From: Deltaproteobacteria bacterium
GTDB lineage: Bacteria > Desulfobacterota > Syntrophia > Syntrophales > JACQWR01
Direction of reading: 5' to 3'
Assembly (NCBI GenBank): GCA_026388415.1
Contig: JAPLJV010000008.1
Coordinates: forward strand, 1 to 64,000
DNA length: 64,000 bases
In this document: positions 1 to 64,000 of the stretch, in pieces
Layout of the letters: each line of letters starts with the position of its first letter
Numbering within the stretch: the stretch's first letter is position 1
Program-made: the position numbers and the translations under genes
Notes under the pieces: generated by a model
The model's database searches: none
Seen by the model: only the letters and a program-made list of their open reading frames with translations
What the model was told of the DNA's origin: nothing

Positions 1-203
1 CATTACCAGCAAACCGGATCGGTATCCATTATTTCAATCTGGGCCAGCTAAAAGTCATCCCGGAGATTATCACGATGATTATATTTGCCGGTTTTGCATA
101 CTTCTACATGAGGCAGCCTCTAAAGCTGGATTACCTTTGGGCTGGATTCTGTCTAGTCGGCGCAGCTTATTTCATGTTTCGGGAAGGCTTACCCCATACC
201 TGA
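1..203 (+). CDS. DUF486 family (DMT-like) membrane protein, C-terminal part
   Basis: The frame starting at base 3 is open from the window edge to the TGA at 201-203 and encodes about 66 residues beginning LPANRIG. It contains FNLGQLKVIPEIIT, then a hydrophobic segment, a YMRQPLKLDYLWAG motif and a final hydrophobic stretch ending in FMFREGL. This is the conserved C-terminal half of the small four-helix DUF486 proteins of the drug/metabolite transporter superfamily, which are inner-membrane proteins of unknown substrate. The N-terminal half lies outside the window. The frame was chosen by family resemblance, because the internal ATG in another frame (137) gives a product with no family features. 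Confidence 0.8.
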   Translation, partial: LPANRIGIHYFNLGQLKVIPEIITMIIFAGFAYFYMRQPLKLDYLWAGFCLVGAAYFMFREGLPHT

Positions 204-517
204 AATTAACCGGAAGCTTTCTCTCCTTCTCCGCAAGTAGGTTTGGCCGGCAGGTGAAAATACGGTCCAGTTTGCTAATCGGTCATAAAAAAATCTGTGG
301 ACTTTTTCTGATATTTTGTTGATAATTGGCCGGGGCATTCAGCATTGGGATGGTGATGTTTAGGATGGGCAGGGTCGTTTGTAGCTTCTTGAAATGTTGC
401 ACGCCTTCTTTTTCCCGTCCATTCAACTGTTCAAACGGAAATCCTTAGCATCTAATTGCCATTTGGTGATCGTTGAAGTATAAGGAACATGGTTTCGCTA
501 ATGAGGGGAATATTTCT
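204..517. other. Intergenic stretch with a possible decayed coding fragment
   Basis: No intact gene is seen here. On the - strand a frame free of stops from about 450 down to about 281 reads ...FEQLNGREKEGV, then a stretch containing APANYQQNIRKSP, before a stop. It looks like the tail of a larger protein, possibly a transposase, but the family cannot be named with confidence. The right part contains one copy of the 23-bp repeat also found at 9361. The last 20 bases hold the ribosome-binding site of the caspase-like gene. Confidence 0.4.
421..443 (+). repeat. 23-bp direct repeat, left copy
   Basis: Bases 421-443 match 9361-9383 at 22 of 23 positions (t versus a at the eleventh base). Both copies are on the + strand and lie just outside the block of four accessory genes from 518 to 9298. 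On the - strand each copy reads through a short FPF-x-QLN peptide frame, so the pair could be two remnants of one mobile gene or the ends of an inserted segment. Confidence 0.55.
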
Positions 518-1813
518 ATGCAATCCATGCCTATAAGAATCTTCCTTGTCCTGTTTATATTTGCTTTAATCTACCCATCTTTATTGATTGCCGAACGAAT
601 ACAACCGCCGCCTGATATCAAGAGTGGCTCGCCCACGCCGCCTGAAATCCCCAAGACCAATGCCAACCAGAAGGAGTCGGCAGAAGTCTTACCCGGATTG
701 ATTGCTTCCCCGGAGCGGCGGACAGCTCTGGTGATCGGAAACAGCAGTTACGATACCGGCAGCCTCAGAAATCCTGTCAATGATGCTGACGATATGGCCG
801 CTTCTCTCAAACGCCTCGGTTTCGATGTTATCTTGAAAAAGAATGCCACACAGCAGGATATGGAAGACGCAATCCGCAACTTCGGCGATCGTTTGAAGAA
901 AGGCGGCGTCGGCTTGTTCTTCTATGCCGGTCACGGAGTCCAGATCGCGGGAAAGAACTTCTTGCTTCCCATCGGGGCCCGTATTGACAGGGACACGGAC
1001 GTCAAGTATCGAGCCATGGATACGGATATGGTGTTGGATGAGATGGGCAATGCCGGCAATCCCATGAACATCGTTATTCTTGACGCCTGTCGTGACAATC
1101 CTTTTGGTAAGAGTTTCCGGACCGCCTCCCGCGGCTTGGCAATTATCTCCTCTGCGCCTCGTGGGACTTTAGTGTCTTATTCCACAAGTCCCGGTAACAT
1201 AGCAGCGGATGGCGGAGGTCGCAATAGCCCATATACTGGATATTTGATGAAGCATATGGTGACTCCCGGACTGCCCATTGAAGAGGTCTTCAAGAATGTG
1301 AGACAGGACCTTGGTCGACAGACGGGGGGGAAACAGATTCCCTGGGAGTTGTCCTCCCTTGAGGGGCAATTCTATTTCAATCCACAGGGAAATAGGCATA
1401 ATAACCTACCGTATGCTACTTCCTATGCGACGAGATCAGCTTCGCAAACTGAACCTGATAAGTTGGCACGGCTTGAGGCGGCCATAGCAGCAGCAGAAAA
1501 GTGGCTTCCTATGGTTGACTCAGGGAATTATGGGCAAAGCTGGAGAGAAGCGGCTGGATACTTCAGGTATGCTATAAATGAAGAGAAGTGGGTCCAGACT
1601 ATTAACGCAGTAAGGAATCCATTGGGTAAGCTGATAGCAAGAGAAGTCCAAAACACTACATACTGGACGTCTTTGCCTAATGCCCCGGAGGGCGAATATA
1701 TAGTCATCCAGTTTAAGACCTCCTTCGGAAACAAGAAGTCAGCAATCGAAACGGTTACGCCGATGTTTGAAAAAGATGGTATCTGGAGAGTGTCAGGCTA
1801 TTACATTCAATAG
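518..1813 (+). CDS. Secreted caspase family (C14-like) protease with C-terminal DUF4019
   Basis: This 431-residue protein begins with a signal peptide or membrane anchor (MQSMPIRIFLVLFIF...), followed by a proline-rich linker. The caspase-like peptidase domain spans about residues 65-285. The catalytic dyad is visible as His139 in FFYAGHGVQ and Cys191 in ILDACRDNPF. Residues about 320-431 match the DUF4019 pattern (AEKWLPMVDSGNYGQSW ... KDGIWRVSGYYIQ). The start at 518 is preferred over an upstream ATG at 473 because GAGGGG sits nine bases before it and the hydrophobic leader follows directly. Bacterial proteins of this kind are exported cysteine proteases with Arg/Lys specificity in characterised relatives; the substrate here is unknown. 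It stands alone on the + strand with no operon partner within 250 bases. Confidence 0.85.
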   Translation: MQSMPIRIFLVLFIFALIYPSLLIAERIQPPPDIKSGSPTPPEIPKTNANQKESAEVLPGLIASPERRTALVIGNSSYDTGSLRNPVNDADDMAASLKRLGFDVILKKNATQQDMEDAIRNFGDRLKKGGVGLFFYAGHGVQIAGKNFLLPIGARIDRDTDVKYRAMDTDMVLDEMGNAGNPMNIVILDACRDNPFGKSFRTASRGLAIISSAPRGTLVSYSTSPGNIAADGGGRNSPYTGYLMKHMVTPGLPIEEVFKNVRQDLGRQTGGKQIPWELSSLEGQFYFNPQGNRHNNLPYATSYATRSASQTEPDKLARLEAAIAAAEKWLPMVDSGNYGQSWREAAGYFRYAINEEKWVQTINAVRNPLGKLIAREVQNTTYWTSLPNAPEGEYIVIQFKTSFGNKKSAIETVTPMFEKDGIWRVSGYYIQ

Positions 1814-2069
1814 AAGAGCTAATGGGATGGCCGGGGGGGGGCTCCCCTAACCCACATAGCACCCAGTATGCTGATCATCACAGGCAGGTATTTTTGCTAA
1901 GGACAGCTTCCTGAAATGTATTACCAGGCAATTTCGACTGACATACATGCTTTCAAGTGGCAATATGTGGTATCACAATTGTAAATTTTCTTGAAAAAGA
2001 CTTGCTTTTATATTGTTAAAAAGCTCCGAATAGAGCCATTCCATCAGGTTAGCACTGGGGGCTCAACTG

Positions 2070-3869
2070 ATGTCGAAAAAAATCTCATCATTTACCATTC
2101 GCATTTTTATGGTTTACTTTATCCTAACTGTGGCCTTGGCGGTAAGCGCTCAGGCGGCTGAATACCAACTTGGGAAAGCAAATGTGAAGGTTGATGGGGC
2201 CGTCACACTGGGAACGGCCATGCGAACTACCAGTCCAGATCCACGATATATGAATATTGTTAACGCCGCTTCAGTCGGCCAAATTGGAGCCAATATCGGC
2301 GGACGTAGCCTTGATGATTCAAAACTCAATTACAAAAACGGTGATATCGTCTCGACGGTCCTTAAGGGGGTGGTGAGCGCCGATCTTAGTTATCAGAAGT
2401 TGGGTGTCTTCGCTCGGGTTAGAGCCTGGTCTGATTATACCCTCAATAATTCAAAGGTACCTTACGGAAACGAACCTAACGGTTATGCCAAAAACAAACC
2501 CTTGAGCGATGATGGATTTGATTCTTATGGAAAATTTACCGGTATCGCCCTTGGGGCGGGCTATCTTTATGGTTCCTTTGACTCCATTGGAGAAATAAAG
2601 TTGGGTTATCAGAATATGAATTGGGGCCTACCCAGTATGTTTCGTAACGGTTTGTCGGCCATAGACCCGCTCGATTGGAATGCCGTAATTCGACCAGGGG
2701 CCTTGCCTGAAGAAATGAAAATACCGATTCCGGCCATCTCCGCCAAACGCAATATCGGGTCGGCAATTACTGTAGAAGGATTTTATCAATTCGCTTTTGT
2801 ACCGAACGAAGCGGTCGGTTGCGGACAGTTTTTCGCGAAATGCGACTTTTTCGGGCAAAATTCGTGCAATATGATGACGAGTGGTCCCGTTTCGCTTACT
2901 GACGCCCAACTGATAGCTCAGGGATATTTCTTAAATCGTGGCGCACACAAGCTCCCAACCAATCCCAATCAATTCGGGATCGGCTTGACCGCTAAGAGCA
3001 CGGGCCTTCAAACTAATTTCGGCCTTTATTATGCAAATACCGATAATACCAGTCCCGTATACAACGTGATGAAAGCAGCTCGCACCAGCCCATTCGTTCC
3101 TTTCAACCCCGATGGGATGAATGCTGCCTTTTTTATGGACTATCCTGAAAACGTGCAATCCCTGGGTTTAAGCTTCGACACCCGTCTAAAGGATCGGGAA
3201 CTGAGATTTTTCGGACAACTGGTCTATCAACCCAACGCAATTTTTAGGTTTAATCCCAATGACTTGACGAGCGCCAGCTATAGCAATACAACTGCTTCAT
3301 TGCTTCGCCAGACTTATAACAATGTGCCGTTAGGAGGGTTTTTTGATGGCTATGACCGTCACCAAATTTACCAAGTATCTCTAGGCACACAAAAGACTTT
3401 CCGGTCGGTACTCGGGGCTGACAGCTTAGCCATAGAGGCCGAATTTGGGGCCAAGTATGTTCCTGACCTTCCCGATAGCACTGAAGTGCGTTATGGGCGA
3501 CACGAGTCTTTTGGACTGGGTCCGGTCCCCGGCTTTGCCTGTACCGACAATGGTACCGGTACAGCCTGCAGCAACGCAGGATACATTACGAATGCATAGT
3601 ATGGTTACCGTCTACAGGCTTCCTTGACCTATCCGAATGCTTTCACCGGAGTGGATATAATATCATCGGTTGTCTTTGGTCATGATATATCCGGGTATGA
3701 TAATGAGGAAGTATTTATTGAAGGGCGCCAATTCCTTCGGCTTAGTGCACGCGCCGCATATATGAAAAAGTACTATATGGAGTTGCAGTATGTGCCTCAG
3801 TGGGGTGGCACTTATAATGTGTACAGCGATCTCTCTTATGCTTCTTCAAATATAGGTATGAGATTCTGA
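2070..3869 (+). pseudogene. DUF1302 family outer-membrane protein interrupted by an in-frame TAG
   Basis: The reading frame starts with a signal peptide ending AVSAQAAEY. It continues as a beta-rich DUF1302-type protein (LGYQNMNWGLPSMF, FDTRLKDRELRFFGQLVYQPN) to a TAG at 3597-3599. The same frame is open again immediately (YGYRLQASLTYPNAF) and runs to 3869, ending in the IGMRF strand with the terminal Phe expected of an outer-membrane barrel. The protein would be 599 residues if the amber codon were read. Family members are continuous through this point, so one substitution created the stop; the original residue cannot be told. The truncated form would lack its last strands and terminal Phe, so it is probably non-functional. 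Such proteins are often encoded beside outer-membrane lipoprotein sorting (LolA-like) genes, but none is present here. Confidence 0.8.
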
Positions 3870-4102
3870 TTTAAAACTCTTATTTATTTGAGAAACAAGA
3901 ACAAAAGGAAAACAGCCGGTTCACCCTGCGCTATGTCATACGATGGCAATAGGCAGAGGGCAAAATTGTCCTCTAACGTATAGCATGAAAGGCCAAGAAT
4001 TGGAAAAAAATGCTTCCATGTCATCCTACAGAAGCCATTCTCCCGAAGAGACTTGGTCACCTAGGTCCGGGAGACCTTGGATAGTGAAAGGAGCATAGGC
4101 CT

Positions 4103-7100
4103 ATGTCATGGTCCTCCATCGTGTACATAGCTGCCTCGTACACCGCCTCTTTAATCACACTGCTTTTGGCCGTTTACGCCTGGCGGCACCGCGATACCGC
4201 GGGCGCAACGGCCCTTGCCGGTGTGATGCTGGCGCTGACAGTGCGGATGGTGGCCTCTGGGCTAAGAAGCATCAGCACGCCGGAAATGTTCATGTACTGG
4301 TTTCGCCTGGGCCTTCTCGGCATGGCGACAGGGCCGGTTTTCTTTTTTGTCTTTGTCCTCCAGCGCAGTGGCTACGGGTGGTGGTTGAGTCGGGGCCGCA
4401 TTGTCACGCTCTTTGCGGTGCCCTTTCTCACAATGGTACTGAACTGGGCGCCCACGCTGCAGCACCTCTTCGTAAGAGAATCTGGCTTGGGTTTCCGCGA
4501 TTCGATGCTGTATTGGAAGGGCGCAGTGGTCTTCGGGCCCTGGTTTTGGGTGTACAGCTTTTACAGCTTTTCGCTGGTGATGATCGCTCTTGTCTTCGTC
4601 GTGATTACGGCGATCCGCTTCCACCTGTATCGGATGCAGGCCATTGCGATACTCGCAGCCGCGATCGCACCGACTGTCGTCAGCGTCCTCCTTGCCTTTC
4701 AAGCTTTGGCCTTTGCCCAATATCTGGTTCCCTGGGCTCTTACCTTTACCGGCGTGATCCTGGCCTGGGCGACCTTTCGCCACCGCCTTCTCGATGTGGT
4801 CCCAGTGGCCCGCAATACGCTGGTAGAGATGATGGGCGATGGGATGCTGGTTGTGGACACCCAAGGTCGCGTGGTTGACCTGAATCAGGCGATGCAGTGC
4901 TTGCTAGCCGGGACGCTGCCTGCTGGCGTTGCGGCCAATCAGGTAATTGGCCAGCAGGCGTCGCAGATTCTGGCCCCGTGGCAAGAGGTGGTGGCTTCCC
5001 TGGACAAAGAAGGGAAAATCCAGTTTGTGACGATTCTGGAAGAGCACGGGAAGCTCCGGCACTTTGACGTTCAGCTGGTCCCTCTCCGCAGCGGCCGCCT
5101 GGTAGTCTGGCACGACATCACCGCGAGCAAAGAGTCCGAGGAAGCGCTGAAGCAGAAAGAAGCAGAGCTGCGTTTGAGAAATCTGCTGTTAGCAACGCAG
5201 CAAGAGGTCTCGATAGACGGGATTCTGGTCGTTGACGAAGTCGGGACGATCATTTCCTATAACCAGAAATTTATCAAGATGTGGGGCATCCCGCCAGAGG
5301 TCGCCCAGTCCCGTTCCGATGAACAGGCATTACAGTCGGTGCTTGACAAAGTTGCGGATCCGGATGGTTTTCTGGCAATAGTCAAATACCTGCATGCCCA
5401 CCTCAACGAGATCAGCCAGGACGAGATTGTCCTCAGAGACGGCAGGGTCTTTGATAGGTATTCGGCACCCATGATCGCGAGCGACCACAAGTATTATGGG
5501 CGGGTCTGGTTTTTCCGCGATATCACCGAACGGAAGCAGGCCGAGGCCCAGAGGGGTGAAGCTGCCGAAGCGATGCGCCAGAGCGAAGAACGCTACCGTC
5601 GGCTGGTAGATTTTTCCCCGGAGCCCATTGTCGTGCATCAGGGCGGCGAGGTGATTTACGTGAACACGGCCGGCGTCAAAGCCATCGGGGCGTCCCGGCC
5701 GGAAGAGCTGATCGGACAACCCATCAAGAAATTTATACACCCGGACTTCTACTCCCTGGTTGAGGAACGTTTGCGACGGATTTATCAGGAAGGACAACCC
5801 ACCGAGTTTTTCGAACTCCGCTTGCTCAATCTATCCGGGCAGCCACTGGATGTGATCTTGGGCAGCACCCTGACCATCTATCAGGGAAAAACGGCGGTGC
5901 AAACATCCTTCCAGGAAATAACCGAGCGAAAACGGATGGAACGGGAGATTCTCGCCGCCAAAGAGGTCGCCGAAACTGCCACCCACGCCAAGAGCATCTT
6001 TCTGGCCAACATGTCGCACGAGATCCGAACGCCCATGAACGCCATTCTTGGCTTTGCCCAGCTTATGCAGCGGGCCCCTGATCTCTCAGAGCAATCGCGT
6101 GAGCACCTCAATATCATCAACCGTAGTGGTGAACACCTGCTGGCACTTATCAATGACATCCTGGAAATGTCGAAAATCGAGGCAGGGCGGGCAGTTTTTA
6201 TCCCGATCACCTTGGACTTGCATTCTCTCCTCCATGACCTCGAGATGATGTTCCGAGTGCGGACCGATTCCAAAAAGCTGCGGTTCCTGTCGGAGAAAAT
6301 TGGGGATGTCCCTCGCTGGGTAATTACAGACGAAGGGAAACTCCGCCAGGTGCTCATCAACCTCTTGGGGAATGCCGTAAAATTCACTGAGGAGGGCGGG
6401 ATCGCCTTGCGTCTCCGTGCGGTAGCCGAAAAGGAGCACACGATAGCACTTCGGTTCGAGGTGGAGGATACGGGTCCGGGCATGGCCGAAGAGGAAATCG
6501 GTCGTCTGTTCCAGGCATTCGAACAGACCAACACCGGGATCAAGAGCGGCGGTACAGGGCTTGGCCTGGCATTGAGCCGGGGATTCATCCAGATCATGGG
6601 GGGATCCATCTCGGTGACAAGCAAGATTGGAAAGGGAACCACATTCCGATTCGAGATTCCAGTCCGAGAAGGCAAAGAGGAAGAGGCGCCACCAAAAGAG
6701 GCAAAAAGACGCGTGCTGGGTTTAAGGCCCGGCCAGAGCGAGATCCGGGTTCTGGTCGCCGACGACAGGGAAACGAACCGTCGTCTTTTGTCGCAGTTGC
6801 TTGAGGTGGTAGGATTTCCGATACGGGAAGTCGTCAACGGGGCGGAAGCGGTTCGCATGGTCCATGAATGGAAACCGCAGGTGGTTCTCATGGACATGAC
6901 CATGCCCGTTATGGATGGCTACGAAGCCACACGGAAGATCAAGGCATCGCCCGACAGCAAGAATACGGTGATCATTGCCGTGACGGCCAGCGTCTTCGAG
7001 GAAGACAAACAGCGGGTCTTAGCCGCAGGAGCCGACGGCTACGTGTCGAAACCATTCAAGGACACCGAGCTTTTTGAAAACATCGGTCGGCTGACCGGAG

Positions 7101-7369
7101 CGGAGTACCTGTATGAAGAAGCAGACGGTAGTGAAAAGGCTGCAGAAACAGCGGACGATGAGACCCTGATGCGCAAGAGCGTTGCCGCGCTGCCCACCGA
7201 CCTTGTCGGCCAACTGATTCATTCCGTTGAGAGAGCTGACCTCGACCAATTGAACGACCTTGTTGGAACGCTGATCACTGACCATCCAACGCTTGCGAAG
7301 CGGATGCGAGAAATGGCCACCCGGTACGAATATGAAGCATTGATCGAGCTTTTATCTTCAGGAGCATGA
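4103..7369 (+). CDS. 7TM-PAS hybrid sensor histidine kinase
   Basis: This 1088-residue inner-membrane kinase has a seven-helix histidine-kinase N-terminal region (residues about 1-225, ending TFRHRLLDVVPVARN). Three PAS-type domains follow (about 235-345, 368-480, 500-615). The HisKA dimerisation helix carries phospho-acceptor His639 in MSHEIRTPMN. The HATPase_c domain is complete (LINLLGNAVKF, DTGPGM, GGTGLGLAL). A receiver domain (about 885-1005) has acceptor Asp931 in VLMDMTMPVMDGYE. A short helical tail of about 65 residues after the receiver could be a degenerate phosphotransfer module. The start has an AGGAG-like site. The gene is separated by only three bases from the downstream receiver-GAF-cyclase gene, so the two are probably co-transcribed and may form one phosphorelay. 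The input signal is not evident. Confidence 0.92.
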   Translation: MSWSSIVYIAASYTASLITLLLAVYAWRHRDTAGATALAGVMLALTVRMVASGLRSISTPEMFMYWFRLGLLGMATGPVFFFVFVLQRSGYGWWLSRGRIVTLFAVPFLTMVLNWAPTLQHLFVRESGLGFRDSMLYWKGAVVFGPWFWVYSFYSFSLVMIALVFVVITAIRFHLYRMQAIAILAAAIAPTVVSVLLAFQALAFAQYLVPWALTFTGVILAWATFRHRLLDVVPVARNTLVEMMGDGMLVVDTQGRVVDLNQAMQCLLAGTLPAGVAANQVIGQQASQILAPWQEVVASLDKEGKIQFVTILEEHGKLRHFDVQLVPLRSGRLVVWHDITASKESEEALKQKEAELRLRNLLLATQQEVSIDGILVVDEVGTIISYNQKFIKMWGIPPEVAQSRSDEQALQSVLDKVADPDGFLAIVKYLHAHLNEISQDEIVLRDGRVFDRYSAPMIASDHKYYGRVWFFRDITERKQAEAQRGEAAEAMRQSEERYRRLVDFSPEPIVVHQGGEVIYVNTAGVKAIGASRPEELIGQPIKKFIHPDFYSLVEERLRRIYQEGQPTEFFELRLLNLSGQPLDVILGSTLTIYQGKTAVQTSFQEITERKRMEREILAAKEVAETATHAKSIFLANMSHEIRTPMNAILGFAQLMQRAPDLSEQSREHLNIINRSGEHLLALINDILEMSKIEAGRAVFIPITLDLHSLLHDLEMMFRVRTDSKKLRFLSEKIGDVPRWVITDEGKLRQVLINLLGNAVKFTEEGGIALRLRAVAEKEHTIALRFEVEDTGPGMAEEEIGRLFQAFEQTNTGIKSGGTGLGLALSRGFIQIMGGSISVTSKIGKGTTFRFEIPVREGKEEEAPPKEAKRRVLGLRPGQSEIRVLVADDRETNRRLLSQLLEVVGFPIREVVNGAEAVRMVHEWKPQVVLMDMTMPVMDGYEATRKIKASPDSKNTVIIAVTASVFEEDKQRVLAAGADGYVSKPFKDTELFENIGRLTGAEYLYEEADGSEKAAETADDETLMRKSVAALPTDLVGQLIHSVERADLDQLNDLVGTLITDHPTLAKRMREMATRYEYEALIELLSSGA

Positions 7370-7372
7370 CCC

Positions 7373-9298
7373 ATGACTAACGTAAGCTGTAGTGATTCGA
7401 TCCAAGGCAATATCCTCGTGGTGGATGATGTCCCCGCCAACCTGACCCTTCTCACAGGCATCCTCAAGGAAGAGGGCCATCTGGTGCGGCCCGTTCCCAG
7501 CGGCAAGCTGGCTCTCAAGGCCGTGGAGATCGAGCCGCCCGACATTATTCTCCTTGATATCATGATGCCGGTCATGGACGGATATGAAACCTGCCGTCAC
7601 CTGAAAGATAATCCGAAAACAAGAGACATACCAATCGTCTTCCTGACTGCGAAGACTGAAGTGGAGGATGAAACGAAGGGTTTCGAACTGGGTGCGGTTG
7701 ATTACATTACCAAGCCGATCAGCCCGCCCGTGGTACTGGCGAGGGTGCAAACCCATCTGCGGTTGAAAAGGATGCAGGATTCTTTGAAGGATCAGAATCA
7801 ATTTCTGGATGCAGCGGTGCAGAAACATACCAAGGATCTTGTCGCCGCCCAGGACAAGCTAGGATACCTGATCCAAACGGGGCTCGAACTCGGACTGGAA
7901 CATGACCGCATTGCGCTCCTGCGCAAGATCCTTTTCGGCGCCAAGACCCTGCTCAATTGCGATGCCGGTACGCTCTACATGGTGACGGAACACAATACGC
8001 TACGCTTTGCCCAACGTACAAAAAGCGACGATTTGTCGTCCTTCGAAATTCCTCTTTACGACGAGGCTGGCGCCCCTGTCGAACGCTTCATGGCCACCTG
8101 GTGTGCACTGCACAACGAGCCTATCATCGTAGATGACGTGTACAGTGAAACCAGGTTCGACGTTTCCGGCGCCAAGAAGATGGATGCCGAATCGGGTTAC
8201 CGCACCGTGTCCATGCTGACCGTGCCGCTCTCACCACGCGAGGGCGAGGTTATCGGGGTTATGCAATTTATCAATGCCCTTGATCCCGAGACCGGCAAGG
8301 TGATTCCCTTCCCGCCGGAACTGCTGCGCTTCGTTGGGGCCATGGCCGCCCAGTCGGCAGTGGCACTCGACAACTTCCAACTCCTCGCTGAATCCGAAAG
8401 ACGATTAAAAATAACTAAAGCTTATACGAGAGATTCGTTGGTGCGCATTATTCAGGATGGGGGTGATCCAACATCATACCAACCAAAAGAAATAAATATT
8501 GCTGTCTTTTTCAACGACATTCGTGACTTTACTAGTTTTTCCGAAAAAATGCCTCCTATTGACGTCGTAAAGTTCTTAAATACATATTTTGATATGATAA
8601 ATGAGATTATCATTCGAAACCGTGGAGAAATTGATAAGCTTATAGGCGATTGCGTTATGGCGGCGTTTGGAGATCCGTTGGACGCTGTCCGTGCAGCGAT
8701 TGAAGCAAATCGCGCGCTCAATGAATACAATAGAAAACGCGTCGAACAAAATCTAAGAATCGTTAAAACAGGAATTGGCATAACATATGGTAGCGTAATT
8801 ATAGGCAATATTGGTTCAGCCAGTAAATTAGATTACACGCTTATAGGCGATACGGTAAATACTGCATCACGCTTAGAATCGTTGACAAAGCATTATGGTG
8901 TTTCAACAATATTGTCAGATGATCTTGTTAAATGTTTGCATGGAATATCTGATGTCAGGTTTTTGGATATTGCTCTAGTGAAGGGCAAAAAGGAGCCGAT
9001 AAAAATATATGAATTATATGAACAGAAGACCGATCAAATAAAAGATATTTACAAACGCATACAGCCGGAGCTCGATCGAGCATTTCATCTATACTATGTT
9101 GGAGAAATAGACGAAGCCTATGAATTATACTGCAAAATAGCCAAACGCATAGGATCTTTTGAAAGTTGTGCAAATGAGATTATAGACCCGGCACTCATTT
9201 TCTATAAGGAAAGATGTGAAAGAATCCTTAGGGAAGCTCGATCCGGCCTTATTAATATGAAATTGTGGAATGGAGTATACGAGTTCAAGGATAAATAG
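7373..9298 (+). CDS. Response regulator with GAF and class III adenylate/guanylate cyclase domains
   Basis: This 641-residue protein has an N-terminal receiver (residues 12-130; acceptor Asp62 in ILLDIMMPVMDGYE, switch Lys in YITKPI) and a GAF domain (about 165-330). A class III cyclase catalytic domain follows (about 375-550). The two metal-binding Asp are D382 (FFNDIRDFTSF) and D426 (KLIGDCVMAAFGDP). The transition-state Asn/Arg lie in GDTVNTASRLE. Lys422 at the purine-specifying position favours ATP as substrate, giving cAMP; this is an inference. The last 90 residues are a helical tail. The DNA becomes markedly A+T-richer from about 8400, exactly where GAF ends and the cyclase linker begins, suggesting a domain fusion. 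It is the likely phosphotransfer partner of the hybrid kinase directly upstream. Confidence 0.9.
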   Translation: MTNVSCSDSIQGNILVVDDVPANLTLLTGILKEEGHLVRPVPSGKLALKAVEIEPPDIILLDIMMPVMDGYETCRHLKDNPKTRDIPIVFLTAKTEVEDETKGFELGAVDYITKPISPPVVLARVQTHLRLKRMQDSLKDQNQFLDAAVQKHTKDLVAAQDKLGYLIQTGLELGLEHDRIALLRKILFGAKTLLNCDAGTLYMVTEHNTLRFAQRTKSDDLSSFEIPLYDEAGAPVERFMATWCALHNEPIIVDDVYSETRFDVSGAKKMDAESGYRTVSMLTVPLSPREGEVIGVMQFINALDPETGKVIPFPPELLRFVGAMAAQSAVALDNFQLLAESERRLKITKAYTRDSLVRIIQDGGDPTSYQPKEINIAVFFNDIRDFTSFSEKMPPIDVVKFLNTYFDMINEIIIRNRGEIDKLIGDCVMAAFGDPLDAVRAAIEANRALNEYNRKRVEQNLRIVKTGIGITYGSVIIGNIGSASKLDYTLIGDTVNTASRLESLTKHYGVSTILSDDLVKCLHGISDVRFLDIALVKGKKEPIKIYELYEQKTDQIKDIYKRIQPELDRAFHLYYVGEIDEAYELYCKIAKRIGSFESCANEIIDPALIFYKERCERILREARSGLINMKLWNGVYEFKDK

Positions 9299-9709
9299 AC
9301 GTCGCATTTCCCAAGTCCACAAATCCACGTCTTATTCACCTCAAAAATAGATGTCGCCATATTCAACTGTACAAACGGAAATCAGTAGAGTTGGCTGATG
9401 CGCACCACCCAACAGTAGTAGGTGAATAAAATAAGCTGACGTGGCTTTTTGGATGAGCATTACGGGTTATAAGCTGCTACAAAATCAAAACATCCTCGAT
9501 TATTGACTTCAATAAAAATAACAGATGATGCAACCAACTTCGAAAGAATCCATTACGGCAATATCTTTGTGTAGCACATTCATGATTTGATTCGCCTCCA
9601 GGCGATGAGTTTCATGCTATAACAATATGCCTGTAGTTACATGCAAATATGTTTGTCGATCCATGCTCCTGTTGCCAGGAATTAGCTGGATATCAGACAT
9701 CAGCAGCCA
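9299..9709. other. Gene-free stretch of about 410 bases
   Basis: No supported gene was found on either strand. It contains the right copy of the 23-bp repeat at 9361 and is A+T-rich. It separates the + strand accessory block from the convergent end of the - strand core operon. No clear terminator hairpin with a T run was found for either side. Confidence 0.5.
9361..9383 (+). repeat. 23-bp direct repeat, right copy
   Basis: Second copy of the repeat at 421-443, same orientation, one mismatch. Together the copies bracket about 8.9 kb containing the caspase, DUF1302, kinase and cyclase genes. Confidence 0.55.
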
Positions 9710-10228
9710 TCACGCCCCGTCAAGTCCGCTTCTTTCCGCTTTTTGATACCAACCGGCCGGGTTGGTAAGATATTCTTCAGTGTCTTTGAGAGAAGAAAAG
9801 TGTTCCTGCTCAATGCTGGCCAGCAGAGCAAAAAAAGCCTTTTCCCGTGCTTCGGTTGACTGGTCACGGAGGCGGGAATAGAAGGCTGCCCCTTGGGCCT
9901 CAAAATCGATGGCCGTCCGGATGGCCTGGAGGTCGTCGGCATCGCCGGCCGGAGTATTGGCGGCTTTTTTTACAACTGCTTTCAAGACGTCTTTGACGGT
10001 CGTTCCCTTCACCTGCAGAGGAACGGTAGCCGGCCATTTTTCCTGTTTTTTCCAGATCTCGGAGAGTTGCTGCAACCGCTCGTAGTGCTCCAGTTCCTCG
10101 GCCGCTATCTGCTGAAACATGGCCTTGCCGACGGCATTGGCCGTTCTCCGGGCATTATTCAGGTAAAACTCATGTTCCCGCATCTCATTGGTCAGCGCTA
10201 CCTGCAGGGCATCCAAACGTTCTTCCAT
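9710..10228 (-). CDS. Ferritin-like / rubrerythrin-like diiron family protein
   Basis: This 172-residue helical protein has two ferritin-type helix pairs with carboxylate/His patterns: NEMREHEFYLNNARR and AAEELEHYERLQ in the first half, DFEAQGAAFYSRLRD and ASIEQEHFSSLKDTE in the second. The spaced Glu and ExxH motifs fit a diiron site as in rubrerythrin-related proteins, which act in peroxide or oxygen defence in anaerobes. No C-terminal rubredoxin domain (CxxC) is present. The start at 10228 is set by an AGGAGGCAAG site just upstream; longer in-frame extensions lack this. It is the last gene of the rimP-to-dut direction, 22 bases after dut. Confidence 0.8.
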   Translation of the reverse strand: MEERLDALQVALTNEMREHEFYLNNARRTANAVGKAMFQQIAAEELEHYERLQQLSEIWKKQEKWPATVPLQVKGTTVKDVLKAVVKKAANTPAGDADDLQAIRTAIDFEAQGAAFYSRLRDQSTEAREKAFFALLASIEQEHFSSLKDTEEYLTNPAGWYQKAERSGLDGA

Positions 10229-10250
10229 ATCTTGCCTCCTTGATGCTTTT

Positions 10251-10700
10251 TTATTTTGTATGACCGAAGCCGCCTTCACCACGGGCCGTAGCCGCCAATT
10301 CATTTTTCGTCTGCCAGGCTACCCGGCAGACCGGGTGGACAACCATCTGGGCCATGCGTTCACCCCGGCGGACGACAAAAGGATCGCGCCCATGGTTGAT
10401 CAGGAGCAGGCCCACTTCCCCGCGGTAGTCCGCATCAATGGTGCCGGGGCTGTTGACGAGCGTGATACCGTATTTGATGGCAAGCCCACTCCGTGGCCTG
10501 ATTTCGGCCTCGAAACCGGGCGGTAATTCGATGGCAATCCCTGTCGGTATGATCATCCTCTCGCCCGGAGCAATCGTCGTGTCCGACCGGACGGCCGCGC
10601 AGACATCCATCCCGGCGGCCTGCGCCGTCATATAGCAGGGCAAGGGAACGTCCTCCTGACCAGGCAATTGCCGGATAGGGATAAGAAGTTCTTCCATCAT
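10251..10700 (-). CDS. dut: dUTP diphosphatase
   Basis: This 149-residue trimeric dUTPase hydrolyses dUTP to dUMP and pyrophosphate, supplying dTMP synthesis and keeping uracil out of DNA. All five family motifs are visible: AAGMDV (1), RPRSGLA (2), [11 protein letters not shown] with the catalytic Asp (3), GERMAQMV (4) and RGEGGFGHT (5, glycine-rich, His in place of the more usual Ser). It overlaps the end of the M16 protease gene by four bases, so translation is probably coupled. Confidence 0.95.
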
Positions 10701-11947
10701 GTCAAATATCCGGTAATGTCTCTTTCCTTGATCCTGCCGATGGCGGCCACGGAAAGCACCGCCGGATCAAAAAGCTCCGCGGCCAGATCGCGCACCTCGG
10801 CACTCGTTACCGCATCAATATTTGCGGTCACCTCCTCGGCGGGCACATGGCGCTGGAAATAAACCTCGTTTCTGGCCAGGCGGGACATCCGGTTATCCGT
10901 GCTTTCCATACTCAGCAGGAAATTTCCCTTGAGCATTTCCTTGACCGCCCGTAGTTCATTCTCCTCCAATGGTCTATCTTTAAAACGGCGGAAGGCATCC
11001 AGAATAATGTTCATAACCTCCGGGATTTTTTCGGCATCTGTCCCTACATACACGCCCAGCAGCCCTTCCTTGGTGTAGGACGTCAGATAGGACTGTATTT
11101 CATAGGCCAGGCCCCGTTTTTCCCGGACTTCCTGAAAAAGCCAAGAGCTCATGGAGCCGCCCAGGATGGCATTCAAAAGCATGCCGGCGTGCCGCTGGGG
11201 ACTCACCGCCGAGGGCGCCGGCACACCTATTACCAAGTGCACCTGTTCGAGATCTTTTTCCAGGACCGAGGTCCGGGCCGCGACGACGGGCGCCACAACT
11301 TCCTTTTCCGTGACATCTCCGGACAAGGCACCAAAAGCAGCGGTGGCCATCTCCACGAGCTCCTCATGCTTCAGGTTGCCGGCCGCCGTCAGGATCAGTT
11401 TATCACCCCGATACCGGGAATTGAAGAAGTGTGCCAAGGAGGTCCGGTTCATCGCTCCTACTCGCTCCTTCGTGCCGAGAATGGGCAGCCCCAGCGGGTG
11501 ACGACCCCAGAAGAGGGCATCGAAAAGTTCATGGATATACTCGTCTGGTGAATCTTCCACCATGCTGATTTCCTGCAGGATAACTGATTTTTCCCGGGCG
11601 ATCTCCGCTTCGGCAAAACAGGAATTATTGAAGATATCAGACATGATATCTATGGCCAACGGGAAATGATAATCCGGTATCTTGAGGTAGAAAGAGGTTA
11701 ATTCCTTGCCCGTAAAGGCATTCATCACCCCGCCCACAGAATCTATCGCCCAGGCAATATCAAAGGCGGACCGTTTTTCCGTGCCCTTGAAAAGCATGTG
11801 TTCGATGAAATGGGCCGTGCCGTTGGTATGTGCATCTTCATGGCAGGAACCGCACCGTACCCACATTCCTATGGATACGGAGCGGACATGACTGATATCT
11901 TCGGAAATGACACTGATGCCGTTATCCAAAACGGTCTTATTTATCAT
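10697..11947 (-). CDS. M16 family zinc protease (mitochondrial processing peptidase-like)
   Basis: This 416-residue pitrilysin-superfamily protease carries the inverted zinc motif HFIEH in [14 protein letters not shown], with the third ligand Glu expected in the region of [12 protein letters not shown] about 75 residues on. An N-terminal catalytic and a C-terminal M16C domain are both present, the usual length for the single-chain bacterial form. The start at 11947 ([10 protein letters not shown]) follows GGGAG; it lies inside the last codons of pnp, overlapping by 11 bases. The pnp-M16-dut order is common in deltaproteobacteria and Gram-positive bacteria. No signal peptide is seen, so it is predicted cytoplasmic. 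The substrate is unknown. Confidence 0.93.
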
Positions 11948-14057
11948 CAGCTCCCAAAGCATCCTTTCTGCTCAGGCGGATCTTGCCCTGTTTATCTATC
12001 TCCAGGACCTTGACCATCACCACGTCACCTTCGTTCAAGATATCGGTGACTTTATTGACCCGTTCCTTGGCGAGTTGAGAAATATGAACCAGACCTTCCG
12101 TGCCGGGCATAATCTCCACGAAGGCCCCGAAATCAACCACCTTCTTGACCGTACCGGAGTAAATCTTGCCTATCTCCGCATCCTCCGTCAACCACTTGAC
12201 CATCTGTACCGCACGGAGGGCCGCCTCGGCGTCACTGGAGGCAATCGTCACCGTGCCGTCATCCTCCACATCAATGGTCACCCCCGTTTCACTGATAATG
12301 TGGCGAATATTCTTGCCGCCGGAGCCGATCACATCCCGAACCTTGTCCGGTCTAACCTTAACCGTCGTAATGCGGGGGGCATATTTGGATATGTCGGGCT
12401 TGGGAGCCGCAAGGGTTTCACAAACCTTGCCGAGAATAAAAATCCGGCCGTCACGCGCCTGGTTAAGAGCGGTGCGGAGAATATTTTCATTCAGACCGTC
12501 AATCTTGATGTCCATCTGCATGGCCGTGATCCCTTTATTGGTGCCGCAGACCTTGAAATCCATATCACCGGCGTGATCTTCATCGCCCAGGATGTCGGAA
12601 AGAACCACCACTTCGTTGCCCTCTTTCAGCAAGCCCATGGCAATGCCGGCCACCACACCGTGCACCGGAACGCCGGCATCCATCAGGGCCAGGCAACCGC
12701 CGCATACCGAGGCCATTGATGACGACCCGTTGGAGGAAAGGATTTCCGAGACAATCCGGATGGTGTAGGGAAATTCTTCTTTGGAAGGCAGGATGGGCAA
12801 TAAGGCCCTTCTCGCCAGTGCGCCATGGCCGATTTCTCTGCGTCCCGGTCCGCGCAGGAATTTGGCCTCACCCACCGAATAGGGGGGGAAATTATAGTGC
12901 AACATGAAGGTGCGCCGCTCCTCACCGCTCACATAGTCCATGCGCTGTTCGTCGGACCCGGTGCCCAATGTCAAGACAGCAAGGGCCTGTGTTTCGCCGC
13001 GCGTGAAAAGGGCCGAACCATGCGTCCTTGGCAACAGTCCCACCTCGGAACTGATGGGTCTGATATCGGTACTGGACCGGCCATCAACCCTTCTCTTCTC
13101 CTTGATTATCATTTCCCGCAGCACCTGCCGCTCCAGTTTATCCAGGGCCTTGGCCGCCGCGGCTTCCAGGGCGCCGTCGGCCGACGCCATGGCCTTAATG
13201 ACCAGTTCTTTGATCTCCGCCAGTTTCGTGTAGCGTGCCTGTTTCTGCGGCGTACTGAAGGCATCTTTTAAACCGGCGAGGGCCAGGTCGGAGACCCTGG
13301 CCAAAACTTCGCTGTCGAGCGTCGCCTCGGTAAAGATGCGCTTCTCTTTTCCGATCTCCGCGCGCATCCGGTCCTGAAGCAAAATAACCGGCCGCAGATT
13401 CTCCAGGCCGAAGTTGATGGCATCTACGATCACATCCTCTGCTACCTCCTGAGCGCCTCCCTCGAGCATGACCAGGTTGACGTCAAAATCCCGTCCGTCC
13501 GTGCCGGGCGTAACCTTTCTGCCTACGAGGAAAAGATCAAGTTCGCTTTTCCCCATGGCCTCGGCCGAGGGATTACAGACAAAAGCTCCTTCCACCCGCC
13601 CGACGCGCACTCCCGCAATGGGCCCCTTGAAAGGGATGTTCGATATTTCCAGGGCGACGGAAGCGCCCAGCATGGCTGCTACATCGGAACCGTTATCGTT
13701 ATCGGCGGAAAGCACCGAGGCGATAACCTGGGTCTCCGAACAATACCCTTTGGGAAAAAGGGGCCGCAGGGAACGGTCAATTACGCGGGACATCAATGTT
13801 TCCCGTTCGTTGGCACGGCCTTCCCTTTTAAAAAAGCCGCCCGGAATCTTTCCTGCGGCATAGGTCATCTCCTGATACTCCACGGTCAGAGGCAGGAAAT
13901 CAACACCCTGCCGGACAGCCGTTAAAGACACTGCCGTGACCAGCACCACTGTGTCACCATAGGTCACCAGCACTGCCCCGTCGGCCTGTCCGGCCACATA
14001 ATTCGCCTTTACGGAAATGTTTCTCCCCGCAAAGTCCGCACTGAATACATTACTCAT
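11937..14057 (-). CDS. pnp: Polyribonucleotide nucleotidyltransferase (PNPase)
   Basis: This 706-residue enzyme is a 3'-5' phosphorolytic exoribonuclease that degrades mRNA and can add tails. It has two RNase PH domains with the all-helical linker between them, then KH (DVIGSGGKNIRHIISETG) and S1 (GKIYSGTVKKVVDFGAFVEI) RNA-binding domains at the C-terminus. Diagnostic stretches include FFKREGR near residue 78 and SSNGSSSMASVCGG in the second core. Length is normal. It is downstream of rpsO, as in most bacteria where pnp and rpsO share transcripts. Confidence 0.98.
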   Translation of the reverse strand: MSNVFSADFAGRNISVKANYVAGQADGAVLVTYGDTVVLVTAVSLTAVRQGVDFLPLTVEYQEMTYAAGKIPGGFFKREGRANERETLMSRVIDRSLRPLFPKGYCSETQVIASVLSADNDNGSDVAAMLGASVALEISNIPFKGPIAGVRVGRVEGAFVCNPSAEAMGKSELDLFLVGRKVTPGTDGRDFDVNLVMLEGGAQEVAEDVIVDAINFGLENLRPVILLQDRMRAEIGKEKRIFTEATLDSEVLARVSDLALAGLKDAFSTPQKQARYTKLAEIKELVIKAMASADGALEAAAAKALDKLERQVLREMIIKEKRRVDGRSSTDIRPISSEVGLLPRTHGSALFTRGETQALAVLTLGTGSDEQRMDYVSGEERRTFMLHYNFPPYSVGEAKFLRGPGRREIGHGALARRALLPILPSKEEFPYTIRIVSEILSSNGSSSMASVCGGCLALMDAGVPVHGVVAGIAMGLLKEGNEVVVLSDILGDEDHAGDMDFKVCGTNKGITAMQMDIKIDGLNENILRTALNQARDGRIFILGKVCETLAAPKPDISKYAPRITTVKVRPDKVRDVIGSGGKNIRHIISETGVTIDVEDDGTVTIASSDAEAALRAVQMVKWLTEDAEIGKIYSGTVKKVVDFGAFVEIMPGTEGLVHISQLAKERVNKVTDILNEGDVVMVKVLEIDKQGKIRLSRKDALGADDK

Positions 14058-14164
14058 CTATTATTTTTACCTCTCTTTTTAATTCAGGAAAAAAGAAACA
14101 AAGCTAAACGGATCATTAAGGCTTTTCACCTTTCGTCCGGTACCGCCAAGTTCTTATCCATTCC

Positions 14165-14431
14165 CTACTTCCGGAGCCCCAGTCGCGCAATGACACTTCG
14201 GTATCTTTCCAGATCCTTGTTCTTCATGTAATCAAGCAGTCTTCTTCTCTGCCCAACCAGCTTTAAAAGGCCTCTCCGGGAATGATGATCTTTCTTGTGT
14301 ATCTTGAAATGTTCCGTCAGATACCCTATCTTGGCGCTCAGGAGCGCAACCTGCACTTCGGGAGAGCCCGTATCTGTTTCATGCAATCGAAACTTGGCCA
14401 TAATCTCCGCTCTTCTATCCGCATCCAACAC
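14165..14431 (-). CDS. rpsO: 30S ribosomal protein S15
   Basis: This 88-residue ribosomal protein binds 16S rRNA in the platform of the small subunit. The family signature is clear ([43 protein letters not shown]). The start is a GTG at 14431 preceded by GGAGGA ten bases upstream; an in-frame ATG further out (14536) would add 35 unrelated residues overlapping truB, so it is rejected. It sits between truB and pnp. Confidence 0.96.
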
Positions 14432-14532
14432 CGCTTTATATCCTCCTTTACTTTTCTGCTGCGTTTGACAACATCGCCTATTTAATGTTCCCGCAAATTG
14501 TGGCAAGGCCAGATCGGCACACGCCATCGAAT

Positions 14533-15465
14533 TCACTCGCTATTGAACACCCTCAGTATCTCAACCGCCCTTTCCTGACCCGCCAGTGCCGGCAAATTAT
14601 CGGACTGGTGAAGCATCCTCGCAATGGCGACGAGGTGACGTTCTTGCTTTAACCTTAGCACATCTCCGGCCGCAAGAAAAGGAATATGATCAGGAAACAA
14701 ACTATCAAAGACCGGCTGATATCCCTGCCTGATTTTTTCCGCCAACTGCTTGTCCACCGTTATCACCGGCAAATGCGGCAAGGCGTCGCCCAAGGGGATC
14801 AGATGCGCCGCCAGCGCTTCTTTTCTGCCCGGCTCTACCATCCCGGCTAAAGCAACGGCCTCCCCTTCTGAAAAATGGCCGCTTTTTGTCCGCCGCAATC
14901 CGGCGAGACAGGCCCCACACCCCAGCATTTCCCCAATTTCCAGACACAGGGAACGGATATATGTCCCCTTGGAACAGGCCACATTAAAGGTCACATAGGG
15001 TAAAGTAACCTCCTCCAGGACAACGCGGGAAATCTCGATAGTCCTGGGCGGCGAAACAATGTTTATCCCCTTCCTGGCCCATTTGTAAAGCGGCTGCCCT
15101 TGATGCTTAACGGCCGAGTAGGGAGGCGGGACCTGCTGCCTTGTTCCAACAAGGGAAAGCAGCGCCCGGGCAATATCCACCCTGTCCACACTGGGGCTTG
15201 CTTCCGCAATTATTTTCCCATCCACATCGTAGGTGTCCGTAGTCACACCCAGCAGCACGGTGGCCCGGTATTCCTTCCGGTCCAGGTTGAAAAACTGGGC
15301 CAGTTTGGTCCCCTCGTTGATGCAGACGGGCAGCACTCCGGTGGCTAAAGGGTCCAGTGTGCCTGTATGTCCCACCTTTTTCGCACCCAGGATTTTTTTG
15401 ACGTCCTGAACTACAGCGTGCGACGTCTTCCCTGCCGGTTTATCAATGACAATGATGCCGTTCAT
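14533..15465 (-). CDS. truB: tRNA pseudouridine(55) synthase
   Basis: This 310-residue enzyme isomerises U55 in the T-loop of tRNAs. The catalytic Asp lies in [15 protein letters not shown]. Family motifs [10 protein letters not shown] near the N-terminus and [10 protein letters not shown] in the middle are visible. A C-terminal PUA-like extension is present. It overlaps the upstream nrnA stop by four bases. Confidence 0.97.
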
Positions 15466-16415
15466 AGCACCGTACTAAGAGCATCTATCACCTGTCGCTG
15501 GATGTCTGCGAGGGGACCGCTGATCTGACAGGCCGCCGCGTTCGTGTGTCCCCCGCCGCCGAAGCGCCGGGCAACTTGCTCCACATTGGTTTGCCCTTTC
15601 GAACGGAAACTCAGCTTATAATCATTCTCCTCCAGCTCCAGATAGAGAATTGATACCTGGACTTCTTTGATGGTACGCAGGATATCAACAAAACCTTCGG
15701 TATGCTCGGATTGGGCTCCCGTGGCGGCCAGGGACGCGCGAGAAACAACCATGGAGCCTACCTTGCCGTCCAGATCGAGGGTCAGGGTCGCGAGCGATTT
15801 TGTCAGCAGCCTGATCCTTTCCAACGGGCCATTGTCATAAATATTTTCCGAAAGCCATTGGGGGTCCGCCCCATTTTCCACGAGATTAGCGGCGGCTAGG
15901 AGAGTTTGATTTTTCGTATTCCGGTAGCAGAAACCGCCCATATCGGTCATAATGGCGGCATACAGATTATTGGCCACATCCTTTGTAACCGGGGCACCCA
16001 TTTGCCTGATCAGGCGGTAGATCAGCTCTCCCGTGGAGCTGGCTTCGCGATCTATGTAAACCACCTCGCAGAACCCTCCGTTGGAAACATGATGATCTAT
16101 ATTGATGATCCGCGGCATCCCACCGATTGCCGCGGCCGGTGCGCCAATCCGCTTCAGATCGCTGCAATCCAGCACGAAAACAACATCGTATTTTCCGGGG
16201 TCCCGGAGATTTTGCACAATGCTGCCAGCTCCCGGTAAAAACCGATAGCTCTCGGGCGTTTGATCCTGATTATAGATCAGGGCTTCTTTGCCCAAACCGC
16301 GTAGCGTGTGATAAAGCGCCAATTCCGAGCCCACAGCGTCCCCATCCAGCCTGACATGCGAGGTAATGAGGAAGGTCTCGTATTGGGCGATCAACTCAAT
16401 TATCCGGGGCAGCAT
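15462..16415 (-). CDS. nrnA: DHH/DHHA1 bifunctional oligoribonuclease and PAP phosphatase
   Basis: This 317-residue DHH phosphoesterase is predicted to degrade short RNA oligomers (nanoRNA) and to convert 3'-phosphoadenosine 5'-phosphate to AMP. Metal-binding motifs are visible: SHVRLDGDAVGS (DxD), DCSD, and the DHH in IINIDHHVSNGGF. The C-terminal DHHA1 RNA-binding domain ends with the conserved GGGHTNAAAC. The start at 16415 is chosen for a GGAGAGCAAG site and because it begins at the usual family N-terminus; it overlaps the end of rbfA by 20 bases. Confidence 0.95.
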   Translation of the reverse strand: MLPRIIELIAQYETFLITSHVRLDGDAVGSELALYHTLRGLGKEALIYNQDQTPESYRFLPGAGSIVQNLRDPGKYDVVFVLDCSDLKRIGAPAAAIGGMPRIINIDHHVSNGGFCEVVYIDREASSTGELIYRLIRQMGAPVTKDVANNLYAAIMTDMGGFCYRNTKNQTLLAAANLVENGADPQWLSENIYDNGPLERIRLLTKSLATLTLDLDGKVGSMVVSRASLAATGAQSEHTEGFVDILRTIKEVQVSILYLELEENDYKLSFRSKGQTNVEQVARRFGGGGHTNAAACQISGPLADIQRQVIDALSTVL

Positions 16416-16776
16416 CTTGCTCTCCAATCTCGGCCAGCAGTTTTTCAATGCGGCTGCCATAGGCAAATGATTCATCGGGCGTAAAGATGAGATCCGGTAT
16501 ATGGCGGATTTTCAGTCGTTTGCCGAGCTCACGCTTCAGGAAGCCCTTCGCCTGATCGAGACCATTTTGGGTTGCCGGGGCACAGGTATCCTGGCCCATT
16601 TCCACAAAATAAATCCTGGCCAGCTTCAGATCGTCAGTCATCTTGACGCCCGTTATGGTCACAATGCCGATCCGCGGATCTTTGATCTGCCGGAAAATTA
16701 TATCCGCGAGCTCCACCTTGATGAGATCGCCAACCCGGTCGGACCTTTTATAGTTAGCAGTACCTGCCTTCCTCAT
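16396..16776 (-). CDS. rbfA: Ribosome-binding factor A
   Basis: This 126-residue small KH-like protein is needed for late maturation of the 16S rRNA 5' end and 30S assembly. Family motifs include RVGDLIKVELADIIF, DPRIGIVTITGVKMT, LARIYFV and the final IPDLIFTPDES region. It lies 12 bases downstream of infB. Confidence 0.96.
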   Translation of the reverse strand: MRKAGTANYKRSDRVGDLIKVELADIIFRQIKDPRIGIVTITGVKMTDDLKLARIYFVEMGQDTCAPATQNGLDQAKGFLKRELGKRLKIRHIPDLIFTPDESFAYGSRIEKLLAEIGEQDAAPDN

Positions 16777-16788
16777 AATTACCTGTGG

Positions 16789-19449
16789 TTATAGCTTTCT
16801 GGCCACTTCTTCATTCATATATGTTTCAATGATATCTCCCTCCCGGAGATCATTGTAACCTTCTATGCCGATGCCGCACTCAAAGCCCGCCGCCACCTCC
16901 CGGCTGTCATCCCTTTGCCGTCTCAGGGAAAGAATTACTCCGTCATACACCACGACGCCGTTTCTAACCAATTTAAGCGGCGAACTCCTCACGATCTTGC
17001 CATCCAGAACATAACAGCCGGCGATGGTCCCGATTTTGGGCACCTTGAAGAGTTGCCTGACCTCGGCCCTTCCCTGCACGACCTCACGGTAGATGGGTTC
17101 CAGGAGCCCTTCCATGGCGGCCTTCATATCGGCAATGACATTGTAGATAATATCATAAAGCTTGATCTCCACACCCTCCTGCTCGGCCACCTCGCTGACC
17201 CGGCTGTCGGGCCGCACATTAAAGCCGATAATGAGCGCATTGGAGGCGGAAGCGAGCATGACGTCGGTCTCGGTAATGGCGCCGGCGGAAGCGTGGATGA
17301 TCTTTAATTTTACATCGGCCGTGCTGAGTTTATTCAAGGCATCCGTCAGGGCCCCAATGGAACCCTGCACATCACCCTTGATAATGACATTGAAGGCCTT
17401 AACACCCTCCTTGATCTTCTGGTACAACTGCTCCAGCGTGATCTTGGAATATTCGGAAAGCTCGCGCGCGCGCTCTTTTCTGATCCAGTACTCGGCAATA
17501 CTGCGTGTTTTCTTTTCATCCTCGAGACAGATAAATTCCGTGCCCGCCTGCGGGACACGGGAAAAACCGATGACTTCCACGGGGATGGCAGGCCCCGCCT
17601 CTTTTACCCGCTTGCCGGAATCGTTAATCATGGCGCGCACCCGGCCAAACTCGCTCTTGGCCACAAAGGCATCGCCCTCCCGCAAGGTGCCCTCCTGAAT
17701 CAGGATGGTGGCCACGGGCCCCCGGCCCCGGTCAAGCTTCGCTTCGATCACGACGCCGCGGGCAAAACGATCCGGATCGGCCTTCAGATCCATGATATCG
17801 GCCTGCAAAAGGATCATTTCAAGCAGTTCTTCGATACCCAGCTTCTTTTTGGCCGATATCTCACAGAAGATGGTATCGCCGCCCCAGGCCTCCGAAAGCA
17901 GGTTATATTCCGTCAATGCCTGTTTAATTTTTTCCGGATCGGCGCCCGGTTTATCAATCTTGTTGATCGCCACAATAATGGGAACACCGGCCACGCGCGA
18001 ATGGTTGATGGCCTCCACGGTTTGTTCCATGACCCCGTCATCGGCAGCCACTACAAGCACTACGATATCCGTCACCTTCGCCCCTCTGGCCCGCATGGCC
18101 GTGAAGGCTTCATGACCGGGTGTATCCAGAAAAACTATGTCCCGGTTTTTGATATGCACATGGTAGGCGCCGATAGCCTGGGTGATCCCGCCGGCCTCGC
18201 CCCCGATAACATTGGTCTCTCTGATGGCGTCTAAAAGTGATGTCTTGCCGTGGTCAACATGCCCCATCACCGTCACGACGGGCGCCCGTGGCTTCAGCTT
18301 TTCCGGAGATATCTCTGCCTTCTGTATCTCCTCATCATAGTCCATACCGGAAGGTTCTACCTGATAACCGAATTCGGTAGCAATCAGGGTGGCCGCATCG
18401 CAGTCTATGGGCTGATTGATGGTCGCCATCATGCCCAGGGCAATCAATTTATTGATCACTTCACTGACCTTGACGCCCATCTTTTTGGCCAGCTCGCCGA
18501 CACTGATCGTCTCGCCTACCTTGATCCTTCTCTTAACGGCCTTAGGTACGGTAATGGCCGTTTTCTGCATCTTGACGACGGCTTTTTTCGTTTCCCTCCA
18601 CTTGGAGGGTCGCTCCTCGGCATCGGTATCATCGCGCTTGGTCTTTTTCTCCACACTTCTTTTGATGAAAGCCCTTTTCTTGACGGTCGGCTGATCTTCC
18701 ATCAACACTTCGACGGGCGCTCTCGCCTTTTTCTTGTTCTTATCCTCAAAGGGCGGCGCCACAACCGGCTTAGGAACCGCTAACCCTTGTTTGGGGGCGG
18801 CGTCTCTTCTCGGTTCCTGAGGTCGGGACGGGAATTGAGGCTTGGACGCGGTGCGCGGAGGCAGGATGGCCGGTCCCTTGCCTTTACCCGGTAACGCCTG
18901 ATATAAAGCGGGTGCCGGTTTCACGATGGTTGCGTGCGGCGTCTGGATCTGTTTCCCCTCCTGGGGCAAAGGCTTGACCGTGGCCGCATCGGTTGACAGA
19001 TTGCTTTCAGGCACGGCCGCTCTATTTGCTGCCTCTTCCGGAGGCTGGACACTTTCCAGGGGCTGCGCCGTAGCTTCGCGCAGTGACTCCGTTACTTTTG
19101 TCCCGGTTTCTTTTCTGGCCGTTTTCGGGGAGGCCTGCGCCACCGTCGCCGGCGCTTCTTCTTCCTTCTTGTCGGTCACCGGCGCTACGACGTCGGCTAC
19201 CGCCACTTCAGGTTCTTCCACGGGCATCTGCACGGAACGTCTTCTGATGACCGAAGGTTTTACTCTTGTTTCCTCAGTCTCATGGGGTTCGCCTTTACGT
19301 AAGAACCGCGTTACTCTTTCCACATCACTATCTTCCAGGGAGCTGGAGACAGACTTGACGCTCACGCCCAATGTTCCCAAGTGATTGATAAGATCTTTAT
19401 TTTCGATGCCGAGTTCTTTGGCCAGCTCATATACTCTTTTTTTGGTCAT
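16789..19449 (-). CDS. infB: Translation initiation factor IF-2
   Basis: This 886-residue GTPase places initiator tRNA on the 30S subunit. It has an N-terminal IF2_N domain ([20 protein letters not shown]) and a long charged Pro/Ala/Lys-rich linker. A second IF2_N-like domain ([20 protein letters not shown]) precedes the GTPase at about residue 390 with G1 [17 protein letters not shown] (switch II), NKIDKPGAD (G4) and SAKKKLG (G5). Domains II-IV follow to the C-terminus. The start at 19449 follows GGGGAG; the longer in-frame extension has no family similarity. Confidence 0.98.
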
Positions 19450-19542
19450 TACTAAACTCCCCGTAACCACGCCATATAATCTCTACAAATATTATCCACA
19501 CCACGCTGCCTTGACTGCCTTTACTTTTTTTCGAAAACGGTT

Positions 19543-19640
19543 TTACTCCGCCGCCGGGTTTGTCGCCGGTGGATCCTCTTTGAAAATCAGTTCCGCTGCC
19601 GGGTTTGTCGCCGGTGGATCTTCTTTGAAAATCAGTTCCG
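19543..19640 (-). repeat. 48-bp tandem repeat at the 3' end of nusA
   Basis: Two adjacent near-identical 48-bp units encode ELIFKEDPPATNPAAE twice. They differ by a few third-position or silent changes, so the duplication is in frame and not brand new. The repeat lies in the tail beyond the second KH domain and abuts the nusA stop codon. Confidence 0.85.
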
Positions 19641-20724
19641 CCGCCGCCAGGCTACCGTTAACTTCATTATTTTCCCCCGCTTCATCAGCGCTGGCCACGG
19701 CTTCACTTTTCACATCAATCTTCCAGCCCGTGAGTTTGACAGCCAGCCTGACATTCTGCCCGTTTCTGCCGATGGCCAGCGACAACTGATCATCGGGAAC
19801 AATCGCCAGCATGGCATGGTTATCCTCATCCACAAAAACCCGGTTAACCTTGGCCGGCGAGAGGGCATTGCACACATACTTGGCCTGATCATCAACATAA
19901 GGGACGATGTCAATCTTCTCGCCCCGCAATTCCTGCACCACGCTCTGCACCCGGGAACCTCTCATACCTACGCAGGCGCCAACGGGATCAATATCCTTGT
20001 CCTTACTCCTGACTGCTATCTTCGACCTTTTGCCCGGTTCTCTCGACACACTCACAACTTCTATCAGCCCCTCGGAGATTTCCGGCACCTCGACTTCAAA
20101 AAGGGCTTTCAGAAAGGCCGGATGGGTCCTGGAAAGGATAATCTGCGGCCCCTTGGATATCTTTTTCACCTCGAAGAGATAGCAACGCACCCTTTCGCCC
20201 CGCTTGTAAACCTCCCGGCCGATCTGCTCCGTCGCCGGAATCACCCCTTCCGTCCGACCCAGGTTGACAATGATGTTGCCGCCCTCAAATCTCTGCACGA
20301 AACCATTGACCAGTTCACCTTTGCGGTCCTTGTATTCATCGTAGATGTTATCCCGTTCGGCATCCTTGACCCGCTGAATGATGATCTGCTTGGCCGTCTG
20401 CACGGCCACCCGGCCAAAGGTATTGGTATCCACTTTCATGCCGAGACTATCGCCTACCGCCGCTTCCTCATCATATTCCAAGCGTGCTTTTTCAATGGGT
20501 ATCTGCATCTCCGGATCGGTAACCTTGGCCTCGACAGTCTTAAACTGAAAGACCTCAATTTCTCCCGCTTCGTCATTATAGTGGGCTTCTATCTCCACAC
20601 GAGGTCCCAGTTTCTTGCGGGCCGCAGTCATCATTGCCGCTTCCAATGCCTCTATTATCACGCTTTTGTCTATACCCTTGTCCTTACACATCTGCTCGAT
20701 CAGACGTTTAAGTTCTGGAAACAT
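19543..20724 (-). CDS. nusA: Transcription termination/antitermination factor NusA
   Basis: This 393-residue RNA polymerase-binding factor has an N-terminal RNAP-binding domain, an S1 domain (RKGELVNGFVQRFEGGNIIV) and two KH domains (VGACVGMRGSRVQSVVQEL; LSLAIGRNGQNVRLAVKLTG). The helix-hairpin-helix repeats found at the C-terminus of enterobacterial NusA are absent, as is usual outside gammaproteobacteria. The last 32 residues are two copies of a 16-residue unit (ELIFKEDPPATNPAAE), encoded by a 48-bp tandem duplication at the very 3' end. It lies 41 bases after rimP. Confidence 0.97.
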   Translation of the reverse strand: MFPELKRLIEQMCKDKGIDKSVIIEALEAAMMTAARKKLGPRVEIEAHYNDEAGEIEVFQFKTVEAKVTDPEMQIPIEKARLEYDEEAAVGDSLGMKVDTNTFGRVAVQTAKQIIIQRVKDAERDNIYDEYKDRKGELVNGFVQRFEGGNIIVNLGRTEGVIPATEQIGREVYKRGERVRCYLFEVKKISKGPQIILSRTHPAFLKALFEVEVPEISEGLIEVVSVSREPGKRSKIAVRSKDKDIDPVGACVGMRGSRVQSVVQELRGEKIDIVPYVDDQAKYVCNALSPAKVNRVFVDEDNHAMLAIVPDDQLSLAIGRNGQNVRLAVKLTGWKIDVKSEAVASADEAGENNEVNGSLAAAELIFKEDPPATNPAAELIFKEDPPATNPAAE

Positions 20725-20765
20725 TATTTAAATCCTCCGTTGTCGTTGGTCATGATTTTTTCAAG

Positions 20766-21236
20766 CTATTTATACACCAAATGTGCCTTTGTCACCTTAT
20801 CCCTGGGGATACGGCGGATCGTACCCATAACATCTACGAGCAGCACCCTGCCCCCGTCCTCATCAACAAAATCAATCAGTTTCCCACGAAAATTCCGGCT
20901 GCCATCAAGCTTTTCGTCCAGCCGGACCGCTATCTCGGCGCCCCGATACTTGAGAAAATCCCGATCCTGATCCAGGGGCCGGTCCAGACCGGGGGAGGAG
21001 ACCTCCAGCGTATAGGGACCGGGCGGCACATCGTGGACGTCCAGAAGATCGCCCAACTGATTGCTTACGGCCGCACAATCATCAAGGGCAATACCGCCCT
21101 CTTTGTCTAAGTAAAGTCGTACCACCCAGCGGGACTTCATCTTCAGGCATTCGACCAGAATCAGCTCCAGGCCTTCCGCCTCCACAACCGGCCCTGCCAG
21201 TTCCCTGATTTTATCCTCGTAGGCCCGTTGCGCCAT
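20766..21236 (-). CDS. rimP: Ribosome maturation factor RimP
   Basis: This 156-residue 30S assembly factor shows the family motifs LVRLYLDKEGG-like (VVRLYLDKEGGIALDDC), GPYTLEVSSPGLDRPL and FRGKLIDF. The start at 21236 (MAQRAYEDK) is at the usual family N-terminus with AGAG upstream; an in-frame ATG at 21302 would add 22 residues encoded by a hairpin-forming leader and is less likely. It is the first gene of the nusA-infB operon. Confidence 0.95.
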   Translation of the reverse strand: MAQRAYEDKIRELAGPVVEAEGLELILVECLKMKSRWVVRLYLDKEGGIALDDCAAVSNQLGDLLDVHDVPPGPYTLEVSSPGLDRPLDQDRDFLKYRGAEIAVRLDEKLDGSRNFRGKLIDFVDEDGGRVLLVDVMGTIRRIPRDKVTKAHLVYK

Positions 21237-21255
21237 GGAAATGTCTCTCTTTTCA

Positions 21256-21272
21256 ATCCCGCTAAGCGGGAT
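21256..21272 (-). promoter_or_regulatory. Perfect hairpin in the rimP leader
   Basis: Seven-base arms ATCCCGC and GCGGGAT enclose a three-base loop about 20 bases upstream of the rimP start and just before its ribosome-binding site. There is no T run, so it is not an intrinsic terminator. It may affect translation or message stability of the operon. Confidence 0.45.
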
Positions 21273-21331
21273 AAGAAGGTTTACGCAGTTATTTTCCGCC
21301 AAAAACGCAGAGAATAACTGCTAACTTTCTA

Positions 21332-21356
21332 AAAAAAAAGTGGGCAGAAGCCCACT
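21332..21356 (-). terminator. Intrinsic terminator after the lysine-rich small gene
   Basis: Read on the - strand, AGTGGGC and GCCCACT form a seven-base stem around TTCT, followed by eight or more T. It ends transcription of the small gene at 21433-21531 and insulates it from the rimP operon, whose promoter must therefore lie between here and the rimP start. Confidence 0.85.
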
Positions 21357-21432
21357 CATCTTTACAGCACGATGATTTTGGTGGTTGCTAACATACAAAT
21401 ATTATATATGCAAGCAAAAATTAAGATGGATA

Positions 21433-21531
21433 CTACTTGTTCTTCTTTTCCTGTTTGGCCAGCTTCTTTTCCTTGGCTGATTTGGCCGGCTTCTTTTTAG
21501 CGTCTTTCTTGGCGTCCTGTGACTTTGACAT
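21433..21531 (-). CDS. Very small lysine-rich protein of unknown function
   Basis: A 32-residue frame beginning MSKSQDAKKDAKKKPAKS and ending KQEKKNK is preceded seven bases upstream by an excellent AGGAGGG site and followed by a strong terminator. About half of its residues are Lys and most of the others are Ala, Gln, Glu or Asp. Such a basic peptide could bind nucleic acid or be an unstructured chaperone-like protein; no function is claimed. The complete expression signals argue that it is a real gene. Confidence 0.7.
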   Translation of the reverse strand: MSKSQDAKKDAKKKPAKSAKEKKLAKQEKKNK

Positions 21532-21764
21532 AAATACACCCTCCTGAATGATTATTTGATTAAATTATATTACCGCCGCGCGCAAAAAGCAACAGGTTTA
21601 ACAAGTTTAAGTAAATGCAGTAAATGGGAACGATTCTATTTTTCGGCCGGGGGACAGCAAAGGTTACAGTTCCAGCGTGACAATGTCCGGGTGGTTGTGG
21701 TAGGAAGAAGCTGAAAACGCACTTATCCCATTTATCGCGGTTTGACACGCCAAGGAGGACGAAT

Positions 21765-23450
21765 ATGCCCATCTTCAAGGATGATCTGACGATCGCACTG
21801 GCCGGCGAGGCCGGTCAAGGCATTCAAACTATCGAAGCGCTCCTGACCAGCCTCCTGAAGAGCGGCGGTTATCACATTTTCGCGACGAAGGAATATATGT
21901 CCCGGGTCAGGGGAGGGATGAATTCCACGACGCTGCGGGTTGCCTCGCGGAGGGTGACCGCGCTGCGGGAAACAGTTGACCTTTGCATACCCCTGCACCG
22001 GGGAGCTATTCCTCACCTGAAGCGCCGTCTCACCGAAGAGACCGTGATCATCGGCGATCAGGAAAAAATTGGCTATCGTCCCATGATTGATGTCCCCTTT
22101 ACGAAGATGGCCGTGGAAATGGGCAACAGCGTCTACGCCAACACCCTGGCTGTCGGAGTATTGGCAGGCTTGCTGAAGATAGACCGGGAACAATGCCGAC
22201 AGTTCATGGCCGGGTATTTCGGCAAAAAAAATGAGGAGATCAGAGAGAAAAACATCGCGGCAGCTCAAAGGGGCTTCGAAATCGGCGCCGGGCTGGCGGA
22301 AAAAATTGTCATCGAGCTGGTCCGGGATGCCCCCGTGACGCAGGAAGTCATGCTGTCCGGCGGGGAAGCCGTGGCTCTGGGGGCCTTGGCCGGCGGCTGC
22401 AACTACCTTTGCGCCTATCCCATGTCGCCAGGCACCGCCGTCCTGACCCACATGGCCGCTTACGCAAAGACGATTGATGTCATTGTGGAACAGGTTGAAG
22501 ATGAGATCGGGGTGGTAAACATGGCTATTGCGGCCTGGTACGCCGGCGCCCGGGCTATGGTGACGACCTCCGGCGGCGGCTTTGCCCTGATGACGGAAGG
22601 GGTGAGCCTGGCCGGCATGATTGAGACGCCGCTCGTGGTGCATCTGGCCCAGAGACCGGGACCGGCAACCGGCCTTCCCACGCGCACAGAGCAGGGGGAC
22701 CTAAACCTGGTTATTTATGCGGGACATGGTGAATTTCCCCGTATTATTCTGGCACCGAAGGACATCGAGGAGGCCTTTTTCCTTTCCCAACAAGCCTTCA
22801 ATCTGGCCGATAAATACCAGGTCCCGGTATTTATTCTTACCGATCAATACCTGATGGATACCTATTATAACCTGCCCTGCTTTAAGATGGATCATTTAAC
22901 CGTGGAAAAGCACTTCGAACGGACGCGGGCAGATTACCAGCGCTTCCGCTTCACAGACTCCGGCATCTCTCCACGCGGCGTGCCGGGGTTTGGCGAAGGA
23001 ATCGTCTGCGTAGATAGCGATGAGCATGATGAAGGCGGCCATATTACGGAAGATAGTGATGTGCGGGTCAAGATGGTTCAGAAGCGTCTCAGAAAAGCCG
23101 CAGTGGTCAAAAATGCCGCCCTGCCTCCTGCTTTTACCGGCGCGGAGGGTTACGAGACCTTGATTGTGGGATGGGGTTCCACCTATCCGGCGCTGGCCGA
23201 GGCGCTTTCGAAGATAGGACGGCCCGCTCTTGCACATCTGCACTTTTCCTGGGTTTACCCACTGCCGGAAGAAACGGCGGACTATTTGCGGAAGGCCAAA
23301 AAAATTATCGTAGTAGAGGGAAATGTTGCCGGGCAATTCGCGAATTTATTGAAACTGGTGACGGGGCGGCAAATTGAAAGCATTCTGAAATACAATGGCC
23401 AGCCTTTCTCTGTTGAGGAGCTGGTCCGGGAAATAAGCGCCAGGTGTTAG
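21765..23450 (+). CDS. korA: 2-oxoacid:acceptor oxidoreductase, fused gamma-alpha subunit
   Basis: This 561-residue subunit belongs to the pyruvate/2-oxoglutarate:ferredoxin oxidoreductase family, which converts a 2-oxoacid and CoA to acyl-CoA and CO2 with reduction of ferredoxin. The N-terminal part (about 1-190) is the gamma domain (AGEAGQGIQTIE, SRVRGGMNSTTLR). The rest is the alpha pyrimidine-binding domain (AYPMSPGTAV, EQVEDEIGVVNMAIAAWYAGARA, TSGGGFALMTEG) and a C-terminal domain. AAGGAGG precedes the start. It pairs with the TPP-binding subunit 31 bases downstream. Which 2-oxoacid is used cannot be fixed from sequence; the two-gene architecture is typical of KorAB. Confidence 0.9.
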   Translation: MPIFKDDLTIALAGEAGQGIQTIEALLTSLLKSGGYHIFATKEYMSRVRGGMNSTTLRVASRRVTALRETVDLCIPLHRGAIPHLKRRLTEETVIIGDQEKIGYRPMIDVPFTKMAVEMGNSVYANTLAVGVLAGLLKIDREQCRQFMAGYFGKKNEEIREKNIAAAQRGFEIGAGLAEKIVIELVRDAPVTQEVMLSGGEAVALGALAGGCNYLCAYPMSPGTAVLTHMAAYAKTIDVIVEQVEDEIGVVNMAIAAWYAGARAMVTTSGGGFALMTEGVSLAGMIETPLVVHLAQRPGPATGLPTRTEQGDLNLVIYAGHGEFPRIILAPKDIEEAFFLSQQAFNLADKYQVPVFILTDQYLMDTYYNLPCFKMDHLTVEKHFERTRADYQRFRFTDSGISPRGVPGFGEGIVCVDSDEHDEGGHITEDSDVRVKMVQKRLRKAAVVKNAALPPAFTGAEGYETLIVGWGSTYPALAEALSKIGRPALAHLHFSWVYPLPEETADYLRKAKKIIVVEGNVAGQFANLLKLVTGRQIESILKYNGQPFSVEELVREISARC

Positions 23451-23481
23451 AGGTGAGGTGTTAGGAGTAAGGAGGTTTGCT

Positions 23482-24345
23482 ATGGCCGAAAACAAATTTG
23501 ATTTTCCCCATAAAATAGACATGGCCTGGTGCCCGGGTTGCGGCAATTTTTCCATCCGCCGCTCCCTGCTGGCGGCGCTGGACGAGCTCGGTGTTGCCAG
23601 GGAACAAGTGGTACTCGTTTCCGGCATCGGCCAGGCGGCCAAGATGCCCCAATATATAAACACCAATTTTTACAATGGGCTGCATGGCCGCGCACTGCCA
23701 GCGGCGACGGCTGTCAAGGCCAGCAATCCGGGCCTGACGGTTATTGCCGAGGGCGGCGACGGCGATATGTACGGGGAAGGCGGCAATCACTTCCTGCATG
23801 CCACAAGGCGCAATCCGGACATTGCCCTTTTTGTCCATGACAACATGATCTATGGCTTGACAAAGGGGCAGGCCGCGCCCACCACCAGAGAGGGCATGGT
23901 GACTCCTGTCCAGACGGCCGGGGTCTTTGAAAAACCTTTAAATCCCGTGTCCTTAGCCGTGGCGCTGGACGTTCCCTTTGTTGCCCGCGCCTCCTCCGCG
24001 GATTGGGAGCAGACCAAGGAGATCATGAAGCAGGCGATCATCCACCGGGGTTTCTCGCTGGTAGATATTTTCCAGCCCTGCATTTCCTTCAACAAAATCA
24101 ATACTTCCCAGTGGTATAAAGATAATTCCTATTACCTTCAGGAGGATTACGATCCCACGAACAGGACCGCGGCCCTGGCCAAAGCGCAGGAAGAATCCCC
24201 TTTCCCCCTGGGGATCATCTACTCGAATAGCGCACGCATCCCTTTTGAGGAGAATCTGCCGCTCTATGCCCATGACAAAAGGCCGCTTTACGAGCGGGAA
24301 AGGGCGCCGGATAAAATCGCGGCGATACTGAAGTCCCGGGTATGA
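23482..24345 (+). CDS. korB: 2-oxoacid:acceptor oxidoreductase, TPP-binding beta subunit
   Basis: This 287-residue partner of the upstream korA carries a CPGCG cluster-binding motif near the N-terminus and the thiamine-diphosphate site EGGDGDMYGEGGNHF with downstream NMIYGLTKGQ. The start at 23482 has AAGGAGG seven bases upstream; an earlier ATG at 23458 lies in the spacer. No delta (ferredoxin-like) subunit is encoded nearby, which fits the two-subunit class with a single 4Fe-4S cluster. Confidence 0.92.
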   Translation: MAENKFDFPHKIDMAWCPGCGNFSIRRSLLAALDELGVAREQVVLVSGIGQAAKMPQYINTNFYNGLHGRALPAATAVKASNPGLTVIAEGGDGDMYGEGGNHFLHATRRNPDIALFVHDNMIYGLTKGQAAPTTREGMVTPVQTAGVFEKPLNPVSLAVALDVPFVARASSADWEQTKEIMKQAIIHRGFSLVDIFQPCISFNKINTSQWYKDNSYYLQEDYDPTNRTAALAKAQEESPFPLGIIYSNSARIPFEENLPLYAHDKRPLYERERAPDKIAAILKSRV

Positions 24346-24363
24346 ATTTCACTCTTTCGAAAG

Positions 24364-25335
24364 TCAAGCTTTACCGGCTGAGCCGACAACCGCTTCGTTC
24401 TTGTGCTTGTACATTTTGACGAGTTCGTCCCGGGCAGGACCTAAGTATTTTCTTGGATCGAATTCGCCCGGCTTGGTCGCGAAAACTTCTCTAATCATGG
24501 CCGTCATGGCAAGTCTTCCGTCCGAATCTATGTTTATTTTGCAAACCGCGGAAGCCGCTGCTTTTCTCAGTTGCTCTTCCGGAACGCCTACCGCATTATC
24601 CATTTTGCCGCCGTATTTATTTATCATCGCGACATATTCCGGCATTACCGAGCTCGCGCCGTGCAGAACTATCGGAAAGCCGGGTATCCTTTTTTCTACT
24701 TCCGCGAGAATATCGAATCTTAAGGGCGGCACAGACTCTCCCGGCTTGAGTTTAAACTTGTAGGCGCCGTGTGAAGTCCCTATGGATATCGCCAAACTGT
24801 CCACGCCGGTCTTTTTTACAAAGTCCTCAACCTCTTCCGGACGGGTATAATGGCTTGTTGCATGGCTTACTTCGTCTTCTATGCCGGCCAACACTCCCAG
24901 TTCCCCTTCGACGGTTACATCATACCGGTGCGCGTATTCCACGACTTTTCTGGTCAGAGCCACGTTGTCCTCATATTTGTGGGCGGAACCGTCTATCATA
25001 ACAGACGAAAAACCGCTTTCTATGCAGGAAACGCAGAGTTCATAAGTGTCGCCATGATCCAGGTGCAGCGCCACAGGAAGATCAACCCCCGCCGCCTTAA
25101 TGATCTCCATGGCGCCTTTGGCCATGTGCCTGAGAAGTATCTGATTGGCGTATTTTCTCGCGCCGCTCGATACCTGTAGAATGAACGGCGATTTCGTTTC
25201 TATGCACGCCGTCACAATTGCCTGCAATTGTTCCATATTGTTGAAGTTATAGGCAGGTATTGCGTAAGTGCCTATCATTGCTTTCGCGAACATCTCTCTG
25301 GTGTTGACCAGGCCTAACTCTTTGTAAGAGACCAT
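24364..25335 (-). CDS. fba: Class II fructose-bisphosphate aldolase
   Basis: This 323-residue zinc-dependent aldolase cleaves fructose 1,6-bisphosphate to the two triose phosphates or runs the reverse reaction in gluconeogenesis. Catalytic Asp and first zinc His are in HLDHGDTYE; VEGELGVLAG and VLHGASSV carry further ligands. The length and the insert near KYGGKMDNAVGVP fit the class IIB group. It is monocistronic and converges on korB, 18 bases away. Tagatose-bisphosphate aldolase is a less likely alternative. Confidence 0.93.
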   Translation of the reverse strand: MVSYKELGLVNTREMFAKAMIGTYAIPAYNFNNMEQLQAIVTACIETKSPFILQVSSGARKYANQILLRHMAKGAMEIIKAAGVDLPVALHLDHGDTYELCVSCIESGFSSVMIDGSAHKYEDNVALTRKVVEYAHRYDVTVEGELGVLAGIEDEVSHATSHYTRPEEVEDFVKKTGVDSLAISIGTSHGAYKFKLKPGESVPPLRFDILAEVEKRIPGFPIVLHGASSVMPEYVAMINKYGGKMDNAVGVPEEQLRKAAASAVCKINIDSDGRLAMTAMIREVFATKPGEFDPRKYLGPARDELVKMYKHKNEAVVGSAGKA

Positions 25336-25516
25336 ATTTTTTCCTTTCTGTGCTTAGTTTTCCGGGGGACATAGATTACCGGCAACTCTTCTTCCTTGGA
25401 CATGTATGTCCTCCATATCACAATTCTGGATGAAAAGAACATCAATGATTACGTTTTGCCCGCACTTTATTCCACGACTTGGTGATAACAAATGTAAATC
25501 CGCAGGGGTCCGGTAG

Positions 25517-25711
25517 CGGGAAATTGCCCTTGATTTATCGTGCAGATTCATCAATGAAAATGCCAAACTTGATGGATGTTATGTTTTGAAGACTGACTTA
25601 TCGGATGCGGCCGCAACCAAAGAACTCATCCATGGCCGTTACAAAGACCTCACCTTGGTTGAATCCGCATTCTTCCTATTCGTCACGGATTATCAAATTG
25701 AGTCCGTTTGA
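25517..25711 (+). pseudogene. Remnant of an IS1634-type transposase
   Basis: A 64-codon frame without a start, beginning just after a TAG, contains FINENAKLDGCYVLKTDL and IHGRYKDLTLVESAF. In DDE transposases of the IS1634/IS4 group this region reads similarly and continues with AFRT; here similarity ends at VESAF. Only this piece of the gene remains, and no terminal inverted repeats were recognised. The stretch from 25336 to 25516 has no other supported feature. Confidence 0.65.
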
Positions 25712-25723
25712 GGCTCCCGGCGC

Positions 25724-26131
25724 TCAGATATCAATCACGTCATTCCGCTTGACCAGTGAAGGCGGACCGGGCGAACGTTTTTGCACAAGCAGTCGGTTCA
25801 TCAGGAGGTTGGTGATACTGACAATTAACGCCCCCAGCAACGCAGAACCAAAACCCTCTACATAAAAACCGTCCACCAGCCAACTGACGAAATAGAACAG
25901 GACTGCGTTTACGATCCAAATCCCGATACCAAGCGATAAGACAATAAACGGAAGAGTGAAAAGCAGCAGCAGCGGCTTCAGGATCGCATTGCAGAAGCTC
26001 AGTATCAGCACCACGATCGTAAGGGTTGTGCCCGTATCGTAGCTGATGCCGGGCACGATTATCGTGCCAAGCACTACGCCCAGCGCCAGAACGAGCCACC
26101 GCAACAGCATGTTGACGAACGCGTTATTCAT
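25724..26131 (-). CDS. Phage-holin-like four-helix membrane protein (PF04020 type)
   Basis: This 135-residue inner-membrane protein has four hydrophobic helices (LLRWLVLALGVVLGTIIVPGI, LTIVVLILSFCNAILKPLL, LFTLPFIVLSLGIGIWIVNAV, ALLGALIVSITNLLMNRLL). The family is annotated as holin superfamily IV in many bacteria but is usually found outside prophages, and its role is unknown. GGAGTG precedes the start at 26131, which lies five bases after the stop of the KA-repeat gene, so the two form an operon. Confidence 0.85.
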   Translation of the reverse strand: MNNAFVNMLLRWLVLALGVVLGTIIVPGISYDTGTTLTIVVLILSFCNAILKPLLLLFTLPFIVLSLGIGIWIVNAVLFYFVSWLVDGFYVEGFGSALLGALIVSITNLLMNRLLVQKRSPGPPSLVKRNDVIDI

Positions 26132-26136
26132 AATTA

Positions 26137-26604
26137 TCACTCCGGCAAATAAATCCCCCGCTTCGTCTTCTTTATCTTACCCAACTTAGCTGCCCGACTG
26201 GTAATGCCCCATATCTGCCTGTCAGTCAGTCCGGTTTTAACATTAAGTTCAGACGTCGTGATTCCCTCGGCACTGTCCTGGATAATGCCCACAACCTTAT
26301 CAAACAAGGACGCTTCTTGAGATTTCCTGGCAGTTGCCTTTTTACCGGCAACCTTTATCGCCTTTCCGGGCGCCGGAATTTTTGCTTTCGCTTTTGCTTT
26401 CGCTTTTGCCTTGGCCTTTGCCTTAACCTTTGCCTTTTTCGCCGGTAACGTTGTTGCCGCTGCCGGCTCTTTTTTCCCTTCGCCGGACGATTGGGGAAGC
26501 TTTTGCTGAAGTTTATCGAAATATGCTTTGATAAATTCCTCCGAGCCTTCCAACTCGATTTCCTTAGTTTCCGGATTGAACCGCAGATATGATGTTTTTC
26601 CCAT
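26137..26604 (-). CDS. Hypothetical protein with (KA)n linker and winged-helix-like C-terminus
   Basis: This 155-residue protein has three parts. The N-terminal 35 residues (YLRFNPETKEIELEGSEEF) form a small conserved-looking unit. Residues about 55-95 are an Ala/Lys repeat resembling the C-terminus of histone H1 or bacterial HU-like proteins, probably binding DNA without sequence specificity. The C-terminal 55 residues (KVVGIIQDSAEGITTSELNVKTG and RQIWGITSRAAKLGKIKKTKRGIYLPE) resemble a winged helix. A nucleoid-associated or regulatory role is an inference. The (KA)n DNA is a hexanucleotide repeat and so prone to length change. Confidence 0.75.
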   Translation of the reverse strand: MGKTSYLRFNPETKEIELEGSEEFIKAYFDKLQQKLPQSSGEGKKEPAAATTLPAKKAKVKAKAKAKAKAKAKAKIPAPGKAIKVAGKKATARKSQEASLFDKVVGIIQDSAEGITTSELNVKTGLTDRQIWGITSRAAKLGKIKKTKRGIYLPE

Positions 26605-26703
26605 TTGACGCCTCCTTTTACTTAAAATAATTGACCCATATTACCACATTTCATCCCGTATTAAAAGTTTGTGTAAAGTCCAATACCAGTCCGGACAGCT
26701 TTT

Positions 26704-27723
26704 TCAAGATTGATCCGCCCCTTTCCGCTTCTCGATCCATTTCAGCAGATAATAACTGGTGATGCCGGTCACCACCATTGCCACCAGAAACAGAGGGTAG
26801 GAAATCTGCCAGTTTTCCGGACCCGTCATCATGGACCACTCGGACATACCGCCGATCCCGGCCAGCAGGGTCAGCGGCATAAAGATGGTAGTGATGAAGG
26901 TCAGCCGCCGTACGGTGATGTTGGTACTGTTGGCGGCTTTGGTCATCCGGTTGTTGATCAGGGAAGCGTACATTTCCATCAAGCTGCTGATAATTTCACG
27001 GGAGGACTCGGTCAGCTCAAAAAACTTGGCCAGGTGGTCATACAAATCGCGGTAATACAGAATGGCCTTGTCGGGGATGTACGGACAGTCCTTGCGACAA
27101 ATCTTCACGAGGATTTCGCGCTCGTGGAACAGGCTCTTGCGCAATTTCACCAGGTTGCGCCGCAAACACAACAGGTCGGCGGGATTGAAGCGGTCCAAAT
27201 CTGTCAGAATGACATCCTCCGATTCATCTATAGCTTCCTCGATCGCTTCAATCGCCACAAATTTCTGATCAACGATGCGGTCCAAAAGCACATGCAGCAG
27301 ATAAGCTGGCCCCTGGCGGGCATTGCCCAGATCGTTTTCCACATAATGCTCGATTCCCTTCAGCATCGGTTGCCCGTTGCTGTCACGGCCGCTGACAGTG
27401 ATCAAATAATTATCACCGATAACCACGTCAATCTCTGAAATGCTCAGGGTATGATTGGTGTATTCGAAGGCATTAAACAAAATAAATGTATTTTGGGGAT
27501 AATCTTCAATTTTGGGAATCTGGTTTTCATCCACACAATCCTCAACGACCAGAGGATGCAGATTGAGCGGCTCGATCAGGTTTTCCAAATCCGCCTTATC
27601 CGGTTCGCAATAGTCCAGCCATAAAAACCCGCCTTTGCTGATCGCGCTCAAGGCGTCAGATAAATTTTCCTTGGACGTTAATTTCCCCGTTTTGGTGATG
27701 TGGAAGTATTGATACCCTGGCAT
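26704..27723 (-). CDS. corA: CorA family magnesium/cobalt transporter
   Basis: This 339-residue pentameric channel protein has an N-terminal cytoplasmic alpha/beta domain, a long stalk helix, and two transmembrane helices at the C-terminus (ITTIFMPLTLLAGIGGM; YPLFLVAMVVTGITSYYLL), with the usual basic tail. The pore signature is GGMSEWSM rather than the canonical GMN, a variant seen in one CorA subgroup, so cation choice is uncertain. The start at 27723 follows GGAGAAGAAG. The chromosomal terminator for tRNA-Gly lies just upstream. Confidence 0.9.
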   Translation of the reverse strand: MPGYQYFHITKTGKLTSKENLSDALSAISKGGFLWLDYCEPDKADLENLIEPLNLHPLVVEDCVDENQIPKIEDYPQNTFILFNAFEYTNHTLSISEIDVVIGDNYLITVSGRDSNGQPMLKGIEHYVENDLGNARQGPAYLLHVLLDRIVDQKFVAIEAIEEAIDESEDVILTDLDRFNPADLLCLRRNLVKLRKSLFHEREILVKICRKDCPYIPDKAILYYRDLYDHLAKFFELTESSREIISSLMEMYASLINNRMTKAANSTNITVRRLTFITTIFMPLTLLAGIGGMSEWSMMTGPENWQISYPLFLVAMVVTGITSYYLLKWIEKRKGADQS

Positions 27724-27747
27724 TGCTTCTTCTCCGATGGAAACCAA

Positions 27748-27780
27748 AGAAAAGGGGGTCACGAGTCCTCAGTAACTCCC
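27748..27780 (-). terminator. Likely ancestral terminator of tRNA-Gly(CCC)
   Basis: On the - strand GGGAGTTAC and GTGACCCCC form a stem with one G-U pair and one mismatch around a nine-base loop, followed by TTTTCTTT. It directly follows the duplicated 3' part of tRNA-Gly and precedes corA. Before the island inserted it would have ended the tRNA transcript. Confidence 0.65.
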
Positions 27781-27789
27781 TTATTTTAC

Positions 27790-27839
27790 TGGAGCGGGCG
27801 ACCGGGATCGAACCGGCGACGTCCAGCTTGGGAAGCTGA
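27790..27839 (-). repeat. Partial tRNA-Gly(CCC) copy, predicted attachment site
   Basis: Fifty bases are identical to 50639-50688, running from the 5' arm of the anticodon stem through anticodon CCC, the T-arm and the 3' CCA of tRNA-Gly. The 5' half of a tRNA is missing: the next bases diverge into A+T-rich DNA. The orientation equals that of the intact gene. This is the structure left by a tyrosine-recombinase element that used a tRNA 3' end as attB. It cannot fold into a functional tRNA. Confidence 0.88.
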
Positions 27840-28209
27840 TTTTTTAACTTCCCCTATATTCCCCATCTACATAAATACTTGATTTTTAGTATAATATTTT
27901 TTCTTGCTTTCCTCAATATTCCCAAGGGAACACCAAAAAAGTGGGACTATAGTGGGACTGAAAAATTAGACGGGGCAAAATCAGATCTTTTCCCGCACTC
28001 TTTTATGTCTGGCGTTAAACATACATTAGCGAGGAGAATCTGTCAATTAAATGGAACAAAACAGATTTCTGCTGTTTACAATGACCAGAAACAGGTGTAG
28101 CATCACAAACCAACGCCAGAGCGCGCCGGTAGCTATTAATAATCGTCACCAGTTCCCTTTACCAGACCTGGCCGCTACGGAAACTTTTTAAAATCTAAGG
28201 GATCTGATC
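27840..28209. other. Left end of island, no supported gene
   Basis: A+T-rich DNA next to the attachment site, where an integrase gene might be expected. Short open frames are present on both strands (for example 27879-28100 +) but none has recognisable similarity or a convincing ribosome-binding site. A short direct repetition of GTGGGACT occurs near 27940-27960. Confidence 0.4.
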
Positions 28210-28461
28210 ATGAAACCCTTAATAACCGTTGTAGCGATTCTGCTCATGGCTATATCAGCGGCGCACCTGGTGAGGATTATTTTTCAGGTTGATATTCTTA
28301 TCGGTGGGTTTATCATACCAATCTGGGTAAGCATCATCGGCTTTATTATCCCGCTGGTGCTGGCTTTGTTGCTGGACCGGGAGAACAAAAAGGAATTGAT
28401 CAAAACCCAGCTCGCGCCGATGAAAATAATAAGGAAAGAAAAAGGAAACTCAGCAACATGA
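28210..28461 (+). CDS. Small two-helix membrane protein of unknown function
   Basis: This 83-residue protein has two hydrophobic helices (LITVVAILLMAISAAHLVRII and PIWVSIIGFIIPLVLALLL) and a basic cytoplasmic tail. Similar small conserved membrane proteins with an AAHL-R-IFQV motif occur in bacteria, but no function is known. Its stop overlaps the next start (ATGA), so the two genes are translationally coupled. Confidence 0.65.
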   Translation: MKPLITVVAILLMAISAAHLVRIIFQVDILIGGFIIPIWVSIIGFIIPLVLALLLDRENKKELIKTQLAPMKIIRKEKGNSAT

Positions 28462-28643
28462 CCAATAAAAGTATCCCCTATTCCGACAATAATGGAAGTA
28501 TAATCATCCCTTTCAACTCTGACCAGAAATATCACTTCTGGAATGGCGGCCAACCATCATCAGAAACCCTAATGGAATTAAACGCACCGGAAGATATTTG
28601 GAGTAAACATACCTTATTACCATATCCTGGGAATGCGGTTTAG
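28458..28643 (+). CDS. Small hypothetical protein coupled to the upstream membrane protein
   Basis: This 61-residue soluble protein contains SIIIPFNSDQKYHFWNGGQ and a LMELNAPEDIWSKH helix. No family can be named. The ATGA overlap with the preceding gene and the short 20-base gap to the radical SAM gene suggest one transcript of three genes. Confidence 0.55.
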   Translation: MTNKSIPYSDNNGSIIIPFNSDQKYHFWNGGQPSSETLMELNAPEDIWSKHTLLPYPGNAV

Positions 28644-28663
28644 GAAAGACAATAGGGGCATAT

Positions 28664-29779
28664 ATGTCGTCTTCAGCATTAAACAATACATATCAGAAGA
28701 GTGCTGAATTAATAGCGAATTCATCTTTTGCTATGGGCTTGTACCGTCCACCCAGCGAGGGTGGGAGCTCATCACTACTCCTTAGGATCACAGAAAATTG
28801 CCCATGGAACAAATGCACCTTCTGCGAAATGTACAAGGGGCATCCCTTTGTGTATCGCAAAGCAGAAGATATCAAAGCAGACATCGATACCGTCAAGATC
28901 ATCGGCGATGAACTAAAAGCCGTCTCCACGAAAATGGCCCAAGATGGCCAAATTACCAGCGAGGTGGGAATGGCTATTTTGCGGGCAGATCCTTCTCTCA
29001 ATAACAACGATTGCTTCATCACTGTTTTCAACTGGCTCCATTCAGGAGGAAATACGGCCTTCTTGCAGGATGCCGACAGTATGATCATGCGGCCACACGA
29101 GATCATAGAAGTACTCAAGCATCTGCGGGGAACGTTAAAAACGCTCACTAGAGTTACCTCTTACGCCCGCTCCAAGACGTTGTCTCAAAGAAAGCCGGAA
29201 GAATTGAAGGCCATCCGGGAGGCAGGACTCGATCGTCTCCATGTTGGCTTGGAAACAGGGGATGATGAATTACTTACCGTCATCCGCAAAGGCGTGACCA
29301 GCGCCGAACAAATTGATAGTGGGAAAAAGGCGATGGCTGCCGGCTTTCAACTTTCTGAGTACTGGATGCCCGGTCTGGGTGGTAGTACATACTGGCGGCA
29401 ACATGCGGAAAACACTGCCCGCGTCTTAACGGCTATAAACCCAAACTATATCAGGTCACGTCCCTTTGTGCCCAGACGTGGAACACCAATTTCTGAGGAT
29501 TACAAGCAAGGGAAGCTGAAACTCTCCTCACCGCATGAACGTCTTGAAGAGTTAAGGTTAACGATTGATGGATTGAATGTGATTTCGCGTGTCTGCTTTG
29601 ACCATAGCATGAATGCATGGACAAATAGACGTGGCGGTCTGCTGTTTCATCAGGATTATGAAGGCTATAAGTTTCCAGAAGAAAAACCGCTTGTTCTGGA
29701 GCTGATTCGCGAAGGTCTTTTTATAGACGAATCAAAACACCTTGATGCAAAAGAACTCATCGCCATGGAAACTCTATGA
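28664..29779 (+). CDS. Radical SAM protein
   Basis: This 371-residue enzyme is predicted to bind a 4Fe-4S cluster through CPWNKCTFC, a C-x4-C-x2-C spacing rather than the standard C-x3-C-x2-C. The rest fits a TIM-barrel radical SAM core (RLHVGLETGDDELL, a SAM-binding Gly/Glu motif; SEYWMPGLGGS). The subgroup resembles Elp3/HemN-type proteins of unknown reaction. Its gene follows two small genes closely and is probably co-transcribed with them. Substrate and product are not known. Confidence 0.85.
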   Translation: MSSSALNNTYQKSAELIANSSFAMGLYRPPSEGGSSSLLLRITENCPWNKCTFCEMYKGHPFVYRKAEDIKADIDTVKIIGDELKAVSTKMAQDGQITSEVGMAILRADPSLNNNDCFITVFNWLHSGGNTAFLQDADSMIMRPHEIIEVLKHLRGTLKTLTRVTSYARSKTLSQRKPEELKAIREAGLDRLHVGLETGDDELLTVIRKGVTSAEQIDSGKKAMAAGFQLSEYWMPGLGGSTYWRQHAENTARVLTAINPNYIRSRPFVPRRGTPISEDYKQGKLKLSSPHERLEELRLTIDGLNVISRVCFDHSMNAWTNRRGGLLFHQDYEGYKFPEEKPLVLELIREGLFIDESKHLDAKELIAMETL

Positions 29780-29871
29780 TATTGATTGGCCAGCATTGGC
29801 ATTTAGCTTATACTCAAAACCATGTGCATGACCCATCAACCGGGTAAACGATCAAGAAGCGGGGATTGAAA

Positions 29872-30015
29872 ATGTTGTATAGAAGAGTACCTAAGAATGG
29901 AGATGAGCTCTCGATACTCGGTTTCGGGTGTATGCGTTTACCCTTAAAAGAAGATAGGACGATAGATGAAGAGAGGGCAAGGAAGCAGGTCCGCTACGCA
30001 ATCGACCATGGATGA
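29872..30015 (+). pseudogene. N-terminal fragment of an aldo/keto reductase
   Basis: A 47-residue frame ([45 protein letters not shown]) is the N-terminus of an aldo/keto reductase, which continues in family members with a VNYxDTA-type sequence containing the catalytic Asp. Here a TGA follows the last Gly and no further homology is seen. A full enzyme would be about 300-380 residues, so about 85 percent has been lost. Confidence 0.8.
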
Positions 30016-30133
30016 GCTCGAAGGATCTGATTGGGAGCAAACTATAGTCAAGGCAAAAAAAATCTTTCAAGAAAATTTAACTTTAAGATGATCCTCGGCC
30101 AATCTACGAGGCAGTTTAACAGAATGAGGTTCC

Positions 30134-30466
30134 ATGCAGATTTTGATCAAAGTTATTATCAGTCTATTTGTCATAATTGCCGCAACAGCAATCGGCAAGA
30201 AGTTGCCCGCCGCCGCAGGTCTTATTGCCGTGATGCCACTTACCGGTGCGCTGGTCCTTGTTTGGATATATTTGGAGAACAATGGTGATCCGCAAACCAT
30301 GCAGAACTTCGCCAAAGGGGCACAGTGGGGAATCTTGCCGACCATGCTCTTCTATCTAGTGGCTTTCCTCTGTTTCAAGAAGCACCTTCCACTATCCATT
30401 GCCCTTACGGCAAGTTTTGGAGCATGGATCGTGGCAGCTATCATTCACCAATGGATGTTGAAATGA
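30134..30466 (+). CDS. DUF3147 family membrane protein
   Basis: This 110-residue inner-membrane protein has four hydrophobic stretches, with the family-like AATAIGKKLPAAAGLIAVMPLTGALVL split across helices one and two, and a polar loop (ENNGDPQTMQNFAKGAQWG). The function of the family is unknown. It is a single gene; neighbours on both sides are more than 100 bases away. Confidence 0.78.
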   Translation: MQILIKVIISLFVIIAATAIGKKLPAAAGLIAVMPLTGALVLVWIYLENNGDPQTMQNFAKGAQWGILPTMLFYLVAFLCFKKHLPLSIALTASFGAWIVAAIIHQWMLK

Positions 30467-30593
30467 AGAAAAGCACATTACTTACTGTGGTTTTTTACTC
30501 TTTTAACTTTCAACTAACCTTTAACAATACAATTCAGTCTGTAGGGTGCTGAACCAAGATAAGGGAATAAATCACTGAGAAAGGAAACCGCAA

Positions 30594-30896
30594 ATGAAAG
30601 TTATTATTGATCTTTGCCTTGTGCCGATAGGAGTCGGTATATCATTGTCACCGTATATTGCCGCCTGTGAAAAGGTACTCATGGCTGCAGGATTGAAAAT
30701 ATCGCTCCATTCCTACGGCACCGATATCGAAGGCGAATGGGACGAGGTATTTGCCGCTGTCAAACGTTGCCATGAGGTGGTTCATGAAATGGGTGCCCCA
30801 CGTATCACAACGACCATAAAAGTTGGGACAAGGACAGACCGTTCAGAAACAATGGAAGCTAAGGTAAAAAGTGTGCAGGACAAGCTTCTATGCTGA
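30594..30896 (+). CDS. MTH1187 family thiamine-binding protein (UPF0045)
   Basis: This 100-residue ferredoxin-fold protein has the family signatures DLCLVPIGVGISLSPYI, HSYGTDIEGEWDEV and RITTTIKVGTRTD. Structures of relatives show homotetramers that bind thiamine or a similar ligand. AAGGAAA precedes the start. The family often accompanies thiamine transport; here it is isolated, although the YjbQ family gene 14 kb away was once linked to thiamine phosphate synthesis. Confidence 0.88.
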   Translation: MKVIIDLCLVPIGVGISLSPYIAACEKVLMAAGLKISLHSYGTDIEGEWDEVFAAVKRCHEVVHEMGAPRITTTIKVGTRTDRSETMEAKVKSVQDKLLC

Positions 30897-31159
30897 TGTC
30901 AACCTGGACGAGACATGAGCTTACGGTACCCGTTTCTTCCAACATACTCGATACAAGATCTCGCCGGTAAAAAACATCGTGACAGAAGTTTCAGTAATAG
31001 CCAGTTGTCAGAACTGAGGATTATGGATCGAAAGAGAGTAACGCCGGAGCTTCATGCCCGTTAATCCAGCAACCAGGCGACATCCGTCAGTATTCCAGTA
31101 GCGATGAGCAATGTTCGTCTTACGTTCCGCTATTGAATAATTGAATATGTCCGTGTCTA

Positions 31160-31639
31160 TCATTGCCGCGAGATGCTGGGCACGGGTATTGCCCGAAAAC
31201 CAGTTACCTTCGGACTCCAATAATGGTCAAAACTATCGAGGGTGGTTCCCTTCGAGCTCCTGGCGTGATAAAATTTTTGCCCGTCGGACACTATACCGCA
31301 GTGCTTGAGGTCATCGAAGAAAACGATATTTCCGGGCCTGTACTTCTGATCCTGCTCAACGGCCGGTAACGACAGGTAAAACTTGCGTGCAGTTGTGCGC
31401 TTTATCAACACTCCGCTATCGTACATCACGCGCCAGACAAATCCGGAACAATCGAAGCTCTTTAAACCGCTTGCCCCCCAGATATAAGGCCTGCGAAGGT
31501 GGCGGTTAATGTTCGGCTGTAAACTGTCCCACAAAGCTTTATATTCTGGTATGTCCATACTGGCAGTCACCCCAATAGCCGGTTGGGCCAAGAAGTTGGT
31601 CAATATGAACAACAAGATCAGAAAAGCCAATTTTTTCAT
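31160..31639 (-). CDS. Exported NlpC/P60-like cysteine peptidase
   Basis: This 159-residue protein has a signal peptide (MKKLAFLILLFILTNFLAQPAIG). A compact NlpC/P60 domain follows, with catalytic Cys in SFDCSGFVWR and His in HCGIVSDG. Such enzymes cut gamma-D-glutamyl or other peptide bonds of murein stem peptides in the periplasm. At this length it consists of the catalytic domain alone. Its ATG overlaps the stop of the broken DUF350 gene upstream, so the pair was an operon. Confidence 0.85.
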   Translation of the reverse strand: MKKLAFLILLFILTNFLAQPAIGVTASMDIPEYKALWDSLQPNINRHLRRPYIWGASGLKSFDCSGFVWRVMYDSGVLIKRTTARKFYLSLPAVEQDQKYRPGNIVFFDDLKHCGIVSDGQKFYHARSSKGTTLDSFDHYWSPKVTGFRAIPVPSISRQ

Positions 31640-31843
31640 TTTACCGCACTGCCAAGCAAGAGGCCCAAGCCGATAAAGAGCCCAGCCAGGAATATAGCCA
31701 CGGACCGGTTATCTTGCTTAAGCTGCTCGGAAAATTCAACCCCTGGCGTCAAACCAGTCAAAGACCTTAAATGCCAGGACAAACCCTCCCAAGCCAATGC
31801 AGAGGGAAATGAGGATAGACCCCAGATAGTTCAATAGATCCAT
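31636..31843 (-). pseudogene. DUF350 membrane protein gene with a frameshift
   Basis: From ATG 31843 the frame gives MDLLNYLGSILISLCIGLGG, then FVLAFKVFDWFDARG and a stop. Shifting one base in the GGGG run at 31740-31743 continues as VEFSEQLKQDN, then RSVAIFLAGLFIGLGLLLG to the TGA at 31636. Both halves together are a standard 68-residue DUF350 protein (two helices, FSEQLKQDN signature). One extra G therefore broke it, unless it is a sequencing error. The downstream NlpC/P60 start overlaps the restored stop. Confidence 0.85.
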
Positions 31844-32004
31844 ATCGTTCAATTCCTTTCTTGATGTTTCATGATTACCGATGGATGCGCGTAAAGCAAT
31901 TTCGTGTAAATATCAAAGTAAAAAGCTTTTCAAAATGAAACCTTTCCCGAATCTTGCCGATAATAATTTACCCTCCAACTAAATGATTTTCAGTTCACCA
32001 TTGT

Positions 32005-32595
32005 GGAGAGGATTACTGTTTGGAATCAAGCTCTTTCAAGCTGAAAACTTTTTTCCCGGAATAATCTTAGACAGGCATCTGCCACATCTGCATCATAAAT
32101 TGTCCCTTTATTGTTCTCAATCTCTTCCAGGGCTGCATTTAATCCCAATGCTGGACGATAGGGCCGGTGGGATGCCATGGATTCCACAACATCTGAAACA
32201 GCCAGAATGCGGGCCTCCATAAGAATGTCATCCCCTTTCAGATTTCTTGGATAGCCCGAACCATCCATCCGTTCATGATGCTGAAAGACAATCTCCGCCA
32301 GTGGCCAAGGGGATTCCACATCCTTGAGAATTTCGTATCCTTTGCGAGAGTGTTCCTTGATCAGTCTAAACTCGATTTCAGACAGCTTTGTCGGCTTGGA
32401 CAATATCTCTGCCGGGATGGATAGCTTTCCGATGTCATGGATCGAACCGGCCATGCGGATGCCCTCGATCTTATCCGGGGGAAGTTCCATCTCCGTGGCA
32501 ATCGCACGGGCCAGATCCGCTGACCGGATCTGGTGACCGGCGGTATAAGGATCTCGTGTTTCCACGGTTGACACCATGACCTGGATGGTTGTTTG
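32005..32595 (-). repeat. Duplicated HD-GYP-encoding segment, copy 1
   Basis: The 3' end of the receiver-PAS-HD-GYP gene is highly similar at DNA level to 41596-42186. Similarity runs from about the IQVMVS codons, through the whole HD-GYP domain and stop codon, to some 20 bases beyond the stop, then ceases. The end points are approximate by eye. Confidence 0.8.
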
Positions 32596-35058
32596 AACCG
32601 CCCTTCTGAGGTTTTTGACTGTACGCTGAAGTTCCTCCTCCGCCTGCTTCTTCTCGGTGATGTCGCGGACGACGGATACAGACCCAATGATATTGCCAGT
32701 GATATCTCTGACCGGGGCTGCATTGACCTGGCGATACCGAAATTCTCCGCTTGCCGGAATTTTAATGATCTCCTCCTGGTTCGTTACCACTTCTCCTGTG
32801 AGGGCGCGCAGGGGCGGAGCCTCTTTGACAGGCCTCTCGCTACCATCCGGGCGCAACACGACCAGGCTCTTCGCCAGCTTTTCTACTTCGATCATCTGAT
32901 TAGGGTCAATGCAGAAGTGTTTGAGAGCAGATGGGTTTGCTATGGTGAATGTCTTATGTGTATCTGCAAACCAGACCTCGTCGGTCATGCTGCTGATCAG
33001 TGAGGATAGTCTGGTTTTCTCTTCTTGAACAGATTCCAGAAGTGCCCGGATTTCATATTCCGCCCGCTTGAGATCGGTGATGTCCGCGGAAATACCCAGC
33101 AGGTATTCGGGTTCTCCGTTTTCGTCCGGGATCGGCACTTTCTTGGTGTGCAGGATGCGCTCTCCTTTTTTCCGGGTCTGAATGGGTTCTTCCGGGATAT
33201 CAACAACCTTCTTCCCGTATAGAACATCCCGGTCATTCTCAGTAAAGAAATCTGCCTGTTCCTTCGAGAAGAAATCATAATCGTTCTTCCCCAACAGGTC
33301 GTCCCTGGAATAACCCAGCAATTCCTCTCCCGCCCGGTTGAAACGGGAGAACCGGAGTTCCTTGGCATCCTTGAGGAAGATCATGTCCGGGATATTCTCG
33401 ATAATCGAGTCCAGGAACACATTCATCCGGCGCATTTCCTCCTCCCGCTGCTTGCGCTCCGTAATATCTACGATAGCACCTCTAAGCCCCACAGGTTTGC
33501 TATCACTGTAAATTACACTTGAGATTACAATGGCAGGAAAGACAGACCCATCTAACCTCATTAAAGTATATTCAGTGCCTCTTATTTGCTCCCCCTTTAA
33601 CAGCCCTTGAATGTTCTTGCTCGATTTATCAATGTCTTCAGGTGAAATTAGCTGCCATGCTTTAAAACCTTTCTTTAAATCCTCTTCTGTACCTATAAAA
33701 GTTTCATAAATAGCGCGGTTGACAGAAGTAATATTGGCTTCCAAATCCATATCATATACCGGGATTGGCAAAAAATCATATAGATCACGATATTTCTTCT
33801 CGCTCTCCTGTAGTGCCTCCTCCGCCTGCTTGCGGGTGGTTTGGTCCTCTGCTTGGACGATAATCAAATCCGGGAAAATGAAACCATACTGCACGAAAAG
33901 GAATCTACCCGGTGCGAAGCGACGGGAACTTATTTCCCGTTTAATAGCACGCTGTTCCTGGAAGCAAAGATTCAAATCACGGAGGATCTGAGGTCTGTCT
34001 TTATACAGTTCCACGGCACTGGCTCCGAGATAGTCGAAGACTTTGCCGTTGGTCAGTTGCTTGGCGGCCTTGTTGAAATCTAAAAGAGTGAAATCGTCCC
34101 CTTTTTTTTTCCAGGTGAAGGTCGGGGTGGGACTATCCTGATACAGGCGTTTGAAACGTTCTTCGCTGTTCCGCAGCTCCTCCTCTGCCTGCTCACGGTC
34201 CGTAATGTCGCGGGCAACAGAAATGATTCCGATGATCTTGCCTTCGCGCATAACGGGCGACCCACTGACTTCACCATACTTTATGGTTCCATCCTTTGCG
34301 ATAAACCGATAAATCGTCGCATGAATTGTGTCACCCTTTAAGATCAAACTCATATCGGCTAAAGCCTGCTCAAAAGATTCCGGCGTAAGGACATTTCCTA
34401 AATCGGAAACAGGTCGGCCAATGAAATCTTGTGGTTTGTATCCCAATATTTTCTCCACGCTCGGAGATATGCTAATAATGTTGAGATCTGTATCAAGTGT
34501 ATAAATAACATCCGACACATTCTCAAAAGATAAACGATAGCTCTCCTCCAATATCCTCAACTCCTGATTAGCAATCTCCAGATCCAGCATTTTCTTTTCA
34601 AGTTTACTGAAAAGGATTTCATTGTACTGCCTGAAAACCTCCATTTCTTCCTCAAGCGGTTTAGTCGCCACTTGCTTGACCACATAGTTTTCTTCCAACA
34701 CCTCTTTTAGAATACTCATCAGTATATCCGGTTCCTGGGGTTTGATGATGAATCGCTCCGCCCCGAGGCTTAATGCAAAATCCTCGTTCTTGGATCCGGT
34801 ATAGGTGGCGGTGTAAAATACCAAGGGGATATGCTTGAGTGTATCATCTGATTTCCATCGCCGGCATAAGGCGTAGCCATCCATCACGGGCATCAGAATG
34901 TCCGTGACAATCAGATCCGGAGGGTTTAGAATGGCTTTATCCAGCGCATCCTTGCCGTTTTCCGCCGAAATCACTTCAAAACCGTATCCCTTCAGCAGGG
35001 TTTCCAGCATGTATAGATTGGTGCTGTCGTCGTCAACAATCAAGATTGTTTTTTTCAT
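32026..35058 (-). CDS. Receiver-multi-PAS-HD-GYP protein (predicted c-di-GMP phosphodiesterase)
   Basis: This 1010-residue cytoplasmic protein has an N-terminal receiver (LIVDDDSTNLYML; acceptor in VTDILMPVMDGYA; Lys in FIIKPQ) and a coiled-coil linker. Four or five PAS domains follow between about residues 175 and 800, each ending in a GIISVARDITDREQAEE-type linker. A C-terminal HD-GYP domain (about 830-1000) carries His874/Asp875 in SIHDIGK and HHERMDGSGYP. All metal ligands and the GYP motif are present, so c-di-GMP hydrolysis is expected. The start overlaps the stop of a degenerate response-regulator tail. Its HD-GYP domain is nearly the same as that of the protein at 41614-43761. Confidence 0.92.
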   Translation of the reverse strand: MKKTILIVDDDSTNLYMLETLLKGYGFEVISAENGKDALDKAILNPPDLIVTDILMPVMDGYALCRRWKSDDTLKHIPLVFYTATYTGSKNEDFALSLGAERFIIKPQEPDILMSILKEVLEENYVVKQVATKPLEEEMEVFRQYNEILFSKLEKKMLDLEIANQELRILEESYRLSFENVSDVIYTLDTDLNIISISPSVEKILGYKPQDFIGRPVSDLGNVLTPESFEQALADMSLILKGDTIHATIYRFIAKDGTIKYGEVSGSPVMREGKIIGIISVARDITDREQAEEELRNSEERFKRLYQDSPTPTFTWKKKGDDFTLLDFNKAAKQLTNGKVFDYLGASAVELYKDRPQILRDLNLCFQEQRAIKREISSRRFAPGRFLFVQYGFIFPDLIIVQAEDQTTRKQAEEALQESEKKYRDLYDFLPIPVYDMDLEANITSVNRAIYETFIGTEEDLKKGFKAWQLISPEDIDKSSKNIQGLLKGEQIRGTEYTLMRLDGSVFPAIVISSVIYSDSKPVGLRGAIVDITERKQREEEMRRMNVFLDSIIENIPDMIFLKDAKELRFSRFNRAGEELLGYSRDDLLGKNDYDFFSKEQADFFTENDRDVLYGKKVVDIPEEPIQTRKKGERILHTKKVPIPDENGEPEYLLGISADITDLKRAEYEIRALLESVQEEKTRLSSLISSMTDEVWFADTHKTFTIANPSALKHFCIDPNQMIEVEKLAKSLVVLRPDGSERPVKEAPPLRALTGEVVTNQEEIIKIPASGEFRYRQVNAAPVRDITGNIIGSVSVVRDITEKKQAEEELQRTVKNLRRAVQTTIQVMVSTVETRDPYTAGHQIRSADLARAIATEMELPPDKIEGIRMAGSIHDIGKLSIPAEILSKPTKLSEIEFRLIKEHSRKGYEILKDVESPWPLAEIVFQHHERMDGSGYPRNLKGDDILMEARILAVSDVVESMASHRPYRPALGLNAALEEIENNKGTIYDADVADACLRLFREKSFQLERA

Positions 35059-35162
35059 TGTTTCTCCCCATGATGATCTTTTTTTGATAAATGCTTTTCA
35101 ACCTGTACTGCAAGCATATCCGGGGCGATCGGTATTTCTATATAGCCGCTGCAGCCCGCCTC
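35055..35162 (-). pseudogene. C-terminal remnant of a response-regulator receiver
   Basis: In the gap between two large sensor genes a frame reads EAGCSGYIEIPIAPDML and then AVQVEKHLSKKDHHGEKQ to a TGA that overlaps the next start. It aligns with the end of the receiver protein at 39486-39872 (EAGCNGYIEKPIDPDTF, VAKVEQHL). The switch Lys is Ile here. The homology begins at the stop codon of the Cache-GAF-HD-GYP gene, so that gene's 3' end replaced the rest of the receiver gene by recombination. Confidence 0.75.
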
Positions 35163-38157
35163 AACCCAGATACATTGAAACATTGACACTGTCGATCTGT
35201 TCCGGCTTGAGGTAGCGCTTGGCGTACTTCAAGTATACGCCCGAAAGAAGGAACAGGTCGAACAGCCCTGGATCGATGTGCCTGTCTTTCTTGAAAAAGG
35301 AGAGGATCTTCACTGACTCGGAGAGCGTCTTGGCCTTTTTGTATGGGCGGTCGGAAGCGGTAAGGGCTTCGAAGATATCGGCAATCGCCATGATGCGGGC
35401 CGGCACCGACAAATCGTCTTTTGTCAGACCACGCGGGTACCCTGAGCCCGTCAACGTTTCGTGATGAGTGCCCGCATATTCGGGAACCCTTTGCAGTTCT
35501 CTCGGAAACGGCAGAGCATCCAGCATGACGACAGTCTGGATAATGTGCTCGTTGATCTTGAAGCGCTCCTCCTCGGAGAGCGTGCCCCGTGCCACGCACA
35601 GGTTGAGGATCTCGCCGAAATTGTAAAGGCTTTCCGGAACCTGCAACTTGAATCCGTACTTGGGATCGAGCGCTTTGTCGACACCCCGGGGGATGATGTG
35701 GTAGGGCTTGTCGGAGAGGAGGGGTTCGACCGCCGGTAGCTCGGAGGCGGACACGCTTTCATAGCGCCGCAGTTCCTCGTGCGACAGGCCGAGGCGATCG
35801 TCGAAATGACGCAGCCAGGTCTGGCCGGCGATCCTCTTGATCCGCTCGATGCGCTCCGGAGCCATGAATTCGCCCCCGATATTGCATTCCGCCACGAAGG
35901 CGAAGTCGTCGGTCAATTGAGCGCGACGCCCGCGGTATTCCCTGATGGCCGCCTCGGAATCGCCGCCGTCCTGGATTTCCTTGAGACAGGCGATCTCGGC
36001 GTCCCGCAACAGCACTTCGAACCGCATGCGCACTTCGTGGATGCGGTTGTAGATCGTTTCGAGTTTGGTTGCCTTGTCGACCACGTACTCGGGGGTTATA
36101 ACCTTTCCGCAATCGTGGAGCCACGCGCCGATCCGGAACTCCCGCCACTCTTCATCCGAATAGAAATGGAAGTCAGCGAGTGGCCCTTCCTCCACCCGGG
36201 AGGCCTCTTCCGCCAGCATTATCGCCAATTCAGGCACCCGCTCGCAATGGCCGCCGGTGTAAGGACTCTTCGTGTCAATTGCGCCTGCCACGAGCCTGAT
36301 CAACGAATCCATCAACGTCCGCTGCGCCTGCAGCAGGTTTTGGTTCTCCAGCGCGACTGCCGACTGTGAGGCCAGCGCCTCGACGAAACCTACCAATTCC
36401 CTCGGAAACGGAATAACCTTCCCGGTATCCGGATCCAGGGCATTCATAAACTGCAGGACGCCGATCACTTCGCCTTCACGCGGCGACATGGGAACGGTCA
36501 GCATCGATTCGGTTCGATATCCCGTCTCGGCGTCGAAGCGGTGCGAACCGCTCAGATCGAACCGCTTTTCGGAATAGACGTCGTCGATGACGACGGCTTC
36601 GTTGTGCAGTGCCGCGAAAACGGACACGTACTTCTCGTTGATTTCTCCCGTTACCGGGTCTCTGAACGGGATCTCGAACGAAGGCAGTGAATCGTCCTTG
36701 GTACGCAATGCAAACGCGAGTGTTCCTTTATCGGTTTTCAGATACATCGTTCCTGCATCGCAATTACACAACTGCTTTCCTCCAAAGAGGATGTGCCGGA
36801 GCAGCGTCTGCCGGTTGCGCTCCCGTGACATCAGGATACCGTTCTCCACCAGGCTCGCCAGTTTCTGCTCGGCTACCGTCAGGGCTCTGGTGCGTTGATG
36901 CAGCGTACTCTTCATGACTTTCTGGGCCTGGGCCAATGCTATGACTTCGTAGAGAATCGTAGGCAGACGACCGACTTCGCCGGAGAAGTCCATTTTTGAG
37001 ATGCGCTCTGCGTCCTTGGCGAGAATGGAGAGGGAGCGCCCAACCCGGCGGGCACCAATAACAGCGAGGGGGATCACGACCAGCAGAAAGGCGATCGTCA
37101 GGAGGATGACCTGGTTCCGCGCCTCGGTGATCGGACCGGAAAAGTCACGCATCGGCGCAAAGACGCCGATGCGGAACTCGGCGCCCGGTGCGGCGGGATA
37201 CGCGTAATATGCAAACACGAACTTTTCTCCCCCGACGTTGATGATCCTCGCACGCGACGCATCGTCCTCACTTTGCCATGCTTCCAATACGGCAAGGTGG
37301 GGACTGGCGGTCTGGGAGATCGGTGTCAATGAGGCCACTTCCTTCAGGTTGTAGGCCTGGTAGGCGCTGTGGTGAGCCAGGATCCTATTGTGGTGGTCGA
37401 GAATGACAATCGCGCTGGCCGGCGTCAGTGGAATTTTCGCCAGGAAATCGTGAAGCGCGCCCAGGCTCAGGTCTGCTCCAAGCACTCCGATCCCTCCCCG
37501 GAGCGGGCTGGAAATCGTAATCCCCGGTTCCCGGGAAGAGGCAAAAATATACGGGTCCGTGATCGCGACGGGCGGAGTCTGTTTTGCCCCATCATACCAG
37601 GGCCGCTGGGTCGGGAAATACTGGGTCTGTCCTTCTTTCGAACCAATAACTTGCCGGTCGGAGGACCAGAATTCCCAGGTTTCCAAGCGCCTCCCTCCCT
37701 CCTTCCGGACGATTTTCCGCAGGGCGAACCGGGTGTTCTCGGGCGCTGCCAAGGAGGCAAGCAAGTTCTGGTTGCCCTTGGTATTCACCACCTGAAAGAA
37801 ATCGTCGTTCTCAAGCCCGAAATAGACGGAATATAGGCTTTCTTCGCTCTCCAACTGGGACATGAAGGTCACCACCATGTCATGGTCGTTCAAGCGTCCT
37901 TCCTCGGCGAAGCGCGCGCGCCTAGCGCCGGCCTGCACCGTGACCTGGCGGCTTGTGCCCCCGATGAGATTCCGCAGCCGCTCCACACCGGTCTGTGCTA
38001 TGAGGAAGAAGCGTTGCTTTGCGCTGTCTTCCGCCATGGCGTTGAATTTGGTGATGACGACGACCAGAATCGAGGCAGTGAGCACAAAGACGATGCAGAG
38101 CATGGCGATGACGGCCCAGTTATGGAAGCGTAGATTCCGACCAAACAAGAGATGCAT
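35161..38157 (-). CDS. Cache-GAF-HD-GYP sensor phosphodiesterase
   Basis: This 998-residue inner-membrane protein has an N-terminal helix (VIAMLCIVFVLTASILVVVI) and a periplasmic dCache-type sensor (about 45-335). A second helix (VILLTIAFLLVVIPLAVIGA), a HAMP-like linker and a GAF domain (about 440-600) follow. The HD-GYP-type domain has His681/Asp682 in WLHDCGK and the second motif HHETLTGSGYP near residue 899. These motifs are about 218 residues apart, against about 50 in the neighbouring HD-GYP protein, so an extra subdomain of about 165 residues is inserted. The GAF domain is closely related to that of the receiver-GAF-cyclase protein at 7373-9298. FecR and OmpA genes lie directly upstream in the same direction. 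Confidence 0.9.
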   Translation of the reverse strand: MHLLFGRNLRFHNWAVIAMLCIVFVLTASILVVVITKFNAMAEDSAKQRFFLIAQTGVERLRNLIGGTSRQVTVQAGARRARFAEEGRLNDHDMVVTFMSQLESEESLYSVYFGLENDDFFQVVNTKGNQNLLASLAAPENTRFALRKIVRKEGGRRLETWEFWSSDRQVIGSKEGQTQYFPTQRPWYDGAKQTPPVAITDPYIFASSREPGITISSPLRGGIGVLGADLSLGALHDFLAKIPLTPASAIVILDHHNRILAHHSAYQAYNLKEVASLTPISQTASPHLAVLEAWQSEDDASRARIINVGGEKFVFAYYAYPAAPGAEFRIGVFAPMRDFSGPITEARNQVILLTIAFLLVVIPLAVIGARRVGRSLSILAKDAERISKMDFSGEVGRLPTILYEVIALAQAQKVMKSTLHQRTRALTVAEQKLASLVENGILMSRERNRQTLLRHILFGGKQLCNCDAGTMYLKTDKGTLAFALRTKDDSLPSFEIPFRDPVTGEINEKYVSVFAALHNEAVVIDDVYSEKRFDLSGSHRFDAETGYRTESMLTVPMSPREGEVIGVLQFMNALDPDTGKVIPFPRELVGFVEALASQSAVALENQNLLQAQRTLMDSLIRLVAGAIDTKSPYTGGHCERVPELAIMLAEEASRVEEGPLADFHFYSDEEWREFRIGAWLHDCGKVITPEYVVDKATKLETIYNRIHEVRMRFEVLLRDAEIACLKEIQDGGDSEAAIREYRGRRAQLTDDFAFVAECNIGGEFMAPERIERIKRIAGQTWLRHFDDRLGLSHEELRRYESVSASELPAVEPLLSDKPYHIIPRGVDKALDPKYGFKLQVPESLYNFGEILNLCVARGTLSEEERFKINEHIIQTVVMLDALPFPRELQRVPEYAGTHHETLTGSGYPRGLTKDDLSVPARIMAIADIFEALTASDRPYKKAKTLSESVKILSFFKKDRHIDPGLFDLFLLSGVYLKYAKRYLKPEQIDSVNVSMYLG

Positions 38158-38237
38158 AATAACTCCTTTCGACGGGATCCGTCGTACAGACCCCCAGCGC
38201 TCCCTCAGTACAACGCCCGGAGCCGGAGGGCGAGTGA

Positions 38238-38858
38238 TTATCGAACGGTGATCTCCACCCGGCGGTTTTTCGGCTCGGGTGTGTTGTCCGGTGTGGCGAC
38301 AAGCAGATTCCTCTTACCATGAGAGGCGATCGTTATATCATGCACCTGCAGGCCCGCCGTCCTGATGATTTCCGCCACCGACTGTGCCCGCTGCAACCCG
38401 AGCCTCTCGTTGGCCTCGCTGTTCCCCACGGTATCGGTATGGCCGATCACCGATACATCCGGTGCGGGGTGCTTTTCCGCCGCAGCCAGGATCTCCGGAA
38501 TCAGGGCTTCCGACTCGGCTGTCAACACCGTCCCGCTGGCCTTGTAGTAGAGCATGAAGCTGACCGGCAGTGGTGGCCGTGCGGCGAGGGCTTCGCCAAA
38601 GTCCCGGTTGATCTTGCCTTCATCTATACCGTAGGGCTTGCCCGAGCCATCGTCCAGATCAACGGCGGAGCGGGCTTCGTTCAGCAGGACATCGCCTTTC
38701 ACGCCGCTCACCGACAACTGTCCCACCGTGCCGTCCGCATTGTCCATCAGAACGACGTAGGACTTCGGCGCCTGGGCGGCCGGCGGGGTCGTGGCGCAGC
38801 CCATGGCAACGATCAGGACGGCAAAAACGACAAACGCTGGTTTCAGGTTGCGAATCAT
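38238..38858 (-). CDS. OmpA family lipoprotein
   Basis: This 206-residue protein has a lipoprotein signal with lipobox VAMGC, so it is expected to be lipid-anchored. After an N-terminal domain of unknown type comes an OmpA C-terminal domain that binds peptidoglycan (TVLTAESEALIPEIL, VIGHTDTVGNSEANERLGLQRAQSV, HGKRNLL, NRRVEITV). The start at 38858 overlaps the FecR stop (ATGA), so the two are co-translated. It lies 80 bases before the Cache-GAF-HD-GYP gene. Confidence 0.9.
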   Translation of the reverse strand: MIRNLKPAFVVFAVLIVAMGCATTPPAAQAPKSYVVLMDNADGTVGQLSVSGVKGDVLLNEARSAVDLDDGSGKPYGIDEGKINRDFGEALAARPPLPVSFMLYYKASGTVLTAESEALIPEILAAAEKHPAPDVSVIGHTDTVGNSEANERLGLQRAQSVAEIIRTAGLQVHDITIASHGKRNLLVATPDNTPEPKNRRVEITVR

Positions 38859-39313
38859 GGCTTTTCCCTCCCGTTCTGCGGCTCGACCTTGACAAGAAAG
38901 CGGGTGCCGCGGATTCCGATCGTGCCTGTCGGCGTCTTCATGGTCACAGAGCTCGGTTTGAGCTTGGCGATCACGCCCGAGATAACCTGCAGGGAGCCTT
39001 TCGACATGCGCGTACCGAACTTCAGGTTGTCCTTCCCCGGCGCATAGAGGTACTCGTCCACCGTCAGTTCGGTGTCCGGCCCGAAGGACATGACGGTATT
39101 GTCCTTGAAGGTGACGCCCATGGCCCCCTTGGTTCCGGTCATCAAAGTGTTTCCAAGTTTGATGGGAGTACCGACCTCGGCCTTGACCGGCTTTCCGGCA
39201 TCGATCACTGCTGCGCTGCCCGAGACCGTCTTGACGAAGCCAATCGCATCCTGGGCCCATGCCGGCGATCCGGCCAGGAGCATCAGGATGATTACTAGGA
39301 TGAAGCGTATCAT
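38855..39313 (-). CDS. FecR domain periplasmic protein
   Basis: This 152-residue exported protein has a signal peptide (MIRFILVIILMLLAGSPAWA) followed by a FecR domain (GNTLMTGTKGAMGVTFKDNT, FGPDTELTVDEYLY, KTPTGTIGIRGTRF). In this stand-alone form the FecR fold is periplasmic and is often found beside OmpA proteins and membrane cyclases or other sensors; it is not the iron-dicitrate anti-sigma regulator. It is first in the FecR, OmpA, Cache-GAF-HD-GYP order. Confidence 0.9.
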   Translation of the reverse strand: MIRFILVIILMLLAGSPAWAQDAIGFVKTVSGSAAVIDAGKPVKAEVGTPIKLGNTLMTGTKGAMGVTFKDNTVMSFGPDTELTVDEYLYAPGKDNLKFGTRMSKGSLQVISGVIAKLKPSSVTMKTPTGTIGIRGTRFLVKVEPQNGREKP

Positions 39314-39423
39314 GATTTTCCTCCCATTAGCGCGTGTGGGTGTTCAACGCCCATTCCGAGATGCGTGATCCCGCGTTTTCACAAGTGAAAAGTTAATCAG
39401 CTTCATCAGTTAACTTTTTTAAA

Positions 39424-39455
39424 CTTGGCCCGATTTTTTTAAAAAAACGGGCAAG
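39424..39455 (-). terminator. Palindromic hairpin after the receiver gene
   Basis: A near-perfect inverted repeat (CTTGCCCG with seven T against seven A and CGGGCCAAG) lies 31 bases after the stop of the receiver gene at 39486, followed on the - strand by T and A runs. It could terminate that operon. Its A/T core makes it almost symmetrical, so it may work in both directions. Confidence 0.55.
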
Positions 39456-39485
39456 AAAATGAACCAGAATCAAAAATACGAAAAT

Positions 39486-39872
39486 TCAAAGCTCTCCTGT
39501 AGTCCTTACGGGCAAATGTTGTTCAACTTTTGCCACAAAGGTATCCGGATCAATTGGTTTCTCTATATATCCATTACAGCCGGCTTCCATGACCTTTTCA
39601 CGGTCACCGGACATTGCATAGGACGTCACGGCAACAATGGGAGTATCTGCAAGGTCCAGGTTCTGCCTTAAGTTGTGGGCGACGGCGTAACCATCCATGA
39701 CAGGCAACTGGATATCCAGGAGGATCAGATCCGGTTTTAGCGAAGCCGCCATTTCAATGCCTGCTTTACCATCCAGCGCGGCGAAGACTTCATAGTTGCT
39801 CTGCTCAAGGATGAACCTGACCAGATAAAGATTCTGTTCGTTGTCTTCGATGACAAGGATTTTTCCCTTCAT
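39486..39872 (-). CDS. Receiver-only response regulator
   Basis: This 128-residue protein is a single CheY-like receiver (ILVIEDNEQNLYLV; acceptor Asp in LILLDIQLPVMDGYA; Thr in VAVTSYAMSG; Lys in GYIEKPI). It has no output domain, so it acts by protein contact or as a phosphorelay intermediate. The start at 39872 follows AGAGGAAAG and overlaps the stop of the kinase gene (ATGA), making that kinase its obvious partner. Confidence 0.92.
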   Translation of the reverse strand: MKGKILVIEDNEQNLYLVRFILEQSNYEVFAALDGKAGIEMAASLKPDLILLDIQLPVMDGYAVAHNLRQNLDLADTPIVAVTSYAMSGDREKVMEAGCNGYIEKPIDPDTFVAKVEQHLPVRTTGEL

Positions 39873-41560
39873 GGTTCTTTCCTCTCTTTCGGCAGGGAAA
39901 AGCTGAACGTGCTTCCCGCACCCCATTCGCTTGTCACCCGGATTTGCCCTCCCATGAGTTCTACGAGCCTTTTACTGATGGATAGGCCCAGACCCGTCCC
40001 TTCATATTTCCGGGTCATTCCCGAATCGATCTGCCTGAAGGCCCGAAAAAGGGTTTCTAAGTCTTCTGTCTTGATGCCGATGCCCGTATCCACAACCCTT
40101 ATCGTTACGTTGTCCGCTTCCGGTTTGCATTCTATTTTCACCGAACCTTTTTCCGTAAACTTTACGGCATTGCTGATCAGATTCAGAAGAATCTGCTCAA
40201 CGCGCCTTCGGTCGCTGTTTATGGTTTCAATTTCGGGAGAGACTGCATAGGTGAGTTCAAGACCCTTTTTGCCGGTAAGCGGACGCGCACTCTCCACAGC
40301 CTTTTCCATCATGGAACGAAGGTCAAAGTTTTCATAGGCGATCTGCAACTGTCCTGCTTCGATCTTTGATAAGTCGAGAACATCATTGATTAACGAAAGC
40401 AGGTGTTGTGCACTGCCGCGCACCATGTTCAGTTGTTTTTTCTGCTCGTCATTTAAAGGTCCGACAATCCCCTGCAGAATGATGCCGGTGAACCCGATGA
40501 TCGAGTTCAGCGGCGTTCGCAGTTCGTGCGACATCGTCGCCAGGAAGGCTGATTTAATCCGGTCGGCGTCCTGAGCTTTTTCCATCGCATTTGCCAATTC
40601 GGCCGTGCGCAGTTTGATGCGCTGTTCCATTTCCTGGTTGATTTGCCTAAGTTCCAAGGTGCGCGCATTCACCTGAACCTTTAACAGAACACCGGCAACC
40701 AGACTAATGAGCAGCGCAAGGCCAGCAATGAGCGCCAGGGTCTTCATCCATGCCGGAAGTTTAAATACGGTTTTTTCGGTTGTCCACCGCTTCAATGACT
40801 CGTAATATAGTGACTGAGAATCATTCTTTAGTTCCAGCAGGTGTTTATCAATGGTTTTCAACAGTTCATCCGGAGCCCCCCGGGGCGCTGCAAAAAAAAG
40901 TTGAGTTGGATGGAATATAACCGCTGTCTCTTCCAGCCCCATCTTATGTGCATGCACCAACCCGTAGAAACGATTGGTAATGGCGGCGTCGGCCTCCCCT
41001 CTGGCAACCACCTCGAAGGCCTGTTTGTAATCCGGCAGCGAAATGAGGGTGATTTTAAATCTGAAGTTTTCAGCGAGCTGCCTGAAAGCCTCCTGTTGAA
41101 CCGAACGTTCCAGAACAACTATTCTTTTCCCATCCAAATCTACTATCGAACGGATTTGCTTGTCTTTGCTGGCATATACCTGAAACCAGTCGGACAGGAC
41201 CGGTTCCTTGTGAAAGGAGAATACTTTTTCGCGCTCCAGGGAATATGCCACATCGGGCATCAAGTCTATCTCGCCTTTGGACAGGCGATCCAATCCCTCC
41301 CCCCACGTGCCGGGCACATAGCGCAAGGTCCATCCTTCGCTTTTAGCGATGTGCTCGATGATATCAATGAAGATGCCTGCGGGTTTGCCGGGCTCGGGAA
41401 TAAACACCTTGGGAGCGTTTTCATAAACGCCCACACGCACGATGCGATCTTTGCCGGCCGCCGATGAATTGTCAGGATAAATCGGTATCAAAAGAACCAG
41501 AAGCGGGCATAAAATCAGCCATCCGTAATAAAGGACAAACAATTTTGTCTTGAGTTTCAT
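39869..41560 (-). CDS. Histidine kinase with periplasmic solute-binding sensor domain
   Basis: This 563-residue membrane kinase has an N-terminal signal/anchor helix (LFVLYYGWLILCPLLVLLI). A type-3 family solute-binding domain follows (about 40-275; RIVRVGVYENAPKVF, GIDLMPDVAYSLERE, AITNRFYGL). A second helix (TLALIAGLALLISLVAGVLL), a coiled coil, HisKA (FLATMSHELRTPLN with the phospho-His) and HATPase_c (LLNLISNAVKFT, DTGIGI, GTGLGLSI) complete it. Such sensors bind amino acids or other small molecules. The start at 41560 follows GAGGGTAAG; an upstream extension overlaps the HD-GYP gene. It is co-translated with the receiver gene downstream. Confidence 0.92.
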   Translation of the reverse strand: MKLKTKLFVLYYGWLILCPLLVLLIPIYPDNSSAAGKDRIVRVGVYENAPKVFIPEPGKPAGIFIDIIEHIAKSEGWTLRYVPGTWGEGLDRLSKGEIDLMPDVAYSLEREKVFSFHKEPVLSDWFQVYASKDKQIRSIVDLDGKRIVVLERSVQQEAFRQLAENFRFKITLISLPDYKQAFEVVARGEADAAITNRFYGLVHAHKMGLEETAVIFHPTQLFFAAPRGAPDELLKTIDKHLLELKNDSQSLYYESLKRWTTEKTVFKLPAWMKTLALIAGLALLISLVAGVLLKVQVNARTLELRQINQEMEQRIKLRTAELANAMEKAQDADRIKSAFLATMSHELRTPLNSIIGFTGIILQGIVGPLNDEQKKQLNMVRGSAQHLLSLINDVLDLSKIEAGQLQIAYENFDLRSMMEKAVESARPLTGKKGLELTYAVSPEIETINSDRRRVEQILLNLISNAVKFTEKGSVKIECKPEADNVTIRVVDTGIGIKTEDLETLFRAFRQIDSGMTRKYEGTGLGLSISKRLVELMGGQIRVTSEWGAGSTFSFSLPKERKEP

Positions 41561-41595
41561 TTTCGACTTACCCTCAGTCAGTTCAGAATTGCAGC

Positions 41596-42186
41596 GAGGA
41601 TTACTGTTTGGAATCAAGCCCTTTCAAGCTGAAAACCTTTCTCCCGGAATAATCTTAGGCAGGCATCTGCCGCATTTGCGTCATAAAACGTCCCTTTATT
41701 GTTCTCAATCTCTTCAAGTGCCGCATTTAATCCTAATGCGGGACGATAGGGCCGGTGGGAGGCCATGGATTCCACGACATCGGAGATAGCCATGATGCGG
41801 GCCTCCATGAGAATGTCATCCCCTTTTAGATTTCTTGGATATCCCGATCCATCCATGCGTTCATGGTGCTGGTAGACTATCTCTGCCAGGGGCCAGGGAG
41901 ATTCTACATCCTTCAGCATCTCGTATCCTGTTTGGGCATGTTCTTTAATTAGGGAAAACTCAATGTTTGTCAGCTTAGTGGGTTTGGACAATATCTCCGC
42001 GGGGATGGATAATTTTCCGATGTCATGGATGGAACCTGCCATCCGGATTCCATCGATTTTCTCCTGAGGCAATCCCATCTCCGTGCCGATGGCACGGGCA
42101 AGGTCCGCAGACCGGATCTGGTGACCGGCCGTATAGGGATCTCTGGTCTCCACGGCCGACACCATGACCTGAATGGTTGTCCCGAT
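41596..42186 (-). repeat. Duplicated HD-GYP-encoding segment, copy 2
   Basis: This segment matches 32005-32595 through the HD-GYP codons, the stop codon and about 20 bases of 3' non-coding DNA; upstream of this the two genes differ completely. The pattern points to a recent duplication or gene conversion of a whole output-domain module. Confidence 0.8.
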
Positions 42187-43761
42187 GGCTTTATGCAGGC
42201 GCTCCAGGGCCCCACGCAGCGACTTCTCTGCAACGTCTCTTTGGATAACCAGAGCAACGGTGCTACTGAGTCCATCCAGCATTGCATCTTCTGAGGATAG
42301 TATCGGGTGTTTTGCGAAGAGGGCCAGAACCCCCATTGTCTTTCCACCGGGAACGCGTAGCTGGTATCCTACGAACGACACGAGTCCGAGTTCGCGTGCC
42401 CATTCGCGGTTGTGAACCCGAGGATCATTCTGTACGTCGTTTGTGAGGAAACTGTGATCATCCTCTGACGCGATGTGTCCGATCTTGTAGCAACCGAAAG
42501 GAACGCGGCGGTGAATCTTGCCGTCTGTATGTATGTAGCGGCCAGAACTCGCCAACAAATGCAGACACCGGTCTCGGAAACGGCAGATATGCGGTCCTTC
42601 ATTCACTTCGGCATGGACGCAGCCCTGCTCGCAAAGATCACCGGGCTGAATCAGCCAGATTCTACAAAAATCAGTATCGAAGAGACTGACAACGCTGTCA
42701 GTTATAACTCTGAGTTTTTCTTCAAGCGTAGCCGGTGCAAGAAGCGACTGTTGGAGTAGGTTGACACCCTGCTGCAACACCAGCATTTTTTCGCGTCCCT
42801 CCTCCGCCTGCTTTTTTTCGTTAATGTCACGGAAGATGCCAATAAGATAAGGCATTCCCCCGATGGTAATGTTGGCAGCGCCTATATCGGCATAGAAGAT
42901 TGACCCGTCTTTTCTCAATGACGGCAAGCTTTCGGCAAGAACTTTCTCCCCTTTTATCATTTTTCCAAATTCATCTTGAACACGGGAGATATCCTCCTTT
43001 GGGTGGATATCATAGATGGTAAGACTTTCGATCTCTGCTTTTGTATACCCCAGCATGGAACATATCGCAGTGTTACCCTGAAGAAATTTTTTGGTTATAG
43101 GATCAGCAATCAGAATCCCGTCACTGGCTCTATCAAAAATTGTCTTGAATTTTTCCTCACTCTTCAGAAGCGCATCCTCCGTCCGCTCACGCAGCAGTCG
43201 TTTGACCATCAGCACTCCCAGCAAGGCGGCTCCCAGTGGATAGATCACCAGGACCGGTAATGCGATATTTGAAAGTACCCGCAGGGCTGTCGCCCAGGGC
43301 AGCGAGAACATCAGGCCCAGCATGGTCAAATGAATCACCATGCCGAAAAGGTAGAGCTCTTGCCAGGAAATTTCGGCCAGGGGACGGCGGCGAAAGTGAC
43401 GCCAGGCGATCCCGGTCGCCCCTGAAGCGAGGATCACAGCGATACCGGTCCAGGCTCCTGTTCCTCCCTGATAGAAACGAAACGCTGCGGTCATTGCCAT
43501 CGCTATTGTGGTGGGGAAAAAACCGAAAAAGAGTCCGGATATGCCAAGCAATATCGAACGTGTATCAAATACGATGCCCGGCCCGAATGCCCAAGGCGTC
43601 AGCATGACGGTGATGCCGATGGCGCCGAGAGCGAGACCGACAAGCGCTTTCCAGAACGAAGATTGCCCTACACGCCACTGGCTCGCGGCCACGTCAAAGA
43701 GGAAAGCCACTGCCAGCAAGAAAGTGGCATTCTGAACCAAGCCGAGAAAGGATGCATTCAT
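41614..43761 (-). CDS. 5TM-PAS-GAF-HD-GYP membrane sensor (predicted c-di-GMP phosphodiesterase)
   Basis: This 715-residue protein begins with five or six hydrophobic helices of the LytS/YhcK 5TM type (residues about 1-195, including GLFFGFFPTTIAMAMTAAFR). A PAS domain follows (about 205-325), then a Cys-rich GAF-like domain (about 340-510; DLCEQGCVHAEV, CRFRDRCLHLL). The C-terminal HD-GYP domain has complete motifs (SIHDIGK, HHERMDGSGYP). The Cys cluster could bind a metal or sense redox state, which is an inference. The gene is 53 bases upstream of the histidine kinase gene and may be co-transcribed. A structured leader with a terminator-like hairpin precedes it. Confidence 0.92.
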   Translation of the reverse strand: MNASFLGLVQNATFLLAVAFLFDVAASQWRVGQSSFWKALVGLALGAIGITVMLTPWAFGPGIVFDTRSILLGISGLFFGFFPTTIAMAMTAAFRFYQGGTGAWTGIAVILASGATGIAWRHFRRRPLAEISWQELYLFGMVIHLTMLGLMFSLPWATALRVLSNIALPVLVIYPLGAALLGVLMVKRLLRERTEDALLKSEEKFKTIFDRASDGILIADPITKKFLQGNTAICSMLGYTKAEIESLTIYDIHPKEDISRVQDEFGKMIKGEKVLAESLPSLRKDGSIFYADIGAANITIGGMPYLIGIFRDINEKKQAEEGREKMLVLQQGVNLLQQSLLAPATLEEKLRVITDSVVSLFDTDFCRIWLIQPGDLCEQGCVHAEVNEGPHICRFRDRCLHLLASSGRYIHTDGKIHRRVPFGCYKIGHIASEDDHSFLTNDVQNDPRVHNREWARELGLVSFVGYQLRVPGGKTMGVLALFAKHPILSSEDAMLDGLSSTVALVIQRDVAEKSLRGALERLHKAIGTTIQVMVSAVETRDPYTAGHQIRSADLARAIGTEMGLPQEKIDGIRMAGSIHDIGKLSIPAEILSKPTKLTNIEFSLIKEHAQTGYEMLKDVESPWPLAEIVYQHHERMDGSGYPRNLKGDDILMEARIMAISDVVESMASHRPYRPALGLNAALEEIENNKGTFYDANAADACLRLFREKGFQLERA

Positions 43762-44361
43762 ACTGTATCTACTTGCTCCCGTCTTATTACGCGTCGGTGT
43801 AACGGCTCACGAATAGCGGGTTCTACCAACATACCCCCCCAAGGCTAAAGAGGGTATTACTCAAACCGGCATCCCTTTTCCCTTTTTTGATTTTGAGTCG
43901 AGTAGACCGGTTTCTCCCGGGATCTCACTAAAACACAAAACCCCGCACTCTTCTCAGTAACGGGGTCTCGGCAATCAGTCCATGGCACCCTCCGCGGGGT
44001 TATGGCTATAAATCACTCAATAGATTAACTCATGAATCAACCAATACTCCAAAATATTTCAGATTTCAAGGTAATTTTGATGTTTACTGAGAAATAAGAC
44101 GGACTGGAAGATCATCATTCCCATCTGTAATCAATGGGCCTGATAGTGATAAAATGCGAATAATAATAGGCTACAAACAATAATGGCTTCATCAAATATA
44201 CTTGTAAACAGGAATAATAAAAAATGCCGAATACACTCTATAAAACAAGCATATACGGCTTTCTCCGGCGAGAGCTTATTTACTGCTCCAGTGATTGGCC
44301 GAAAGCCGCTATCCATGATATGATTAAAAATGACCCTGACTGGAAAGAAATGAAATAGATA
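43762..44361. other. 600-base gap with structured leader and one short unknown frame
   Basis: This is the 5' side of the HD-GYP gene at 41614-43761 (- strand). It holds the terminator-like hairpin at 43941-43965 and an upstream sequence able to pair with it. On the + strand a 44-residue frame (44224-44358, including AAIHDMIKNDPDWKEM) lies just before the dead RNase H-like copy; it may be another gene fragment but no family could be assigned. Nothing else is supported. Confidence 0.4.
43930..43965 (-). terminator. Terminator or attenuator hairpin in the leader of the HD-GYP gene
   Basis: On the - strand CCCCGTTACT and AGTGCGGGG form a strong stem (one bulge) with a six-base loop, followed by TTTTGTGTTTT. 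It is about 170 bases before the HD-GYP start. The upstream bases at 43994-44001 (AACCCCGC) are fully complementary to the 3' arm and following bases (GCGGGGTT), so an alternative pairing could block the terminator. No known riboswitch class was recognised. Confidence 0.6.
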
Positions 44362-44460
44362 ATGCTAAGAAACACGTTTTGTCATATCCAGAGAATAGGA
44401 ACCATTACCGAAGAGAAACTATGGGACGCCGTTATACATGATTAGGACTAATTCCATTTA
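44362..44460 (+). pseudogene. Decayed N-terminal copy of the RNase H-like exonuclease gene
   Basis: Starting at ATG 44362 the frame reads MLRNTFCHIQRIGTITEEKL, then WDAVIHD, TAG, D, TAA, F. It aligns with the start of the intact gene at 46245 (MLKNTFCHLPKIGPVTESKL, WNAGIHDWDQF). The Trp and Gln codons have become TAG and TAA, and homology fades soon after. It is a truncated, dead paralogue. Confidence 0.78.
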
Positions 44461-44512
44461 GAGATGACCAGTTTACCTGATGAAAGACCATTAATAATCC
44501 GGAGGAATTTGT

Positions 44513-44914
44513 ATGAAGACAACAGAAACCCTTTCTATATCAACGGTCAGGCGTACCCAATTTGTTTCCATCACATCTAAAATTACCGAAGTCATTGCAA
44601 GTAAAGGATTTCAGGATGGTGTCTTAACAATATTTGTGCCGCATACCACCGCAGGAGTGACAATCAATGAGAACGCCGATCCTGATGTAGCAAGGGATAT
44701 GGAATTGTTCAGTGACCAACTGGTCCCTCAGAGCAATCGATTCCGACACAGCGAAGGAAACTCTGACGCACACATCAAGTCCAGTTTGTATGGGTCTTCT
44801 GTACAGGTAATCATCCGTAATGGTAAAATGTGGTTGGGAACCTGGCAGGAAATATATTTCTGTGAATTTGATGGACCGCGTCAGCGGGAAATATATTTGG
44901 CCTTTACATCTTGA
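44513..44914 (+). CDS. YjbQ family protein (UPF0047)
   Basis: This 133-residue protein has the family pattern: HTTAGVTINENADPDV, HSEGNSDAHIKSSLYGSS and GTWQEIYFCEFDGPR. Relatives form trimers, bind metal through the conserved His residues and show weak thiamine-phosphate synthase activity; the physiological role is unsettled. GGAGGA precedes the ATG. It is monocistronic on the + strand. Confidence 0.92.
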   Translation: MKTTETLSISTVRRTQFVSITSKITEVIASKGFQDGVLTIFVPHTTAGVTINENADPDVARDMELFSDQLVPQSNRFRHSEGNSDAHIKSSLYGSSVQVIIRNGKMWLGTWQEIYFCEFDGPRQREIYLAFTS

Positions 44915-44987
44915 TTTGACTCAGATCAGTTATATCAGAGACAGACCGGTTCAGACCTTCCCTATAGTGAGTCAGTAGGAAATCTTT

Positions 44988-45311
44988 TCAAACGAATATA
45001 TTGGGAGGGTAAATGACTGTTCCTTTGCCAGTCATCTGATACTCGAGTTCGGCATGGTCTGCAAATGCTGATCTCCCTTGGGAATTGGCGAGAAATCCGT
45101 GCGAGTGGCACCAATCAGTAAATGTTTCCGGATCGATGTCTGCGCGAATAGCGATATTGCCAGTACCCTCAATCTCTTCGCATTGCCTTTGGACAAGAGC
45201 TTTCCAGTCTTCAAAAGTATCGGGCATATTTTTAGCGTCGGTAAATATCGCAAGCGCTTTGCGGTAAGTTAACTCGTCATTAAACCAAGCAACTCCTATG
45301 ACCTTGCTCAT
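44988..45311 (-). CDS. Conserved hypothetical protein, about 107 residues
   Basis: This small soluble protein begins MSKVIGVAWFNDELTYRKAL and contains DTFEDWKALVQRQCEE, a DPETFTDWCHSHG motif and a short tail. The pattern resembles a group of unnamed bacterial proteins, but no function is known. AAGGAG lies eight bases before the start at 45311. It follows the CRR6-like gene on the same strand by 60 bases. Confidence 0.7.
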   Translation of the reverse strand: MSKVIGVAWFNDELTYRKALAIFTDAKNMPDTFEDWKALVQRQCEEIEGTGNIAIRADIDPETFTDWCHSHGFLANSQGRSAFADHAELEYQMTGKGTVIYPPNIFV

Positions 45312-45371
45312 TCTGACACTCCTTTCGTTTATTGGGGAACAGTGACCGTGACATTGGCGCAAAACAATAAC

Positions 45372-45887
45372 CTAATGATAACCGCAGCTATTATACCTAC
45401 CGGATTCAATATATCTCATTCCGCGATCAGCTAATTCATTAATCTCCTCTTGGGAGCACCCTACATATTGGCAAATATGACCCATCGCAGGTAACCATCT
45501 ATTCGTCAAATAGTAACCAATGCTCTCCGGAAAAACCTCTCGTTTTATTTTATCAGTACTGAATGGTGGTAAGAAGCAATGAACCATATTTTGCAATCCG
45601 AGATATTCTTTGGAAAGGAAAAAGAACCAGAATGGAAATTCCTCGTCCAGGAGATTGACATATTCCCTAACAGGTTTACTTTTGTAAAGTTCAGAGATAT
45701 TTTCATTATATCCTTGAAATATTATCTTAACATTTTCCTTATATACCCTTGATATTTCTGGTGATACCATGAGACTTCTCAGGACATCCAGTGCGGGTTG
45801 GATGTTTCTCTCCAGAACCTCTTTCTTGGATACGACGATGACTAATGGGTTGACAGAATCACTTACTTCTCTGGAAATATCTGACAT
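45372..45887 (-). CDS. Hypothetical protein, possibly CRR6-like
   Basis: This 171-residue soluble protein has VSKKEVLERNIQPALDVLRSL near the start, and KPVREYVNLLDEEFPFWFFFL followed by LQNMVHCFLPP in the middle. The aromatic EFPFWFFFL segment resembles the domain named after plant chlororespiratory reduction 6, also found in bacteria, but this assignment is tentative. It is probably co-transcribed with the 107-residue gene downstream. Confidence 0.65.
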   Translation of the reverse strand: MSDISREVSDSVNPLVIVVSKKEVLERNIQPALDVLRSLMVSPEISRVYKENVKIIFQGYNENISELYKSKPVREYVNLLDEEFPFWFFFLSKEYLGLQNMVHCFLPPFSTDKIKREVFPESIGYYLTNRWLPAMGHICQYVGCSQEEINELADRGMRYIESGRYNSCGYH

Positions 45888-45906
45888 TTGTTTTTCTCCT
45901 CACTTC

Positions 45907-46131
45907 ATGACCGCCACTGCTGTGCTCCATTTCTCAGGAACGGGCAACGGTAAGATAATGATCGAGGGACCTGGTGTCAATAAAGACACAGCGGCTCAAA
46001 TTTTACATGACTCCATGGTTAACGCAGGAAAGATGTATTTGAAAGACTTACCGGTATTGGTTGACGTGTCAGTAGTAGCGGAGACCTTCTCAACGGTTAG
46101 TCGGTGGGAGATCTTCGGGGGTGTACGATAA
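45907..46131 (+). pseudogene. C-terminal remnant of a DNA polymerase I-like protein
   Basis: The frame reads IMIEGPGVNKDTAAQILHDS, then MVNAGKMYLKDLPVLVDVSV and a short tail. This resembles the end of family A DNA polymerases, where a catalytic HDE motif is followed by a helix and a strand (AMxxAGxxYLKxVPVxVxVxI). Here the HDE position is GNGK and everything before it is missing. It is non-functional debris; the ATG at 45907 is arbitrary. Confidence 0.6.
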
Positions 46132-46244
46132 TATTTAAGTCCAGACCCCAGTATTTTATTTAGCCACGGGATCCTATAAGGGGAAGGGAGAGGTGGTAAA
46201 ACTCATTTTATGATGATAGAACCCGCCAGAGAAAGGAGATAACA

Positions 46245-46988
46245 ATGCTAAAGAACACATTTTGTCACCTCCCCAAAATCGGGCCAGTTACGGAATCCAA
46301 ACTATGGAACGCCGGTATTCATGACTGGGACCAATTCCTTCAATCACCCAATATACCCTTGTCCAAATCCAGGATAGCGTCCATTTACCACGAGCTCGAA
46401 GAATCATCACAACAACTGGTCGCAGGCAATCCCCATTACTTTGTCCAGCACCTTCCAGTCAATCAATACTGGCGATTATTCCCCCACTTCCGGGATACCA
46501 TCGCCTATCTTGATATCGAGACCACTGGGTTGGAAAACTGGTGTAATGAGATAACCACCGTCGCTTTATATGACGGTCATACGGTCCATATCTATGTCAA
46601 CGGTCAGAACCTCGATGATTTTGTTGACGATATTCAGCAATATAAAATCATTGTTTCCTACAACGGACGGTGTTTTGACGTCCCCTTCATCGAACAATTT
46701 TTCCGGATCAAGCTTGATCAAGTCCATATTGACCTCAGATTTATTCTAAAAAGTCTCGGATTTTCGGGTGGTTTGAAAGGATGCGAAAGACAACTAGGGA
46801 TTGATCGCGGTGAACTTAGAGATATTGACGGTTATTACGCCGTGATTCTCTGGCAAGAATACAAGAGGACCGGGAACAAGAAATCCTTGGAGATGCTTAT
46901 TGAATATAACAGCTTGGATGCGCGGAATTTGGAAACCTTGATGGAGATGGCGTATCAGAGGAAGCTGAAGGAACTGAGGTTTGGGTAG
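46245..46988 (+). CDS. RNase H-like (YprB-type) exonuclease domain protein
   Basis: This 247-residue protein has an N-terminal helical part (NTFCHLPKIGPVTESKLW) that looks like a helix-hairpin-helix. A DEDD-type RNase H-like fold (PF13482) follows, with YLDIETTGL, SYNGRCFDVPFI and YNSLDARNLETLM supplying the acidic metal ligands. It is predicted to be a 3'-5' exonuclease acting on DNA or RNA. AAAGGAG precedes the ATG. A dead partial copy lies 1.9 kb upstream. Confidence 0.88.
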   Translation: MLKNTFCHLPKIGPVTESKLWNAGIHDWDQFLQSPNIPLSKSRIASIYHELEESSQQLVAGNPHYFVQHLPVNQYWRLFPHFRDTIAYLDIETTGLENWCNEITTVALYDGHTVHIYVNGQNLDDFVDDIQQYKIIVSYNGRCFDVPFIEQFFRIKLDQVHIDLRFILKSLGFSGGLKGCERQLGIDRGELRDIDGYYAVILWQEYKRTGNKKSLEMLIEYNSLDARNLETLMEMAYQRKLKELRFG

Positions 46989-46992
46989 GGAT

Positions 46993-47250
46993 TTAGCAAT
47001 CTTTCAGGTTTCCTTCATTCCTGTCAGGATCCTTAAGGGGTAAATCTTGATAGATGGACATGATTACCTCTTTAAAAGCTTCAGGTGCCATAACTACACC
47101 CCAACCCTTTTGGGCTTGATAGATCCCATCGTATGCTGAATCGTGATAGCTCCTTATTAGATGGGGAATATCTCGCTCGATAAGAATGGAATCGAGAAAT
47201 TCAGCTTCAATTTCATTATCCAAAATCAAAATCTTATTAAACTGCTCCAT
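46993..47250 (-). CDS. DUF2007-like small protein
   Basis: This 85-residue protein has the pattern of the putative signal-transducing DUF2007 group (NEIEAEFLDSILIERDIPHLIRS, then WGVVMAPEAFKEVIMSIY), a small alpha/beta unit of unknown role. The ATG at 47250 follows GGGAGG with good spacing; a TTG lies one codon earlier. It converges on the exonuclease gene, four bases away. Confidence 0.68.
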   Translation of the reverse strand: MEQFNKILILDNEIEAEFLDSILIERDIPHLIRSYHDSAYDGIYQAQKGWGVVMAPEAFKEVIMSIYQDLPLKDPDRNEGNLKDC

Positions 47251-47802
47251 CAATAGCCTCCCTTAGATTACCCTTGCTCTACAGTTTCGGCTAACTCAAC
47301 CAACGATTTGCATATATCATTATTACAAAATAAATAACATGTTTGATAATCATGGGGTTTAGAAGCGGCAAGATTCAGTGGGTGCAAATAGATCCGGTAG
47401 CAGCCGCCAGATCTTGCCGATAGAAGATACGTCAACCTCCGTAATCATGATAGGAAAGACCGCATTGGATTTTTTATTTGCAATGGCGGCAGGATTCTGG
47501 TAGGATGCGAGTGGAAGCGGTATTACATATAGCTTCCTGCAACAAAACGCCGCCCTTGAAGAAAATGCTTGCTTCCAACTGGCAATCCTCATTGCTTTTC
47601 CACCTCAAAATCAAAGGACTTGTGATTGGAATATACCTGTAGTTTTCTATGTTGGCCCGCAATTAGTATATTTAGGGCGGCTATAATCAAAATATTACAG
47701 AACTCTCAAATAAGATGTGGTATACTTTTTAGCGGCAGATGACTGTTATAGCTTCATTACTTGGGTAACTTAAACCAGGGCACTAACGATATTGAGGATA
47801 CT
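47251..47802. other. Gene-free stretch of about 550 bases
   Basis: A+T-rich DNA without a supported gene. Two overlapping - strand frames near 47359-47662 lack ribosome-binding sites and family resemblance. The promoter of the ferredoxin-type gene at 47803 must lie in the right half. Confidence 0.45.
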
Positions 47803-49092
47803 ATGACCCATCACCTGGTGCAATCAGGTTACACAGCTCTTATAGACAGAATAAATCTATTTCCCCAGGGGGCACCCCCATCAGGCACCCTTTATAAAAT
47901 CCTTAAGATCCTTTTCAGTGAGAAAGATGCTGCCCTGGTATCGCTCCTTCCTATAAAACCATTCTCGGTAGAGAAGGCTGCCCGTCTTTGGAAGACCAAC
48001 ACATCAGAAGCTCAGAATATTTTAGATAATCTGGCAGACCGGGCCATTCTTCTTGACATGGAGGAAGATGGAAAGCAAACCTATGTTCTTCCACCACCCA
48101 TGGCCGGTTTTTTTGAGTTTTCTCTCATGCGGCTCCGAGGAGATATTGACCAGAAAACATTAAGCGAACTTTTCTATCAGTATCTCAATGTGGAAGATGA
48201 TTTTATAAGATCCCTCTTCACGGACGGAGAAACACATTTAGGCCGTATATTTATTCAAGAAAAAGCCCTCTCCGCTGAAACAAGCCTATACGTTCTGGAC
48301 TATGAAAGAGCCACAGAGGTCATTAAAACGGCTTCATGCAGGGGGATAAGTATTTGCTATTGCCGTCACAAAATGCAGCATCTCGATAGGGATTGTAATG
48401 CACCGAAGGAGATATGCATGACCTTTAACTTGTCTGCGCAGTCTTTGATCAAACATGGTCATGCTCGTCTTGTTAGCGTGGAGGAGTGTCTGGATTTGCT
48501 CGATATTGCTTATGAAAATAAGCTGGTTCAATTTGGTTCAAATGTACGTGAAAAGGTCAATTTTATCTGCAATTGTTGTGGTTGCTGCTGTGAGGCTCTA
48601 ATCGCAGCAAGACGTTTTGGTCTTCTTCACCCTGTTCATACAACTAATTTTCTGCCCGAGGTTCAAGTGAGCGATTGCGTGGGTTGTGGTAAGTGTGTCA
48701 ACATTTGCCCTGTGGAAGCCATGGGCATAGTATCAGCCAATGATCCCCGAATGCCTGAAAAGAAAAAGGCCCTATTGAATGAAGAAACATGCCTTGGCTG
48801 TGGTTTATGTAAACAGGCCTGCCAGGGCAATCACATTTCAATGAAATCACGTTTCCAGCGGGTCATAACACCGCTGAATTCGGTTCACCTGGCTGTTGTA
48901 ATGGCCATTGACAAAGGAAAGCTACAGAACCTTATTTTCGATAATCAGGCCCTTTTCAGTCACCGAGCCATGGCGGCAATTCTCGGTGTTATTCTTAAAC
49001 TACCCCCCATTAAACAAGCGATGGCAAGCCGCCAAATGAAATCGAGATACCTTGAAACTCTGATCAGGAGGACTGATACAATGAAGAAATAG
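47803..49092 (+). CDS. 4Fe-4S dicluster protein with N-terminal regulatory-like domain
   Basis: This 429-residue protein has an N-terminal helical region that resembles a winged helix (SVEKAARLWKTNTSEAQNIL). A Cys-rich middle (GISICYCRHKMQHLDRDC; ICNCCGCCCEAL) precedes a bacterial ferredoxin domain with two clusters (CVGCGKCVNICP and CLGCGLCKQAC). It is likely cytoplasmic and redox-active. Similar proteins are annotated only as 4Fe-4S binding proteins in anaerobes. The start at 47803 follows GAGGAT. It is followed 75 bases later by the haem-type GGDEF gene, which may share its transcript. Confidence 0.85.
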   Translation: MTHHLVQSGYTALIDRINLFPQGAPPSGTLYKILKILFSEKDAALVSLLPIKPFSVEKAARLWKTNTSEAQNILDNLADRAILLDMEEDGKQTYVLPPPMAGFFEFSLMRLRGDIDQKTLSELFYQYLNVEDDFIRSLFTDGETHLGRIFIQEKALSAETSLYVLDYERATEVIKTASCRGISICYCRHKMQHLDRDCNAPKEICMTFNLSAQSLIKHGHARLVSVEECLDLLDIAYENKLVQFGSNVREKVNFICNCCGCCCEALIAARRFGLLHPVHTTNFLPEVQVSDCVGCGKCVNICPVEAMGIVSANDPRMPEKKKALLNEETCLGCGLCKQACQGNHISMKSRFQRVITPLNSVHLAVVMAIDKGKLQNLIFDNQALFSHRAMAAILGVILKLPPIKQAMASRQMKSRYLETLIRRTDTMKK

Positions 49093-49167
49093 ATCAGATA
49101 AGTGATCATTTACTTTTTCCTGAAATGTAGTATCTGGTAATTTTAACAGGCAATCAAGGGCACGGAT

Positions 49168-50439
49168 ATGGAGAACTCAGAATTAGCGCATCTTAAGAAA
49201 TATTTATTGACGCTTGTCCTAATCTGGACTTTAGGCATCATTGCATCTCTGGGATTGAACATATACCAGCTGAGACAGTCCATCCTGAGGGTTGCCCGAA
49301 CAAGTGCCGAGATCTTCCATGAAAAAGATATCATCTATCGAAGATGGGTTTCAAAACAGGGGGGAGTGTATGTGCCCGTTTCAGAGATGACCCCTGCCAA
49401 TCCTGACCTCAAGGTCCCAAACCGCGACATCACGACTTACGATGGTCTGTCGCTAACGCTGGTAAATCCTGCCTACATGAGCCGCCAAGTCAATGAACTG
49501 GCCATGGAGATGAATGACCTTCAGGGGCACATCACCAGCCTCAATCCAATCCGGCCCGAAAATCGTCCGGATCCTTGGGAGACTGAGGCTCTGAAAACAT
49601 TTGAGCAAGGAACAAAAGAGACCGGTTCCATCGAAAAGATATCGGGAAAAGAATATTTTCGTTTCATGCGCCCTTTTATTACGGAAAAGGCCTGCCTGAA
49701 ATGCCATGCCGCCCAAGGATATAAAGAAGGGGATATCCGGGCAGGGATCAGCATATCAATCCCCATGAAACCCTTGAGGGCTATTGAGCGGTCCCGTATG
49801 GCCGAATTAACGCTCGCCCACGGTTTTCTATGGATGATCGGCCTGGTCGGAATCGGTGCCGGCGCACGACGTTTGCAGAGGCAGACGCTTATGCGTGAAA
49901 AACTTGAGGAAGAACTCCGCAGCCTTTCGATAACCGATCCGCTCACCGGCCTGAACAACAGAAGGGGCTTTTTATCTCTTGCGGAACAGCAGCTAAAATT
50001 ATCGAACAGGAATATGCGAGGAGTGCAGCTTTATTTTGCTGACCTGGACGGGTTGAAATGGATCAACGACACGCTGGGTCATGAGGAAGGAGATAAAGCG
50101 CTCATTGAAGCGGCAATCGTGTTCAAAGAGACCTTCAGAACCTCTGACATTGTTGCCCGTCTGGGAGGGGATGAATATGCCGCCCTTGCCGTTGATATAC
50201 CCGATGCAAATTCCGAGATATTTACTGCCCGGTTGCAGTCTCTGATTGAAATACGAAACAATCAGGGAAACCGGAAATACAGACTTTCAATCAGTGTCGG
50301 CTGCTCTTACTATGATCCTGAGAATCCCTGTTCCATTGACGAACTCATGGCCTCTGCGGATAAATTGATGTATGAGCAGAAGCAAAACAAGAAGGGCCTT
50401 CTGATGCAAGGGGCCTCCCTTTCAAGCAGTATTCAATGA
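49168..50439 (+). CDS. Tll0287-like (DUF3365) haem-sensor diguanylate cyclase
   Basis: This 423-residue membrane protein has a first helix (YLLTLVLIWTLGIIASLGLNI). A periplasmic Tll0287-like/DUF3365 domain follows (about 45-200), containing a c-type haem motif C176-LK-CH180. A second helix (GFLWMIGLVGIGAGARRL) leads to a GGDEF domain with the active motif RLGGDEYAAL and the DxLTGLxNRRGF signature. It should make c-di-GMP in response to redox state or a gas sensed at the haem. It is the only clear GGDEF protein in the window, opposed to three HD-GYP proteins in the same island. Confidence 0.9.
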   Translation: MENSELAHLKKYLLTLVLIWTLGIIASLGLNIYQLRQSILRVARTSAEIFHEKDIIYRRWVSKQGGVYVPVSEMTPANPDLKVPNRDITTYDGLSLTLVNPAYMSRQVNELAMEMNDLQGHITSLNPIRPENRPDPWETEALKTFEQGTKETGSIEKISGKEYFRFMRPFITEKACLKCHAAQGYKEGDIRAGISISIPMKPLRAIERSRMAELTLAHGFLWMIGLVGIGAGARRLQRQTLMREKLEEELRSLSITDPLTGLNNRRGFLSLAEQQLKLSNRNMRGVQLYFADLDGLKWINDTLGHEEGDKALIEAAIVFKETFRTSDIVARLGGDEYAALAVDIPDANSEIFTARLQSLIEIRNNQGNRKYRLSISVGCSYYDPENPCSIDELMASADKLMYEQKQNKKGLLMQGASLSSSIQ

Positions 50440-50594
50440 TTTATAAGATTTTCATTATCACGGACTTGGTGTTGGTTTCTGTTTTCTATGTGGGTGGGTA
50501 TTGGGTGGGTTTTGCCTGCCAATTTATGGGTGAATAGCTGACATTGTTACCTCAAATATCCCCTCCCAGCAAAAAGCAAATGAGGCCGCGTGTA

Positions 50595-50628
50595 AAGAAA
50601 AAGGGATTAGGCAATTTTACCTAACCCC
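50595..50628 (-). terminator. Terminator following intact tRNA-Gly
   Basis: On the - strand GGGGTTAGG and CCTAATCCC form a nine-position stem with one mismatch around an eight-base loop, followed by TTTTTCTTT. It lies ten bases after the tRNA 3' end, on the island side of the attachment site, so the island brought its own terminator for the tRNA. Confidence 0.85.
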
Positions 50629-50638
50629 TTGTATTGAT

Positions 50639-50713
50639 TGGAGCGGGCGACCGGGATCGAACCGGCGACGTCCAGCTTGGGAAGCTGACATTCTACCGCT
50701 GAATTACGCCCGC
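50639..50713 (-). tRNA. tRNA-Gly (anticodon CCC)
   Basis: A 75-base gene folds as a standard tRNA: acceptor GCGGGCG/CGCCCGC with discriminator T and encoded CCA; D-arm ATTC/GAAT; anticodon arm TCAGC-TTCCCAA-GCTGG; T-arm GCCGG-TTCGATC-CCGGT. Anticodon CCC reads GGG glycine codons. Its 3' 50 bases are repeated at 27790-27839, marking it as the integration target of the island. Confidence 0.97.
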
Positions 50714-50766
50714 TCAGTTGCATTCATCAAGGTCGGCTTTGCCCTTTACCTGTTATGGCCGTTTTG

Positions 50767-52065
50767 TCAAGGATTTTTTGGCGCCAGCCGCAGCGTGACG
50801 GAACGGGCGTGGGCGTCGAAACCCTCCAGCTCGGCAAAATACGCCGCCTCGCTGCCGTATTTTAATAGCGCAGCGGAGGAAAAGTTCAAAATACTCGTTC
50901 GTTTGACAAAGTCATAAACTCCCAGGGGTGAAGAAAACCTGGCCGTGCCGCCCGTGGGCAGGATGTGGTTGGGACCGGCGATATAATCCCCGAGCGCCTC
51001 GGGCGTGGTTCCGCCCAGAAACGCCGCGCCGGCATTTGTTATTTTTTTTAAGGCGGCGGCGGGATCAGCCACCATGAGTTCCAGATGTTCCGGAGCGAAC
51101 CTGTCGGCAATTACGAAGGCCTCTTCCATATCTTTTGTAACGATCAGGATGCCGAAATCCGCCAGTGCCTGGCGGGCGACCTCTCTTCTTGAGAGTTGCG
51201 GCAACTGTTCTTCAACTGCTTCCGCCACCTGCTGAGCCAGCATCCGGAGCGGGGTCAGCAGGACGGCGCTGGCCATGACATCATGCTCGGCCTGGGCCAG
51301 CAGATCGGCGGCCACGTGGGCAGCCACGGCCGTTTCATCGGCGATCACGAGCACCTCACTGGGACCGGCGATCATATCAATGGCCACTTGGCCGAAGACC
51401 ATCTTCTTGGCGGCGGCCACATAGGCATTGCCAGGCCCCACAATCTTGTCAACGGCAGGGACGGATGCCGTTCCGTAGGCCAGGGCGGCTACGGCCTGCG
51501 CGCAGCCTATTTTAAAGATGCGGTTCACGCCGCTCAGCTTTGCCGCCGCGACAATCAGCGGATGCAGCTCCGTGCTTTTTGAGGGCGTCACTAGGATAAT
51601 CTCGGCGACCCCGGCAATCCGGGCTGGAATGGCCGCCATCAGCACCGTGGAGGGATAAACGGCGCGCCCTCCGGGGGCATAAATACCGACCCTTTCCAAA
51701 GGCAGGACACGCTGCCCCAGTTCGATGCCTGCTTCCTCGGCGGCCAACCAGGAAGGGACTGCCTGTTGCCGGTGAAAGCGCTCAATACGTTCGGCCGCCA
51801 GTTGCAGGACACGCCAATTCTCCGGGGAAACTTTGCCGAGGGCGGCTTCGATTTCAGCTTCACTGGCCTCGATAGTACAGGAATTCAGTGAGATACCATC
51901 GAATTTTTCCGTATAACGAAAAAGGGCCGCGTCGCCATTCTGCACCACATCAGCTATGATCCCTCCCACAATCGCCCAGATTTCCTCATCAAATACCTTG
52001 CCGCGCTGCCTGATTCCGAGAAAAGTCTCAGCAAAGGCCGGGTCCTCCGTATGGATAATCTTCAT
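50767..52065 (-). CDS. hisD: Histidinol dehydrogenase
   Basis: This 432-residue zinc enzyme oxidises L-histidinol to L-histidine with two NAD+, the last step of histidine synthesis. Zinc and catalytic residues are visible in [30 protein letters not shown] and FDAHARSV. It overlaps murA by four bases (ATGA); no other his gene is near, so it belongs to the murA operon here. It is the last gene before tRNA-Gly. Confidence 0.97.
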
Positions 52066-53318
52066 GACGACGCTACCCTCCTGATATCTGCTCCTATGGC
52101 GGAGAATTTCTTTTCAATAGTTTCATAGCCGCGATCCAGGTGATAGACTCGCGACAGCTCCGTGGTTCCCTCCGCCGCCAGCCCGGCCAGGATCAAGGAT
52201 GCCGAGGCCCGCAGATCCGTGGCCATGGTTTTGGCGCCCCGAAGTTTCGCCACGCCGCGCACCAGGGCGTGATTGCCCTGAATGACAATATCGGCGCCCA
52301 TTCTCAGCAACTCGCTGACGTGCATGAAGCGGTTCTCAAAAATAGTCTCAGTAATCACGCTGAGGCCGGAGCCGATGGCCATCATGGTCATGATCTGCGC
52401 CTGGAGATCGGTGGGAAAGCCCGGATAAGGCATGGTTTTGATGTCTATGCTGCGCACCGCATCTCCTCCCACGGCCCGCACATTGTTATCCCGGACGTTA
52501 ATTTCCATGCCCGCTGCCCGCAACTTCGTGATCAGGGCGTCCAGATAGCGGGGGGCGCATCCTGTCAGCAAAATATCCCCACCCGTAACACCGGCCGCAA
52601 TCAGAAACGTGCCCGCCTCGATGCGGTCGGGAATGACCTCGGCCTCTACGGCATGCAGCTCGCTGACCCCTTCAATCTTGATCACGTCCGTGCCGGCGCC
52701 ACTGATTCTCGCCCCCATTTTGACCAGGACGTCGGCCAGATTGACCACTTCCGGCTCTTTGGCGGCGTTGGAAAGCACCGTAACCCCTTCCGCCAGTGTC
52801 GCCGCCATCATGATATTCTCCGTTCCCGTAACCGTGGGAATGTCGAAATAAATGTCGGCGCCCCGTAATCTCCGGGCCTTGGCCTCCACATAGCCTTCCT
52901 GCAGGCTGACTTTGGCTCCCATTTCCTCCAGGGCGCGCAGATGCAGATTAACGGGACGGGCGCCAATCGCGCAGCCCCCGGGCAAGGAAACACGCGCCTC
53001 CCCCATCCGAGCCAACAGCGGTCCCAATACCAGGATAGAGGCCCGCATGGTTCTGACCAGATCGTAAGGGGCTTCGCAATTGCTGATGGCGCCGCCATTA
53101 ACTCTTAATACCGGACATTCTCCCTCAATTTCCACCCCGAGGTTTTTCAGGAGTTTCCCGATCGTCCTGATATCCACCAGATTCGGTATATTGGAAAAAG
53201 TATTCCATCCGTCCGTAAGCAGGGCCGAGGCCAGGATGGGCAAGGCGGCATTCTTGGCCCCGCTGACCTGAACCTCTCCCCGCAGTCTGTTCCCTCCGTT
53301 AATGACTATTTTGTCCAC
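52062..53318 (-). CDS. murA: UDP-N-acetylglucosamine 1-carboxyvinyltransferase
   Basis: This 418-residue enzyme transfers enolpyruvate from PEP to UDP-GlcNAc, the first committed step of peptidoglycan synthesis and the target of fosfomycin. The catalytic Cys is present in [10 protein letters not shown], so classic fosfomycin sensitivity at this residue would be expected. The start is a GTG at 53318 with GAGGAG upstream, giving the usual [13 protein letters not shown]-terminus; the longer ATG form at 53348 is rejected. Confidence 0.96.
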
Positions 53319-53470
53319 TGGCGCTGCTCCTCTGATGCGCAGCCGCATTCAAACGCTAACTGCGTTGGCTTCGTCGTCGGTTCCTAAACGTACGGTAACG
53401 TACGCCGGCGTCACCTCCTCCTTGCCGCCTTGTTATCATTTTAAATGCAACTCCGCATGGAAAATGTTGA

Positions 53471-54322
53471 TCATGTCGCTCTGGCTTTTATAACCCGTTC
53501 CAAGCCGCCGTAATCACGACGGGTTCCGATATGCTCAAAATTCCCTGCCTTCTTCAGCAGCCCAGCCACGCTTTCTTGCTGGCCGACCCCCATTTCCAGG
53601 AGCAACCAACCCCCTTTTCTCAAGTGCTTCCCGCTCCCGGCAATGATTTCCCGATGACAGGCCGTGCCTCCCTCATCCGCGAGCAGCGCCTGCCGGGGCT
53701 CGTATTCCCTGACGCCACGCGGAAGCTGTCCGAATTCCCCGGCCGTAATATACGGAGGATTGGAGACAATCAGATCGAATGTCCCGACAACCGGCCCATA
53801 CATGTCTCCGCACAAAAATTCGATGCGGTCCGCCACGCCATGGGTGCGGGCGTTACGACGAGCCACCGCCAGGGCTCCGGCCGAGATATCCGTCGCTATC
53901 AAGCGGGCCTCGGGCAACTCCGTAGCCAAAGCCACGCTGATCGCGCCGCTTCCCACCCCGATTTCCAGAATACGCAGTCCCGGCGGCGGCATTTTTTTGC
54001 CGAACTGCAGGGCTTCTTCCACGAGAATTTCCGTTTCCGGCCTCGGGACGAGGACTTCCCGGTTGACCTCAAAAAGCAGAGACCAGAATTCCTTCGCCCC
54101 GATAATATAGGCGACCGGTTCTCCCTGGAGACGTCGAGCCAGCCATTTCCCGAACCCCGCAATTTCCTCTTCCCCCAGGGGTCTTTCGGGGGCTTTATAG
54201 AGTTCCAGGCGATCGGTATTTAAATATGAGGCAAGCAGCACTTCGGCATCCAGCCGTGGCGAGGTTGAACCCGATTTTTTCAGATTGGCCGCCGCCTGCC
54301 CGAGCATGTCACGAATGTTCAT
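53471..54322 (-). CDS. prmC: Peptide chain release factor N5-glutamine methyltransferase
   Basis: This 283-residue SAM-dependent enzyme methylates the Gln of the GGQ motif in release factors. It shows the helical N-terminal domain, SAM motif LEIGVGSGAISVALA, TDISAGAL and the substrate motif SNPPYI. It starts seven bases after prfA, whose product is its substrate. The 152 bases between it and murA have no gene. Confidence 0.96.
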   Translation of the reverse strand: MNIRDMLGQAAANLKKSGSTSPRLDAEVLLASYLNTDRLELYKAPERPLGEEEIAGFGKWLARRLQGEPVAYIIGAKEFWSLLFEVNREVLVPRPETEILVEEALQFGKKMPPPGLRILEIGVGSGAISVALATELPEARLIATDISAGALAVARRNARTHGVADRIEFLCGDMYGPVVGTFDLIVSNPPYITAGEFGQLPRGVREYEPRQALLADEGGTACHREIIAGSGKHLRKGGWLLLEMGVGQQESVAGLLKKAGNFEHIGTRRDYGGLERVIKARAT

Positions 54323-54329
54323 AAACGAT

Positions 54330-55400
54330 TCAGATAGCGGCCTGCTTAAGAGCCTCGGCCTGGAAATGCGTGCCCAGGGCATCAATGACCGACTGGATAT
54401 CGCCATCAATGAGGTTCGCCAGATCATAGCGTGTCAGGCCGATCCGGTGATCCGTCATCCGGCCCTGGGGGAAGTTATAGGTTCTGATCCGTTCGCTGCG
54501 GTCGCCGCTGCCCACCTGATTTTTGCGGGTAGCGGAAATTTCCGCATTCCGTGTCTTGACCATTGCATCCAGGAGCCTGGCCCGCAGCACCTTCATCGCC
54601 TTGGCTTTATTTTTCAACTGTGACTTTTCATCCTGACAGGTGACCACGAGACCGGAAGGCAGGTGGGTAATCCGTACGGCCGAATCGGTGGTATTGACGC
54701 TTTGACCGCCGTGGCCGCTGGAATGATAGACGTCTATCCGCAGTTCATTGGGATCAATATTGAGCTCCACCTCGTCCACTTCAGGGAGCACCGCCACCGT
54801 GACAGCCGAGGTATGTATCCGGCCCTGGGCCTCCGTTACGGGCACTCTCTGCACCCGGTGCACACCGCTCTCGTATTTCAACAGACTGTAGGCGCCTGCA
54901 CCGGCAACCAGCGCAATAATTTCCTTGAATCCCCCCATCCCGCCCGCCGGAGAGCTGCTGATCACCTCTACCTTCCAGTTTTTCAGCTCCGCATAGCGCG
55001 CATACATCCGGAAAAGGTCGCCCACAAAAAGTCCCGCTTCGTCTCCACCGGTGCCGGCCCGGATTTCGAGAAATACGTTCCGGCTGTCATTGGGGTCTTT
55101 GGGAAGCAAAAGCAGTTGCAATTTACTTTCCAGCAGGTTGAGGCCTTCTTTCAGTTGGGGTGTCTCTTCCTTGACTAATTGCTTGAGTTCCTCATCGGCG
55201 CCGCGCAGGATCTCCTGCCCCTCCTCGATGCGTCCCTTGATATCTTCGTAATTCTTGAATGTTTCCACCAGTAAACGAAGGTCGGCGTGCTCTTTGGCAT
55301 ACCTCTGATAGAGACCCTGCTTGCCAACCACTTCCGAGGAACTGAGCAACCCCTCCAGTTCTTCGTATCTTGTGGCAATATCTTTTAGTTTATCGAACAT
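54330..55400 (-). CDS. prfA: Peptide chain release factor 1
   Basis: This 356-residue factor reads UAA and UAG and releases the nascent chain. The catalytic GGQ is in [15 protein letters not shown], the codon-reading PxT tripeptide is PVT in [15 protein letters not shown], and [12 protein letters not shown] is typical of RF1. Note that RF1 would terminate at the amber codon in the DUF1302 gene. Confidence 0.97.
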
Positions 55401-55525
55401 AATAGCGTCTTGAAACCGGGGGAATGCAGCCCATCAGGTTACCGGAGATTCCCACGGACCACCCGGGGATCTGAGATGGACGTTTCCCCGGCAAAAGGGC
55501 AGCGCTGGGGCGGGAGACTGGAATG

Positions 55526-55756
55526 CTAAACTTTTTTTGCCTGCTTGCTTTTTTCATCCTGGAGGGCATAGCGTTTGTTGAACCGCTCCACCCGGCCGGC
55601 CGTATCAATAATTTTTTGCTTGCCCGTCATAAAGGGGTGACACTGGGAGCATATCTCCACTCTGATATCTTTCTTCGTGGACTTGGTGGCAATCACATTG
55701 CCGCATACGCAACTGATGGTTGTTTCCGTATATTCCGGATGAATACCCTGCTTCAT
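55526..55756 (-). CDS. rpmE: 50S ribosomal protein L31, zinc-binding type
   Basis: This 76-residue ribosomal protein has [16 protein letters not shown] and ICSQCHPF, the CxC...CxxC zinc ligands of the C+ form, and the standard FNKRYAL end with a basic extension. It lies between rho and prfA, a common arrangement. Confidence 0.96.
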
Positions 55757-55875
55757 AGATTATCCTCGCTTCTTCTGACTGATTTGTAAAATATACCGTT
55801 CCTGGTTTCACGGGCCTTATAACATCGCCTGAATAAATTCAAGGAAATTATTGTTCTGTTTAGGGATTGTTATTA

Positions 55876-57126
55876 TCAACCCTGGTGCATGGAGGCCAGA
55901 AAATCCTGGTTGGTTTCCGTTTTGCGGATCTTGCTGACGATGAACTCCATGGCATCCACAGGATTCATTTCCTGGAGCAGCCGCCGCAGTATCCAGACCC
56001 GGTTCAGGTTCTGCTTCGGTATCAGCAACTCTTCCTTCCTGGTTCCGGATCGCACCAGGTCAAAGGCCGGAAACACTCGGCGATCGGCAATCTTGCGATC
56101 CAGATGCAATTCCATATTGCCCGTGCCTTTGAATTCTTCAAAGATGACTTCATCCATCCGGCTGCCCGTATCAATCAGAGCTGTGGAGATGATGGTCAGA
56201 CTGCCGCCGTTTTCAATGTTGCGGGCGGCGCCGAAAAAACGTTTGGGTTTGTGCAGGGCGTTGGAATCCACCCCCCCGGACAGCACCTTGCCGCTCGGAG
56301 GCACCACCGGATTATAGGCCCGGGCCAGCCGGGTGATGCTGTCCAGCAGGATAACCACGTCCCGTTTGTGTTCCACCAGACGTTTCGCCTTTTCGATAAC
56401 CATTTCAGCAACCTGGACGTGTCGAGTGGCGGGCTCGTCAAAGGTGGAGGAGATGACTTCACCCTGCACGCTGCGCTGCATATCCGTCACTTCTTCCGGC
56501 CTCTCGTCAATCAGAAGCACCATCAGGATGACTTCGGGATGATTCTTGGCAATGCTGTGGGCCATATCCTGCAGCAGCACAGTTTTCCCGGCGCGCGGCG
56601 GCGAGACGATCAAGCCTCGCTGCCCTTTGCCGATAGGAGTAAACAGATCCATAATCCGCGTCGAAAAGTTTTCCGGATCTGACTCCAGGTCCAATTTCTC
56701 CTCCGGATAAAGCGGGGTCAGGTTGTCAAAGAGAATCTTGTCCCTGGCGACGTCGGGTAATTCAAAGTTGACCGTATCTACCTTCAGGAGGGCAAAATAT
56801 TTTTCTCCCTCTTTCGGCGGCCGCACTTCTCCCGCTATCGTATCCCCTGTTCTCAGGCTGAACCGTCTGATCTGGGAGGGTGAAATGTAAATATCATCGG
56901 GACTGGGCAGGTAATTATAATCCACGGCCCGGAGAAAACCGAAGCCGTCGGGCAGGATCTCCAGCACCCCGGCCCCGGAGATGACGCCGTTTTTCTCGGC
57001 CTGGGCCTGCAGGATGGAAAAAATCAGGTCCTGCCTTCTCATACCGCTGGCGCCCGCCACATCCAGATCTTTTGCCTGTTTCGTCAATTCGCTGATCGGT
57101 AGTCTTTTAATGTCGTCAATATTCAT
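55876..57126 (-). CDS. rho: Transcription termination factor Rho
   Basis: This 416-residue hexameric RNA helicase ends transcription of untranslated RNA. It has an N-terminal helix bundle, a cold-shock-like RNA-binding domain ([26 protein letters not shown]), Walker [11 protein letters not shown], Walker [16 protein letters not shown] and the Q/R-loops ([20 protein letters not shown]). The start at 57126 ([10 protein letters not shown]) is the family N-terminus with AAGGAAC upstream. Confidence 0.98.
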
Positions 57127-57491
57127 AATAGTTCCTTGTAAAATTAGGATTAGGCGGGCGCTGCATAACCAGAGCACCGCCCAAGTGATTTGATTGTTTC
57201 ATCTAAATTGTGTTTCCATTGAAAAAGCTGAGTAGATTATATTATGCAATAAACTAAATTAGTTTAAGAAGAACCTGGATTAAGATTTTGGGTCGTTACT
57301 TGAACTCTTGAAACACCTCAAAAGGAAGGATTCTGCATGCTCCTATCTTCGTTGGCTACCCTCTATATGAAACAGAATTACCTGTCAAGCATTTTTTTGG
57401 CGTATGAACAGCGATGTTATGGCATCGAAAAGCAGGGGCTGGCGATACGATTGTGAAAGCGGAGCCGCCGGGCATTTCCGGGTGGCCGGTT
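57127..57491. other. Gap between rho and phoR
   Basis: About 365 bases, A+T-rich in the middle (57190-57300), presumably carrying the rho promoter and the 3' end of the phoR transcript. No small gene or clear hairpin with a T run was found. Confidence 0.5.
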
Positions 57492-59234
57492 TTAGGCGTC
57501 TATCGGGAAAAGAAGTTTTACTGTCGTCCCAGCGCCGGGTTGGCTTTCCACCTCCATCCAGCCCCGGTGCGCCTTGAGCAGATGCTTGACTATAGAGAGG
57601 CCAAGACCGGTGCCGCCGAGTTCCCGGGAGCGCATTTTGTCCACCCGGTAAAACCTCTCCCCCAGGCGGGCAAGCTCATGCCTGGGTATACCGATCCCCG
57701 AATCAGCAATGGTGATGGTCAAGTAGGGGTGGGTTTCCGAGATAGCCACGGCAATGCTTCCCGACGGGGTGAATTTTACCGCATTATCCAGAACATTCAA
57801 CAGTATCTGCAGCAGACTGTCGGCATCGGCCAGGATCGGAGGCAGGTCATCAGGCCAGTCCTGGCGGATAGCAAGGCCCTTGGCCTTGGCCTGACCCTCA
57901 ATAACGGCGATGGCCTGCAAAACCGCATCGCGCACATCTACCTTCTCCAGACGCAATCCCGCTTCGCCGAGCTCCAGGCGTGACAGGGTCAGCAGATCTT
58001 CAACCAAACGGTTTAACCGCAGGGCATTGGCGGAGATTATCGAAAGAAATCTGGCGGCCTGCGTTTTATCCTCCATCGCCCCTTCCTGCAGCGTCTGGAC
58101 GAAGCCGAGGATGGCCGTCAGGGGGGTCTTGATTTCATGTGTCACATTGGCTACAAAATCTGCCCTGACCCGTTCCAGCTTCCGCAGTTGGGTGACGTCG
58201 TGAAAAGCCATGATTGTTTTAGATTCTTCTTCCGGCAAACCCTTGATCGGCACAATGTTAACATTCAGCAGGAGCGGGTTGTCGTCGCCGAGAGAAATCT
58301 CCTGAGAGACAGGCTTGTCCTCGGTACGGCAGGCGTCAAGGGCGTTCTGCAGCTCCACATTGCGGAAGGCTTCCATTAAGGTTTTACCCGTTATCTCCGC
58401 GTATTTGTTGCCCAGAATGTCGCCGCCGCCTCTATTCACCATTTCAATGCGGTTTTCGCGATTCAGGATGACCATCCCCTCCGTCATGCTCGCAAAGACG
58501 GCGGCCAGTTTTTCCCTCTCTTCCCGGGCAATACGAATATTTTCTGTGTAGGTTTCTACGAGCAGGTTGATGTTATCGGCCAGTTGTTGGATTTCATCAT
58601 GCGAGGAAATCAATAGGCTTCCGGGCGTCTCCTGCCCCCTCACCCTTTCCGTGTAGTCCTTGATTCTCAGGAGGGGGGAGATAAGCCGCGGAATAAAAAA
58701 CAAAGCTAAAAGCAGAAAGGATGCCAAGATAATCACGGCCGCCCGGAAAACAATCTGGTAGAAATGGCTGATGGCGGTTTCAACTTCCCGCAGGGGCTTG
58801 GCCAGGCGTATATAACCCGTAATTTTCTCCCCGACACGCACCGGGAAGGCAACATACATCATATCAATGCGCAGGGTCTGGCTGTACCTGATGGCGCTGC
58901 CCTGCCCCTTGACCCGCGCTTCCTGAATTTCCGGACGGTCGAGATGGCTGTCAAAATTACTGGCCTCCCGGTCCGAGTCGGCCCGCACCTGGCCGTCTGC
59001 ATTGACAACGGTGAGGCGCGACTGCCAGACTTCGGACAACTGTTGGATATTGTGGATAAGCTGCTCCCCCGGCATGAGCAGCATAACCCGTCCCTGGCTC
59101 AGCAACTCCTGCCTGATCTGGGCGGCGATGTCGCGCCGGGTCTGAGTGGCCACAAATAAGCTATCCAGGGAGATGACCACAAAGATGGTAAGCGCGTAAA
59201 CGGTGAAAATTTTTCTAAACAGTCGGCTTTTCAT
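57492..59234 (-). CDS. phoR: Phosphate regulon sensor histidine kinase PhoR
   Basis: This 580-residue membrane kinase has a first helix (KIFTVYALTIFVVISLDSLF), a periplasmic sensor region of about 130 residues (longer than in E. coli PhoR) and a second helix (AAVIILASFLLLALFFIP). HAMP, PAS (VFASMTEGMVILNRENRIEM), HisKA (FVANVTHEIKTPLTAILGF) and HATPase_c (LLNVLDNAVKFT, DSGIGI, GGTGLGLSI) follow. It phosphorylates PhoB when phosphate is low. It is last in the pho operon, with its ATG overlapping the phoU stop. Confidence 0.93.
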   Translation of the reverse strand: MKSRLFRKIFTVYALTIFVVISLDSLFVATQTRRDIAAQIRQELLSQGRVMLLMPGEQLIHNIQQLSEVWQSRLTVVNADGQVRADSDREASNFDSHLDRPEIQEARVKGQGSAIRYSQTLRIDMMYVAFPVRVGEKITGYIRLAKPLREVETAISHFYQIVFRAAVIILASFLLLALFFIPRLISPLLRIKDYTERVRGQETPGSLLISSHDEIQQLADNINLLVETYTENIRIAREEREKLAAVFASMTEGMVILNRENRIEMVNRGGGDILGNKYAEITGKTLMEAFRNVELQNALDACRTEDKPVSQEISLGDDNPLLLNVNIVPIKGLPEEESKTIMAFHDVTQLRKLERVRADFVANVTHEIKTPLTAILGFVQTLQEGAMEDKTQAARFLSIISANALRLNRLVEDLLTLSRLELGEAGLRLEKVDVRDAVLQAIAVIEGQAKAKGLAIRQDWPDDLPPILADADSLLQILLNVLDNAVKFTPSGSIAVAISETHPYLTITIADSGIGIPRHELARLGERFYRVDKMRSRELGGTGLGLSIVKHLLKAHRGWMEVESQPGAGTTVKLLFPIDA

Positions 59235-59935
59235 CAGCTTGATTCCGCTCCGCCTTCCACCGGTTCTTCATGCCGGACGCTTTTGCCCGTTACCATATAT
59301 ACCACCATATCCGCAATGCCCTTGGCATGATCAGAAATCCGTTCCAGACTTTTGGAGATTTGCATAATAATAATAGCACGATGGATGGTGTGCCCGTCTT
59401 CTATCATGAAGGTCAGGAGCTCCCGGAATATCTGTTCGGTCAGATTATCTACCCGCTCGTCGTCACTTCTGACCTTGTTGGCCAGGGTAACATCTTCGTT
59501 GACTAAGGCGTCAATACTCTCTTTGATCATGCCCCGCGTGATCTCCGCCATGCGGGGCAGATCTATGTAAGGTTTCAACTGCGGCTCGGCATTCAAAATG
59601 ATCACTTTTTTGGCAATATTTACCGCCATGTCGCCGATCCTCTCCAGGTGGCCGTTGATCTTGATGGCCGTGGTAATAAACCGCAAGTCCCGTGCGGCGG
59701 GTTGTCTCAAAGCCAGCAGGCGGATACACTTATCCTCGATATCCATATCGAGACGATCTATCTGATCGTCTTCGGCCACCACCTTGCGGGCAAGGGCCGA
59801 GTCCCGCTGCAGGAGGGAATTGACGCTTTTTTCAATGGCCTTTTCCGCGAGAGCCCCCATATAGATCAAGCTGGTTCTCACCTCCTGGAGCTCGCTCTCG
59901 TACTGGACACTGGTATGCCGTTTTTCTATTTCCAT
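59234..59935 (-). CDS. phoU: Phosphate transport regulator PhoU
   Basis: This 233-residue protein has two three-helix PhoU domains, each with the metal-cluster motif (IDRLDMDIEDKCIRLLALRQP with LERIGDMAVNIA; ERVDNLTEQIFRELLTFM with LERISDHAKGIADMV). It links the PstSCAB transporter to PhoR and keeps the regulon off in high phosphate. The start at 59935 follows GGAAGAT; the upstream extension is encoded by a palindromic repeat and is not real. Confidence 0.95.
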   Translation of the reverse strand: MEIEKRHTSVQYESELQEVRTSLIYMGALAEKAIEKSVNSLLQRDSALARKVVAEDDQIDRLDMDIEDKCIRLLALRQPAARDLRFITTAIKINGHLERIGDMAVNIAKKVIILNAEPQLKPYIDLPRMAEITRGMIKESIDALVNEDVTLANKVRSDDERVDNLTEQIFRELLTFMIEDGHTIHRAIIIMQISKSLERISDHAKGIADMVVYMVTGKSVRHEEPVEGGAESS

Positions 59936-59965
59936 ATCTTCCTTTTCCCCCGTTTGGGACAGATT

Positions 59966-59994
59966 GTAGGGGCGGGTTTGAAACCAGCCCCTAC
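59966..59994. repeat. 29-bp palindromic repeat, copy 1
   Basis: GTAGGGGCGGGTTT, a short centre and the near-complementary right arm form an imperfect hairpin in the pstB-phoU gap. A second copy with four base differences is at 62607-62635. It resembles a REP-type element and may stabilise mRNA ends. Confidence 0.75.
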
Positions 59995-60008
59995 GGAGTC
60001 TCCTCAAT

Positions 60009-60779
60009 TCAACCAAACCGGCCCGTGATGTATTCTTCCGTCTGCTTCACATCGGGGGCCGTGAAAAGTTTTTCCGTTGAACTGTATTCTATCAGTTTTC
60101 CGATATAAAAGAATCCCGTTTTATCGGAAATACGCGCCGCCTGCTGCATGTTATGGGTGACGATGATGATCGTATATTTTTCCTTTAATTCTTCAATCAA
60201 CTCTTCAATCCTGGCCGTCGCGATGGGATCGAGGGCCGAGGTGGGCTCATCCATCAGGAGCACATCGGGCTTCATGGCGATGGCCCGGGCAATGCAAAGA
60301 CGTTGCTGCTGCCCGCCCGACAGGGTCATGGCCGGTTTATGGAGGATATCCTTTACCTCATCCCAGAGAACCGCCTGCCGCAGGCTCTGTTCAACCAAGG
60401 CATCGAGACCATTACTGTCGCTCAGCCCTGTGAGCCGGGGCCCAAAGGTAATGTTGTTATAGATCGTCTTGGGAAAGGGGTTGGGTTTCTGAAATACCAT
60501 GCCGATCCGTTGGCGGATTTCGACGGGATCAACCTCGGGGGCGTAGATATTTTGACCTTCGAAGATGATCTCGCCTTCCACGCGGGTGCCGTCAATCAAA
60601 TCGTTCATGCGATTGAAGAGACGCAGCAGGGTGGATTTGCCGCAGCCAGATGGCCCGATGAGCGCGGTAACGCGGTTCTTCTCAAAATCCATCGTGATGT
60701 CCGTCAGGGCCTGAAAGCTGCCATAGAAAAAATTCAGATTGCGAACTTCAATTATTTTGTTGTCTTTCGTAGTTACCAA
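60009..60779 (-). CDS. pstB: Phosphate ABC transporter ATP-binding protein PstB
   Basis: This 256-residue ATPase powers PstSCA. Walker [11 protein letters not shown], signature [14 protein letters not shown], Walker [14 protein letters not shown] and the switch His (IIVTHNM) are present. The start is a TTG at 60779 with AAGGAG upstream, overlapping the pstA end by seven bases. Confidence 0.97.
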
Positions 60780-61666
60780 CGTTTCTTTCTCCTTATGGTG
60801 CTCCTGATGACAATGGCGATCAGATCAACGCCGAGGACAAGGGCAATGAGCACGAGGACGGTCCCGAACTGAATAGGCATGGTCTCCTCGATATTGGTGC
60901 CCGCCGTCGCCAAAACATAGATATGGTAGGGTAGCGCCATGACTTCGTCAAATATCGAGTGGGGCAGTTTGGTGGTAAAGAATGCCGCCGCCGTAAACAT
61001 GATGGGGGCCGTTTCCCCCGCTGCTCTGCCAATCCCGAGGATCGAGCCCGTTAGAATGCCCGGCAGGGCAGAGGGTAAAACAATCTTGTAGATAGTCTTC
61101 CATTTGGAGACACCGAGGGCCAGGGAGGCCTCCCGGAAGGTTTGCGGCACCGCTTTCAAGGCCTCTTCGGAGGCGCCGATAATCGTCGGTAAAATCAAAA
61201 AACCCAGGGTCAGAGATCCCGCGAGGATGGAAGAACCGAATTTCAGGAAAACGACGAAGAAACCCAAACCGAAGAGACCGAAGACGACCGAGGGAACCCC
61301 GGCGAGGCAATTAATGCCAATTCTGATGCTTCTTACCAATTTACCCTGGCGGGCGTATTCGGAAAGATAGGTGGCCGAAGCGACGCCCAGCGGCAAACCG
61401 ACCGCTACTGCGCCAATAACGAGATACAGGGTGCCGATAATGGCGGGCATAATGCCCCCCTTGGTCATGGCATCCGTCGGCGGTTTGGTAATGAAGTCCC
61501 AACTGATTACGGAGATGCCCTTCAGGAAGATATCCAGCAGGATGCCTCCCAGCGCACATACTATGACCAAGGCGGTGAGACGCAGGACGACAAAAAACAT
61601 CTTCTGTTTAAGATATCGCCACTTAAGTGATGATCTGCCCAGAGTAGCTGTTTGATCCGCCATCAT
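60773..61666 (-). CDS. pstA: Phosphate ABC transporter permease PstA
   Basis: This 297-residue inner-membrane permease has six hydrophobic helices and the ABC-contacting EAA-type loop ([21 protein letters not shown]). GAPSVVFG-like [16 protein letters not shown] is typical of PstA. It overlaps pstC by four bases. Confidence 0.96.
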
Positions 61667-62550
61667 AAGGTTCCCGATCCTACTTCCTTGTACTTGTTAG
61701 ATATATAATCGGAAATGAGGCTGAAGAGAAACGTCAGGAGAAAAAGCACGATGCCCGTGGCAAACAGGGCGTGGTAGTGGTCGCCGCCAAAGGGCGCTTC
61801 GCCCATTTCAGCGGCAATGCTCGCCGGGAGAGGCCGTACGGAATCAAAAATGTTGCGCGGCAGCGCCGCTGAGCCGCCGGCAACCATGAGCACCACCATT
61901 GTTTCCCCCATTACCCGCGCCATGCCGAGAATGACGGCCGTAGAAATACCAGATAAGGCAGCCGGCATAGTTACCTGGGTAATGGTTTCGAGCCTTGTTG
62001 CACCGAGCGCGTAGGAAGCCTCTTTATACTCGCGCGGCACGGAATACAGGGCATCTTCAGAGATGCTGGCGATGGTGGGAATGGCCATCAAAGCCAGGAG
62101 CAGGGAAGCATTGACGATGTTCAATCCCGTCGGCAGGTCGAAGGTATCCTGAATCCAGGGTGCGACAATGACCATGCCGAAAAAACCGAGCACGACGGAA
62201 GGCAGACCGGCCAGAAGTTCAATGAGGGATTTGAAGACCTCTTTCAGGGCCGGGTGAGCAACCTCGGCAATGTAAACGGCGGCAAGCACCCCCAAGGGTA
62301 CGGCAATTATCGTTGCCACACAAGTTACCAAGAATGAACCGACGATCAGCGGGAAGATGCCGAAAGAGGGCGGGTTGTAGGTGGGATACCATTCCATGCC
62401 GAAGAGAAAGCCGGCCACCGATACCTTTTTAAAGATCGGCAAGCCTTCCTGAAACAGGGAAAAAACAATCAGCCCCAGGATGACAATGGAAGTCAGGGAA
62501 AAGGCGAAAAATATTTTCCGGATGATATTTTCTTTTTGCGACCGTTTCAT
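61663..62550 (-). CDS. pstC: Phosphate ABC transporter permease PstC
   Basis: This 295-residue partner permease has six helices, the EAA loop YKEASYALGATRLETITQVTM and the family motifs LAGLPSVVLGFFGM and GMARVMGETM. It lies 82 bases after pstS; the gap holds the second palindromic repeat. Confidence 0.96.
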   Translation of the reverse strand: MKRSQKENIIRKIFFAFSLTSIVILGLIVFSLFQEGLPIFKKVSVAGFLFGMEWYPTYNPPSFGIFPLIVGSFLVTCVATIIAVPLGVLAAVYIAEVAHPALKEVFKSLIELLAGLPSVVLGFFGMVIVAPWIQDTFDLPTGLNIVNASLLLALMAIPTIASISEDALYSVPREYKEASYALGATRLETITQVTMPAALSGISTAVILGMARVMGETMVVLMVAGGSAALPRNIFDSVRPLPASIAAEMGEAPFGGDHYHALFATGIVLFLLTFLFSLISDYISNKYKEVGSGTL

Positions 62551-62606
62551 AATTTATCTGTCCCCCTCCCCTTTTCCCCTGTGCCAATTCAATCGCACCC
62601 ATTTAT

Positions 62607-62635
62607 GTAGGGGCGGGTTTAAAACCCGCCCTTAC
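62607..62635. repeat. 29-bp palindromic repeat, copy 2
   Basis: Hairpin-forming repeat in the pstS-pstC gap: GTAGGGGCGGGTTT against AAACCCGCCCTTAC, nearly perfect. It begins inside the final codons of pstS. Being located between the highly expressed binding protein and its permease, it could protect the pstS message end and lower pstC expression. Confidence 0.78.
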
Positions 62636-63480
62636 TTGCTCTTTTTCCCTTTTGTCGGACTCGCGAGGGGCACAAAACCAGTTTTTGACACCAATTTCTG
62701 TCCTTCGGCGCTCTTCACGAAAGCGATGAATTTGGCTGCCTCTCCCTTCGGCTCTCCATTTGTGTACATGTAGAGTTCCCGGGAAAGCGGATACTTCCGG
62801 GAAAGAGCTGTTTCCTGGGTAGCCGGGATACCATTGACCGTTAAAGCCGTTACGCCTTTTTTCATATAACCGATGCCAATGTAAGCGATCGCATTTTTAT
62901 TCTTCGATACGGCCGTGTAAAGGGCGCCACTCGAAGCCAGCATCTGCGCCCGCGGCGTCACTTTGGCCTTTTTCATCACGAACTCCGCCCAGGACTCAAA
63001 GGTGCCTGACGATGAATCCCTGGAGATGACAACGATGGGAAGATCATCGCCGCCCACTTCCTTCCAGTTCGTGATATTGCCCTGATAGATCTGGCTTAAC
63101 TGGTCTATGGTCAGGTCTTTTACCTTATTCTTCGGATTGACTACGGGCGTGAGGGCATCGTGGGCGACCACGGTGGCTACGGGGTTCACGCCTTTCGTTT
63201 TCGCCAGTTCAATCTCTTCCTTTTTGATTTCCCGGGAAGAATTGGCAATATCCGTCGAACTATCAATCAGGGCCTTGATTCCGTCTCCCGATCCACCACC
63301 CGATAATGACAGTTGGACGCCCGGATGAAGCTTCATGTAGGCGTCTACTGCGGCCTGGGCGATAGGCAGAACGGTTGTGGAACCCTTAATAACAACTCCG
63401 TCCGCCGGAAAGGCGGGTTTGGCCGCCATGATAACCAGCAGGGCCGCGACCAATAACAAACTTTTAAACGCTTTAAACAT
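62632..63480 (-). CDS. pstS: Phosphate-binding protein PstS
   Basis: This 282-residue periplasmic binding protein has a signal peptide (MFKAFKSLLLVAALLVIMAAKPAFPA). Phosphate-contacting segments are IKGSTTVLP, SGGGSGDGIKAL and SRDSSSGTFESWAEF. AGGAGG precedes the start. A candidate Pho box lies 60-80 bases upstream. Confidence 0.96.
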   Translation of the reverse strand: MFKAFKSLLLVAALLVIMAAKPAFPADGVVIKGSTTVLPIAQAAVDAYMKLHPGVQLSLSGGGSGDGIKALIDSSTDIANSSREIKKEEIELAKTKGVNPVATVVAHDALTPVVNPKNKVKDLTIDQLSQIYQGNITNWKEVGGDDLPIVVISRDSSSGTFESWAEFVMKKAKVTPRAQMLASSGALYTAVSKNKNAIAYIGIGYMKKGVTALTVNGIPATQETALSRKYPLSRELYMYTNGEPKGEAAKFIAFVKSAEGQKLVSKTGFVPLASPTKGKKSK

Positions 63481-63538
63481 GATACATTTCCTCCTATTGT
63501 TGGTTAATTTGTAAAGCGGAGGAAGGATAACAGGTAAT

Positions 63539-63557
63539 TGTTACAATTTGATGACAG
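63539..63557 (-). promoter_or_regulatory. Candidate Pho box upstream of pstS
   Basis: On the - strand CTGTCATCAAATTGTAACA contains two direct 7-base half-sites (CTGTCAT, TTGTAAC) eleven bases apart, close to the PhoB consensus. A further weaker half-site (TTTCACA) lies just upstream and CTGTTAT just downstream. Position and orientation fit activation of pstS by phosphorylated PhoB. Confidence 0.65.
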
Positions 63558-63680
63558 GATTGTGAAAGATCAATGAAGATTGCATGCGGTCGGCGACACC
63601 AGTTCAGCCCCGTAAACGGGGTAAGTAAGTTTACGAAATTATTTATTACCGGAAAAACGCAAGAAATAATTTCTAACTTA

Positions 63681-64000
63681 CTAAACGGCCTTGAACTCGG
63701 CAAACTTGTAGCCGATGCCGCGCACGGTTAAAATGTAGCGGGGATCATCCTTGTCTTTTTCGATCGCCGCCCGGAGACGGCTGATGTGCACGTCCACGGT
63801 TCGGGGCTCGACGAAACTTTCATTGCCCCAGATGTTATCCAGCAACCGGTCGCGTGAATAGACCCGACCGGGGTGCGTAACAAGAAACCGCACTAACTTA
63901 AGCTCAGTCGGACCAAGAGCAATTTTTTCTCCTTCTACCATAACTTCATAGGTGCGAAAGTCTACTTCCAACCCCGGCACGGAAATCTTCTCGGTATCTT
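63681..64000 (-). CDS. phoB: Phosphate regulon response regulator PhoB, C-terminal part
   Basis: The frame is open to the window edge and encodes a complete OmpR/PhoB-type winged-helix DNA-binding domain (ALGPTELKLVRFLVTHPGRV, RDRLLDNIWG, RTVDVHISRLRAAIE, TVRGIGYKF). The receiver domain lies beyond base 64000. A GTG at 63980 is internal, not a start. As the gene before pstSCAB-phoU-phoR it is best read as phoB. The 200 bases to pstS contain the Pho box. Confidence 0.88.
   Translation of the reverse strand, partial: DTEKISVPGLEVDFRTYEVMVEGEKIALGPTELKLVRFLVTHPGRVYSRDRLLDNIWGNESFVEPRTVDVHISRLRAAIEKDKDDPRYILTVRGIGYKFAEFKAV

Follow-up and report, generated by a model that had tools for sequence, protein, structure and literature searches.

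The operon MXAN_2063-MXAN_2062-pmxA of M. xanthus encodes a FecR lipoprotein, a LysM protein, and a Cache-HAMP-HD-GYP enzyme, PmxA, for which a preference for cGAMP over c-di-GMP has been reported (PMC8844925; PMC4877007). In Campylobacterota, clusters have been described in which a CHASE2 adenylate cyclase is accompanied by FecR, a TPR protein, and a cAMP phosphodiesterase (PMC9239204). The BiofilmReg operon of Burkholderia consists of genes for a response regulator, a LysM-FecR protein, and a CHASE2 histidine kinase (PMC5192318). These links were reported piecemeal; no paper joining the FecR-CHASE2 and FecR-HD-GYP associations was found in the open-access literature searched.

Gene content of the trio

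The window, a stretch of 64,000 nucleotides from a Deltaproteobacteria bacterium of the order Syntrophales, contains three consecutive same-strand genes coding for a FecR-domain protein, an OmpA-family lipoprotein, and a Cache/GAF/HD-GYP protein (Table 1). Coordinates and Pfam domains agree with the first-pass annotation in this respect. Each of the three genes is preceded by a purine-rich ribosome-binding site. The OmpA start at 38858 lies within the FecR stop codon (ATGA overlap), and the OmpA gene has its own ribosome-binding site, GGGAGGG; the HD gene follows after a spacing of 80 nt. FecR lies directly upstream of OmpA in all 50 loci of the OmpA subfamily surveyed below.

Table 1. Features of the trio and of the genes around it (positions within the window)
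Feature	Position	Strand	Basis and remarks
FecR-domain protein, 152 aa	38855..39313	-	PF04773, E 1.1e-8, above curated cut-off; predicted periplasmic
OmpA-family lipoprotein, 206 aa	38238..38858	-	PF00691, E 2.3e-13; 50-row alignment and tree
dCache-GAF-HD-GYP membrane phosphodiesterase, 998 aa	35161..38157	-	HD_5, E 3.1e-42; GAF, E 2.3e-10 (Pfam)
GC-rich island coinciding with the trio	35100..39350		GC 58.6%, GC3 0.73-0.78
Receiver (REC) gene remnant, C-terminal 35 codons (EAGCSGYIEIPIAPDMLAVQVEKHLSKKDHHGEKQ*)	35058..35160	-	74 nt align at 70% DNA identity with the 3' part of the response regulator at 39486-39926
Response regulator, resident, upstream of the cassette	39486..39926	-	PF00072; directly adjoins the RR-HD-GYP gene in relatives
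SBP_bac_3 sensor histidine kinase, resident	39869..41617	-	Pfam; orthologs 59-69%
REC-PAS-HD-GYP protein, resident, downstream of the cassette	32026..35058	-	Pfam; uninterrupted arrangement in relatives

As judged by eye, FecR consists of a signal peptide and little beyond the FecR domain; neither a transmembrane nor a cytoplasmic anti-sigma part was seen in its 152 aa. The protein shares 74-77% identity with FecR of the genomes G019, G020, and G054. The name of the FecR domain would suggest a FecIRA-type anti-sigma regulator. This is contradicted by the anatomy of the protein, and no sigma factor or TonB receptor was recognised among the neighbours scanned. Since only a signal peptide and the FecR domain are present, we give this reading almost no credence.

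The OmpA protein combines an N-terminal region conserved within its subfamily with a C-terminal peptidoglycan-binding OmpA domain. Residues HTD 140-142, R157, and NRRVE 198-202 are invariant or nearly so in the 50-row alignment; D142 and R157 occur in all rows and C21 in 88%. The conserved Asp and Arg of the OmpA domain and the lipobox LIVAMGC (recognised by eye) are the features of a peptidoglycan-binding lipoprotein.

All motifs of the HD-GYP domain are intact: YTGGH 633, HDCGK 681, NEH 869-871, HHE 898-900, GSGYP 904-908, AIAD 924-927, and DRPYK 936-940. The HD_5 domain thus contains HDxGK, HHE, GYP, and the downstream Asp of HD-GYP phosphodiesterases, and by its sequence is not inactive, in keeping with the hydrolytic output assigned to the trio in the first-pass annotation. 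HDxGK and the second His are separated by a large insertion, so that the HD and GYP halves of the domain lie apart. A family of soluble GAF-HD paralogs common in Syntrophales also has an insertion, though a shorter one. The first-pass annotation mentions neither this large insertion nor the GC-rich island and the REC remnant described below. The trinuclear arrangement of PmGH was not recognised: Tyr633 in YTGGH stands where PmGH (PETQNH) has a Glu, four residues ahead of the first His. The nearest solved relatives include HD-GYP proteins of both the c-di-GMP and the cGAMP kind, and the predicted substrate is c-di-GMP or 3',3'-cGAMP. The genome contains 10 GGDEF matches (makers of c-di-GMP) and nine cyclase matches (makers of cyclic mononucleotides). 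The search for plasmid carriage of the HD protein returned only relatives below 60% identity.

Although the dCache_1 score (42.9 bits) falls just short of the cut-off of 45, the domain clearly matches dCache chemoreceptors in fold. In the structure model, with a full-length mean pLDDT of 58, the Cache domain is the only confident part, and it matches amino-acid chemoreceptors by fold. The motif Y180 R185 W187 Y188 D229, that is, Y-x4-R-x-W-Y plus the downstream D of dCache amino-acid sensors, is invariant in five orthologs and aligns with PctA. In PctA, Y121 and W128 also belong to this motif. The other residues of the motif, R126, Y129, and D173, have been described (PMC10104139). This PctA-like motif and the modelled fold suggest a ligand of the amino-acid type. 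The GAF domain resembles those of PDE5 and adenylate cyclases. It shares 56% identity with the GAF of a REC-GAF-class III cyclase encoded at 7373-9298 of the same window. Of its NKFDE motif, N572 and F584 are kept and the K, D, and E positions are changed. Cyclic nucleotide binding by this GAF is doubtful because the motif is mostly not kept.

The FecR-OmpA pair across Syntrophales

The search of 155 Syntrophales genomes with the OmpA protein revealed 50 full-length loci of this subfamily. Their neighbourhoods were screened in six-frame translations tagged with a panel of domains identified beforehand by Pfam. With FecR at every locus, FecR-OmpA is a conserved unit. A CHASE2 protein adjoins the pair in 32 of the 50 loci; this number is a lower bound, since some of the 18 loci in which no CHASE2 neighbour was seen, the window's included, are located near contig ends. 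The CHASE2 partners carry class III cyclase (10), HD-GYP (15), histidine kinase with receiver (three), or SpoIIE phosphatase (three) outputs, and one is truncated. The three SpoIIE phosphatase genes are convergent. HDxGK is present in all 15 CHASE2-HD-GYP proteins and the consensus HHE..GYP in 11; one of the four proteins without this consensus is cut by a contig end.

The association of FecR-OmpA with HD-GYP proteins is therefore recurrent, through the 15 CHASE2-HD-GYP neighbours and the (dCache)-GAF-HD-GYP proteins of four genomes, and the window holds its CHASE2-less variant. The proposed coupling of the pair to membrane signalling enzymes thus holds well beyond a single genome, with the trio recurring in G019, G020, and G054 and the pair in 50 loci, and the association reaches further than the first-pass annotation had supposed, into many genomes. 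Pure chance neighbourhood was considered as well and is ruled out by the constant position of FecR and by the orthologous trios in three other genomes.

An OmpA tree of all 50 proteins (191 columns) places the window's OmpA in a clade with 100/100 support, whose other nine members all adjoin a CHASE2 cyclase. Partner type tracks this tree, with 10 changes versus 27.6 in shuffled data and none of 200 shuffles as low. In G019, G020, and G054, the operon comprises genes for the CHASE2 cyclase, FecR, OmpA, and the HD protein, so that the order FecR-OmpA-HD is common to these genomes and the window. The gene order in G060 fits the same operon over a contig break, but for lack of overlap between the two contig ends this locus was not counted. 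The dCache-GAF-HD-GYP gene, present in four of the 10 clade loci, is a facultative fourth gene. It is absent after OmpA in G053, G061, G067, and G068, where a gene for a cNMP-binding histidine kinase is found instead. In G054, the whole Cache domain is deleted in frame; two membrane helices and GAF-HD-GYP are kept, with FecR-OmpA adjoining. HD orthologs also occur in G067, two Betaproteobacteria MAGs, and Vibrio AND4, where the flanking DNA examined contains neither FecR nor OmpA; such solitary orthologs include Cache-bearing ones. Because the clade is linked to the cyclase, the HD gene is missing from some loci, and HD orthologs occur without the pair, we conclude that FecR-OmpA goes with CHASE2 and that the HD gene is optional.

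The genes for the cNMP-binding histidine kinase and MBL-cNMP proteins adjoining the clade operons could be taken to place the HD protein in the cyclic mononucleotide circuit of the CHASE2 cyclase, with its GAF binding cAMP or cGMP or its HD domain hydrolysing them. The kinship of the GAF to those of PDE5 and cyclases, including that of the cyclase in the window, would fit such a loop. However, the full set of HD-GYP motifs points to cyclic dinucleotides and NKFDE is largely lost, and we consider this loop improbable.

Transfer, insertion site, and the missing cyclase

The GC-rich island formed by the trio is flanked on both sides by genes with GC of 48-51% and GC3 of 0.54-0.57. The dS values of the trio to G019, G020, and G054 are 0.59-1.00, versus about 2.0 for PNPase, a single housekeeping control gene. 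The REC remnant begins at the HD stop codon, overlaps the ATG of the next gene, and marks the right junction of the inserted DNA. At least eight relatives have the histidine kinase, response regulator, and RR-HD-GYP genes in an unbroken row that lacks the trio. Taken together, the GC step, the dS values, the remnant, and the uninterrupted relatives indicate that the trio is a foreign cassette set in a resident signalling cluster and horizontally acquired in one piece. The dN/dS is about 0.17-0.29, and relative-rate tests revealed no relaxation or acceleration on the window branch; the FecR-OmpA pair continues to be constrained.

At the window's locus, FecR lies upstream of OmpA as in the FecR-OmpA-CHASE2 module, and no adjacent CHASE2 protein is encoded. 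The DNA upstream of FecR contains no remnant of a CHASE2 cyclase, and no ortholog of the clade's cyclase was found in the draft genome (98.1% complete). This genome encodes three CHASE2 cyclases, on contigs C40, C42, and C13. The first has its own FecR-OmpA; those on C42 and C13 share only about 31% and 28% identity, respectively, with the cyclase of the clade, and these two contigs carry no FecR. Relocation of the clade's cyclase within the genome was rejected, the other CHASE2 cyclases not being orthologous to it. Another candidate for the lost partner, a CHASE2 fragment lying at a C39 contig edge, is probably the N-terminus of the C40 cyclase.

Two CHASE2 cyclases with no FecR of their own, 18 pairs with no CHASE2 neighbour, and HD orthologs standing alone in G067, Betaproteobacteria, and Vibrio would all be expected if the three genes were loose neighbours. 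FecR-OmpA would then either function by themselves or serve another CHASE2 cyclase in trans (for instance that on C40, C42, or C13), while the HD-GYP protein would respond to its own amino-acid signal. Against this speak the movement of the trio as one cassette and the preservation of its gene order in four genomes, and we regard such independence as unlikely.

Proposed role and comparison with known systems

The hypothesis of the first-pass annotation was that FecR and OmpA read the state of the envelope and signal straight to the Cache domain of an enzyme hydrolysing c-di-GMP. This agrees with a tight co-directional trio, which moved as a unit and is under constraint without the cyclase, with the intact HD-GYP motifs, with the presence of c-di-GMP makers, and with the pmxA operon, where a FecR lipoprotein and a LysM protein accompany a Cache-HAMP-HD-GYP enzyme (PMC8844925; PMC4877007). 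The FecR/OmpA-HD-GYP association itself is real and recurrent. The route via Cache is the part that lacks support: CHASE2 is the usual partner of the pair, the window's OmpA sits among CHASE2-cyclase loci, the pair is kept beside the Cache-less enzyme of G054, Cache-bearing orthologs do without the pair, and the Cache domain has a ligand motif of its own. Direct transfer to Cache is thus rather improbable in general; it may still hold in the window, whose cassette contains no signalling enzyme other than the HD protein.

By a modest margin of confidence, we favour the reading that the trio is a transferred cassette cut down from a four-gene operon, with FecR-OmpA as an envelope pair that normally serves a CHASE2 sensor. 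The ancestral operon would have encoded a CHASE2-class III nucleotide cyclase, FecR, the OmpA lipoprotein, and a (dCache)-GAF-HD-GYP protein, the window's cassette being its reduced form. The OmpA lipoprotein would be anchored in the outer membrane and hold peptidoglycan, and FecR would act as a small periplasmic partner linking OmpA to a signalling enzyme of the inner membrane through that enzyme's periplasmic part. The usual target would be a CHASE2 sensor, whose output can be exchanged among cyclase, HD-GYP, kinase, and phosphatase. Being the constant part of these loci, the pair probably carries the envelope signal; the 18 pairs with no CHASE2 neighbour imply that it may also act alone or in trans. 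In the window, the HD-GYP phosphodiesterase, with its own amino-acid-type Cache and cytosolic GAF, is the sole signalling enzyme left in the cassette. Most likely, it lowers the level of a cyclic dinucleotide (c-di-GMP or cGAMP) upon binding of the Cache ligand; as a second input, from the envelope, FecR-OmpA may modulate this enzyme or some other sensor in the inner membrane. Gene content, conservation, exchange of partners, transfer, insertion site, lack of the cyclase in the draft, and intact catalytic motifs can be read from the sequences, whereas contacts between the proteins, ligand, substrate, and direction of the signal are inferred. More tentatively, FecR and the peptidoglycan-bound OmpA might be a general plug-in envelope sensor for inner-membrane enzymes with exchangeable outputs, re-wired here from CHASE2 to a dCache HD-GYP enzyme; the cyclic dinucleotide level would then depend on both the envelope state and an amino-acid signal.

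The set of loci comprises one conserved FecR-OmpA pair, CHASE2 proteins with four types of output, one variant lacking CHASE2, and one natural Cache deletion. It makes testable what CHASE2 senses and what role FecR-only periplasmic proteins play beside it.

The HD-GYP protein shares with PctA-type amino-acid dCache sensors the fold and the Y-x4-R-x-W-Y ... D motif, but has an HD-GYP output in place of a chemotaxis signalling domain. Its metal-binding and GYP motifs are those of V-cGAP3 (PDB 5z7c) and PmGH (PDB 4mcw), with a SPYTxGH start as in V-cGAP3; it differs from both in the large HD-GYP insertion and the dCache and GAF input. BiofilmReg likewise places peptidoglycan-binding and FecR functions beside a CHASE2 enzyme, but LysM and FecR are fused in one protein and the output is a kinase (PMC5192318). 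The Campylobacterota clusters likewise combine a FecR-domain envelope protein with a neighbouring CHASE2 class III cyclase and phosphodiesterase; in contrast to the window, the available text of that report mentions no OmpA lipoprotein, the phosphodiesterase is another one, and the CHASE2 enzyme is present (PMC9239204). The FecR of the pmxA operon is a lipoprotein, unlike that of the window, LysM/FN3 replaces OmpA, and PmxA (569 aa) has HAMP and no GAF. Compared by description, the two loci are nevertheless alike in having three genes, for FecR, a protein of the peptidoglycan type, and, in last position, a membrane Cache-HD-GYP phosphodiesterase.

Signalling genes and intergenic palindromes in the window

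The GAF domain of the HD protein shares 56% identity with that of a REC-GAF-class III nucleotide cyclase encoded about 27 kb away. The latter gene is preceded by one for a 7TM-PAS histidine kinase (4103-7369). The HD-GYP domains of the two further HD-GYP proteins of the cluster are almost the same, suggesting that they were duplicated or underwent conversion recently. The A+T-rich palindromes GCCCGATTTTTTTAAAAAAACGGGC and TTTTCACAAGTGAAAA lie at 39370-39450, in the gap that separates the cassette from the response regulator upstream of it, and are a possible terminator or operator. Near the window start, 473-1813 (+) encodes a caspase-like peptidase (Peptidase_C14) fused with DUF4019.

Signalling genes in the window and at loci with the FecR-OmpA pair
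Feature	Location	Coordinates	Strand
REC-GAF-class III nucleotide cyclase	window	7373-9298	+
HD-GYP protein	window	32026-35058	-
HD-GYP protein	window	41614-43761	-
CHASE2-SpoIIE phosphatase	locus L119	8212-10326	
CHASE2-SpoIIE phosphatase	locus L121	1204-3318	
CHASE2-SpoIIE phosphatase	locus L123	754-2886	

Relatives of the HD protein

A soluble GAF-HD-GYP paralog carrying the insertion was found within a conserved gene neighbourhood (loci L057, L061, and L062). Of the 155 genomes searched, 77 were matched at E 1e-60, most of them through relatives of this type. In Vibrio sp. AND4, three tandem genes (locus L088, 3098-13159) encode relatives of the HD protein, with 54-56% identity to it in the HD-GYP part; neither FecR nor OmpA accompanies them at this locus.

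CHASE2 proteins

The CHASE2-SpoIIE phosphatase genes are convergent to the FecR-OmpA pair. The window organism's own genome contains a CHASE2 N-terminus at the edge of contig C39 (locus L142) and a headless CHASE2 cyclase at that of C40 (L141), probably a single gene split by assembly.
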